NCBI GenBank assembly: GCA_937888365.1
Contig: CALBFA010000023.1
Coordinates: forward strand, 1-44,613
Reading direction: 5' to 3'
DNA length: 44,613 bases
Origin: an uncultured Fidelibacterota bacterium
Lineage (GTDB): Bacteria; Fidelibacterota; UBA8477; JABMPR01
Below the pieces are notes generated by a model that saw nothing but the letters and a program-made list of their open reading frames with translations, ran no database searches and had not been told where the DNA came from. A program made the translations under genes and the position numbers. Numbering within the stretch: position 1 is the first letter of the stretch; each line of letters starts with the position of its first letter. Below, in pieces: positions 1 through 44,613 of this stretch.

Positions 1-52
1 TAATCATCAATCAATCGCCCATTCTTAACTTGCTTTTAAACACAGTACCTCC
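1..52 (+). repeat. Downstream end of an IS110-type element, copy 1
   Basis: This 52-bp stretch matches 1932-1983 at 48 of 52 positions, and the similarity stops immediately after the shared CAGTACCTCC. The second copy lies at and just after the stop of a broken IS110-family transposase. This copy is therefore probably the right-hand end of another element whose body lies to the left of the window. The repeat is seen directly; the IS assignment is inferred from the second copy. Confidence 0.6.
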
Positions 53-84
53 TTGAATTTTTGCATCCGAGTTCTATTAAATGA

Positions 85-100
85 GTCGTTTCGAAACGAC
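85..100. repeat. 16-bp perfect palindrome
   Basis: GTCGTTTCGAAACGAC is a perfect palindrome between the IS-like end and the 3' end of the DUF2721 gene. It could be a protein-binding site or part of the transcription end for the minus-strand gene. Nothing else supports either role. Confidence 0.35.
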
Positions 101-111
101 CAAAATTTCTT

Positions 112-137
112 AAAAAATTAAAGCGCTTTAATTTTTT
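112..137. terminator. 26-bp perfect palindrome spanning the stop codon of the DUF2721 gene
   Basis: A run of A, then TTAAAGCGCTTTAA, then a run of T forms a perfect 26-bp palindrome centred at 124/125. It includes the TAA stop of the minus-strand gene. The A- and T-tracts flanking a GC core resemble a bidirectional intrinsic terminator. There is no natural loop, so part of the core would have to open to form a hairpin. Confidence 0.45.
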
Positions 138-510
138 CTAATTCAATATTTAATCCCTTAATGGAAATTAGAATCTCAATTAAGGATATTATTAATGATA
201 TCATCATTAATAATAAGCTAAAACCAAACACAAGTTCAGCTACAGACATATTGCCCATCATAATTAAAAACATACAAATAATGCACATTAAAAAACTTAA
301 CACGCCAAAGACTTGTGTGTATTTTATTAATTGAAGTCTTTTCTTAAAATGGCTTATTTGCTTTAATTCATTTTCATTTTTATTATCCTGATATAGCTTT
401 ATAAATTGTCGCGTTAAATTTGCTATCGCAAGAAATCGATTTGTATAAGCTAGCAATAAAAGGCTTATTGCTGAAAATAATAAAGTTGGGGTAACAATTG
501 AAAATCCCAT
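118..510 (-). CDS. DUF2721 family membrane protein
   Basis: A 130-residue protein with three hydrophobic segments at about residues 5-25, 65-87 and 90-115. The N-terminus has the pattern TPxLLFSAISLLLLAYTNRF, which is characteristic of DUF2721, a small inner-membrane family of unknown function. A basic, glutamine- and lysine-rich loop separates the first and second segments and is likely cytoplasmic. The start is supported by GAGGAG six bases upstream of ATG. The gene lies between IS-like remnants and transcribes towards the left edge. No function is known for the family. Confidence 0.75.
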   Translation of the reverse strand: MGFSIVTPTLLFSAISLLLLAYTNRFLAIANLTRQFIKLYQDNKNENELKQISHFKKRLQLIKYTQVFGVLSFLMCIICMFLIMMGNMSVAELVFGFSLLLMMISLIISLIEILISIKGLNIELEKIKAL

Positions 511-648
511 GATTACTCCTCACTATTTATAAATTAGTTTTTTCCATATTCCTGCATTCTTTGAATGAATTGTGTATCAGGCCACCTTCTTTTCGTGCAA
601 TACGTCTTTGTGTAGGAGTTAGATCTAGGTTTTTGCTCGGTGCTCCTA

Positions 649-1194
649 TTAGCGATTTAAAGGATTATTTTGAGCCGTTAATAGGGTATCAAGAATTTGA
701 GGTTGAATACTAAGAATTCGGTATTGCATAAACCTAAGGATTGTTGAAAAATCCTTCCATTCAGACAAAAATGATTCAGGACCTGTAAGCAGTTCTTTTG
801 CTTCTTCAATAGTGGAACTTACGTACTCACTTAAGGGCATCGTTAAGATTTCTTTTTCTAAGGCTTCTATTATTTTTTCAAGCTCGTTTTTTTCTAGCCA
901 GACGCCATTACAGCTAGTACAATAATCAATCTCGACTTTTGTATGATCATAGTCGAGAACATTCATGGGTTTTTGGCAGCTGGGACAATTCGTTCTTTTT
1001 GCTTTTGGTTTAAATTTTTCGGGATGTTTTAAGATTTCAAAATCCATCCAATTGAGGTCAGAATCTATTTTGTCCTTCACTTGTCTGAGTTCATCATCCT
1101 CAAACCAGATTCCTTCACATTGTTCACATTCATCGACACTAATTCCTTGAATGTTTTTTGGGTGCAATTCAATCTTACAATTGGGACAATTCAT
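649..1194 (-). CDS. Double zinc-ribbon protein, zf-TFIIB family
   Basis: A 181-residue protein with two zinc-ribbon units of the TFIIB-type family. The first runs MNCPNC...CEQCEGIWFEDDEL at about residues 1-37. The second runs NCPSCQ...YCTSCNGVWLEKNEL at about 68-105. Each has two CxxC knuckles and the family's G-(I/V)-W-(F/L)-(E)-x-x-E-L ending. The C-terminal 75 residues are helical with no recognised domain. An in-frame upstream ATG would add 12 residues, but the ATG at 1194 has AAGGA six bases before it and starts directly at the first ribbon. It may bind nucleic acid or mediate protein contacts; the partner is unknown. It lies 28 bases after the small secreted-protein candidate and may share its transcript. 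Confidence 0.75.
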   Translation of the reverse strand: MNCPNCKIELHPKNIQGISVDECEQCEGIWFEDDELRQVKDKIDSDLNWMDFEILKHPEKFKPKAKRTNCPSCQKPMNVLDYDHTKVEIDYCTSCNGVWLEKNELEKIIEALEKEILTMPLSEYVSSTIEEAKELLTGPESFLSEWKDFSTILRFMQYRILSIQPQILDTLLTAQNNPLNR

Positions 1195-1222
1195 TTCAAT
1201 TCCTTTTCGTTTATATTTTTCA

Positions 1223-1468
1223 TCATTCAATTATTGTGTGTAACACGTTTACGCTCTTGGCGAATTTCTTAATATCTACATAATTAGCAAGCTTTTTGCA
1301 GTCATTTAACATCCTTTGGATAATGCTTTGTTTCAAATTGAATCTCATTTCAGTAGCCATTTTTTTATTCATGCACCCGCATTTATGACCCACTCGAATT
1401 GGAAATAAATCGCCTGCACTTAGGACTTGAATAAAAATGAATAACAGTAGTGGCATTTTCATAATCAA
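1223..1468 (-). CDS. Possible small secreted protein, unknown
   Basis: An 81-residue frame opening with a hydrophobic, signal-like segment (MKMPLLLFIFIQVLSAG) and a short stretch HKCGCMNKK containing two cysteines. The remainder is basic and lysine-rich. A GAGAAAG element lies upstream, and the ATG two codons later could also be the start. The next gene begins 28 bases downstream in the same direction. No family was recognised. It could be a chance frame in a repeat-rich region. Confidence 0.4.
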   Translation of the reverse strand: MIMKMPLLLFIFIQVLSAGDLFPIRVGHKCGCMNKKMATEMRFNLKQSIIQRMLNDCKKLANYVDIKKFAKSVNVLHTIIE

Positions 1469-1598
1469 TCTTTCTCATAATTGCAATTTTGCTGCAGTGA
1501 TAACTTCACTTAAATCGGAATAAGCACAAGTTTTTTTTAGTGGGTTCGTAGGAGGTTTCTGTGTCTTTCATCAACTTGGAATTAAAAAAAGTATTATT

Positions 1599-1652
1599 GG
1601 GCTAAAGCCCCTCATTTAGGATATGTTCAATCCCCAAAGCTAAAGCATTGGG
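1599..1652. repeat. Paired small hairpin repeats around CTAAAGC
   Basis: GGGCTAAAGCCC (1599-1610) is a short palindromic hairpin. It is followed by CCCCAAAGCTAAAGCATTGGG (1632-1652), a related imperfect hairpin sharing the CTAAAGC core. The pair looks like a dispersed intergenic repeat unit. No second copy is visible in this window, so dispersal is inferred from general familiarity. Confidence 0.4.
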
Positions 1653-1800
1653 TAATTATTTTTAGCTCTCAAATTATTGTGCTTATTTCTGCGTTTATCG
1701 GCGCTGTCTGCGGGAAAATAGTTTGTGTTTGCTGCCATTTTTGTATCCACGAAAACACGCGATGATCTGTTTGTGGCGGAGAAAGTAATCAAACCCAAAA

Positions 1801-1959
1801 ATGAAAGCGTTCTACGATAGAATCATTGCCAAAGGTAAACCTAAGAAGGTCGGCATTATTGCTGTAGCCAGAAAGCTACTCGTCCTTATGTACTTCCTTT
1901 GGACACAGGATATTGAATATATCCCGAATTATAATAATCAATCCATCGCTCATTTTTAA
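1801..1959 (+). pseudogene. IS110-family transposase, C-terminal remnant
   Basis: Codons from 1801 read MKAFYDRIIAKGKPKKVGII, then a segment AVARKLLVLMYF, and stop at 1957-1959. This matches the C-terminal end of IS110/IS116/IS902 transposases, where a tyrosine helix leads into GKPKKVA...RKLLV. Only about 55 residues survive. An in-frame TAA at 1786-1788 blocks extension upstream, and no DEDD domain is visible. It is a dead fragment. The 52-bp repeat 1932-1983 begins within its last codons. Confidence 0.7.
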
Positions 1960-1983
1960 CTTGCTTTTAAACACAGTACCTCC
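1932..1983 (+). repeat. Downstream end of an IS110-type element, copy 2
   Basis: This copy matches 1-52 at 48 of 52 positions, and similarity ends at the same base. It overlaps the last codons of the transposase remnant and extends about 24 bases past its stop. That is where the non-coding right end of an IS110 element would lie. Both copies are in the same orientation. Confidence 0.6.
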
Positions 1984-2107
1984 GTGTGAAATTTTTTAAC
2001 CGCAGAGAGCACAGAAAATGATATTTGATTTAAGAATATCGATTAACGAGTGTTGATTTTAGAAAAATACGGCTGTTATAAACATTTGTAATTCTTACCT
2101 ACCCCTA

Positions 2108-2123
2108 CCCCTTCCGGAAGGGG
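2108..2123. repeat. GC-rich palindromic repeat core
   Basis: CCCCTTCCGGAAGGGG is a perfect 16-bp palindrome in otherwise AT-rich non-coding DNA. It resembles dispersed REP-like elements. No other copy is seen in the window. Confidence 0.4.
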
Positions 2124-2220
2124 AATAAAATAATGCTTTTCTTTGTGGCTTCGTGCCTCTGTGTGAGTTTTTTGCTTTTGATTTTCTTTGTGAAACTTGG
2201 GGCATCTTAGTGAAACGGCG

Positions 2221-2243
2221 CCTGTCCTGAGCCTGTCGAAGGG
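2221..2243. repeat. Dispersed repeat with CTTCGACAGGCTCAGGAC core
   Basis: The minus strand reads CCCTTCGACAGGCTCAGGAC, a motif familiar as an abundant intergenic repeat in many environmental Bacteroidetes-like and related genomes. It lies at the 3' side of the very long minus-strand helicase-nuclease gene. Its abundance is recalled knowledge and cannot be tested in this window. Confidence 0.45.
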
Positions 2244-2346
2244 TGTGAGATTTTTTGCACAAGCAAGATGCTTACGTTACAATTTTTGCTATAAGACTTT
2301 AGAAGATGCTTCGACGGTTATCGTTAATCGAGTGTTATGTTGCTAC

Positions 2347-5300
2347 TCAATCTTCATAACATGTCTTACGACATATCATCTCGAAATTACAATGCCTACA
2401 AGCTTCGGGAATTTGTGAGCTTATGGGAAAGTTTCCCTCGACCAGCGACATCATCCTTTCATCTATAATAGTCTGCCAATTTTCGGCGATTTCAGTACCG
2501 TTTTCCAGGATAATGTCCTTTTTTTGAGTGCATCGATCCGCGTCGCCCATAGCAACTGACAAACCATATTTCCCTGACGTAAATGATTTTAATTTTGCAT
2601 AGAATGCAGCCGTCGAAAAGGCCCTAAAGTTCTGTCTCATCGCTTGATAATACCAATAGAGTTGAGAGTCTAAAAGCGTTTCAATTTCTTTGAGTTTCGG
2701 GTCTCCCGTTTTAAAATCGATGACATCTATTGCATCGCCTCGTTTTAAAATCCAATCAATCCGACCTGAAATAACCAGGGTCTTTGAAAGCGCTTTTAGA
2801 TCAATTTCAACAGGCAACAATGTTGCATTTTCTTTTCGTGAGAAACCAGCTTCATGCCGTATTTCAACATCAGACAAATCGTCTGGAAGCAAGTGCGATA
2901 ATTCCATCAATAAATTTGAAATTAGGTTCATTTCAATGTGATTGAAATTTTTTAGGTAGAGAGCATATCGTTTTTGCGTTAATAAATCGTTTGGCAATTT
3001 GTAGCGAGACTTTAGCAACGTCTCTTTAGCTTTTTCTTCGATTTCTCGCCAAATTTCCGCCGTAGATGAGGCCTCATTTCTCAATTGTTTTAGGACGTCC
3101 TTCGTGGCCGTTGCCTCTAAAATTTCGTGGACAATATTCCCTAGTACTCGAGATTCTTCGGGTTGAGCGTCGAGTTTCTCTATCTTCAACACTTTCTCAA
3201 ACCAATATTTCTGTGGGCATTTCAGGAGCGCATTAAACGAGTGAGGCGACATTTCGATTTCAAGTTTTTCGTATGGAAAATCTGTAAAACCTTTAAAAGC
3301 GCTTTTTGTTTGATGGCTTAAAAAATCGTTGTGTCGTTGTTCTTGCCAGGTACGAGCTTTTTCGATTGTTTGATATCTTTTTGCGAAGAAGCGCTTTCTT
3401 TTTGACGTGTTGGATATCATGCTGCGATTGAGGCTTCGAACATCGCAATATTGACTAAAGGAACTTCGTTTTAATGCATCACCTGACATGTCTGATTCAC
3501 TTGACGTAAAGGAAATTGTCCCCGGTAGATAATGAACCCAATATTTGAATGTCGCTAAATTAAATCGCCAGACGTTTTCGACATCTTGATCAATATAAGG
3601 ATTGAAAGGTATAGCAACGGGGAATTGACTTTCGGTAAATCCCATGAAAATATGTTCGGTGGCTTTGGGTACCGACATTTCGAGAAAGCTGGAGATTTCC
3701 ACGCCATTTCGTTGCTCGGATGTGGCAATCTCTTTGGATTGGACTAAATCGTACCATTGATTCAGAAAATCACCCAAGGCAAATGACGTCCCTTTCATGC
3801 TTGTCCAAATTTCAGATAAATCCATCCAAGTTCGCTTTATTTCAATGACGACTCGCTGATTCATTCGATTATATGCTTCGTAGGATTCGAGAGAAAAATG
3901 ATCCAGCAATTCGAAAAACCATGACAAATTTCGGTTCGTGCGTAACGCAGATTTACCTTCATTTAGAAGCGATTCAAACGCAATGAGAGCATCAATTGCC
4001 TCTTGAGAAACACTGTTTTTCGTGTTTCGAGAGGATAATTCCTTGCTTGTCTGGATATCCTCATGGCGAATAAAAGCATCAATTTTATAGGCCTGAAGTC
4101 GTTGCCCTTTCGTAAAATCAAATAATTCAAAAGAGACGGGATGATTCCAAAGTTTCACAATGTCCATAAGTTCAAATCGTGCATTTAATGTCCGCAAGAC
4201 GGCGTAAACCCATTGGAATAAAGGTCGCTCTGTTACAGGTTCACGCTTGGAAATAAGAACCGGTATTCCATAGGATTCAAAATGGCGCTTTAAAATAGGA
4301 ATATAGCGCTCCATACTAGAGACGCCGATTCGAATTTGATGATACGCCAGTCCAGAGCGAATGCGATTGTACACCTCCGATGCCACGAATTCACATTCTT
4401 CATCAACGGATTGACACATTGTCATGACTGGAGTATGGGTCATGTTTTTCTCGGAATAATGTTTCCATGTCGCGCTGGACCATGCAAAAGAGGTCGCTAA
4501 TTTTGTCTCGAATTGATTAATAAATGTAAAAGATTTTGAAACCTCAGCGAGTTGACGAATTATTTCCGCATCTTTAAGAACGAGACCCCAATAATGATAG
4601 ACGAGAATATGCGTATTCTTCAAATGAGTCGATGCGGTTCCTTCGTGGCTATAATAGCCGTTGGCCTGACACCAATTCTGAAAAGCCAATTGAATTTTGG
4701 ACGGAAATTCATCGATAAGCGCTTCACCTTTTTCGTAACGTGCCAATAGGGCATCTGCTAAAAGCCGAATGTCGCCCCAGCGAGTTTCTTTGTCTAAAAT
4801 ATTCGACAATACAACGCGAGCATGGTGAGGGCTTAATTTTTTCTCATTCGATACCATCGACTTTATTTCAGACAATGTCTTAATCTGAATCCAAGGCGTG
4901 TTACATCCATGGGATATAAGTTGGTTTTTTAGATATTCCGCATTGCCTACAGTTGGCGCAATAACAATTGTATTTTCTTCGGAATGAAATTTTAGAAAAT
5001 CACCCACACGATTCTCGAGAGGGTTTGTTTGTGGCGCTGATAAATGCCAGTTTTTCGTTTTAAACGCCGTCTCTAATTTTTTTGCGTAGGATTGGAAATC
5101 GTTTTCAATCACGACACTCATATCATGACGGAAAAAATAGAGTTCTGCTTTTGCATCAATATTGAAACAGAATTTCAGCATCCATAAATAGCTTTGCATT
5201 TGGATCCAATACGCATGTTTCCCTTCTTCAATTCCGTCGGGAATCTGCTGGTCGGTCTTGTAGTCAATGACGCGCCATTCACCCTTTTCGTAAAGTAGTA

Positions 5301-8300
5301 AATCTAAAATTCCGCGGACTGAGAGAATGGAATCGTCGCTTTCAAGCTCTGCCGTGATGTCGATTTCGCGAAATTGCTTATCCATAGGTGTCGCCAGAAT
5401 ACGTTGATGCAATGTCGATTTTAGAAAAGTCTCTAGAAAGTTTTGAAGCGTTTGAATATAGTTTTCAATTTGAATATCGTCTAGGTCTTCTGTTAACAAA
5501 TAGTCACGAATGTCCGTTTCAAAATCATGAACATTGAGCCAATCTTCTTCCAAAACTTTGTGAACCAAAAGCCCAAATGTTTTGCCCGTAGGCGCTTCGT
5601 CAGGATTGAATTCTGCTGGAACCGTATCGGAAAATGCATTGGGAAAAATTCTATCCATGATGCCATGCGGCGACGATTGGAGTCGTTTTTTCGCGATGGG
5701 ATATTCGTATGCTTGAATAGAATTTTGAGGCGATGTTTTGCCATGATTATTATCAATTCCGTCAAGTATTTCGAAATCATTTTCATCATAAAGTTGCGCA
5801 TGAAATCCATCTACACCTGTCATAGACTCAATGTCGGATAAATTGTTGAGGCCGAATGTTGGGCCGATATAGGACGACCACCAATGGCCTTTAATCTGGT
5901 CCTTTGAATTCCCCGAACTCGAAAAAGCAACAGCATATCGTGCCCGTGTAACAGCGACATAGAGCAGTCGTTTTTCTTCTGCTTCGTTCTCTAAACGATT
6001 CTGTTTTTGGATGCGTTTATGCGCATTCGTTTTCGCAGAGGTGTCAATTTCTTGGAGGGAAATACCACATTCATATTCACCTGAATCGTCTTTGCTTGAT
6101 AAAATACCGTCCCGATCACTTTGCGAGCGGCCGTCCAATTCAGGCAAAATGACCGTAGGAAATTCAAGCCCCTTCGCTTTGTGAATGGTCATGATTTGCA
6201 CGAGTGAAGTCTCAGAATTGTCCGCGAGGGCTTTGTCCGAGTTTGTTAGGTCGTAGGTGAATGTGTCATGAATTTCTCGTAGGTTTTTCCCCGCCAATGA
6301 CTGAATATGAAGAAGGTGAATCAGCTTATCAATATTGTAGATGCGATTTTCCCCAGTGGATTCCGTGAGCCATCCCAACAGCCGATCGTCCTGATGAATA
6401 ATTTCGTCTAGAATCCTATCAATGGGCCTTGATGCACATTCATTTTGCCATTGATAAATGGTCGAATAGACATCAGGATAATATCGCTTTAAGGCATCCC
6501 AATAATAGCCCGAAATTGAAGATTGTCTTTTTGACGTATCGTCATTTTGACCCATCAGGCTTTGAATATTTGCATCTGACATGGCAATAAATGGCGAACG
6601 CAGTAAGCCAATTAATGCAAGATTATCAAAAGGATTAATCATAACCGAGAGCCAATTAAAAAGGTCGAACGCTTCTTGAGTTTTGTACAAACCCTTACTG
6701 GCAACGACCTGAAAGTCGATTCCCATTTCGGTAAAAACTTTTATATAGGTCTCAATATTTGTAAATTTTCGCAGCAATACGCCAACGAACGGACTTTTTT
6801 CTTTTTCCAAACCATGTGCTTCACGGAAATCTAGATAGCGACGAATTTGCATGGCGGCGAGTCTAGCATGATTCGTAGAGTTGGCATTTTCGTCCGATAA
6901 AAGGTTAAAATCGACTTGAAGCAAAACATGATTTTTAGAGCCTAATGGCGCATCATTTTCGGGTGTAATAGTCGGCGAAAAAACGGTGTCATAAAGAGGT
7001 GTATGCTTAGGGTTTTCTTGAAAAAATACTGTTTCCATCAATGGATTGATGACCTGAGAAACAAATGCTTTTGATGAACGGAAGGTGATATCACGAGACA
7101 ATATTTCGTCTGGTTTAAAAATCTTTTCAACGCGGTTCATAACTTCTACATCTGCATTATTAAAGCGATAAATGGACTGCTTACTATCGCCGACAATAAA
7201 CAATCCTTGCGTGGGAAAGACATCGCTGCCACCTTTTGCAATCGTGGAAATAAAATCCCATCTCACGTCATTCGTATCTTGAAATTCGTCGAGTAAAATA
7301 TGCGAATATCGTTTTCCGAGGCGTTGTGCGACATGAGGATTCTCTGTCACTAATTTTTTGGCAAGATAGGCGATATCATTAAAAGAATAGAGATTTTGAT
7401 TGGCGAAAGTTTGGCGCAATTTTTCTTGAAAAGGACGAAAGAAGCGTACAATATTTTTGGTCACTAAAAGTGCGTCAAAGTCAGTTTGCGATGCGATGGA
7501 ATTGTATAATTCTACTGGCCAAATAGCGCTTAATTGCGCACCTAATGCCTTAATACAACTAATCAAAGACGCGTAATATTCTAGGTCTAAAAAATTCTTT
7601 TTCTTAAAATCGAATCTTGAAAGATATTTCATGCCCTTGCTATGAAGGAGCAAAACGCCGACGCTTTTGATTAAACGTGAAGCAGAGAGATAGTCCTGTG
7701 GATTGCAGGATTGTAGCGCATCTTTGAACTCTAATAATTGCGTGTATTTCTTTTCGTTGATGTCTATTACAGCGCTTTTGGGTGGGATGCATCGCGCCAA
7801 TATTTCGAATTCTGGAATTAATTCCGAAAGATTTTCGGGTAATGGATTTCGTAGAATGAGCTCTTGTTTGAGTGTCTCTAAATCGCTTTCAAATTGATGT
7901 TGAATCCAAAAACTCAAACGATATTGATGCTTCCATAAATATTTTAAATAGGACTCAACTTGAAAGACACTCAATGTTTCTAAAAGTTGACGTAATAGGA
8001 CATCATGATCAGAACTCGCTTTGTGAAGATACGCATCAAGCGCTTCCTCTACTTGCTTTTTGATGTTGTCTTCGTCGTCAGTCATAAAATCAGGATCAAT
8101 ATTCAATATGGATGCAAATTCCCGGACAATTTTTGCGGAGAAGCTATCAACGGTGGAGATGGCATTTTGCGCAAGAGTCGATTGTAAGTCCAATTTTTCA
8201 GATTCTGTCAATCCAATTAAATGCTGACCATAACTAGGCGGTAATCCCTCAAGTTTTTCGCCACTGAGTAATTTGCTCAAGTCATCATAAATGCGTTGCG

Positions 8301-8508
8301 CCATTTCATTGGCGGCTTTTTTGGTAAAAGTAATAACAAGAATATTTTTAGCGGACACATCCGTTTTATTTGCTTTTGACTGACGTATAAAGTCATCTAA
8401 AATATGATTATAACGCTTTGAAAGGAGCCAGGTTTTCCCTGATCCTGCACAGGCTTTTATGAATATGTTTTTTTCTAAATCCAAAGCTTTATCAATAAAA
8501 GCATCCAT
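2347..8508 (-). CDS. Fused AddA-AddB helicase-nuclease in one polypeptide
   Basis: This 2053-residue protein appears to join the two subunits of AddAB, the enzyme that resects double-strand DNA ends for RecA repair. The first half is AddA-like: UvrD-type motif I ACAGSGKT (about 19-26), Ia ITFTKKAANEM, II LLDEFQDT (about 407), III GDSKQSIYRF (about 440), V TIHKAKGLEF (about 774) and VI YVAVTRAR (about 850). It ends in a RecB-type nuclease, GILDLLLY...VIDYKTD (about 1066-1086). The second half, from about 1165, is AddB-like, with a degenerate P-loop region (IVIAPTVGNAEYL). A second nuclease GRIDWI...VIDFKTGD (about 1930) is framed by Cys about 1765 and C-terminal CxxCx5C, the AddB iron-sulfur pattern. 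The start at 8508 has AAGGA seven bases upstream; the frame is open to 8559. No internal stop separates the halves. A single-chain AddAB is unusual, since the subunits are normally separate genes. Confidence 0.85.
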   Translation of the reverse strand: MDAFIDKALDLEKNIFIKACAGSGKTWLLSKRYNHILDDFIRQSKANKTDVSAKNILVITFTKKAANEMAQRIYDDLSKLLSGEKLEGLPPSYGQHLIGLTESEKLDLQSTLAQNAISTVDSFSAKIVREFASILNIDPDFMTDDEDNIKKQVEEALDAYLHKASSDHDVLLRQLLETLSVFQVESYLKYLWKHQYRLSFWIQHQFESDLETLKQELILRNPLPENLSELIPEFEILARCIPPKSAVIDINEKKYTQLLEFKDALQSCNPQDYLSASRLIKSVGVLLLHSKGMKYLSRFDFKKKNFLDLEYYASLISCIKALGAQLSAIWPVELYNSIASQTDFDALLVTKNIVRFFRPFQEKLRQTFANQNLYSFNDIAYLAKKLVTENPHVAQRLGKRYSHILLDEFQDTNDVRWDFISTIAKGGSDVFPTQGLFIVGDSKQSIYRFNNADVEVMNRVEKIFKPDEILSRDITFRSSKAFVSQVINPLMETVFFQENPKHTPLYDTVFSPTITPENDAPLGSKNHVLLQVDFNLLSDENANSTNHARLAAMQIRRYLDFREAHGLEKEKSPFVGVLLRKFTNIETYIKVFTEMGIDFQVVASKGLYKTQEAFDLFNWLSVMINPFDNLALIGLLRSPFIAMSDANIQSLMGQNDDTSKRQSSISGYYWDALKRYYPDVYSTIYQWQNECASRPIDRILDEIIHQDDRLLGWLTESTGENRIYNIDKLIHLLHIQSLAGKNLREIHDTFTYDLTNSDKALADNSETSLVQIMTIHKAKGLEFPTVILPELDGRSQSDRDGILSSKDDSGEYECGISLQEIDTSAKTNAHKRIQKQNRLENEAEEKRLLYVAVTRARYAVAFSSSGNSKDQIKGHWWSSYIGPTFGLNNLSDIESMTGVDGFHAQLYDENDFEILDGIDNNHGKTSPQNSIQAYEYPIAKKRLQSSPHGIMDRIFPNAFSDTVPAEFNPDEAPTGKTFGLLVHKVLEEDWLNVHDFETDIRDYLLTEDLDDIQIENYIQTLQNFLETFLKSTLHQRILATPMDKQFREIDITAELESDDSILSVRGILDLLLYEKGEWRVIDYKTDQQIPDGIEEGKHAYWIQMQSYLWMLKFCFNIDAKAELYFFRHDMSVVIENDFQSYAKKLETAFKTKNWHLSAPQTNPLENRVGDFLKFHSEENTIVIAPTVGNAEYLKNQLISHGCNTPWIQIKTLSEIKSMVSNEKKLSPHHARVVLSNILDKETRWGDIRLLADALLARYEKGEALIDEFPSKIQLAFQNWCQANGYYSHEGTASTHLKNTHILVYHYWGLVLKDAEIIRQLAEVSKSFTFINQFETKLATSFAWSSATWKHYSEKNMTHTPVMTMCQSVDEECEFVASEVYNRIRSGLAYHQIRIGVSSMERYIPILKRHFESYGIPVLISKREPVTERPLFQWVYAVLRTLNARFELMDIVKLWNHPVSFELFDFTKGQRLQAYKIDAFIRHEDIQTSKELSSRNTKNSVSQEAIDALIAFESLLNEGKSALRTNRNLSWFFELLDHFSLESYEAYNRMNQRVVIEIKRTWMDLSEIWTSMKGTSFALGDFLNQWYDLVQSKEIATSEQRNGVEISSFLEMSVPKATEHIFMGFTESQFPVAIPFNPYIDQDVENVWRFNLATFKYWVHYLPGTISFTSSESDMSGDALKRSSFSQYCDVRSLNRSMISNTSKRKRFFAKRYQTIEKARTWQEQRHNDFLSHQTKSAFKGFTDFPYEKLEIEMSPHSFNALLKCPQKYWFEKVLKIEKLDAQPEESRVLGNIVHEILEATATKDVLKQLRNEASSTAEIWREIEEKAKETLLKSRYKLPNDLLTQKRYALYLKNFNHIEMNLISNLLMELSHLLPDDLSDVEIRHEAGFSRKENATLLPVEIDLKALSKTLVISGRIDWILKRGDAIDVIDFKTGDPKLKEIETLLDSQLYWYYQAMRQNFRAFSTAAFYAKLKSFTSGKYGLSVAMGDADRCTQKKDIILENGTEIAENWQTIIDERMMSLVEGNFPISSQIPEACRHCNFEMICRKTCYED

Positions 8509-8735
8509 ATTTGAGTCCTTTTTAACGTTCATTTTGCGCCAGAAATTATTTGATAACACCCTTAAACATCAACATTATACATGACATGGTTCTCAATATA
8601 ACCATCAATGAGCATAGGACATCATAGAGAATTGGTTTATATTTCTTTCGCTTTGGAGGGTACATAATTATCATAAGAAGCCTTGAAATGAAAACTGCTT
8701 GAAGCTAAAATATGTTTGGTAAAAGGAAAAAGAGA

Positions 8736-9674
8736 ATGAAACGAGCCATTATTATTTCGACAGTCATTATAATGTTTATTTATTTCATTATAGTTTTTGA
8801 ACGCAGCACGATACCCCTAACGAGTCCTCCATATACGCTCCAAATACAAGTTGAGAATATTGTGTCAGGTTTTGAAGGAGACGTTGGTGTGTACGTCCAT
8901 AATTATGCAACAGGAGAATCAGTTTCTATCAATTCCGATACGCTTTATCCTACGGCAAGCATGATTAAAATTCCCATTATGCTAACTCTTTTTCAAGAAA
9001 TTCAAGAGGGTCGCCTCGATTATCATGACGATCTTATTTATACGGATTCGCTACTTTATCCTGGCGATGATATTGTGGGGTCGTTTGTCGATGGTGAAAA
9101 TATTGCCTTAAGTAAACTTGTTTTTTTAATGGCAAGTGTGAGCGATAATACGGCCAGTTTATGGCTTCAATCTTTAGCGGGGACAGGTACAAATATTAAT
9201 AAATGGCTCGAAGAGAATGGCTTTGAATCGACGCGTGTAAATTCTCGAACACTTGGGCGAGAAGACGGTTATGGCAAGTTTGGATGGGGACAAACGACAC
9301 CGAGAGAAATGGCACATCTTGTGACGTTAATTCATGACCGAAAAGCCGTTAGTCCGGCAGCCAGTGACGAAATGTATAGAATGTTGACACATAGTTATTG
9401 GAGCGGCGAGGCTTTGTCTGCCATACCGCCATTTGTCCAAGTCGCGTCGAAGCAAGGCGCAGTGAGTGAGTCGCGGTCGGAGGTTTTGTATGTTAATGCG
9501 CCATCGGGTGACTATGTTTTTTGCATTATAACGAATAAACAAAAAGATTTAAGCTGGGATTACGACAACGATGGATTTGTGTTGATTCGAAAAATATCGA
9601 CACTTCTTTGGCAATATTTTGAGCCCAATTCATCTTGGAAACACGCTGAGGGCTTTGAAAAATGGACCCGATAG
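8736..9674 (+). CDS. Class A beta-lactamase-fold serine hydrolase, membrane-anchored
   Basis: A 312-residue protein with an N-terminal hydrophobic anchor or signal (residues 2-20) and a beta-lactamase2-type domain. The class A motifs are present: SMIK with nucleophile Ser75 and Lys78, SDN at 136-138, and KQG at 239-241 in place of KTG. The TTPREMA segment after the omega loop is also typical. The omega loop itself (GREDGYGKFGWGQ) lacks an obvious ExxLN deacylation glutamate. The protein could therefore be a peptidoglycan carboxypeptidase-like or other serine hydrolase rather than a resistance enzyme. The start at 8736 has AAGGA eight bases upstream; an ATG at 8712 has no ribosome site. It is divergent from the AddAB-like gene and 12 bases before the aldo/keto reductase, so those two are probably co-transcribed. 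Confidence 0.75.
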   Translation: MKRAIIISTVIIMFIYFIIVFERSTIPLTSPPYTLQIQVENIVSGFEGDVGVYVHNYATGESVSINSDTLYPTASMIKIPIMLTLFQEIQEGRLDYHDDLIYTDSLLYPGDDIVGSFVDGENIALSKLVFLMASVSDNTASLWLQSLAGTGTNINKWLEENGFESTRVNSRTLGREDGYGKFGWGQTTPREMAHLVTLIHDRKAVSPAASDEMYRMLTHSYWSGEALSAIPPFVQVASKQGAVSESRSEVLYVNAPSGDYVFCIITNKQKDLSWDYDNDGFVLIRKISTLLWQYFEPNSSWKHAEGFEKWTR

Positions 9675-9686
9675 AGAGACGGTAAT

Positions 9687-10595
9687 ATGAAAAAATATTT
9701 TATAGGGTCGAGTCATCTTTCATCCTCTCGTTTGATGGTTGGAACCATGCGCATTGCAGGGGATGGTTCGACGCAAGCCATCAATCATGGAAAGAAATTA
9801 CTTTTGACGGCTATTGATAATGGAATAAATCATTTTGATTTTGCTGATATTTATGGAAAAGGAATGTCAGAATCTATCATGGGTGATGTTTTGAAGGACA
9901 GTCCTCATTTGAGACGTGAACTTATTTTTACGAGCAAATGTGGCGTTAAAAAGGCGGAGGGTTCGCGGCCTCCTCGATACGATTTATCCAAGCTACATAT
10001 TATCAAATCCGTCGAAGCATCTCTGAAGCGACTCAACACCTCCTATTTGGACATGCTTCTTCTCCATAGACCTGACTTTCTAATGAATCCATCAGAAATT
10101 ACCGAAACATTTGATACGCTTTTTCATAGCGGAAAAGTCAATCATTTTGGCGTAAGTAATTTTTCTGCTTCCCAGGTCAATATGCTACAATCCAAAATTA
10201 ATTTCCCCATTATGGCCAATCAAGTTGAGATAAATCTTCATCGTATTGATGCATTAACCGACGGCGTATTGGATCAATGTCAGGCACAAAATATTAGCCC
10301 TCAAGCTTGGTGCCCATTGGGTGGTGTCGCATATTCTGCATGGGGAAATACGTTTGCCGCCGCTGATGAATTACGCATTGAAAAAGAGTTGAAATATCAA
10401 GCGGAAAAATACCGAACGGAAGAATCGATTATTGCTCTGGCTTGGTTGTTAAAACATCCCGCGACTATTTTTCCTATCATTGGGAGTACGAATCCTGAGC
10501 GCATTATTAAAGCCCTAGAAGCTCTTGAAATTCCGTATAAGTCCGACGATTGGTATCGACTTTTAGAAGCGCGAAACGGATTCCCTGTCGCATAA
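9687..10595 (+). CDS. Aldo/keto reductase family oxidoreductase
   Basis: A 302-residue TIM-barrel NAD(P)H-dependent carbonyl reductase of the YdhF-like branch. The catalytic tetrad is visible as Asp51 and Tyr56 (HFDFADIYG), Lys84 (TSKCG) and His127 (LLLHRPD). GVSNFSASQ and NQVEINLH follow in the expected order, and the C-terminal cofactor-binding segment is IIGSTNPERI. Length is normal for the family. It lies 12 bases after the serine hydrolase gene. The substrate cannot be read from the sequence. Confidence 0.88.
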   Translation: MKKYFIGSSHLSSSRLMVGTMRIAGDGSTQAINHGKKLLLTAIDNGINHFDFADIYGKGMSESIMGDVLKDSPHLRRELIFTSKCGVKKAEGSRPPRYDLSKLHIIKSVEASLKRLNTSYLDMLLLHRPDFLMNPSEITETFDTLFHSGKVNHFGVSNFSASQVNMLQSKINFPIMANQVEINLHRIDALTDGVLDQCQAQNISPQAWCPLGGVAYSAWGNTFAAADELRIEKELKYQAEKYRTEESIIALAWLLKHPATIFPIIGSTNPERIIKALEALEIPYKSDDWYRLLEARNGFPVA

Positions 10596-10623
10596 TAATT
10601 GAATCAAAAAAAGGAATATACAA

Positions 10624-11094
10624 ATGAATAAAAAAATAAAAATCACTTCAATCGTTGCTGTTCTATATGTAATTGCTTTTCTTTTTACAGGAAAACATAC
10701 AAATCCACCTGTCAGCAACACAGTGTCTTGGGATTCGCCTGAGACAGAAGCTACTTTTTACCGAGCCTGCGCAGATTGCCACAGCAACGAAACGAAATGG
10801 CCTTGGTATTCAAATTTTCCACCTGTTTCATGGGCAATTATCCTTCATGTAAACGAAGGTCGCGAGCATTTTAATATTTCAGTCCCTAAAATGGGTCATG
10901 CTGACGAAGCCGCCGAAGAGGTTGAATTTGACAATATGCCGATGGGACAATATCGCATCATGCATCCCGAAGCACTTTTAAATGATGCTGAGCGCACCAT
11001 TTTTGTTGATGGCTTAAAAGCGACTTTTGGTGCATCAAAATCTGAGAATCATGACGACGATGACGATGGTGATGACGAGCGTCATCACAACTAA
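10624..11094 (+). CDS. Haem-binding domain protein, exported
   Basis: A 156-residue protein with an N-terminal hydrophobic segment (about 7-22) that anchors or exports it. The domain FYRACADCHSNETKWPWYSN (about 41-60) with one CxxCH site is characteristic of the small Haem_bd domain family, often found in periplasmic single-haem proteins of Bacteroidetes-like bacteria. A conserved NMPMGQYRIMHPEA segment follows. The C-terminus is an Asp/His-rich tail (DDDDDGDDERHHN) that may bind metal. AAGGA lies eight bases before the ATG. It ends three bases from the convergent NlpC/P60 gene. Confidence 0.75.
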   Translation: MNKKIKITSIVAVLYVIAFLFTGKHTNPPVSNTVSWDSPETEATFYRACADCHSNETKWPWYSNFPPVSWAIILHVNEGREHFNISVPKMGHADEAAEEVEFDNMPMGQYRIMHPEALLNDAERTIFVDGLKATFGASKSENHDDDDDGDDERHHN

Positions 11095-11097
11095 TTC

Positions 11098-12333
11098 TTA
11101 ATATTCTACTAAATAACTAAACCGCATGGCGCGATCGGTTTCATGAAGTTCGTGGCCGATACCAATCCATGTGTATTCGATACTTGACGATTTATTGAGT
11201 GCGACTCGAAAGCCTCCATTCCATGTCATTCCCCAATCGTCAAATCCTATATGGTCAATTTCCATAATCCCCAGTAAACGTTTTGATAGCTGCTGTTCCC
11301 AGCCGACAAATCCGTAGTAATCTGAGGAGACATCAAATGGATGATCGGTTTCGTAAAATCCGTACATATTTGTAAACGTCATTCCAGCGGTGATACGACC
11401 TTGCTTCAATGTTGTTGGCTCGAGTCTGTCATAGCTGTAACCTAAGACTAAAAATGCGTTTTTAGGCGGACTCCATCGTGATTCTGTCCATGCTGTATCG
11501 CTTGGCGTTTCCTCGTGAAATATAGACCATTTCCGAGAGAGGGATTCGGAACCGATGGTGATGGAAGGAATATCATTATTTTGCTCATAAATCTTGATTT
11601 TGCTATAAAAAAATGGCGTCTCGAAACTGGGAGTTTCGCTCCCAAGAAATTGATTAATCTGAACCTCAACGCCGCCTTCAAATCGATTCCAGAAACTCGC
11701 CGCAATGCCCATTCTAAAATCACCGCCGAGGTAATTTTGAACATCAACACCGAGAAATCTATTTTCAACGACTTCGCAGGTTGGGATATTGACGAGTCGA
11801 TAAATAGGCATCAAATAAGACGATGACATGACAACACGTTCATAAGCTGTTTCGCCCATTTTTAAGGGAGAGCCAGCCAATCGCCGCGCACCGATATATT
11901 TATTTTCCCAATAGGGTTCATTTATATATACGCGAGTCACGCCTTTGGATGTCCCAGCATGAACCATTTGATTCTTTCCGACATAAACACCCACATGACT
12001 CACGCCTTTTCCTAAAGTATCGTAAAATATTAGATCACCGTATTTTAAATTATTTCGACGCACTTTATCGCCAACGGTATATTGCATACGTGAAGTTCGT
12101 GGTAATAAAACGCCCTGATCCTCATAAACAGCACATGTTAAACCCGAGCAATCGACGCCAGATTTTGGAAGATTTCCACCCCATTTGTAAGGGGTCCCTA
12201 TAAATTTATTAAGAGACGATTCCATCTTACTTTTATCGACATCTTCAAATATTTCGGAAGATTGGTTCGTCGCAGCACATTGATATAAAAAAGAAATTAA
12301 AAACGAAAATAGGACTGGTTTTATAAATTTCAT
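11098..12333 (-). CDS. NlpC/P60 lipoprotein with a beta-rich C-terminal extension
   Basis: A 411-residue protein. A hydrophobic N-terminus ends at Cys19 (FLYQC), a plausible though non-ideal lipobox. Residues about 38-150 form an NlpC/P60 peptidase domain with catalytic Cys62 (VDCSGL), His113 (SHVGVYVG) and His125 (VHAGTSKG), which normally cleaves peptidoglycan stem peptides. The remaining 260 residues alternate aromatic and polar residues, repeat W-N-G-G-F-type strands and end in a tyrosine (SYLVEY), as outer-membrane barrels do. The combination suggests an outer-membrane-attached cell-wall hydrolase, or a hydrolase carrying its own barrel-like anchor. That architecture is unusual and is an inference. 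It is convergent with the haem-binding gene. Confidence 0.75.
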   Translation of the reverse strand: MKFIKPVLFSFLISFLYQCAATNQSSEIFEDVDKSKMESSLNKFIGTPYKWGGNLPKSGVDCSGLTCAVYEDQGVLLPRTSRMQYTVGDKVRRNNLKYGDLIFYDTLGKGVSHVGVYVGKNQMVHAGTSKGVTRVYINEPYWENKYIGARRLAGSPLKMGETAYERVVMSSSYLMPIYRLVNIPTCEVVENRFLGVDVQNYLGGDFRMGIAASFWNRFEGGVEVQINQFLGSETPSFETPFFYSKIKIYEQNNDIPSITIGSESLSRKWSIFHEETPSDTAWTESRWSPPKNAFLVLGYSYDRLEPTTLKQGRITAGMTFTNMYGFYETDHPFDVSSDYYGFVGWEQQLSKRLLGIMEIDHIGFDDWGMTWNGGFRVALNKSSSIEYTWIGIGHELHETDRAMRFSYLVEY

Positions 12334-12418
12334 GCGATACTCTTTTTTGTTGCGACAATCTTACCCCTTTTCGATTGGTTTTTCAAGAAGAATATCCACG
12401 TTTTAATTATTAGAAAAA

Positions 12419-12853
12419 CTAGATGTCAGAATGATATTTCATGAGAAAATGTGGAATATTAGCTTCAATAAAACGTTCGCCACATTTTTGAAATCCCAAT
12501 TTCGCATAAAAGGGCATGACGCGTTCTTGGGCGTGTAAATAGATGGTTTTCGATAAATCAACGTGCGTTAAGCAAAATTGTACCAGCGCTTCTCCGACCC
12601 TAAGTCCTCTTGCTTTCTTTAATACGGCAAAACGCTCGAGCTTGATGCCTTTTTCTGTAGATCGCCATCGGGCCGTTGCGACACTCTCGTGATTCAATGT
12701 CGCTAAAATATGAACCGAACCGTTTTCATATTCATCATATTCGATATCTCTATCAACATTTTGTTCTATGACAAACACTTGATTTCGGATTTCAAAAGCC
12801 TGTTTCATTTCGTCCTGACTTTTGATTATGTGAATCGAAATACTATTTTTCAC
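12419..12853 (-). CDS. GNAT family N-acetyltransferase
   Basis: A 144-residue single-domain acetyltransferase. The opening AFEIRNQVFVIEQNVD and the acetyl-CoA-binding loop KKARGLRVGEALVQF (about 79-93) fit the GNAT fold, and YAKLGFQKCGERF is the usual C-terminal element. The N-terminal pattern resembles the ElaA-like branch. The substrate is unknown. It is separated by about 90 bases from the end of the suf operon, so it may be read through from it or have its own promoter. Confidence 0.85.
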   Translation of the reverse strand: MKNSISIHIIKSQDEMKQAFEIRNQVFVIEQNVDRDIEYDEYENGSVHILATLNHESVATARWRSTEKGIKLERFAVLKKARGLRVGEALVQFCLTHVDLSKTIYLHAQERVMPFYAKLGFQKCGERFIEANIPHFLMKYHSDI

Positions 12854-12944
12854 AATATAATTCTATTCTGATTGAGGCAAATTATTTCGAAACGATGTCA
12901 AAATATCACCCTGTAGGGAAGAGTAATTATCGCCTCTTTTACGG

Positions 12945-14183
12945 TCATTTCGGCTGTGATTCGACACTAAATATTTTAAGAATATTCTTTATTGAATTGA
13001 CGAGGATATCAATTTCTTCGCGTGTGTTATAAAAATATAGACTGGCGCGTGTTGTTGCCGGGACTCTCAATCGCTCCATGAGAGGCTGAGCGCAATGATG
13101 ACCTGCACGAACCGCAATACCATCGGCGTCTAAAAATTGCGCCATGTCATGAGGATGGACAAATTCGGAATGGAAACTTAAAATGGCGCCTCGATTTTCG
13201 CGCGTTCCAAAAACTTTAATAGTGTCCAATTCTTCAAATTTTGATAGTGCATACTGGGTTAATTCATGTTCATATTGATGAATAGAATCGATTCCAAGTT
13301 CATTGATATAATCAATTGCTGCACCGAGTCCAATTACTTGGGCGATGTTCGGTGTACCCGCCTCAAATTTATGAGGCAAATCATTCCATTTTGATGACTG
13401 TAAACCGACTTGACTAATCATGTCGCCACCAAAAAGAAACGGCGGCATTGCATTTAAAATGTCAGTCTTGCCATAAAGGACGCCCACACCTGTCGGCGCC
13501 AACATTTTATGGCCGGAAAAAACGAGAAAATCACAGCCGAGATTTTGGACATCTACGGACATGTGAGGCACGGATTGGGCTGCATCTATTAAGATTTTTG
13601 CACCTTTGTCATGCGCATATGTAATGATGTCTTTTACAGGATTTATGCTTCCTAAAACGTTCGATTGGTGGGTTATCGCGACAAATTTTGTTTTCTCAGA
13701 AAAATAGTTTCGCCAATCTTCAACGAGTGTTCCATCATCCGTAATGGGGATATATTTAAGTTGGCATCCTGTCGTTTCGGCGACTTGTTGCCAAGGCACA
13801 ATATTGCTATGATGTTCCATTTCAGAATAGAGAATCTCATCGCCAGGCTTTAAAAATGTTCGTCCATATGCATAAGCAACCAAGTTGATGGATTCTGTTG
13901 TGCCTTTCGTAAAAATTATGGAAGCTGATTTTTCGGCATTGATGAATTTCTGAACTTTTACCCGTGCGTCTTCATATTTTATGGTTGCTCTTTCACCCAA
14001 TTCATAGACAGATCGATGGATATTGGCGTTGTCATTTTCATAAAACGAACTCACGGCTTTAATCACCGACTTGGGTCGTTGTGTTGTTGCTGCGTTATCG
14101 AGATAAATAAGGGGTTTCCCGCGGGAACTTTGAAAAAGTACTGGAAAGTCGTTTCGTATTTTATCAACGTCAAAAGTCATCAC
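12945..14183 (-). CDS. sufS: SufS cysteine desulfurase
   Basis: A 412-residue PLP enzyme that removes sulfur from L-cysteine for Fe-S cluster assembly. The PLP lysine is Lys226 in FSGHKMLAPTG and the persulfide cysteine is Cys364 in RAGHHCAQPL. The substrate-binding TKGTTESIN and EMEHHSN segments are typical of group II (SufS) desulfurases. It is the last gene of the suf operon, 16 bases after sufT. In many Gram-positive-type operons sufS lies between sufD and sufU, so its terminal place here is a variation. The protein starts with two adjacent Met codons and either could be used. Confidence 0.95.
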   Translation of the reverse strand: MMTFDVDKIRNDFPVLFQSSRGKPLIYLDNAATTQRPKSVIKAVSSFYENDNANIHRSVYELGERATIKYEDARVKVQKFINAEKSASIIFTKGTTESINLVAYAYGRTFLKPGDEILYSEMEHHSNIVPWQQVAETTGCQLKYIPITDDGTLVEDWRNYFSEKTKFVAITHQSNVLGSINPVKDIITYAHDKGAKILIDAAQSVPHMSVDVQNLGCDFLVFSGHKMLAPTGVGVLYGKTDILNAMPPFLFGGDMISQVGLQSSKWNDLPHKFEAGTPNIAQVIGLGAAIDYINELGIDSIHQYEHELTQYALSKFEELDTIKVFGTRENRGAILSFHSEFVHPHDMAQFLDADGIAVRAGHHCAQPLMERLRVPATTRASLYFYNTREEIDILVNSIKNILKIFSVESQPK

Positions 14184-14199
14184 AGAACGGCCTATTAAA

Positions 14200-14748
14200 T
14201 TAAAACATTCCTAATTGTAGTTTAGCGGCATCCGACATCATTTCTCGATCCCAAGGTGGATCCCAAACGAGTTCAACATATACATTTTTAGTCCCGGGGA
14301 TGGATGAAACTCTCGTTTTTACATCTGAGGCAATATGGGGCCCCATTCCACAGCCAGGTGCCGTTAGCGTCATTTTTACAAAGACATTGGCGCCACCGTC
14401 TTCATCGGCTTTAATTTCGCAACTATAGATAAGTCCTAAATCAACAATATTGATGGGAATTTCTGGATCGAAGACTGTCCTGAGTTGATTCCATACCTTA
14501 TCTTCCTCGACGACGCCATCAAAATTAACGACATTTTCTTGTTCGTTGACTATGGGTTCCAAGCCAATGGCGTCGGCATCCCGACCCTCAATTTGAACCA
14601 AATTTCCATTAACATTTAAAGTAAAACTTCCACCAAGAGACTGTGTAACGATCACTTTTTCACCTTTTAGCAAAGTTACTTTTGTTCCCACGGGTATAAG
14701 TTTGGCATCGCAGTCGCGGGCTAGAGTGATTAATTGATTATCTGTCAT
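14200..14748 (-). CDS. sufT: SufT-type Fe-S assembly protein with DUF59/MIP18 domain
   Basis: A 182-residue protein. The first 70 residues form the small beta-rich domain found in SufT proteins. Residues about 80-175 are a DUF59/MIP18 domain with FDPEIPINIVDLGLIY, the conserved Cys in TLTAPGCGMGP and VWDPPWDREMMSD. In other bacteria SufT helps deliver clusters to apoproteins. It sits between sufU and sufS with spacings of 20 and 16 bases, consistent with co-translation in one operon. Confidence 0.9.
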   Translation of the reverse strand: MTDNQLITLARDCDAKLIPVGTKVTLLKGEKVIVTQSLGGSFTLNVNGNLVQIEGRDADAIGLEPIVNEQENVVNFDGVVEEDKVWNQLRTVFDPEIPINIVDLGLIYSCEIKADEDGGANVFVKMTLTAPGCGMGPHIASDVKTRVSSIPGTKNVYVELVWDPPWDREMMSDAAKLQLGMF

Positions 14749-14768
14749 ATATACTTTTTCCTATTGTT

Positions 14769-15203
14769 CTAGTTATCAGGACATTCATTTTTCAAGCCGT
14801 TCATCATTGTGTGCCAAGGCAATATAGCACATTTTACACGCACTGGATATTTATGAACACCGCCTAAAACTAAAAGTTTACTGCTCATATCTTCATTGGT
14901 TTCACCGGTTGTAATTAGGTTGTGAAAACCATCAAACATGCTTTGAACTGCGTCGAGTGATTTCCCTTTTACGAGTGTCGTCATAATGGAAGCCGACGCC
15001 TTTGAGATGGCACATCCAGAGCCCATAAAACTTATATCTTTTACGATGTCATTTTCGATTGTCGCATAAATTGTGACATCGTCCCCACACAAAGGATTAT
15101 GGCCATGACATTCATGCTCGGCATTTTCAATTGTGCGAAAATTTCGAGGCTTTTGGCTGTATTCAATAATTATTTGTTGATAGAGTTCTCTTAGATTTTC
15201 CAT
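14769..15203 (-). CDS. sufU: SufU-type Fe-S scaffold or sulfur-transfer protein
   Basis: A 144-residue IscU-fold protein. The three conserved ligand cysteines are Cys39 with Asp41 (NPLCGDDV), Cys64 (GSGCAISKASASIM) and Cys125 (RVKCAILPWHTM). The extra segment between the second and third cysteines distinguishes SufU from IscU. In systems with SufS and SufU, SufU takes persulfide sulfur from SufS. It is an internal gene of the operon, 12 bases after sufD. Confidence 0.93.
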   Translation of the reverse strand: MENLRELYQQIIIEYSQKPRNFRTIENAEHECHGHNPLCGDDVTIYATIENDIVKDISFMGSGCAISKASASIMTTLVKGKSLDAVQSMFDGFHNLITTGETNEDMSSKLLVLGGVHKYPVRVKCAILPWHTMMNGLKNECPDN

Positions 15204-15215
15204 AAAATTCTGTCT

Positions 15216-16400
15216 CTATTTTAACTTTGTATAAGAAAAATCGAACCATGCATCAAGGGTTTCTCTCAGCTCATTTTTTAGATTTTCACTACCTAACGTT
15301 TCTATAATATTTCCAGCAAATCCAGCAATAAGCAGGCGTTTCGCGTCGTCTGGGTTGATGCCTCTTGACTGCATATAAAACAATGCTTCGTCATCTAATT
15401 CACCAACAGTTGAGCCATGATTCGCCTTGACATCATCTGCATAAATTTCCAATTGCGGGTTCGTATTAATCCGAGCCGAGCGAGATAAAAGCAAGTTATG
15501 ATTAACCTGACTTGCATTCGTTTTTTGCGCATCTTTTGCAATAAATACGCGGGCATTAAAAACACCGTGACTTTCACAATTTAATATGCCTCGATAATCC
15601 TGATGACTCTCGCAATTGGGAACATTATGATTGACCTGAGAGTGGACATCTACATACTCTGTGTAGCGCGGAGTAAACAAGCCTTTCAAATCGACTTGAG
15701 CGAGGGCGCCATTTAATTGAATATTGATGTCTTCTCGAAGAAATCCACCACCTAAATTGATATTGTAATGATTAAAATAAGAGCCCTTAGCTGATTCTAC
15801 GTGTAGCGACTGTAACATCGTTTCACCTTGTCCTGCTTGTTTTATCTCGATGAGATTGAGCGTTGCATTTTCCTTTAGCACGACATGTGTCAATAGATGC
15901 AAGAAGTGACTCTCTTTTGTCGATTTGTTGCCGAGGCGTAATTCAATATGTGCTTCGATGCCATTCTCAACAATAATGACGAGATGACTAAAATTAAATA
16001 CTTCTTCTAAAGTGTCGAAATGGAGGCGAACGGGCGTATCAGCTGTATTATTTTCGCAAATTCTCAAAACGTGGACATCATTGATAAGCCCAATATTTAA
16101 GGCATCCAAAAATGTCCCTTGATGAAAGGTTTTGCCCTTCCATAATGCTTCTATATCTTGCCAATCTACGTTTTCAAATGGATGACTCGTGCTTGGTTTT
16201 ATTGAATTAATGCGAGAAAATGATACATCACGCAATTGTCTAAGAGGTGTAAATCGCCACGATTCAACCTTATGATGAGGAAATCCAAAAGTCTTGGCCT
16301 GTTGGAGTGCCGATTGTTTTAAATCCTTAAACCATTGGGGAAAGGCATCCAGCAAAAGTGGTTTTTCGTGTATTAAATTTTCGAGTTTCATGTTATTCAT
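15216..16400 (-). CDS. sufD: SufD, Fe-S scaffold complex subunit
   Basis: A 394-residue member of the SufB/SufD beta-helix family and partner of SufB and SufC in the SufBCD scaffold. The C-terminal half carries the family features: NHNVPNCESHQDYRGI, then a stretch with DVKANHGSTVGELDDEALFY and MQSRGINPDDAKRLLI. The N-terminal half is divergent, as in other SufD proteins. A second Met three codons in (MKLENL) is an alternative start. It lies 10 bases after sufC. Confidence 0.92.
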   Translation of the reverse strand: MNNMKLENLIHEKPLLLDAFPQWFKDLKQSALQQAKTFGFPHHKVESWRFTPLRQLRDVSFSRINSIKPSTSHPFENVDWQDIEALWKGKTFHQGTFLDALNIGLINDVHVLRICENNTADTPVRLHFDTLEEVFNFSHLVIIVENGIEAHIELRLGNKSTKESHFLHLLTHVVLKENATLNLIEIKQAGQGETMLQSLHVESAKGSYFNHYNINLGGGFLREDINIQLNGALAQVDLKGLFTPRYTEYVDVHSQVNHNVPNCESHQDYRGILNCESHGVFNARVFIAKDAQKTNASQVNHNLLLSRSARINTNPQLEIYADDVKANHGSTVGELDDEALFYMQSRGINPDDAKRLLIAGFAGNIIETLGSENLKNELRETLDAWFDFSYTKLK

Positions 16401-16410
16401 CTGGTATCAT

Positions 16411-17166
16411 TCACATCGATTCGCTAGGATTTTCCAACCATGCATAGCCTTTTTCTTCAAGGACATGTGCCAGTTCAGGACCACCAGTTTTCACAATTTT
16501 ACCGTCAATCATCACGTGGATAACATCGGGATTCAAATAGTCCAAAATGCGCTGATAATGCGTAATAACGAGAAAACTTCGACTTGGATTTCGGAAAGCA
16601 TTTACACCGTCTGTAACAATACGAAGCGCATCAATATCGAGACCAGAATCTGTTTCGTCTAAAATAGCCATCTCTGGCTCAAGGGTGACCATTTGTAATA
16701 TTTCGTTGCGTTTTTTCTCGCCACCAGAGAATCCTTCATTGACACCTCGGCGCAAATATTTGTCGTCCATTTTAACTAATTTAATCTTTTCTTTAATAAG
16801 GTCTAAAAAGTCAATTGCATCGATTTCGTCATTGCCTAAATAGCGTTGTTTCGCATTATAAGCCGCTTGTAAAAACGAGGTATTGTTGACACCGGGGATT
16901 ACAACTGGATATTGAAACGAGAGGAAAATTCCTTCATTTGAGCGGGCTTCGGGCGCTTTTCCTAAAATCGATTCGCCTTTATAAAAGATGTCGCCTTTCG
17001 TAATTTCGTAAGTATTTTTACCTGCAATAATATTTGCGAGTGTTGATTTCCCCGAACCATTCAGTCCCATAATTGCATGCAATTCACCCGTTTTAACTTC
17101 CAGCGTAACGCCTTTAAGAATTTCTTTGCCATTCACGCTGGCATGTAAATTTTGTATCGATAACAT
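16411..17166 (-). CDS. sufC: SufC, ABC-type ATPase of the Fe-S scaffold
   Basis: A 251-residue cytoplasmic ABC ATPase with Walker A (GLNGSGKST), signature (FSGGEKKRNEILQM), Walker B with the family's AILDETDSGLDIDAL, and an H-loop VITHYQRIL. It powers the SufBCD complex. A GTG six codons upstream keeps the frame open, but that codon is part of GTGGAG, which is more likely the ribosome site. The ATG at 17166 directly precedes LSIQNLHASV, the usual SufC N-terminus. Confidence 0.95.
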   Translation of the reverse strand: MLSIQNLHASVNGKEILKGVTLEVKTGELHAIMGLNGSGKSTLANIIAGKNTYEITKGDIFYKGESILGKAPEARSNEGIFLSFQYPVVIPGVNNTSFLQAAYNAKQRYLGNDEIDAIDFLDLIKEKIKLVKMDDKYLRRGVNEGFSGGEKKRNEILQMVTLEPEMAILDETDSGLDIDALRIVTDGVNAFRNPSRSFLVITHYQRILDYLNPDVIHVMIDGKIVKTGGPELAHVLEEKGYAWLENPSESM

Positions 17167-17190
17167 TATTTTTATAGACTCCACATTCTT

Positions 17191-18639
17191 TTAGCCAACA
17201 CTGCCTTCGAGGCTGACGGCCATTAATTTTTGCGCTTCGACAGCGAATTCCATGGGTAATTCTTTAAATACTTCTTTGCAAAAACCATTTACAATCATAG
17301 CAATAGCCTCTTCTGTATTGATGCCTCTTTGGTTGCAATAAAATAATTGATCCTCACTAATATTGGATATCGTTGCTTCGTGTTCTACTTGGGCACTTGG
17401 ATTTCGAACATCAATATAAGGAAAGGTGTGAGCGCCGCATTCGTCGCCAATTAAAATACTGTCACATTGGCTAAAATTCCGCGCATCTTCTGCATCTTTC
17501 ATAACTTTAACTTCGCCACGATAGGTATTATGCGCATGTCGAGCTGATATTCCTTTGGAGATAATCGTACTTTTCGTGTTTTTACCGATGTGAATCATCT
17601 TTGTGCCAGTGTCAGCCTGTTGATAATTGCTCGTAAGGGCAACCGAATAAAATTCACCGACTGAATGATCGCCTTTTAAAATAACGGATGGATATTTCCA
17701 AGTGACAGCTGAACCCGTTTCAACTTGAGTCCACGAAATTTTTGAGTTTTCGCCCTGAGCGATGGCACGTTTCGTCACAAAATTATAGATACCACCTTTG
17801 CCATTTTTATCACCAGGATACCAATTTTGCACCGTGGAATACTTAATTTGGGCATCCTTCAGTGCGACGAGTTCCACAACGGCGGCATGCAATTGATTTT
17901 CGTCTCGCATCGGAGCGGTGCAGCCTTCTAAATAACTGACATACGAGCCTTCATCAGCGATGATAAGCGTGCGTTCGAATTGTCCTGTATTGGATGCGTT
18001 GATGCGGAAATAGGTCGATAATTCCATAGGAGATCGGACGCCTTTAGGGATGTACACGAATGAGCCATCCGTAAAAACAGCGGCGTTTAGAGCGGCGTAA
18101 AAATTGTCTGTCGATGGCACCACCGACCCCATATATTTTTTAATAAGCTCGGGATAATCGCGGATGGCTTCTGAAATTGGGCAGAAAATAATGCCGACTT
18201 TCGAAAGCTCTTCCTTAAATGTCGTCGCAACGGACACGCTATCAAATACCGCATCGACGGCGACCCCCGCCAGCATTTTTTGTTCTTCTAAAGGAATACC
18301 CAGCTTTTTATATGTTTCCAATAACTTCGGATCAACTTCATCAAGGGATTCAAGGAGCTCTTTCGTCTTTGGAGCTGAATAATAGCTTATAGCCTGAAAA
18401 TCCGTTTTTGAATAGCTTAAATGCGGCCAATTAGGCTCTGTCATTTTTTTCCAATTTTTAAATGCTTTGAGGCGATAATTAAGAATAAACTCGGGCTCTT
18501 TTTTCTTTAATGAAATAAAACGAATCACATCTTCATTGAGTCCAGGCGGCAATGTGTCGGCTTCAATATCCGTTACGAAACCATACTTATAGTCTTGTTC
18601 CGTCATGTTATCATTAAATTTACGGTCGTCTGACATCAA
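17191..18639 (-). CDS. sufB: SufB, Fe-S scaffold complex subunit
   Basis: A 482-residue SufB, usual length. It includes [20 protein letters not shown], the segment [39 protein letters not shown] and [16 protein letters not shown]. The C-terminal block [20 protein letters not shown] carries the conserved cysteine and histidine, and [20 protein letters not shown] follows. It is the first structural gene after the regulator, with a 12-base gap. It assembles Fe-S clusters with SufC and SufD. Confidence 0.96.
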
Positions 18640-18651
18640 ACATTTACTCCG

Positions 18652-19050
18652 TTATGAGGTGATTTCCGCTAATGAAATATTGGAAAAAAATAATTTCATT
18701 TTTGCGTTAATGGTATTGAGTGGTTTCGAGATGTTACAAGATTCCTGAATCGGACAGTCGTGTTCTTCGGTACAAATCACAAGCGAAAGGGGACCTTCCA
18801 TAATCTCGAGAAAGGAATCCATTGAAATTTGTGTAAAGTCGCTGTTGATTTTATATCCGCCTTTTGCGCCGCTCACCGTTTGAATAAAGCCAGATCGCGC
18901 CATTTGTTGCATGGCTTTCGCGAGAAGTTCACGAGGGATGCTATGTCTCTCCGAAAGCTCTGTTGTATTTGCGACTGATCCCGATTCGAGAGATTGCATA
19001 TATTTTAATGCTATAAGGGCGTACTCGGTTTTTTTTGTAATCTTCATCAT
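18652..19050 (-). CDS. Rrf2/IscR-like Fe-S regulator of the suf operon
   Basis: A 132-residue winged-helix regulator of the Rrf2 family. The recognition-helix region is IPRELLAKAMQQMARSGFIQ and the wing is SGAKGGYKI. Cys93, Cys99 and Cys105 (ICTEEHDCPIQESC) have the same x5, x5 spacing as the cluster ligands of IscR, so it probably senses Fe-S status. It heads the suf operon, and the palindrome at 19095-19111 upstream is its likely operator. It begins with two Met codons, and no clear ribosome site precedes either. It could equally be named IscR- or SufR-like. Confidence 0.88.
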   Translation of the reverse strand: MMKITKKTEYALIALKYMQSLESGSVANTTELSERHSIPRELLAKAMQQMARSGFIQTVSGAKGGYKINSDFTQISMDSFLEIMEGPLSLVICTEEHDCPIQESCNISKPLNTINAKMKLFFSNISLAEITS

Positions 19051-19059
19051 ATCGTCGGC

Positions 19060-19087
19060 AATATATTTTGCAAAAATGACAAGTCAA
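19060..19087 (-). promoter_or_regulatory. Candidate sigma-70 promoter of the suf operon
   Basis: On the minus strand TTGACT (19087-19082) and TATATT (19065-19060) are separated by 16 bases. Initiation seven bases later would leave only about three bases before the regulator's ATG, implying a nearly leaderless transcript. This would agree with the lack of a ribosome site. A second TATATT at 19091-19086 could serve a promoter further upstream that overlaps the palindrome. Confidence 0.45.
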
Positions 19088-19094
19088 TATAAAT

Positions 19095-19111
19095 CGGACT
19101 AATTTAGTCCG
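19095..19111. promoter_or_regulatory. Palindromic operator candidate for the Rrf2 regulator
   Basis: CGGACTAATTTAGTCCG has two perfect 8-base half-sites around one central base. It lies just upstream of the suf promoter candidate, in the space divergent from the secreted repeat protein gene. Rrf2/IscR regulators bind such dyads and commonly control themselves and the genes behind them. Binding is inferred from position and symmetry. Confidence 0.6.
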
Positions 19112-19327
19112 CGTTTAATTTTGGGTGATTTTTTAAAGACCCATTGTCTTTGGCTAAATTGTCTTTGGCTAAACTGTTAACTTTTCTGAAATTAGTTCAA
19201 CGTGCCATGGGTCACATATTATAAATTTTCTTTTCTCATTTTCATTTTTTAATCTAGATTCTCGGTGAAGAGGGAAATCATTATGTCACTAAACAAAAGA
19301 ATTAAATCCAATATCGGAGGGATTAAA

Positions 19328-22300
19328 ATGAAAACGATTTTTTGTAGAAAAATGCACCGAATGAGTGTGATTGTGTTGATGATAGCTTTTGCCGGGGGAT
19401 TGTTTGCCGATAACACAAACATCCCTAAAAGTGTTCAACAACAGATTAATCTGAATGCAGCGAAGGTTCGCTCTAACCAGATTCAGGACATCACTAAAAA
19501 CGGTGTTAAAACGGGACATCTCCCGAACGAATTTCAAAAATTAGAAAAAGTAAAAACGCAAACAAGACTATCGAGTCAGGCGATTCCAACAAAAAACAGA
19601 AAAAGCCCTATTTCGGTTAATCAATCAATGGAAATAGCCATCAATGCAAATGCGACGCGTGACTTTTACGGGTTCTTTCTTGGAGACGATACTCTCGCGG
19701 TTGGGTCAGACGTATTGGCGAGTTGGACACCCAGTGCCGACCCTCTATACATTTACCAATATTGGGATAGTAATAGCAATGGCGTACTCGATACGATGGA
19801 TGTCCCAATGGACATGTTTGGTCCCTTTATGGACAATGATTTCCATGACGAATGCGCAGATGTTGGCTCATACTGTGTGACCCTTAATGATGGCATGCTT
19901 CGAGGTATGAATCGTATTATTGGTGACTTTATTTATGTTTTAGCGCCTATGAGTTCGAGTGAGAGTTATGATGAATTGCCCATAACATTTTATGCTGAGC
20001 CTGGTATTTTGGCTATAAGCGGAACCGTGACAAATTTGATTACGAGCGAACCAATGCCGGGCATCCCTGTTTGGATAGATTTTGCATTTGGTCCCGATGG
20101 TCCACAAGATAATCAAGACAATGGTCCAATGCTTATCGACATCACAGATGAATATGGCAACTACGAGTTGCCTGTATATGATTTTGGCAATTACTTGATT
20201 GTTTCTGACGACTATCTCCAATTATATGACAACTTAATTGCCGAAACGCCTGTTCATGAATTTTATGTTGATGCATCTGTAAGCGACTTAAATTTTCAAT
20301 ACAGGGCTCCTTTATGTTTTATCTCTGGAACCGTTTCGTATGACCAAGCGCCACTCCTCGATGTTGAAGTTTTTGCTACAGGCGACTTTTTAGCCGACAG
20401 GATGGCTGTTGTAGATGATGCAACGGGCACTTATACCATACTTGTTGACCCTGGCTTTTTTTGGGTTCGACTCAATCCTCAAACTGTATTACCTATTTAT
20501 ATGATGCCTTCTGACCTCGATGTTTATGTCGATGCAATCGGTGCTTCTGATGTGAACTTTATGCTCCATGAGACGAACTCATTTATTAGCGGTACATTCA
20601 ATTTAAATGGATTGCCTTTTGACGGTGCTCAAATTTATGCTTTTGGCGACAATGAATGGAGCGTTGCCCAATCCATGAATGGCGGTGAGTTTTATCTTGA
20701 TGTACGCGACAATAGTCCTATGAATTATATGCTCCATGTTGAGCTTCCAATAATGGGACATTTTGTCCTAGAAAATCCAAATAATTACGTTCCCCCTGGT
20801 ACAAGCGGTCTCGTTCTCAACGCCATTACCGTTGACGGTGGCATTCAAGGCTATTTCTATGATGCCAATTCCGGTGACGTTATTTACCATATGGTCGGAC
20901 TTTCAGCTTATAATATCGATACGAATCAAGAGTACTTTACGGGGCCAAGCTATAGTGACGGCATGTATCAACTTTATCTTCCTGACGGGAATTACACACT
21001 CAATGCGGGTGGCGAATTCTATGAATCGTTTTTCGATAGTCTCACAATAAATGGCCAAATGATTGATTTCGATATTACACTTAATCCTATTGCAATGAAT
21101 TCCTCCATAGAGGGATATGTATATAATGATAGTACTTTGAATCCAATTCCAAATGCCCAGATTGATATTATGGGTCCCAATTGGGGAACATCGCTTTTAA
21201 GCGATAATTCAGGTTATTTTTATACGGATTTGCCAAACGGTTATTATGATATGATGATTTCTGCGCCTGGATACAGCCCTTATTGGGAATCCTTTGACGT
21301 GTATGACGAAATGTATAGCAATGATTTTTATCTCCAAGCCTATGACATTTCGGCTCAACTTTACGGCAATACTTACAACGTACAAGGCGATGTTCTCCCT
21401 TATGTTGCCATCTATATACAGAATGATAATTATCAATTCTATCTGAATTCAGATTTTGAAGGATATTATCAAATCGGATTGCCTGCAGGAATGTATCATG
21501 TCGAAGCCTGGTCAACAGACATGGGCATCATGGGTTATGCATGGGTCGATAGTGTCTATATTAACGGACAAGATGTGAACTTAGACATCTACCTCGAAGG
21601 ACCTGACTACCGGAGTGCAGCCTACGGAGTTGTTGTCGATAATGATACAGGCGAGCCCCTCCCTGACGTTATTGTAGCGGCGAGCCATTTTGGTTTTAAT
21701 AATGACGAGCCAGAATTTTGGACCTTCACAAATAGTGATGGCGAATATTGGCTCGACCTGGAAAATGGCGAATATGACATGGTTGCATTTTCTGAAAGCT
21801 ACGAAATAATGTTTATTGATAATATCATGTTCGAAGATGATACACTAAATTTCGACTTTAATTTAATGCCATTTACAGGCTCCATTTCTGGGTATGTAAA
21901 CGATGAATTTAGCAATCCAATTTCATACGCATGGATTTATGCCTTTGAAGAAACCGATTCTCTCAGTCGTGATTTTTACACCGAAACCGATGAATTTGGT
22001 TATTATCACCTACCTGTTCAAAATGGCAACTATACGGTCATTGCAGGCTATTTCGAGTATCAAGATAGTTGGGTCTACAACATCAACGTTTTGGATGAAG
22101 ATGTAACGGTAGATTTTGTACTTGCTCCTTGGAATAACGATTGGATGCCACCACAGATTAGCTGCATTCAAGATCAAATGAACGATCAAGGTCGCTGGGT
22201 TCGGATGGAATTCTTTCCAGGTCATGCAGGCTGGAATGATCCCTATCAAGGTTATAGCGTCTGGCGAGAAATTCCATTCGTCGATTGTGATTGCTATGAT

Positions 22301-23068
22301 TTCGTAACGTATGTTCCATTTCACAATGATGATTATTACTCCCTCGTTGTGCCAACTTTAATTGACTCCAACACCTTTACGACTCAAGATGAAATGTATT
22401 GGACCGGGTTCAAGGTTTCGGGACATTATGGAATGTGGGACTTTATGGATAGTGGAATGATGTACGGCTATTCCGTTGACAACATCCACCCTATGCCCGT
22501 TGGCGGATTTGCGGTTCTTAACGCAGGCGTGGACGGTGTTGAACTCGTTTGGGAGATGAATGTCGCCGAAGATTTTCAATATTACGAAATCTTCCGTGCT
22601 ATCAATGGCAATATAAATAATGCTGAATCAATTGGCTTAACAGGCGCTTTAGGCTTTATAGACGCCAATGTTGAGCTGAATAATTCTTACGATTATTTTG
22701 TTCGTGCCGTTGATGCCAATGGCAATGCGAGTGAATCATCGAATGTCGTGACGGTTAATATCGTTTCGACAGAAGAAACAGGTATTCCACATTCTTACGC
22801 ATTAAATCAAAATTATCCAAACCCCTTCAACCCAACGACGCAGATCTCGTTTGCATTGCCTGAGGCATCGAGCGTAGAGTTGGTAATTTATAATGTTCGT
22901 GGGCAAGTCGTTCGTTCACTTTCGAATACGGAAATGAACGCTGGCTATTACGCATTGACATGGGATGGTCTTGATAATAATGGCGCACTCGTTAGTTCGG
23001 GCGTTTACATTACAACCCTGAAGGCTGGACAATTTAAATCTTCTAATAAGATGATTTTATTGCGCTAA
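19328..23068 (+). CDS. Large secreted repeat protein with a type IX/FlgD-like sorting domain
   Basis: A 1246-residue exported protein. The start at 19328 has GGAGGG seven bases upstream and is followed directly by a signal peptide ending near GLFADN. From about 235 to 945 there are roughly eight units of about 80-110 residues that open with I-x-G-x-V/F and continue P-x-x-x-A-x-I-x-x-x-G. They resemble carboxypeptidase-regulatory-like or peptidase-associated beta-sandwiches. A fibronectin-III-like segment follows (about 1055-1150). The last 85 residues begin NYPNPFNPTTQISF and end GVYITTLKAG...KMILLR, the C-terminal sorting/FlgD-like domain of secreted surface proteins in FCB-type bacteria. 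The protein is very rich in Asp, Tyr and Asn. It is probably a surface adhesin or matrix protein. No enzymatic domain was recognised. Confidence 0.8.
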   Translation: MKTIFCRKMHRMSVIVLMIAFAGGLFADNTNIPKSVQQQINLNAAKVRSNQIQDITKNGVKTGHLPNEFQKLEKVKTQTRLSSQAIPTKNRKSPISVNQSMEIAINANATRDFYGFFLGDDTLAVGSDVLASWTPSADPLYIYQYWDSNSNGVLDTMDVPMDMFGPFMDNDFHDECADVGSYCVTLNDGMLRGMNRIIGDFIYVLAPMSSSESYDELPITFYAEPGILAISGTVTNLITSEPMPGIPVWIDFAFGPDGPQDNQDNGPMLIDITDEYGNYELPVYDFGNYLIVSDDYLQLYDNLIAETPVHEFYVDASVSDLNFQYRAPLCFISGTVSYDQAPLLDVEVFATGDFLADRMAVVDDATGTYTILVDPGFFWVRLNPQTVLPIYMMPSDLDVYVDAIGASDVNFMLHETNSFISGTFNLNGLPFDGAQIYAFGDNEWSVAQSMNGGEFYLDVRDNSPMNYMLHVELPIMGHFVLENPNNYVPPGTSGLVLNAITVDGGIQGYFYDANSGDVIYHMVGLSAYNIDTNQEYFTGPSYSDGMYQLYLPDGNYTLNAGGEFYESFFDSLTINGQMIDFDITLNPIAMNSSIEGYVYNDSTLNPIPNAQIDIMGPNWGTSLLSDNSGYFYTDLPNGYYDMMISAPGYSPYWESFDVYDEMYSNDFYLQAYDISAQLYGNTYNVQGDVLPYVAIYIQNDNYQFYLNSDFEGYYQIGLPAGMYHVEAWSTDMGIMGYAWVDSVYINGQDVNLDIYLEGPDYRSAAYGVVVDNDTGEPLPDVIVAASHFGFNNDEPEFWTFTNSDGEYWLDLENGEYDMVAFSESYEIMFIDNIMFEDDTLNFDFNLMPFTGSISGYVNDEFSNPISYAWIYAFEETDSLSRDFYTETDEFGYYHLPVQNGNYTVIAGYFEYQDSWVYNINVLDEDVTVDFVLAPWNNDWMPPQISCIQDQMNDQGRWVRMEFFPGHAGWNDPYQGYSVWREIPFVDCDCYDFVTYVPFHNDDYYSLVVPTLIDSNTFTTQDEMYWTGFKVSGHYGMWDFMDSGMMYGYSVDNIHPMPVGGFAVLNAGVDGVELVWEMNVAEDFQYYEIFRAINGNINNAESIGLTGALGFIDANVELNNSYDYFVRAVDANGNASESSNVVTVNIVSTEETGIPHSYALNQNYPNPFNPTTQISFALPEASSVELVIYNVRGQVVRSLSNTEMNAGYYALTWDGLDNNGALVSSGVYITTLKAGQFKSSNKMILLR

Positions 23069-23155
23069 TTCTCGTCTAAAACATCGATTATCGAGTGTTT
23101 TTGCGAATGCAAAAATGTACCGAGATAAAAGAAGTGGCGACAAACAATTAAAGCT

Positions 23156-23189
23156 AAAAAATGGGACTCGTTTCTGAGTCCCATTTTTT
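23156..23189 (+). terminator. Strong bidirectional-type intrinsic terminator
   Basis: AAAAAATGGGACTC and GAGTCCCATTTTTT form a perfect 14-bp stem around a six-base loop, with a T-tract. It lies about 90 bases after the secreted repeat protein gene and ends its transcript. Confidence 0.9.
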
Positions 23190-23302
23190 ATTTCAAGGAA
23201 ATAATTCTTTCGTTTAAAATTCAATCTAGTGATTTAGACAATACGTTATTTACTAAATTAACAATTCCTTATTGGCAATAAGTAAATAAATTCGCCCACT
23301 CT

Positions 23303-24823
23303 ATGAAGAAGCGCCTTATACCTTTAGCCATCTTATTTTTCCTATTCATTAATGCATTATTCGCAGCCAATGCAGAAGTGATATTTGAGTATGGAATCGA
23401 TAATCTTTACGCAGAACCTATTACTATATTTGAAGTCAATTCCACCCAATATATCTCTGCCAATGCTTTGATAGATGCCTTTCAGACAACACGATTTGAA
23501 AATCCAACGGTTCAGAAAATGGTTTTTCGTCTCAATCATAAACCTTTCAAAGTTACAGCCGACAATCATTACATTCAGGTCGATGAAAAAACCTATCAAA
23601 TGTCGCATCCAGCCATCCGACAAGAGGGTTTTATTTATTTACCTCTCAATGCCTTTGTACGCATTTTAGAACTTGAAAATATTATTAATCGCTACACCAT
23701 CACGCGTGGAGACGTCAACGAACTAGCAAAAGCAGTGGAAATAAGCTCGATTTTTGATGTGTTTGGTGCAAGTATTGAAGAAAAACAAAACGGCACACTC
23801 CTTCGTGTTCGCACAAAATCAAGCTATGATGCCTCTTCCGTGAAAGCTTGGCTTAACCGAAAGACAAATCTTTATATCACGATCCCATATGGTACGGTTG
23901 ATAAAGCAGGTATGGAAAATATGGACATCCCGTCAGAGAGTAGCATCCGGAGCATTACCGTTGACCAATTGGGTGAGACGGCGCAACTTTCTCTTAAAGT
24001 CAAAGGGAATGTCAGCGGCGTCGATGTTAAACACAATAAAAATCCAAGCGAAATCGTGTTTATAATTCGTCACCCATTCACCATAGACGGCAAACATCGC
24101 CTGGTACAGGAAAAAGCGAAATGGAAACTGGATAAAATTGTTTTAGATGCGGGACACGGCGGTCAAGACCCTGGCGCTAAAGGGTATGGCAATATTCTTG
24201 AAAAAGATGTTGTACTTGATGTCGTTAAACGACTTGGAAAATTAATTGAGCAACGTACCGATATTGAAGTCATCTATACGCGAGATACAGATGTTTTTGT
24301 CCCTCTTTGGGAGCGCACTAAAATTGCCAACGAAGCAGGGGGGAAAGTTTTTTTAAGTCTGCATGTCAATGCTTCACGAAACAAATCCGCCAATGGCTAT
24401 GAAACCTATTTACTGCGTCCTGGAAAATCGGAGGCCGCTATCGAGGTGACAGAGTTGGAAAACGCCGTTATTGATCTTGAAAATGATCCTTCTCACTACG
24501 GCAACTTATCAAGTGAGCAAATGATTCTGGCCACAATGGCGCAAAGCTCATTTATGAAAGAAAGTGAAGTTCTTGCGGAATTGGTTCAGCTCGAAATGGG
24601 AAAAACGATGAGTGGCATCAACCGTGGTGTAAAGCAAGCCGGATTTATTGTTCTAATTGGAGCTTCTATGCCGAATATTCTTTTAGAAATGGGCTTTATT
24701 TCAAATAAAAATGATGCAAAAAAACTAAAGAAAGCAGCGTATCGGCAAAAAGTTGCTGAATCTATCTACCAAGGATTAATTAAATACAAAACGCGTCACG
24801 AAAAATTAATGTCAGGAAACTAA
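23303..24823 (+). CDS. N-acetylmuramoyl-L-alanine amidase, secreted
   Basis: A 506-residue exported zinc amidase that cleaves the bond between N-acetylmuramic acid and the stem peptide in peptidoglycan. A signal peptide (residues 1-22) is followed by a region of about 240 residues that includes an AMIN-like beta domain. The amidase_3 domain begins at KIVLDAGHGGQDPGA, with a zinc His near residue 285. It continues with a Glu ligand in NILEKDVVL, the second His in FLSLHVNAS, and the catalytic Glu in ILLEMGFISN. A family-typical insertion lies between LLRPGKS and the last block. Its stop overlaps the ATG of murI by one base, which suggests translational coupling of two peptidoglycan genes. Confidence 0.92.
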   Translation: MKKRLIPLAILFFLFINALFAANAEVIFEYGIDNLYAEPITIFEVNSTQYISANALIDAFQTTRFENPTVQKMVFRLNHKPFKVTADNHYIQVDEKTYQMSHPAIRQEGFIYLPLNAFVRILELENIINRYTITRGDVNELAKAVEISSIFDVFGASIEEKQNGTLLRVRTKSSYDASSVKAWLNRKTNLYITIPYGTVDKAGMENMDIPSESSIRSITVDQLGETAQLSLKVKGNVSGVDVKHNKNPSEIVFIIRHPFTIDGKHRLVQEKAKWKLDKIVLDAGHGGQDPGAKGYGNILEKDVVLDVVKRLGKLIEQRTDIEVIYTRDTDVFVPLWERTKIANEAGGKVFLSLHVNASRNKSANGYETYLLRPGKSEAAIEVTELENAVIDLENDPSHYGNLSSEQMILATMAQSSFMKESEVLAELVQLEMGKTMSGINRGVKQAGFIVLIGASMPNILLEMGFISNKNDAKKLKKAAYRQKVAESIYQGLIKYKTRHEKLMSGN

Positions 24824-25650
24824 TGAGTGATTCGCGACCCATCGGTATTTTTGATTCTGGTCTTGGAGGCATAAGTGTCGTAAAAGCCGTTATGGATATT
24901 TTGCCTCACGAACATGTCGTCTATTTTGGCGATACGGCCCGATTGCCTTATGGTTCAAAAAGTCCCGAAACAGTTCAACGTTTTTCAGCACAAATTTCGG
25001 CTTTCCTTCTTGAAAAAAATGTTAAAATGATTGTTGTCGCCTGTAATACGGCGTCGGCTGTTGCCTTAAAACATCTTCAATCAAGATTTGATATTCCTAT
25101 AATTGGCGTTATTGAACCGGGAGCGGCGGCAGCTCTGCACCGTCCAGAGACATTGCGTGTTGGCGTTATTGGTACAACGTCCACAATCGGTTCTGGAGCC
25201 TATACTCGCGCTTTAAAAGCCATCAATAAAAATTTAAATATTCAAACACAATCGTGTCCTCTTTTGGTGCCTCTTATAGAAGAAGGTTGGCAAGATATTC
25301 AAATTATCAATGCAATTTTAAGAACATATTTGCACGATTTCATCGCCAATCCGCCACAATCACTTATTCTTGGATGTACGCATTATCCTTATTTAAAAAA
25401 CGAAATCCAAAATCTTTTAGGGAGTGATGTCTTACTCGTTGATTCTGGCAATGCAACGGCTGATGTTGTGAAAACAATATTGACCCGTCAAGAAATGCTA
25501 AATCATGAAAGCGGCGATTTAGGAATGCACCAATTTTATGTCAGCGATTTTCCGCAAAAATTTGCCGAAATATCAGAGCGATTTTTAGGGAAACCTCTCG
25601 AAAATTTATTTAGGGTTGAATTGGAAGTATTAGAATCCTATTTAGCATAG
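24823..25650 (+). CDS. murI: Glutamate racemase
   Basis: A 275-residue cytoplasmic enzyme that makes D-glutamate for peptidoglycan. It shows FDSGLGGISV with the catalytic Asp, Cys74 in VVACNTASA and Cys185 in LGCTHYPY, the two catalytic cysteines, plus YFGDTARLPYG. Length is standard. The TAATG overlap with the preceding amidase gene points to one transcript. Confidence 0.96.
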   Translation: MSDSRPIGIFDSGLGGISVVKAVMDILPHEHVVYFGDTARLPYGSKSPETVQRFSAQISAFLLEKNVKMIVVACNTASAVALKHLQSRFDIPIIGVIEPGAAAALHRPETLRVGVIGTTSTIGSGAYTRALKAINKNLNIQTQSCPLLVPLIEEGWQDIQIINAILRTYLHDFIANPPQSLILGCTHYPYLKNEIQNLLGSDVLLVDSGNATADVVKTILTRQEMLNHESGDLGMHQFYVSDFPQKFAEISERFLGKPLENLFRVELEVLESYLA

Positions 25651-25731
25651 GCAAACATTTTCATTCACACAATTACGCTCCTTTAACCAAGAACTAAACT
25701 GAATCAACATTCATTTTGTAAGAGAATAAAT

Positions 25732-26982
25732 ATGCCCAAACCCGTCCATGAAATATATGATTACATTTTTAGTCTCACAATCCCAGGTGTTAAACTTGAG
25801 CTGGATCGAGTCTATGAATTTTCGAATCGTATTGGAAAACCTCACGAGCATTATCCAATAATTCATGTCGCTGGCACCAACGGAAAAGGTTCAACGACGA
25901 CCATGCTTTATGCCGTTTTGCTGGCCTATGGAAAAAAGACAGGGATTAATATTTCGCCGCATTTAGTGCACCCTGAAGAACGGATTCGCGTGAATGGGAT
26001 TCCAGCTTCAAGTGAATTTATTACGCAAACCGTCGCAGAATGGAAACACGATATTGAAGATTTAGAGTTGACATTTTTCGAAGTCATTACAGCATTGGCA
26101 CAACAATATTTCATGGAGCAGAATGTCGATTATGCGGTTATCGAAACGGGTCTCGGTGGACGTTTGGATGCCACCAATATTGTTGATCCAATCGTTTCGG
26201 TGATTACATCGATTTCACTCGATCATACAGGGATATTAGGCGAAACATTAGAAGCTGTTGCAGGCGAAAAAGCTGGCATAATTAAGGCGAATAAACCCGT
26301 TGTTATTGGACACAATCCACCTGAAGCTATGGATGTTTTGCTTCAAAAAGCCAAAGATGTCAACGCCCCTGTCATTTGTGTTGCCGATGAAGTTGAAATC
26401 AGAGATGTCCAAATTATGCATGATATATTTCAGCAACTCGTAAGCTATAAAATTCGTGGTGAAACTTATAAAATTGTCATCCCTTTGCTCGGTGATTTTC
26501 AAACCGAAAATTTTGCAATTGTTCTCTTGACCTTACTTGCATTAGACATCCCACTAGACGAGGCAATAATAAATAAAGGCTTAAGCCAAATGTCTTGGCG
26601 AGGACGTATTGAAATACTTCAAAAATCACCCCTTTTTATATACGATGTGGCGCATAATCCTTCAGGTCTTGAACGTTTGTTAAATTCATTAATACATTTC
26701 GGTTTAGGCGATATCAGTTTATTGGCAGGACTCAATAAACGAAAAGACCTAGAAAGTATGTTTCATTTATTACAAGGATGGCAAGGTCACGTTGATTTTT
26801 TTCGATATGATGGCCATTTTAGTTGCGACGAGGATGATCTTCGCAAAATGTTAAACGGGAAAAATCAGCTTTTTTCATCTTTGAGTGAAGCCATTAAAAA
26901 CAAAAATGAACATGGCCAGAATGCCTGCATCTTTGGCAGTCACTATTTCGCTAAAGAATTATATTCTATTTTTGATAAATAA
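25732..26982 (+). CDS. folC: Folylpolyglutamate synthase / dihydrofolate synthase
   Basis: A 416-residue Mur-ligase-fold enzyme that adds glutamate to folates. The P-loop VAGTNGKGSTTTML is near residues 46-59. Other signatures are FTSPHL-equivalent NISPHLVHPEERI, ETGLGGRLDATNI, SISLDHTGILG and the C-terminal DVAHNPSG. It lies 81 bases after murI. It is probably the last gene of that group, because a separate promoter precedes rho. Confidence 0.95.
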   Translation: MPKPVHEIYDYIFSLTIPGVKLELDRVYEFSNRIGKPHEHYPIIHVAGTNGKGSTTTMLYAVLLAYGKKTGINISPHLVHPEERIRVNGIPASSEFITQTVAEWKHDIEDLELTFFEVITALAQQYFMEQNVDYAVIETGLGGRLDATNIVDPIVSVITSISLDHTGILGETLEAVAGEKAGIIKANKPVVIGHNPPEAMDVLLQKAKDVNAPVICVADEVEIRDVQIMHDIFQQLVSYKIRGETYKIVIPLLGDFQTENFAIVLLTLLALDIPLDEAIINKGLSQMSWRGRIEILQKSPLFIYDVAHNPSGLERLLNSLIHFGLGDISLLAGLNKRKDLESMFHLLQGWQGHVDFFRYDGHFSCDEDDLRKMLNGKNQLFSSLSEAIKNKNEHGQNACIFGSHYFAKELYSIFDK

Positions 26983-26996
26983 ATAATAAATTAATA

Positions 26997-27015
26997 TGTC
27001 TAATTAATAGACATT
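26997..27015 (+). terminator. Weak hairpin after folC
   Basis: ATGTCTA and TAGACAT pair perfectly around a five-base loop, 14 bases after the folC stop. The stem is AT-rich and the following T-tract is short, so termination here may be weak. Confidence 0.35.
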
Positions 27016-27083
27016 TATCATAATAGTTAATATTCTTTTTAACATATAGTAAACATGTAGCAATTTAATAAAAAAACTTATTG

Positions 27084-27111
27084 TTGACAGCCCCTTTACC
27101 TTACTTATATT
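27084..27111 (+). promoter_or_regulatory. Sigma-70 promoter of the rho operon
   Basis: TTGACA (27084-27089) and TATATT (27106-27111) are 16 bases apart and close to consensus. Initiation near 27118 would give a leader of about 100 bases before rho. In other bacteria rho leaders mediate autoregulation; nothing here proves that. Confidence 0.75.
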
Positions 27112-27218
27112 CACCTCGTCCATATTTGGGTTTTACACAGTTTCTTTCCAAAAAATAAGTAAAAAAGTATATACTTCGCTTCCAAAAATTAATGAACAAA
27201 TGACAAAGGTTTTTCTAG

Positions 27219-28472
27219 ATGACACACAGTATTAATAAGCTCCAGAAAATGACATTAAAGGAACTCGCTTCCATAGCTCAAGAGCTAGCGGTTCCGGCTA
27301 TAGCAGGATTAAAAAAGACCGAATTGGTGGAGGCAGTATTAGAAGCTCAAACCGAATCTGTTGGATTACTTTTTACGAAGGGGGTTTTAGAAACCCTTCC
27401 TGATGGATATGGTTTTTTACGATTTCCTGAGAATAATTATCTCGCCGGAAAAGATGATGTTTATGTTTCACCGTCTCAAATTAAACGCTTCGGTCTTAGA
27501 ACGGGTCAGGTCATTTATGGCCAAGTTCGACCCCCAAAAGATAATGAGCGTTATTTTGCTTTATTAAAAGTTGAAGCTATTAATTTTCAAGATCCTGAAG
27601 AAGGTCGAATTATTCCTAAATTCAATACCTTGACGCCTTTATATGCGAAAGACAAATTAAAATTAGAGCGTGGTCCAAGAAGTTATTCGATGCGGATTAT
27701 GGATTTATTAAGCCCTGTTGGTAAAGGCCAGCGTGCCTTGATTACGGCTCAGCCTAAAACGGGTAAAACCATGTTACTCCAAGACATTGCTAACTCTATT
27801 GTTAAAAACCATGCTGATGTCGAACTCATTGTTCTTCTCGTGGACGAAAGACCTGAAGAAGTGACAGACATGAGGCGAATGGTTGACGCTGAAGTCGTGG
27901 CATCAACATTTGATGAGCCACCCGAACGTCACGTTCAAGTCGCTGATATGGTTTTGAATAAAGCAAAGCGCATGGTTGAATTCGGAAAAGATGTCGTGAT
28001 TCTTTTGGATAGTCTGACGCGTTTGGCGCGAGCCCATAACGCCGTCATTCCTCATAGTGGCAAAATTTTGTCTGGTGGTATTGACTCCAATGCTTTACAT
28101 CGACCTAAACGCTTTTTTGGTGCCGCTCGTAATGTTGAAAATGGTGGGAGTTTAACCATCATCGCAACTGCACTTATTGAAACAGGCTCCCGAATGGACG
28201 ATGTTATTTTTGAAGAATTCAAAGGCACAGGAAATATGGAACTCGTTCTAGATCGCCGTCTTAGTGACAGAAGAATCTTTCCCGCTATTGATATTTTACG
28301 CTCTGGCACGCGGAAAGAGGAGCTCCTTTTAACCAAGGCAGAACTCAGTCGTGTATGGGTCATGCGAAAGTTCTTGAACGAGATGACTCCCGTCGAAGCG
28401 ATGGAATTCCTTTTGGATAAAATGAAAAAATCAGGAACGAATAAGGATTTACTAGGTTCCATGAGTTCTTAA
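27219..28472 (+). CDS. rho: Transcription termination factor Rho
   Basis: A 417-residue hexameric RNA-dependent ATPase that ends transcription. The Rho_N helix domain ([10 protein letters not shown]...[10 protein letters not shown]) covers residues 1-45. The RNA-binding cold-shock-like domain [16 protein letters not shown] starts near 55. The P-loop is TAQPKTGKT (176-184) and Walker B is [14 protein letters not shown]. The Q- and R-loop region [20 protein letters not shown] is present. It is the first gene of a run continuing through the Cas6-like gene to prfA. Confidence 0.97.
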
Positions 28473-28502
28473 CAAAGAAGTCGTGGGAACAGGAGAATAT
28501 TT

Positions 28503-29168
28503 ATGTTGGTAAACACACTATTTCTGCGAATGAAAACAGATCTGCTCTTTGACAGAGCTCCTTATCATATACGTCAAAGTATTGGCGAGGCCTTTGCTGA
28601 TCAAGCGATAGACGAGTATATTAATGGCGATAAACGCTCTGAATTCACCTATCCACGACTGCAGTTTAAAGTTTTACAAGGCGATCCTTGTATTATTGCT
28701 ATTGGTGAAGATGCTGTTGAGGCCATGCGTGAAATAGTTCCCGATCTTGAAGAGCTCGAAATTAACGGCATCATTTATAAAATTGTTGAAAAAGAAATCG
28801 TTGATGACGAAGTTGCAATTGGACCGTCAAAAACATTCATTAATTATCAATTTATTACACCATGGATTGGTCTCAATGAAGAAAATTTTCTACAATTCAA
28901 ATACTATTACAAACAAGAGCGAACTGCATTTATCAATCGCCTTGTCGTGCAAAATTTGCGATTTTTGTCTCAAGAATTTGGCATTCAGGCTGGCGACAGA
29001 ATAAATATTAAAAGTAGAATTCGTTTTTTAACAAACCAATCTCTTACTTCTTCACCGACAGGTGGATTTGTTGGGGATTTTAAAATCAATTATAATATCC
29101 CTGACTATATCAGTATTGGAAATATGATTGCTAAAGGATTTGGTGCAATTAAGCGTGTCGAAGTATAA
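28503..29168 (+). CDS. Cas6b-like protein without CRISPR neighbours
   Basis: A 221-residue protein whose block order matches the Cas6b family of CRISPR RNA endonucleases: an N-terminal helix (APYHIRQSIGEAF), then TYPRLQFKVLQGDP and IIAIGEDAVEAM. A central YQFITPWIGLNEENF follows, and the C-terminal block is GGFVGDFKINYNIPDYISIG, then AKGFGAIKRV. At the place where canonical Cas6b proteins have an HNH-type catalytic histidine before the YPxxQ(Y/F)K strand, this one reads YINGDKRSEF. The usual histidine seems absent, though His23 is nearby. AGGAG lies eight bases before the ATG. The gene sits 30 bases after rho and before an aminotransferase, rpmE and prfA, so it may have a housekeeping RNA role. 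The family call is from recalled motif patterns. Confidence 0.65.
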   Translation: MLVNTLFLRMKTDLLFDRAPYHIRQSIGEAFADQAIDEYINGDKRSEFTYPRLQFKVLQGDPCIIAIGEDAVEAMREIVPDLEELEINGIIYKIVEKEIVDDEVAIGPSKTFINYQFITPWIGLNEENFLQFKYYYKQERTAFINRLVVQNLRFLSQEFGIQAGDRINIKSRIRFLTNQSLTSSPTGGFVGDFKINYNIPDYISIGNMIAKGFGAIKRVEV

Positions 29169-29241
29169 CATTTTACGCTTATTATAGCTTGCTGGAGCTA
29201 AGGCTTCAAGATATATTGCGCCGCTTTTTTAGGAGATATGA

Positions 29242-30435
29242 GTGAGCAATCGTTTTACAAATAGAATCAACATGTTACAGCCTTCTGCGACTATGATGGT
29301 TATCAAAAAAGCTGCAAATATGCGGGCGCAAGGCGTTGATATTATTTCCTTCGGAGCTGGAGAGCCTGATTTTGATACGCCTGAAGTTGTCATTGGTGCT
29401 GCAGTCAAAGCCATGGAAAATGGTAAAACTCGCTACACACCTGGTTCGGGTACTACTTCTTTAAAAAAATCAATCGCTCATAAATTAAAGCGTGACAATC
29501 AACTACACTATGAACCCAAACAAATTGTTGTTTCGAATGGTGCAAAACACTCATTATTTAATGCTTGTATGACTTTGCTTCAAGACGGTGATGAAGCGAT
29601 TCTTTTTTCACCTTTTTGGGTAACCTATCCTGAAATCGTAAAATTAGCAGGGGCAACACCTGTTTATGTTGAGACAATTGCCCGTAATGGATTTCAAATA
29701 TCAATGGCATCCCTAGAAGCGGCTGTTTCAAAGAATACGAAACTTATTTTTGTCAATACGCCATCGAATCCAACAGGCGCCATATTAAATAAGGAATCCC
29801 TGAAAAATATTGTCGCTGTAGCGAAAAAGCGTGACCTTATTATTCTTTCAGATGAGTGCTATGAAGCCCTTACTTATGACGAACCTCATGTCAGTATCGC
29901 ATCTTTACCCGATGCCTACGAACGGACTATTACGATTCAAAGTATGTCCAAAGTTTATGCAATGACAGGTTGGCGAATTGGATATACAGCCTCTTCTGTA
30001 GAGTGTGCAAATGCTATGGCCAAGTTTCAAGGTCAGGCAACAGGCTGTCCCAATAGTATTGCTCAAGAAGCAGCTGATTTTGCATTGTCACATGAGCATC
30101 CTTATTTAGGGAAATGGCGAGACGCCTTTAAAGAACGACGTACTTACATGGTCAATGCACTCAATGAAATACCTGGTTTTGAAACACTGATGCCGAAGGG
30201 AGCTTTTTATGCGTTTCCTAATGTTTCGGCTTTTTACGGAAAAGAACTCGATGGTGTCGTCATCAATAGTTCGCTTGATTTGACAAATATTTTGCTTGAA
30301 AAAGCGCATGTTGCCGTCGTCCCTGGCGGACCTTTTGGAGCAGACGATTACATTCGTCTCTCTTATGCAACATCGATGGAAAATATTATCGAAGGAATAA
30401 ATAGAATAACAAAATTAATGAACACCTTAAGTTAA
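29242..30435 (+). CDS. Aspartate aminotransferase, class I-gamma
   Basis: A 397-residue PLP enzyme that transfers the amino group between aspartate and 2-oxoglutarate or related acids. Seen are [45 protein letters not shown] and [15 protein letters not shown] with PLP Lys237, then RLSYATS near the end. It starts with GTG: AGGAG is six bases upstream, and the nearby ATG at 29238 is out of frame. It is probably co-transcribed with its neighbours. It could instead prefer prephenate, as some members do. Confidence 0.93.
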
Positions 30436-30449
30436 GGAAAAGGATAATT

Positions 30450-30656
30450 ATGAAACAAGGAATTCACCCAAAATACGAGCTCGCAACAGTTAATTGTGCT
30501 TGTGGAAATACATTTCAAACGCATAACACCGTCGGTGATATGAAAGTAGAAATCTGTAATGTTTGCCATCCATATTTTTCTGGGAAACAAGTACTTTTAG
30601 ATACGGCTGGACGTATTGACAAATTTCGTAAAAAATACGGTCCTGTTGCTAAATAA
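30450..30656 (+). CDS. rpmE: Ribosomal protein L31, zinc-binding type
   Basis: A 68-residue L31 with the start MKQGIHPKY. It has both CxC (NCACGN, Cys16 and Cys18) and CxxC ([12 protein letters not shown]), so it is the zinc-binding C+ form. Its place behind rho and near prfA is conserved in many bacteria. AAGGAT lies shortly upstream of the ATG. Confidence 0.97.
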
Positions 30657-30688
30657 TTTAAGCCGTTTCACATCGAGGTATTTTTAAT

Positions 30689-31675
30689 ATGCGAAATGTT
30701 TTTCGGTATTTACGTTTAGTATTGTTCATGGCTGAGCAGACCATACTTGTTGGAGGACAAGCCATTATCGAAGGTGTGATGATGCGTGTTCCAGGAGCGT
30801 ATGCTATCGCTGTTCGAAACCCTCGAAATGAAATCGTGAAAAAACGGTGGAATTATACGTCATGGTCCGACACCCATACTTGGTTAAAAACACCGGTATT
30901 ACGCGGAGCCATTGCGTTAATTGAGTCCATGAAAATGGGCATCCAAACACTCAACGAATCTGCGGATATCGCCTTTGAAGAAGAGCTCGCACCTGAAACA
31001 TTTTGGACGAAGCTTCAGTCTTTTTTAGGAACTGTCCTTGCGTTAGGTATCGGACTCGGTCTCTTTTTTGCGACTCCCATTATCGTCTCCACCAAGATAT
31101 TTCATCTGGAAAATACGGCTTTTTCATTTAATGTCATTACAGGCATCATTCGAATTGCATTGTTTTTACTATACTTGTGGGCAATTTCTCTCATGAAAGA
31201 TGTCAAACGTTTATTCCAATATCACGGTGGCGAGCACATGGCGGTCTATACATTTGAAAGTGGAAAAGAATTGACCATTGAAGAAGCTCGTAAATTCCCA
31301 ACTCAGCATCCCCGCTGTGGAACGAGTTTTATTTTCATCGTTTTACTGGCTTCAATTTTTATGTTCGCCATCATTGACTCCATAGCGATGATGTTTATTC
31401 AAACCCCAACAATCGCCACACGACTTTTAACTCATTTGCCATTGATGCCTCTTGTCGCTGGCGTGAGTTACGAGCTGCTCAAGCTTACATCAAAATATCG
31501 CCGTTTTGCGTGGGTGCGCGCTCTTTCGGCTCCAGGGCTCTGGCTTCAAAATATTACAACATCCGTTCCCGATGATGACCAACTCCAAGTCGCATTGGAT
31601 TCCTTAAAAGAAGCTTTCGGTGAGAAGCTCAATGATTTTACAGGGAAAACCTACGTCGCCGAGGCTATCGATTAA
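30689..31675 (+). CDS. DUF1385 (YqhQ-like) membrane protein
   Basis: A 328-residue protein with the DUF1385 signature [20 protein letters not shown] (about 22-41). It also has [15 protein letters not shown] and [16 protein letters not shown], and about four membrane segments. The family is often found beside rpmE and prfA. Its biochemical role is unknown. GAGG about 10 bases upstream supports the start at 30689; an internal ATG at 30728 ([10 protein letters not shown]) has no ribosome site but matches the usual N-terminus. Its stop overlaps the prfA start by one base. Confidence 0.88.
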
Positions 31676-32742
31676 TGAAACTACTCGACAAATTCGACCA
31701 AATTGAATCTCGGTTTAAAAACTTAGAAACGCAACTAAGTCAACCTGACGCTGCAAGCGACCCAAAGAAATTTGCCGAATTAGCACGTGAGCATAGCGAA
31801 GCTCAAAACCATTATGAAGCATTTATTATTTACAAAGATTTGAATGATCTCGTTGTTGAAGACGATGAAATTCTAAATGGAAATGATGATGAATTAAAAG
31901 AACTCGTTCGCGAAGAATATGAAGATTTAGTCGCTGAACGCGATGCTCAAGAAAATAAAATAAAGATGATGCTCGTTCCCCGTGACAAACTTGATGCTAA
32001 AAACGCAATTGTCGAAATTAGAGCTGGAACGGGTGGCGATGAAGCCGCTATTTTTGCTGGCAATCTTATGCGAATGTATCAACGATACGCCGAAAATAAA
32101 GGTTGGAAAATCGAGACGATTGCACTCAATCAGACCGAGGCGGGTGGCTTAAAAGAAGTCTCTGTTCAGATTAGTGGTGATAGTGTTTACGGGACATTAA
32201 AATTTGAAAGCGGTGTCCATCGGGTTCAACGTGTCCCGGAGACGGAATCTCAAGGTCGCGTTCATACGTCTGCTGCGACAGTAGCCGTTTTGCCCGAGGC
32301 AAAAGCCGTCGATGTACAGGTTTTAGAATCCGATTTACGAATCGATACTTATCGTGCGTCAGGAGCTGGTGGTCAGCATGTCAATAAAACAGAGTCTGCT
32401 ATACGCATCACGCATATTCCTTCGGGGACGGTCGTAACGTGTCAGGACGAAAGTTCTCAGCACAAGAATAAAGAAAAGGCTATGAAAGTTCTTTACTCTC
32501 GCATGCTTGCCGTTGAGCAAGAAACAGAAGCTAAAAAGCGCGCTAATATGCGCAAAAGTCTTGTTTCCACAGGAGACCGTTCGGCTAAAATTCGTACCTA
32601 TAATTATCCACAAGGTCGCGTCACAGATCATCGCATCAATTTAACGCTCTATCGTTTAGAAGAGATTCTTAATGGCGATTTAGATGAACTACTGGAGAGT
32701 ATTGTCACGGCTGATTTAATCAATCGTTTAGATGAAATCTGA
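31675..32742 (+). CDS. prfA: Peptide chain release factor 1
   Basis: A 355-residue release factor that ends translation at UAA and UAG. GGQ is at 232-234 ([15 protein letters not shown]). The codon-recognition tripeptide is PET in [15 protein letters not shown] (188-190), the P-x-T form specific to RF1 and not the SPF of RF2. A TAATG junction couples it to the DUF1385 gene. It is probably the last gene of the rho operon. Confidence 0.97.
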
Positions 32743-32871
32743 GATTTATTTCAAATTGCGTAATTTAAAATCAAATTTAAAACACTCAGCGCGACGAGAG
32801 CATGTACAACAAAATTCCTTCTCTATTTTACATGTAACCCACAATCTAATAATGCATCAAAGTATTGTATT

Positions 32872-33462
32872 TTGACAATTAAAGAAACACCAGAGCTCGT
32901 TAAACTGGCGCAAAAGGGAGACCGTAAAGCGCAAACCGTATTAGTTGAGTTATATTCAGGCAGGATTTATAATCTTGGCCTACGAATGCTTCGAAACGTT
33001 CAAGACGCCGAAGATTTACTCCAAGAAGCTTACATTATCGCCTTTAAAAAATTACATACGTTCAAAGGCAATTCGACTTTTTATACATGGATTTATCGCA
33101 TCGCTGTTAACATTGCTCTCGGAAAATTAAGAGAACAGTCTAAACTTCAAGTGTCGTATTCAATTCAAGAACCCGATTTTGAAGCCATCCACGGACACCA
33201 CTTTTCTGACTGGCCAGAGTTTATAGAACGAAAAATATCAGGCGTAGAATTTCAAAAAGTATTGAAATATGCCATGGACGAACTCTCTGAAAAGTACCGA
33301 AGTGTTTTTGTTTTACGTGACCTAGAGGGACTTTCAACAACGGAAACAGCTGAAGCTCTTGATTTAACGGAAAGTAACGTAAAAGTAAGACTCATGAGAG
33401 CTCGACTATCACTTCGAGATCGTATGAACGACATTTTTAAACGTGAGGGTTGGCTTCTGTGA
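32872..33462 (+). CDS. ECF-type RNA polymerase sigma factor
   Basis: A 196-residue sigma-70 family factor with only regions 2 and 4. Region 2 is GLRMLRNVQDAEDLLQEAYI then FKGNSTFYTWIYRIAVNIAL. Region 4 is LSEKYRSVFVLRDLEGLSTT then ALDLTESNVKVRLMRARLSL. The frame has no ATG; TTG at 32872 is the best start, and no strong ribosome site is seen. The stop overlaps the start of the next gene (TGATG), the usual arrangement of sigma and anti-sigma pairs. Confidence 0.9.
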   Translation: MTIKETPELVKLAQKGDRKAQTVLVELYSGRIYNLGLRMLRNVQDAEDLLQEAYIIAFKKLHTFKGNSTFYTWIYRIAVNIALGKLREQSKLQVSYSIQEPDFEAIHGHHFSDWPEFIERKISGVEFQKVLKYAMDELSEKYRSVFVLRDLEGLSTTETAEALDLTESNVKVRLMRARLSLRDRMNDIFKREGWLL

Positions 33463-33710
33463 TGAACGCAAAAAGAAATTTAGAATTGCAAAAAAGTATC
33501 TGTGAAGCATTTGGTGAAGATATAGGTGGTGACGTTTGTGAAGAAATTGGACAATTCATGGAAGAATGTCCCGAGTGTCAGGTCTATTTTGATACCATGG
33601 AACGTTCGGTAAAACTGTATAAAGCATCGGAAAAAGCAGAAGAGGTTCCTCCTTTTGTCGCTGAACGTCTCTATAAAGTTTTGAAACTTAATCATAATGA
33701 ATCCAAATAG
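33462..33710 (+). CDS. Putative small cytoplasmic anti-sigma factor
   Basis: An 82-residue acidic protein read from the ATG that overlaps the sigma-factor stop. It has Cys residues in KSICEAFGED and GGDVCEEIG and the pair ECPEC. This resembles the ZAS zinc domain (C...HxxxCxxC) of anti-sigma factors, but a Phe replaces the His (FMEECPEC). There is no membrane segment, so it would act in the cytosol. The role is inferred from position and the cysteine pattern. Redox-sensitive release of the sigma factor is possible. Confidence 0.65.
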   Translation: MNAKRNLELQKSICEAFGEDIGGDVCEEIGQFMEECPECQVYFDTMERSVKLYKASEKAEEVPPFVAERLYKVLKLNHNESK

Positions 33711-33721
33711 AGACGATTAAG

Positions 33722-33967
33722 ATGTCTTCCACTCCCAAAAAAGTAATTCTATTTACGACGCCAACATGCTCACATTGCAAAACGGCTAAACGTTATCTTA
33801 TTGATCAAAAAATAAAATTTAAAGAGGTCGATGTCAGTCAAAATCCAAAGGCTGCCGATGACATGGTACGAAAGACAAAACAACAAGGTGTACCCCAATT
33901 TTGGATAAATAATAAACCACTTGTTGGCTTTGATAAAATAAAACTAAACAAATTACTAGAAATTTAG
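33722..33967 (+). CDS. Glutaredoxin-like protein
   Basis: An 81-residue thioredoxin-fold protein with the active site TTPTCSHCKTAK and the cis-proline GVPQFWINNKPLVGFD. The CSHC pair and small size resemble NrdH-type or YruB-like glutaredoxins. It lies 11 bases after the anti-sigma candidate and 11 bases before groES, so these genes probably share one transcript. It likely reduces disulfides, with an unknown electron donor. Confidence 0.9.
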   Translation: MSSTPKKVILFTTPTCSHCKTAKRYLIDQKIKFKEVDVSQNPKAADDMVRKTKQQGVPQFWINNKPLVGFDKIKLNKLLEI

Positions 33968-33978
33968 GAGATTTTAAG

Positions 33979-34251
33979 ATGAACATACAACCACTTGATG
34001 ATCGCGTTCTCGTTCAAGCAGCTCAAGAAGAAGAAAAAACAGCCTCAGGTATTATCATCCCTGACACGGCAAAAGAAAAACCACGTCGTGGAACAATTGT
34101 CGCGGTTGGGAATGATGAGGAATTAAAAGAACTTTTGAGCGTAGGCGATGAGATCCTTTATGGAAAATATGCTGGCGACGAGCTCAATTATGATGGAAAA
34201 GATTACCTCATTCTTTCAAGAGGTGACATCCTAGCAAAACTTTCGAAATAA
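33979..34251 (+). CDS. groES: GroES co-chaperonin
   Basis: A 90-residue 10-kDa chaperonin with the start NIQPLDDRVLVQ, the mobile loop EEKTASGIIIPDTAKEKP and the strand GDEILYGKYAGDELNYDGKD. AGGAG lies before the ATG. A strong terminator follows and groEL is not next to it, which is unusual because groES and groEL are normally one operon. It may pair with a groEL elsewhere, or be a second copy under the ECF sigma factor. Confidence 0.95.
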   Translation: MNIQPLDDRVLVQAAQEEEKTASGIIIPDTAKEKPRRGTIVAVGNDEELKELLSVGDEILYGKYAGDELNYDGKDYLILSRGDILAKLSK

Positions 34252-34271
34252 TTTTTTCGAAAATATATTTA

Positions 34272-34310
34272 AGAGATCATTCACAAAAATGTGGGTGGTC
34301 TCTTTTTTTT
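34272..34310 (+). terminator. Intrinsic terminator after groES
   Basis: AGAGATCATTCAC pairs with GTGGGTGGTCTCT (with G-T pairs) around a six-base loop and is followed by a run of T. It lies about 20 bases after the groES stop, confirming that the transcript ends without groEL. Confidence 0.9.
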
Positions 34311-34331
34311 ATGATGGCTGATGAACGACGC

Positions 34332-34361
34332 TTGACTTTTATCTAACCGTAGCGAGATTAT
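34332..34361 (+). promoter_or_regulatory. Candidate promoter of rsgA
   Basis: TTGACT (34332-34337) and GATTAT (34356-34361) are separated by 18 bases and lie about 60 bases before the rsgA start, directly after the groES terminator. Confidence 0.5.
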
Positions 34362-34421
34362 CATCATGAGGCAAATAGCTCAAGTCTGTACTTTTAACGA
34401 ATAAAGAGAGAGTTGTATTAC

Positions 34422-35495
34422 ATGAGTCTAGAAGATTTTGGATGGAATCAAATGTGGGAGGATCGTTTATCCCAATATCATCTTGATCAAGGCATCCCCG
34501 CCCGCATTATTTCGGAACATCGTAGTGAGTATCGATTGCATACTGGTTCAACAGAAATCTCTGCACGAGCTGCAGGTAAGCTTTATCACGAGCTCTTAAA
34601 TACGACGGATTTACCCGCCGTTGGCGATTGGGTCATTGTAGATCATTCAGATTCTGATGGGAATTCAAGTATTCGCTGTGTACTTCCTCGGCAATCCATG
34701 TTTTCAAGGAAAGCCTCTATAAAAAGTACAACCGAGCAAGTCATCGCCACAAATATAGATACAATCTGGATTATCTCTACATTCGGATCTGAATTGAATC
34801 CCGAACGCATTGAGCGATACATAACGCTGGTGATGGAAAATGGCGCCGAACCCGTTCTCGTCATGACAAAATCTGACCTCGCCGATTCTGTTGAGTCTGT
34901 TCTAGAGTCATTGAAAACACGACTCCCTAATATTGCTATTCATGCTGTCAGTCCCAAAATAGGCATGGGTTTAGATGCCCTTCGCACTTATTTGAGAATG
35001 GGTCGTACGGTTGCACTGCTTGGTTCGTCAGGCGTGGGAAAATCGACGCTCATCAATTATTTTTTAGGCAGCGATGTTTTGCAGACGGCTTCTGTTCGAG
35101 AGAAAGATGGCAAAGGACGACACACGACGACGCATCGCGAACTGTTTTTACTACCTTCAGGGGGTCTCCTCCTTGATACACCAGGTATGCGTGAACTTCA
35201 ACTTTGGGGCGTAGATGAAACATTGGAAAAGAGCTTCGCTGATATTGATGACCTTGCATTTGAATGCCGATTTAGTGATTGTTCCCATGGAATAGAGCCT
35301 GGCTGTGCCGTAAACGAAGCTATTTCAGCCGGGGAATTATCCATTGAACGATTAAATAATTATAAAAAACTGAAACAAGAGTTTTTCTATCTTGATGCTC
35401 GAAAATATGGTCGAACGGATTCGTTGAGCCGTGAGCAATGGAAAGTGAAGTCGAGAGAAGAAAAACAAAAACGCAGCGACAAAACAAAATTGTAA
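34422..35495 (+). CDS. rsgA: Ribosome biogenesis GTPase RsgA
   Basis: A 357-residue circularly permuted GTPase that helps mature the 30S ribosomal subunit. An OB-fold (about 30-95) precedes the GTPase motifs in permuted order: TKSD (G4), then the P-loop GSSGVGKSTL (G1), HTTTHRE (G2) and DTPGMREL (G3). The zinc site follows as CRFSDCSHGIEPGC. A TTG three codons upstream would extend the frame, but the ATG at 34422 has a GAGAGAG ribosome site nine bases before it. The C-terminus is lysine- and arginine-rich. Confidence 0.95.
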   Translation: MSLEDFGWNQMWEDRLSQYHLDQGIPARIISEHRSEYRLHTGSTEISARAAGKLYHELLNTTDLPAVGDWVIVDHSDSDGNSSIRCVLPRQSMFSRKASIKSTTEQVIATNIDTIWIISTFGSELNPERIERYITLVMENGAEPVLVMTKSDLADSVESVLESLKTRLPNIAIHAVSPKIGMGLDALRTYLRMGRTVALLGSSGVGKSTLINYFLGSDVLQTASVREKDGKGRHTTTHRELFLLPSGGLLLDTPGMRELQLWGVDETLEKSFADIDDLAFECRFSDCSHGIEPGCAVNEAISAGELSIERLNNYKKLKQEFFYLDARKYGRTDSLSREQWKVKSREEKQKRSDKTKL

Positions 35496-35816
35496 ATCTC
35501 TAACCGGAATCACAAGCAAGATGGTTGCTTCACAGGCCCGGTAGCGCAAGGGTCTCGATTGTGGCTTTTCATATTCCCATTGGCGAAAATAATGTCATCA
35601 AAAATAAGAAATCTAATTTTTATCTTATAAATGTTTAAATATATATCCGTTTCAAACAGACGATATTGTCATTAATTGCTTATTCTTAATAATGGTAAAA
35701 ATACCTTCGGTGATAATTTTCAATAACTAAATAATTAATTTTAAATTGAGCTGAAATCATGATTTGACGAAATTGTTTTGTCTTCTACACAAATTAAACA
35801 AATTGTAAATCAAATA

Positions 35817-35844
35817 TTGAATGTAAAAATAGGTATTGTATAGT
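35817..35844 (+). promoter_or_regulatory. Candidate promoter of the multihaem cytochrome gene
   Basis: TTGAAT (35817-35822) and TATAGT (35839-35844) are separated by 16 bases. Starting near 35851, the transcript would have an unusually long leader of about 246 bases. Confidence 0.5.
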
Positions 35845-35975
35845 TTTTACCCCAAGATGATGTGTGTATTTTAAAATTATTTCATCCGTGCTTTTTTTTC
35901 AGAAAAACAATTGTTATTGGCATTCTAATTGCAATATGGGAGTACGTCATTGGAAATGGCGTGCTTTTTCACAAA

Positions 35976-36022
35976 GATTTCTAAGAAACCCACTGTTACT
36001 GAAGCTTACTTTCTTAGAAATC
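35976..36022 (+). promoter_or_regulatory. 13-bp stem-loop in the cytochrome leader
   Basis: GATTTCTAAGAAA (35976-35988) and TTTCTTAGAAATC (36010-36022) are perfect inverted repeats around a 21-base loop. No T-run follows, so it is not an ordinary terminator. It could be an mRNA stability or regulatory structure, or a DNA operator. Each arm contains the short palindrome TTTCTAAGAAA, or its near equal. Confidence 0.5.
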
Positions 36023-36096
36023 AGCCCAAAAAAATACATGTTCTCAAGCAGAGAAATTTATTTCAATACACTTTATTCTTATTTGGAGGAGAAATA

Positions 36097-37143
36097 ATGA
36101 GACTAAAAAACAGTTTTTTACTAATTTTAACTTTGGCCATTCTTGGTCTTTTCGTTATGAATTGCGAAGGACCTGCTGGTAAAGACGGAGTCGATGGCGT
36201 TGACGGTGTTGACGGTTTAGATGGTACTCCTGGCGTTGCGGGTAACTTAGTATGTATCGAATGCCACAACACTGCAAAAAAAGATGGTATCACAGGCGCT
36301 TATCAAACATCTGGCCACTTTGCTGCAACAACTCTTAACCGTGGTGGAAGTCAGTCTTGTGCAAGATGTCATGGAAACGAAGGATTTGTTGAAACACAAT
36401 TCACAGGTCAAGACACGACTGCAACTGCATTCACAATCGTAACACCAATCTCATGTGGAACATGTCATGATTTCCATAACTCATTGGATTTTGAAAATGA
36501 CGGTCCAGACTATGCATTACGTGCAACACATCCAGTTGCTTTAATTATCGATCCAACAGTAATTGTTGATTTTGGTAGCTCAAGTAATACATGTGCAAAC
36601 TGTCACCAAGCTCGTACAAATGAGCCTTACGCAGCCAATGTTGCCGCTTCTGCACCTACAGATTCTTTCACCGTTACAAGCACACATTATGGTCCTCACC
36701 ATGGTCCACAATCAAACTTATTAAGCGGAAATGGTTTTGCTGAACTCGCTGGAACTATGGCATATCCTACTGAGTCATCTCACCTTGCAGCTGAGGCAAC
36801 GTGTGTAACATGTCACATGGGCGAAAATGCTAATGGCGTTGGTGGCCACTCATGGCATACGAGTCTTGCTAACTGTACAGCAGCTTGTCATACTGGCATC
36901 ACTTCATTTGACAATAATGGCGCTCAAACCGCTATCGTTGCTCAACTTGAAGAATTAAAAGTTTTACTTCAAACAGCAGGTATCGTTGACGATGCTGGTC
37001 ATGTTGTTAAAGGCACATACCCAATGGTTACAGCTCAATCTTTTTTCAACTATATCGCTATTGAAGAAGATCGTAGTAAAGGTGTTCATAATCCTGCCTA
37101 CGCAAAAGCACTTCTCACTAACTCTATAGAAGCCATGCAATAA
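36097..37143 (+). CDS. Collagen-like multihaem c-type cytochrome lipoprotein
   Basis: A 348-residue exported protein. A signal sequence ends at Cys23 (GLFVMNC), a probable lipidation site. Residues 24-49 are about eight Gly-X-Y triplets (GPAGKDGVDGVDGVDGLDG, then TPGVAG), a short collagen-like stalk. The rest carries five CxxCH haem sites: CIECH (53), CARCH (88), CGTCH (120), CANCH (166) and CVTCH (236). A sixth, atypical CTAACH (260) is CxxxCH. The ending RSKGVHNPAYAKALL is common in multihaem cytochromes. It is likely an electron-transfer protein held off the outer membrane, perhaps in respiration of extracellular or insoluble acceptors; that role is inferred. The start at 36097 has GGAGGAG upstream. 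A terminator follows, so it is monocistronic. Confidence 0.85.
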   Translation: MRLKNSFLLILTLAILGLFVMNCEGPAGKDGVDGVDGVDGLDGTPGVAGNLVCIECHNTAKKDGITGAYQTSGHFAATTLNRGGSQSCARCHGNEGFVETQFTGQDTTATAFTIVTPISCGTCHDFHNSLDFENDGPDYALRATHPVALIIDPTVIVDFGSSSNTCANCHQARTNEPYAANVAASAPTDSFTVTSTHYGPHHGPQSNLLSGNGFAELAGTMAYPTESSHLAAEATCVTCHMGENANGVGGHSWHTSLANCTAACHTGITSFDNNGAQTAIVAQLEELKVLLQTAGIVDDAGHVVKGTYPMVTAQSFFNYIAIEEDRSKGVHNPAYAKALLTNSIEAMQ

Positions 37144-37173
37144 ATTTTAGAAATAAAATTCTTCTATTCGGAA

Positions 37174-37204
37174 AAGACCTCGCTTTCGCGGGGTCTTTTT
37201 TTTG
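37174..37204 (+). terminator. Intrinsic terminator after the cytochrome gene
   Basis: AAGACCTCGC and GCGGGGTCTT pair (one G-T pair) around TTTC and are followed by a T-tract. It lies about 30 bases after the stop. Confidence 0.9.
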
Positions 37205-37303
37205 CCCATGATTTTACGTATAAAAAGATTTATTTGCGTTGCCCGTCTCTTTTCCTCATTTAGATTCACATCTTATTGAAATAAACTCAAAGGAGAAAGC
37301 TAC

Positions 37304-38053
37304 ATGCGCCACTTTATAATAATCTTACTCACCACTTCCATGATATTTGCATGGGGAAAAACAGGACATCGCATCGTAGGTTCTATTGCAGAAGAAAACC
37401 TTAACCCAAAAGCGAAAAAAGAAATTACCAATATTTTAGGCCATTCTGATTTAGCTCGCATTAGTAATTGGATGGACGAAATCCGTTCAGATTCGACTTG
37501 GAAGGAAACCTATACGTGGCATTATTGCACCATCGAAGAGGGGCATGAATATGAAGGCGCAAACGGTGGCGGCTTAGCCCTTGAAAAGATTCAATCCATT
37601 ATTGAATCACTCAAAAGTCATACATTATCAAAAGAAGATGAGATAAACGCAATCGCATTTCTTGTCCATATTACGGCGGATCTACACCAACCCCTTCATG
37701 TTGGAAATGGAACCGATCGGGGCGGGAATGATGTCAAAGTTACCTGGTTTAATGAGGCTACCAATTTACATCGCGTTTGGGACAGCCAAATGATAGATCA
37801 TATGCAATACAGTTATACAGAATATGCTCAGCAATTGCAGCTAGGATTGTCCGTTCGAGATAAATCTAAACTATTAAATAATGATGTCTTAAAATTCGTC
37901 TATGATTCTCGTTCACAACATACATCTGTATATGATATTGGAGATGCTAATCTTTCGTGGAATTATATCTATAAAAATCGACTTTTATTAGAGAGTCAAC
38001 TCCGAAAAGGTGGATACCATTTAGCGGCAATTCTAAATACTATTTATGGATAG
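37304..38053 (+). CDS. Secreted S1/P1-type nuclease
   Basis: A 249-residue exported zinc phosphodiesterase that degrades single-stranded nucleic acids. The signal peptide should be cut after Ala16, exposing WGKTGH. The N-terminal Trp and His are zinc ligands in P1 nuclease. Further ligand positions are visible: Asp in SNWMDEIR, His in WHYCT, HITADLHQPLHVG (His, Asp and His) and NLHRVWDSQ (His and Asp). All of the trinuclear zinc site seems kept. It may serve nucleotide or phosphate scavenging. It is monocistronic and convergent with the NRAMP-like gene. Confidence 0.93.
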   Translation: MRHFIIILLTTSMIFAWGKTGHRIVGSIAEENLNPKAKKEITNILGHSDLARISNWMDEIRSDSTWKETYTWHYCTIEEGHEYEGANGGGLALEKIQSIIESLKSHTLSKEDEINAIAFLVHITADLHQPLHVGNGTDRGGNDVKVTWFNEATNLHRVWDSQMIDHMQYSYTEYAQQLQLGLSVRDKSKLLNNDVLKFVYDSRSQHTSVYDIGDANLSWNYIYKNRLLLESQLRKGGYHLAAILNTIYG

Positions 38054-38088
38054 AGTCTTTCGAATAATATCAAAGCTAGAAGTTTGGT

Positions 38089-39348
38089 TTAATTCAATAT
38101 AAATCGCCAATAGATAAAATAGAGCGTAAAAATACTCAATACACAAATACTTAACTTACTTAAGAATAGTAGTTTAGGACTCGGTCTTCCCTCTTTGGGC
38201 ATCCATTCACCTGTTATAACGCGGTGATTTAAATACGCTAAAACCGGCGCTGTAACAAACGAAAGCGTTGTTGCTATATCGACGAGGATTGTCATCCCTT
38301 TCAAGAAAAACGCAAGTATCGAAAGGCTTCCAGCAATGACAACAGCCATCCAAAACCAATAGAGTTGTTTCTTCTCTTTGTCGCTTTTCATTGATGTCAT
38401 TAGCTCTGTTGCGCGGGTCAAAACGCGGGGAAAAGCGTCTGTCACCGTGAGGGTTGTGCTAAACATGGTTGCTAAGGCCGCAGTCGCCACGATGGGCCAG
38501 CTCCATTGACCTAAACTTGATGTATAGAGTTGAATAAATTGTCCTGCGAACACAGCGCCTTTGGGAGAAAATCCTTCGGGATGTCCATACATCACAAGTG
38601 CACCAAGCGATAAAAATGCGAGGCCGAAAATGGCCGTTCCGTAATATCCGATACGGAAATCAAAAAGCGCTTCTTTAAGAGTCGATGATTCTTTGCTGAT
38701 TTTAAATTTTTCCAATGACCAAAGCGAATGCCATACGGATACATCAATGGGGGAAGGCATCCATCCTATAAAAGCGACCATAAACGCGATTCCGCTTACA
38801 GTCCAAATTTCGACATTTGCAAAGTTTTTATCGACCCAAGCGCCTTGACTCACAACAGCTCCAACGGAGAAAAGAGTCGTCAAGGTCAGCACGATAATAA
38901 TGCCTTTTATCGCCTTATCAAGCATAGCATATTTGCTTGTAATCATTAACAATACGCAAACAAATGTAATAAGGAGACTCCACAAAAAGGGCGTGAGCGC
39001 AATCCCAAATACTTGGCTCGCTAACCCAGCTGTCACAATCGTTACCGCCGCATGAATACTAAACATTGTCCCAAAAGTCATAATTAAAAATACAACGAGG
39101 GCCCAACGACCGATGCGTAAATAGCCATCCAGCAAACTTTCTTTCATAACACTCGCATAGCGAGGACCAAATTCAAAAGCAGCATATTTGAAAAAATTCG
39201 CAACAACGACAATCCATAATAGACTAAAACCGTAATTCGCACCTGCTCGCGTTGATTGTATTAAGTGAGAAACGCCAATGGCTGCTCCAGCCCAAACCAG
39301 GCCCGGCCCCAATAATTTATATCGCTGCTTCAATTCGTGAATCTTCAT
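38089..39348 (-). CDS. NRAMP-related membrane transporter lacking canonical metal motifs
   Basis: A 419-residue membrane protein with about eleven hydrophobic segments. The first reads LLGPGLVWAGAAIGVSHLIQ, which aligns with the NRAMP start GPGxxxxAxxxDPGN but has AIGVSH in place of DPGN. In the sixth segment GWMPSPIDVSVWHSL replaces the MPH motif. Canonical Mn/Fe NRAMPs use the Asp, Asn and Met of these sites. The transporter therefore probably carries another cation or substrate, or belongs to an NRAMP-related group common in Bacteroidetes-like bacteria. The start at 39348 has GAGGGAAG upstream; an earlier in-frame ATG at 39405 would add 19 basic residues. Confidence 0.8.
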   Translation of the reverse strand: MKIHELKQRYKLLGPGLVWAGAAIGVSHLIQSTRAGANYGFSLLWIVVVANFFKYAAFEFGPRYASVMKESLLDGYLRIGRWALVVFLIMTFGTMFSIHAAVTIVTAGLASQVFGIALTPFLWSLLITFVCVLLMITSKYAMLDKAIKGIIIVLTLTTLFSVGAVVSQGAWVDKNFANVEIWTVSGIAFMVAFIGWMPSPIDVSVWHSLWSLEKFKISKESSTLKEALFDFRIGYYGTAIFGLAFLSLGALVMYGHPEGFSPKGAVFAGQFIQLYTSSLGQWSWPIVATAALATMFSTTLTVTDAFPRVLTRATELMTSMKSDKEKKQLYWFWMAVVIAGSLSILAFFLKGMTILVDIATTLSFVTAPVLAYLNHRVITGEWMPKEGRPSPKLLFLSKLSICVLSIFTLYFIYWRFILN

Positions 39349-39541
39349 AGACTTCCCTCTGGTTTTATCTCGTTTGTGTTGAGATTTCTGTTTCCAATTT
39401 TTCAATCATCTCTCGCAAGCTAACTTAAGAGCTACTGCGAAACAAGAATCTCATTTTTGCTTCATCGATATCTAAACTCGGTCTTTTTAAACGCTTCCCA
39501 AATTAGTCCTGCGCATTAAATTCCCCGCGAAAAGGAGTATT

Positions 39542-40600
39542 ATGGAAAATACTTTTACAGGATTTAATAGAGTACAAAGACTTTTGTTAACGATGGCAGC
39601 TTTTGTGGTAGTGGTGGCTGGGATTCGCGCAGCACAAGATATTTTGGTACCATTTCTATTATCGTTATTCATTACTATCATCGCTTATCCCCTCTTAAAA
39701 TGGTTACGAACAAAAAAAATACCCACTTCACTCGCTATATTCCTTGTGATTTTCTTTGTTGCGATGGCTGGAATATTACTTGCCAGCTTGGTTGGCTCAT
39801 CGCTGCGTGATTTCTCAGCATCCATTCCCGCCTATCAAGCGAGCTTAAAAATCCAAATAAGCGAATTTATTGTTTACTTGCAGAGCAAAGGTGTGGATGT
39901 CTCGAGTCAACTAATTTTGGATTACTTTAATCCTGGCTCTGCAATGCGATTAACCTCTAAACTGTTGACAGGATTAGGTAATACGCTCGGTGACACCGTT
40001 ATAATTTTGCTTATAGTGGTTTTTATGTTGCTGGAAACAGCGACCTTTGGGAAAAAATTAGAAAAAGCCTTGGGTGGTTCGGGAATACCTTTAAATTCCT
40101 ATTATCTTTTTATAGAAAACATCAATAAATATATGGTCATAAAAACGTCCACCAGTTTTGCAACCGGATTGATTGCTTCCATTTGGTTAAGTATTTTAGG
40201 TGTCAATTACGCTCTTCTGTGGGGTCTATTGACATTCCTATTAAATTATGTTCCTAATATCGGCTCAATCATGGCAGCGATTCCTCCCGTTCTAATAGCA
40301 CTTATTCTCCAGGGGCCGTTCACATCCCTCGCTGTTGCCGTTGGTTATATTGTTCTTAATATTGGTATTGGTAGTTTTCTCGAACCTCGCCTTATGGGGC
40401 GTGGACTCGGTCTTTCGACGCTGGTTGTATTTTTATCATTATTATTTTGGGGCTGGGTCATGGGACCTCTTGGCATGCTTCTGTCCGTCCCGTTAACGAT
40501 GACACTAAAAATTGCATTGACCAGTTTTGAAGAAACACAATGGATTAGCGTCCTTCTTGATGCCGCTCCAAGTCGTAAAAAAAAGAAATCAAAAAAGTGA
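39542..40600 (+). CDS. AI-2E family (PerM/TqsA-like) transporter
   Basis: A 352-residue inner-membrane protein with about seven or eight membrane segments. It begins with a pair of helices around AAQDILVPFLLSLFITIIAY. The soluble middle (about 95-140) is followed by the C-terminal block NYALLWGLLTFLLNYVPNIG, SIMAAIPPVLIAL and GPLGMLLSVPLTMTLKIAL, all typical of the family. Members have been linked to autoinducer-2 export or to ion transport; the substrate cannot be assigned. The C-terminus is lysine-rich (RKKKKSKK). Its stop overlaps the GTG start of the TonB-dependent receptor. Confidence 0.92.
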   Translation: MENTFTGFNRVQRLLLTMAAFVVVVAGIRAAQDILVPFLLSLFITIIAYPLLKWLRTKKIPTSLAIFLVIFFVAMAGILLASLVGSSLRDFSASIPAYQASLKIQISEFIVYLQSKGVDVSSQLILDYFNPGSAMRLTSKLLTGLGNTLGDTVIILLIVVFMLLETATFGKKLEKALGGSGIPLNSYYLFIENINKYMVIKTSTSFATGLIASIWLSILGVNYALLWGLLTFLLNYVPNIGSIMAAIPPVLIALILQGPFTSLAVAVGYIVLNIGIGSFLEPRLMGRGLGLSTLVVFLSLLFWGWVMGPLGMLLSVPLTMTLKIALTSFEETQWISVLLDAAPSRKKKKSKK

Positions 40601-42858
40601 GCGATTCTTCACTGAATCGACAAAAAATACGGAAAGTCCTCATTCTGGGGTTGATGACTTTGGGATCCATCTCGAGCCTTTTTGCCTGGGAAGAGGCAAC
40701 AATCCATGCTTATGTCTTCGATGACTTCCTTGAAATGCCCATTTATAATGCAAATATTGAAATCCCTTCCGAAAAGATAGGCACGACGACTGACAGTCTT
40801 GGATATTGTGAACTAACGCTAGACAAAAGCTATCCCATTTTTATTACGGTTTCTCACATAGCATATTTCCCACAAACCATTCGTATTATGGATGAGGACG
40901 TCGTTAATATTAACTTAAAACCACGCTCAATAATGACGCAAGCTGTCGAAGTAAAAGGCGATATTCATCTGGAAAATAGAGATATTTCGGCCCCGAAAAC
41001 GACTATTAATGCCTCCCAATTGGAGCTTAAAGTGGTGCAAGATTTCGAAGAAATTGCACGGACAACCAGCAGCGTAAGTATTAGTAGCGCAACAGACGGT
41101 TCGAAAACCATTAGCATTCGCGGTTCTAATCCCAATGAAATACCAGTCTTCGTTGACGGGATTCGTATCAATGATTCATTCTCGAATATTGCGGATTTAT
41201 CCACGATTAATCTCCAGGATATCTCCGCCATGAATATCATCAAAGGGCCATCAACATTGACCCATGGTTCAGGAGCTTTTGGTGGCGTTGTTGACATTAT
41301 TAATAAATTAGGTCAGGAGAATAAAGTAACGATTGCGACATCGAGAGATATCAATAATTTTGTAAATAGTACGCAATTCGCCCATTTGAGTCTATTTAAA
41401 TATAAGACGGCGCTTAATTACACGTATTCATCACGAGCGCGTGAATATTTTGATATCTTGGAAAATACAAACGAATCGCAGCAAATTTCCCTCGGCTATT
41501 CGAGTGATGACCTCAATCTATTGGGTAAATACCATCGTCAATTAAAAGAAGTTCATTCCAGTACGCATCAACCTGTACCGCTGGATAATAATGTATATTT
41601 TTCAATAAATACGAATGGCAATATACCGTATGTGGGTGATGGCTGGAATCTTGACTTACTCTATCGTGAAAATAAATTTTCGACGCCTTACTGGGACATC
41701 AATCTCAATAAAACATATTACACACAAGCAACAAACAGTCATGAGCAAAGTGCTCATCTTCAGAAAAATTTCATAAAAGAAAGATCCGAATCGACGCTAC
41801 AATTGGAATCCAATCGTCAATTCTTTTATGGACCTTCAAAAATATTATTAGACGATGTTTTCGTCGGTAATGAAAAACTCGATTTAAATAAATCAAACCT
41901 CGCAGCTTTAGGCATCACAAAGCTTAATATACATACGAATACGCCTGCTATTGAACTTTTGAAAGTTGAATTTGGTCTTCGGTATGACGACAACACAATC
42001 GAATATAATAATCATATGGAAAAATTGTATTACCATTCGGGAGCTGACACAACCTACAGAACAGTCATCGAAGATTCCAGCTTTACAAACAATTATAATT
42101 ATTTGAGTAAACAGCTCGCTTTTAGTGTAAAAGGCAGCGTAGAAAATCTATTTTATACCTTCGTTTTTAGCCAAGGTAATAATTTTCGCGTCCCGACATT
42201 GCAAGACCTCTTTTATAATCATACGAATACGGTTCTCGCGTATCAACATCTGCCACTAAAGCCTGAGATTGTAAACTCCCGAGACCTCATGATAAGCTTT
42301 TCGTTTATTCCTCGAAATCCGCCTTTGTTTTCATCTTATTCAATGGAAGTTGATTTCTTTTCAAATGAATTCACCAATAAATTATCCTATCATGGTACGC
42401 CTGCACAACCGCCTCTACCTTTCAATACATTGACGGCTGCCATTAGTGGATTTGAGCTCTCGGCAACGCTTGGCGCCATTAAAGACCCACTTTCAATTTC
42501 ATTAAATACGACGCGCCTTGATTTGAGCGATGCTAAGGTTTTTCCCAATAAATCGGCGAATCGAACGGCTATAAGTATCCACTCGCAAAAAAATAATTTC
42601 CATTTAAATTGGACGGCTTGGTCTGAAAGTCCTCATTATATTCCCGCATTTGAACAGGAATTTTCAGACCCTATAAAAAATCATGATGTTTCGTTTTCAT
42701 ATCAAAAAAAATTATTAGATGTAAATATGGATGCAGGCATCTCGTTTAAAAATATTCTAAGCAAAGACACAACATCCTTGACTGAACGACAACTCTACTA
42801 TTTACCCTATGACGAAACATTTAGAACCATCCTATCACTTAAAATTAGTTTTGAATAA
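40597..42858 (+). CDS. TonB-dependent outer-membrane receptor
   Basis: A 753-residue receptor. It starts with GTG overlapping the preceding stop (GTGA). A signal sequence (about 10-29) is followed by a carboxypeptidase-regulatory-like domain (about 30-105) common in FCB receptors. The plug domain comes next: SKTISIRGSNPNEIPVFVDG and IRINDSF, then GPSTLTHGSGAFGGVVDIIN. The remaining 500 residues are a 22-strand-type barrel, ending LSLKISFE. No TonB box could be read with confidence. The ligand is unknown. The secreted TonB-C protein at 43946 lies in the same direction but is not in the same operon. Confidence 0.92.
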   Translation: MSDSSLNRQKIRKVLILGLMTLGSISSLFAWEEATIHAYVFDDFLEMPIYNANIEIPSEKIGTTTDSLGYCELTLDKSYPIFITVSHIAYFPQTIRIMDEDVVNINLKPRSIMTQAVEVKGDIHLENRDISAPKTTINASQLELKVVQDFEEIARTTSSVSISSATDGSKTISIRGSNPNEIPVFVDGIRINDSFSNIADLSTINLQDISAMNIIKGPSTLTHGSGAFGGVVDIINKLGQENKVTIATSRDINNFVNSTQFAHLSLFKYKTALNYTYSSRAREYFDILENTNESQQISLGYSSDDLNLLGKYHRQLKEVHSSTHQPVPLDNNVYFSINTNGNIPYVGDGWNLDLLYRENKFSTPYWDINLNKTYYTQATNSHEQSAHLQKNFIKERSESTLQLESNRQFFYGPSKILLDDVFVGNEKLDLNKSNLAALGITKLNIHTNTPAIELLKVEFGLRYDDNTIEYNNHMEKLYYHSGADTTYRTVIEDSSFTNNYNYLSKQLAFSVKGSVENLFYTFVFSQGNNFRVPTLQDLFYNHTNTVLAYQHLPLKPEIVNSRDLMISFSFIPRNPPLFSSYSMEVDFFSNEFTNKLSYHGTPAQPPLPFNTLTAAISGFELSATLGAIKDPLSISLNTTRLDLSDAKVFPNKSANRTAISIHSQKNNFHLNWTAWSESPHYIPAFEQEFSDPIKNHDVSFSYQKKLLDVNMDAGISFKNILSKDTTSLTERQLYYLPYDETFRTILSLKISFE

Positions 42859-42873
42859 ACGGAGTTTACACGC

Positions 42874-43392
42874 ATGATCCAATCCATTCCTCTTGAAAAC
42901 CTAAACGCAAACAGTATTGATCTTTGGAAAAATCATTGGTTTTTACTCACGGCTGGGACACTAGAAAAGAACAACATGATGACAGTTTCTTGGGGAAGTT
43001 TGGGCTATATGTGGAATCGTCCTTTTGCTCAAATTGTGGTTCGACCTCAACGACATACATTCAATTTTACGGAAGAATTTGATACCTTTACATTGTGCGC
43101 CTTCCCAGACGATTTTCAAGCTGACTTGACCCTATTAGGTACAAAGTCTGGGCGTCATGAAAATAAATTGGATTTATGTTCAATCCATTATAAAGCATCG
43201 CAACGCATTCCAGCGCCAGGATATGAAGAGGCCGAGCTTATTTTAGAATGTAAAAAGATATATCGACAAAAAATGGATCCCACTGGATTTCTCGACGCCT
43301 CCATTCAAAATAATTACGCCTTAAAGGACTACCATATTATCTATTATGGAGAAATCGTCCATGCCTCGGGGACAAAGGAGTTTCGTATATGA
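42874..43392 (+). CDS. Flavin reductase family protein
   Basis: A 172-residue FMN-binding split-barrel protein of the flavin-reductase-like type. The opening NHWFLLTAGTLEKNNMMTVS, the WGSLGYMWNRPFAQIVVRP strand and the ending KDYHIIYYGEIVHA are typical. It probably binds FMN and reduces flavin with NAD(P)H, but members vary. The ATG has GGAG nine bases upstream, 15 bases after the receptor gene. Its stop overlaps the start of the next gene. Confidence 0.88.
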   Translation: MIQSIPLENLNANSIDLWKNHWFLLTAGTLEKNNMMTVSWGSLGYMWNRPFAQIVVRPQRHTFNFTEEFDTFTLCAFPDDFQADLTLLGTKSGRHENKLDLCSIHYKASQRIPAPGYEEAELILECKKIYRQKMDPTGFLDASIQNNYALKDYHIIYYGEIVHASGTKEFRI

Positions 43393-43667
43393 TGCAATAT
43401 AGCGAGGCAATGCTAAACCTCTTATTTAAAGACATCCAGGAATATTACGAATTTGAAAATGGTAATCTTCGGGAATTTAAAACACTCCCTGACCGCATTG
43501 AAGCTCACTCGAAAATGCTATCGGATGTTTATGAAATAAATATACAGCGGGTTAAAAATGATTATCGAAATCGGCGAGAAACATGGATCGATTATCTTGA
43601 GAATCATTGGAAAGATTTTAAATCTCAAGGCATTCCTTTTACCATCGATACGTTTAATAAAATATAA
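43389..43667 (+). CDS. Small protein of unknown function
   Basis: A 92-residue charged helical protein with no signal peptide or membrane segment. The ATG overlaps the stop of the flavin-reductase-like gene, so the two are translated together. The sequence is rich in Asp, Glu, Asn and Arg (YEINIQRVKNDYRNRRETW). No family was recognised. A role together with the flavoprotein is suggested only by the overlap. Confidence 0.65.
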   Translation: MMQYSEAMLNLLFKDIQEYYEFENGNLREFKTLPDRIEAHSKMLSDVYEINIQRVKNDYRNRRETWIDYLENHWKDFKSQGIPFTIDTFNKI

Positions 43668-43906
43668 ATTTTTCAACTTAATTTAGCGTCGTAATTTCTT
43701 TCCGTTGCAATATTTTTAAGGGTATATTTTTCTTACATAAAAAAAGATAATCAATATTAAAAGTATATAAAAATATATCATAAAATCACAGATTCCACTG
43801 ATTTCGATCTGTTCCCGACACATTAATACTATCGCATCATGTTAATTATTATGCAGTTATGTTCTTATTACATAAATATGGCACACGCATTGTCATATAG
43901 TGTAGC

Positions 43907-43922
43907 ATGAAAACAACACAAC
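43907..43922 (+). repeat. Direct repeat unit 1 of the TonB-C gene start
   Basis: ATGAAAACAACACAAC occurs here and again exactly at the chosen start of the next gene (43946-43961). Both are in the same frame, so this upstream copy could act as an alternative start. It has no ribosome site. Confidence 0.8.
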
Positions 43923-43945
43923 AACATATTAAAGCGGGGGCAAAT

Positions 43946-43961
43946 ATGAAAACAACACAAC
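43946..43961 (+). repeat. Direct repeat unit 2 of the TonB-C gene start
   Basis: This is an exact copy of 43907-43922, 39 bases downstream, so the reading frame is kept. It forms the first five codons of the chosen gene. Confidence 0.8.
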
Positions 43962-44314
43962 TTATCAAATCAGTCATTTTAGCATTCTTTATTTTTACAG
44001 GCGTACAAGCAGAACAAAGCGCCGAGAGAAATTGTATGGGACCTTGTCCTGACGGTGGACTTGTTGCACTTAGAGAGGCTGCAATTTATCCAACTTTTGC
44101 TCAGGAATCAAAACTCGAGGGGATCGTCATCGTTAACTTTGTCGTGGATGAAAATGGAAATGTTTCAAACATTGAAATCGTAAAAAGTGCCGGCGACTTG
44201 CTTGATGAATCAGCTATCAAAGCAATCGTCAGTACAGAATGGCATCCAGCGAAACAAAATGGTAAAGCAATTTCAGCCAAACTAAATATCCCTTTTGAGT
44301 TCAGATTGACCTAA
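43946..44314 (+). CDS. Secreted TonB C-terminal domain protein
   Basis: A 122-residue exported protein with a signal peptide cut near GVQA-EQ. A cysteine pair (NCMGPCPDGG) is followed by a TonB C-terminal domain: YPTFAQESKLEGIVIVNFVV, DENGNVSNIEIVKSAG and WHPAKQNGKAISAKLNIPFE. Classical TonB keeps its N-terminal helix as a membrane anchor and has a proline-rich linker. This protein lacks the linker and looks cleavable, so it may be a free periplasmic or lipid-independent partner. The start at 43946 is preferred because GGGGGC precedes it and the signal peptide begins there; 43907 would add 13 residues. Confidence 0.85.
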   Translation: MKTTQLIKSVILAFFIFTGVQAEQSAERNCMGPCPDGGLVALREAAIYPTFAQESKLEGIVIVNFVVDENGNVSNIEIVKSAGDLLDESAIKAIVSTEWHPAKQNGKAISAKLNIPFEFRLT

Positions 44315-44347
44315 TTTTTTGTTCACGAGTCTTTTTAGACACAATTT

Positions 44348-44375
44348 AAGAGTCTCTATATAGAGGCTCTTTTTG
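44348..44375 (+). terminator. Intrinsic terminator after the TonB-C gene
   Basis: AAGAGTCTCT and AGAGGCTCTT pair (one G-T pair) around ATAT and are followed by a short T-tract, about 33 bases after the stop. Confidence 0.85.
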
Positions 44376-44407
44376 TCCTATTGCCTCATAAATAAAGGTA
44401 ACCGAAG

Positions 44408-44611
44408 CTAGTTAGAATTCTTCATAGATAATTCAAGAATAATCGGCGTAGTTTTATTGAGTAATTTTTTAATTTTATCCTCCATCTGTTTTTGTAATTG
44501 AAACGGGTTAAGTGTGTTGTAGAATTGGGTTAACTCTAGTTTTTTAATCCCAGAGATTTGTTTAGATTTTGGGAGTGTCAAAATAACTGGGTCTGAAAGG
44601 GCCGTAATGAG
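44408..44611 (-). CDS. 3' end of an unidentified gene running off the window
   Basis: The minus strand is open for 68 codons from the right edge to a TAG at 44410-44408. The piece includes LKKLE-like helices, KLELTQFYNTLNPFQLQKQM and then EDKIKKLLNKTTP. It is basic and helical. The ending faintly resembles tails of integrase-core transposases, but this is only an impression. It is partial at its 5' side. Confidence 0.45.
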   Translation of the reverse strand, partial: LITALSDPVILTLPKSKQISGIKKLELTQFYNTLNPFQLQKQMEDKIKKLLNKTTPIILELSMKNSN

Positions 44612-44613
44612 TT

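What the first reader, a model, noticed from the sequence alone, without database searches (positions are those of the whole stretch)
28503..29168. Cas6b-like gene embedded in the rho-rpmE-prfA cluster with no CRISPR nearby
The protein follows the Cas6b block order (YPRLQFKV, PWIGLNEENF, FVGDFKINY...GFGAIKRV). It lies 30 bases after rho and upstream of aspC-like, rpmE and prfA, and no array or other cas gene occurs in 44.6 kb. A Cas6-fold protein in a conserved termination/translation operon suggests a domesticated RNA-binding or RNA-processing role, perhaps acting on transcripts linked to Rho.
Basis: partly seen in the sequence, partly recalled or inferred. Interest (0 to 1): 0.78.

Follow-up and report, generated by a model that had tools for sequence, protein, structure and literature searches.

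The report
Domesticated CRISPR Cas6b beside rho
In the uncultured ocean phylum Marinimicrobia (SAR406), a protein from the CRISPR immune system (Cas6b, which normally cuts CRISPR RNA) has lost its catalytic histidines and left CRISPR, and is now inherited with the transcription-termination gene rho across most of the phylum, so it probably serves ordinary gene expression rather than immunity.

Summary
Window 28503-29168 encodes a 221-aa Cas6b (Pfam Cas6b_N and Cas6b_C above cut-off; AlphaFold model matches PDB 4z7k, TM 0.84), 30 nt after rho with its own ribosome-binding site and no predicted terminator between. The genome (95% complete) has no detectable Cas1, Cas7, RAMP or second Cas6b. The phylum is Candidatus Marinimicrobia/Neomarinimicrobiota. 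About 126 of 245 genomes carry this type. In all 108 loci examined it lies directly after rho, even in 12 loci where aspC does not follow. Where the gene is absent, rho runs straight into aspC or rpmE. Rho-linked copies form one clade (98/91), apart from every CRISPR Cas6b tested, including true type I-B copies in the same genomes. The HxH histidine pair, kept in nearly all CRISPR Cas6b, is absent from all 108, while the fold, Gly-rich loop and RNA-site residues remain. It evolves with Rho (r=0.81) under purifying selection. Most members carry a charged tail with a unique terminal motif. Best reading: a phylum-wide domesticated Cas6b, an RNA-binding factor of the rho operon. Domestication is well supported; the Rho-related mechanism is inferred, and residual RNase activity cannot be excluded. 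I found no published description.

The parts
27084..27111 (+). sigma-70-like promoter TTGACA-16-TATATT upstream of rho
   Evidence: consensus scan, 11 of 12 matches; similarly placed promoter-like sequence in relatives
27219..28472 (+). rho, transcription termination factor
   Evidence: homologous rho directly upstream of cas6b in 108 loci
28473..28502 (+). 30-nt rho-cas6b gap with Shine-Dalgarno AGGAG (28491-28495), no terminator predicted
   Evidence: gaps of about 7-62 nt in the relatives sampled
28503..29168 (+). rho-linked Cas6b paralogue, 221 aa
28506..28811 (+). Cas6b_N domain (residues 2-103), first ferredoxin-like fold
   Evidence: Pfam PF17955, E 1.1e-12; model
28614..28628 (+). residues 38-42 (EYING): position of the catalytic HxH of CRISPR Cas6b, here without His; G42 conserved in 107 of 108 rho-linked copies, R45 in 103 of 108
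28827..29159 (+). Cas6b_C domain (residues 109-219), second ferredoxin-like fold
   Evidence: Pfam PF17262, E 1.1e-23
29133..29144 (+). Gly-rich loop K-G-F-G (residues 211-214), retained; G212 and G214 invariant
29242..30435 (+). aspC-like aminotransferase, next gene in most loci
   Evidence: directly downstream in 94 of 106 loci with room
30450..30656 (+). rpmE (ribosomal protein L31)
30689..31675 (+). DUF1385 protein
31675..32742 (+). prfA (release factor 1)

Best explanation
A type I-B-like Cas6b was captured once, early in Marinimicrobia, into the gap between rho and aspC, and has been inherited vertically since, with about eight losses. It lost the catalytic histidine pair but kept the double ferredoxin fold, the Gly-rich loop and most residues it shares with CRISPR Cas6b. 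It is expected to be made with Rho from one mRNA. I propose that it binds a specific RNA feature without performing crRNA cleavage and acts as an RNA-binding accessory factor of the rho operon, most simply guiding or limiting Rho on chosen transcripts (possibly its own), with the charged tail and terminal motif of most members contacting a partner. Shown: family, fold, conserved rho adjacency, one clade, His loss, purifying selection, no detectable CRISPR system in this genome. Inferred: co-transcription, RNA binding without cleavage, action on or with Rho.
For: Family and fold. Synteny in 108 of 108 loci, and rho kept even where aspC does not follow (f6, f12, f19, f24 and others). Precise absence state, rho-aspC or rho-rpmE. 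One clade, 98/91, against CRISPR Cas6b from this and other phyla. HxH in CRISPR copies, 0 of 108 in rho-linked. Rho/Cas6b distance correlation 0.81, best of 1000 permutations 0.23. dN/dS mostly 0.02-0.2 in close pairs where dS is finite. No Cas1/Cas7/RAMP/repeat in this genome; Cas1 in only 31 of 245 genomes. Five genomes hold both types. Tail motif in 79 of 79 tailed copies, once per genome in 16 of 18 genomes searched.
Against: No RNA ligand, expression or binding data. SsoCas6 lacks the histidine and still cuts (PMC3652601), so RNase activity may persist. No Rho site tracks presence of the gene. The gene has been lost about eight times, so it is not essential everywhere. The terminal tail motif is missing from several families including the window's, so it cannot be part of a universal mechanism.
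Confidence: 0.6

Rival explanations
1. It is still an RNase: a domesticated Cas6b that cuts one or a few cellular RNAs with a rebuilt active site (for example the conserved Arg45 region), such as processing the rho operon mRNA.
For: The fold and RNA-site residues are kept; new residues are conserved where the histidines were (G42 in 107 of 108, R45 in 103 of 108). SsoCas6 cuts without histidine (PMC3652601).
Against: The HxH pair is otherwise near-universal in Cas6b of other phyla and is missing from all 108 rho-linked copies; no conserved target hairpin was found. The conserved stretch upstream of rho looks like a promoter.
Confidence: 0.22
2. Position only: a domesticated RNA-binding protein of translation or another process (aspC-rpmE-prfA operon) that uses the rho promoter and has nothing to do with Rho.
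For: The operon also holds rpmE and prfA; no Rho residue tracks the gene.
Against: In 12 of 106 loci aspC does not follow, yet rho is always upstream; the rho-linked type was never found away from rho.
Confidence: 0.14
3. It is an ordinary Cas6b serving a CRISPR array elsewhere in the genome, merely displaced.
For: PADLOC and Pfam call it Cas6/Cas6b without reservation; a few rho-linked genomes do have Cas1 (12 of about 126).
Against: No Cas1, Cas7, RAMP or I-B-type repeat in this genome; Cas1 is not enriched in carriers (12/126 against 19/119, p=0.18); I-B loci of the phylum have their own HxH Cas6b; clade split 98/91.
Confidence: 0.04

Closest known systems
Cas6b of type I-B CRISPR (M. maripaludis, PDB 4z7k/4z7l; Pfam PF17955 + PF17262)
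   Same: Sequence family, fold (TM 0.84), Gly-rich loop, conserved YP..Q.K, TPW, N151 and N196 positions
   Different: HxH catalytic histidines absent, no CRISPR or cas genes around, locked to rho, separate clade
SsoCas6 (Sso1437), Cas6 with atypical active site (PMC3652601)
   Same: Cas6 fold without the catalytic histidine
   Different: SsoCas6 is responsible for generating crRNA; the Marinimicrobia protein lies in a housekeeping operon
Exapted CRISPR parts (e.g. Streptomyces cas5-cas6-cas7-cas8 next to a STAND NTPase, CRISPR-associated transposons; reviewed in PMC8730458)
   Same: Cas proteins reused outside adaptive immunity
   Different: Those are multi-gene effector modules; here a single Cas6 has been fixed in a core operon through much of a phylum
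Rho cofactors NusG, Rof/YaeO, Psu, Hfq (from general knowledge, not tested here)
   Same: Proposed role: protein that modulates Rho on chosen RNAs
   Different: Unrelated folds; Hfq itself scores below its Pfam cut-off in all 245 Marinimicrobia genomes

Membership tests
Cas6b protein family (by descent) | Pfam Cas6b_N and Cas6b_C above curated cut-offs | tested here: met
   48.4 and 84.1 bits against 25 and 39.4
Cas6b protein family (by descent) | Two ferredoxin-like (RRM) domains in the Cas6 arrangement | tested here: met
   AlphaFold pLDDT 88.9; best PDB match 4z7k TM 0.84
Cas6b protein family (by descent) | Gly-rich loop near the C-terminus | tested here: met
   G212 and G214 invariant in 108 rho-linked copies
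Cas6b crRNA endonuclease (by function) | Catalytic histidine pair (HxH, His38/His40 in 4z7k numbering) | tested here: not met
   0 of 108 rho-linked copies have the pair; nearly all CRISPR copies that cover the site do, and the second His is in every one shown
Cas6b crRNA endonuclease (by function) | Encoded with a CRISPR array and cas operon, or such a system in trans | tested here: not met
   No array in window, no Cas1, Cas7, RAMP or I-B-type repeat in own genome; limited by draft assembly
Cas6b crRNA endonuclease (by function) | Cleaves CRISPR repeat RNA | not testable with these tools
   Needs biochemistry
Rho cofactor | Genetically linked to rho (supportive, not sufficient) | tested here: met
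   Directly downstream of rho in 108 of 108 loci
Rho cofactor | Binds Rho or changes Rho-dependent termination | not testable with these tools
   No correlated Rho residue seen, which is weak evidence either way

The most novel reading that the evidence does not exclude
A nuclease-dead Cas6b has become a phylum-wide RNA-binding regulator of Rho-dependent termination (or of the rho operon mRNA), i.e. a CRISPR processing protein recruited as a core transcription factor in an abundant uncultured marine lineage.
Probability: 0.4. Interest if true: 0.9.

Novelty: new variant of a known kind. Interest (0 to 1): 0.78.

Why it matters
Domestication of CRISPR parts is usually seen as whole effector modules, often on mobile elements. 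Here a single Cas6 has been fixed in a housekeeping operon across more than 50 genera of an abundant uncultured marine phylum, with its own conserved residues and, in most members, a new tail. It supplies a natural experiment on what Cas6 does without its catalytic histidines (PMC3652601 argues that the RNA-recognition and chaperone-like side of Cas6 may matter as much as cutting), a candidate Rho partner in a phylum where no Hfq above cut-off was found, and a caution: annotation tools (PADLOC, Pfam) will report a CRISPR Cas6 in genomes that show no CRISPR.

Tried and rejected
Displaced CRISPR component: rejected. Chance motif or false Cas6 call: rejected. Recent capture or pseudogene: rejected (single clade, purifying selection). 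Rho residues that change when the gene is lost: none. Conserved RNA target near rho: the conserved stretch upstream of rho reads as a promoter; I did not run a structure test on it. Tail motif shared with a second protein: not seen, at most one site per genome. Hfq replacement: Hfq is below cut-off phylum-wide, in carriers and non-carriers alike, so not informative. An L241 (G066) Cas6-like ORF was left out of the tree as another Cas6 type; the Cas6b fragment L116 was left out as incomplete.

Full report
What is there. Window 28503-29168 (+) encodes a 221-residue protein. It matches both Pfam Cas6b domains above their cut-offs, PADLOC Cas6/Cas6b at 7e-44 and 3e-40 and the solved M. maripaludis Cas6b 4z7k at 3e-23. 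The AlphaFold model (pLDDT 88.9, pTM 0.86) finds 4z7k first in the PDB (TM 0.84), so it has the double ferredoxin-like Cas6 fold. Rho ends 30 nt upstream; AGGAG precedes the ATG, no terminator is predicted in the gap, and a good sigma-70-like promoter (TTGACA-16-TATATT) lies upstream of rho. The downstream order is aspC-like, rpmE, DUF1385, prfA.

No CRISPR system in this genome. The window holds no array. In the 2.53-Mb, 95% complete genome there is no Cas1, Cas7, RAMP or other Cas6b, and no site within 3 mismatches of the phylum's I-B repeat type. These negatives are limited by draft assembly and by the repeat type searched.

A phylum-wide rho partner. Named relatives are Candidatus Marinimicrobia/Neomarinimicrobiota (SAR406). 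Of 245 genomes in the phylum, 130 carry a Cas6b; four of these have only the CRISPR type, so about 126 carry the rho-linked type (synteny was checked for 108 loci; the remainder rest on the sequence match alone). All 108 have rho directly upstream on the same strand (the automatic check counted 107, and I put the one difference down to overlapping stop-to-stop frames). The gaps sampled run from about 7 to 62 nt; one locus, L072, has about 400 nt. AspC follows in 94 of 106 loci with room; in the other 12 (families f6, f12, f19, f24 and others) rho is still upstream. So the constant neighbour is rho. Where the gene is absent, rho runs directly into aspC (f1 g2, f7, f8, f25, f29 G222) or rpmE (f9). 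On a Rho tree the presence/absence pattern needs nine changes, one of which (G140) is a contig end; a single gain with several losses is the simplest history, though the root is not inferred.

One clade, separate from CRISPR Cas6b. Nine Cas6b genes of the phylum are not rho-linked. Several of them lie in type I-B operons (cas6b-cas8b-cas7-cas5-cas3-cas4-cas1 order read from ORFs; Pfam confirms Cas8b/TM1802, Cas7 and Cas1 in examples), some with arrays. An IQ-TREE tree with these, Cas6b from other phyla and 4z7k puts all 48 rho-linked representatives in one group (98/91), and most in-phylum CRISPR copies group with foreign ones. Five genomes (G026, G031, G102, G115, G210) hold both types.

What changed and what stayed. 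CRISPR Cas6b carry H-x-H just before the YP motif: nearly every copy that covers the site has the pair (L104 has N-N-H) and the second His is always present. Two histidines were implicated in catalysis in M. maripaludis Cas6b according to PMC3652601; that they are His38/His40 follows from counting along 4z7k and from memory of the original work, which was not held. None of 108 rho-linked copies has the pair (nine have some His in the wider segment, but not the motif); instead G42 (107/108) and R45 (103/108) are conserved. Y50, P51, Q54, K56, Y115, W121, N151, F189, G191, N196, P200, G206, G212 and G214 are kept in both types. So the RNA-site framework stays while the known catalytic pair goes. 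Because SsoCas6 cuts RNA without histidine (PMC3652601), this makes loss of activity likely, not certain.

Selection and co-inheritance. dN/dS in close pairs is mostly 0.02-0.2, with saturated dS in some pairs. Rho and Cas6b distance matrices correlate at 0.81 across 100 loci; the best of 1000 permutations was 0.23. Shared species history explains such a correlation by itself, so it shows vertical inheritance, not contact. I looked for Rho residues that change when the gene is lost and found none.

The tail. In 79 rho-linked copies the protein continues for 60 or more residues rich in charged residues (21% K/R, 19% D/E), and all 79 end with [FY]-N-x-x-x-[YFH]-H. Using a DNA pattern for the longer form, exactly one site was found in each of 16 of 18 genomes and none in the other two; its positions agree with this gene. 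In a model of a tailed member residues 241-270 are predicted with moderate confidence and the last 20 residues are unstructured (pLDDT under 50), as one would expect of a short partner-binding motif. The window's own protein and families f2, f3, f6, f28 and f29 lack this tail, so it is an elaboration.

Mechanism. The most economical reading is an RNA-binding protein, descended from Cas6b, made with Rho and acting in gene expression. Steps shown: descent, fold, rho adjacency, catalytic-pair loss, selection, no detectable CRISPR system in this genome. Steps inferred: co-transcription, RNA binding, no cleavage, Rho as the functional partner. Alternatives are a re-tooled RNase, or a factor that only shares the operon. 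That the histidine pair is ancestral and was lost is inferred from its presence in Cas6b of other phyla and from the probable match of one His to PfuCas6 His46 (PMC3652601); the tree itself is unrooted.

CRISPR co-occurrence. Cas1 is found in 31 of 245 genomes: 12 of about 126 carriers, 19 of about 119 non-carriers (p=0.18). The gene is thus not coupled to CRISPR in either direction.

Literature. Searches for Cas6 with rho, Marinimicrobia, exaptation and orphan/solo/inactive Cas6, and for SAR406 with CRISPR, found no description; passages in PMC8730458, PMC6452270 and PMC12669027 discuss Cas6 and exaptation but not this. The library is open-access only.

Noticed in passing
L104 (G115:C18) 10469-13375 and 7887-8555: A Cas6b (N-N-H rather than H-N-H) lies upstream of a Cas12a (Cpf1) ORF cut by the contig end; an unusual pairing of a class 1 processing enzyme and a class 2 effector.
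   Followed up: partly
L057, L059, L061, L063, L080, L048, L054, L036, upstream of rho: About 90 nt upstream of rho are highly conserved and look like a sigma-70 promoter (TTGCTT-17-TATAGC) followed by a conserved mRNA start ACAAGGCAATTCCCC.
   Followed up: partly
whole phylum: Hfq is below its Pfam cut-off in all 245 Marinimicrobia genomes.
   Followed up: no
L225-L229 (family f7, small genomes): rho is followed by aspC and then an L31 with a different, longer sequence (weak match to the window's RpmE, perhaps the type B form); cas6b is absent.
   Followed up: no
L241 (G066:C12) 1744-12074: A locus with Cas1 and an array at 10899-12074 and a divergent Cas6-like ORF at 7587-8270; some of its ORFs look type III-like.
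   Followed up: no
L078 and L096 (G149): One genome bin holds two rho-cas6b loci; it is 5% contaminated, so possibly two organisms.
   Followed up: no
window 1-55 and 1932-1986: A 55-nt direct repeat, 91% identical.
   Followed up: no
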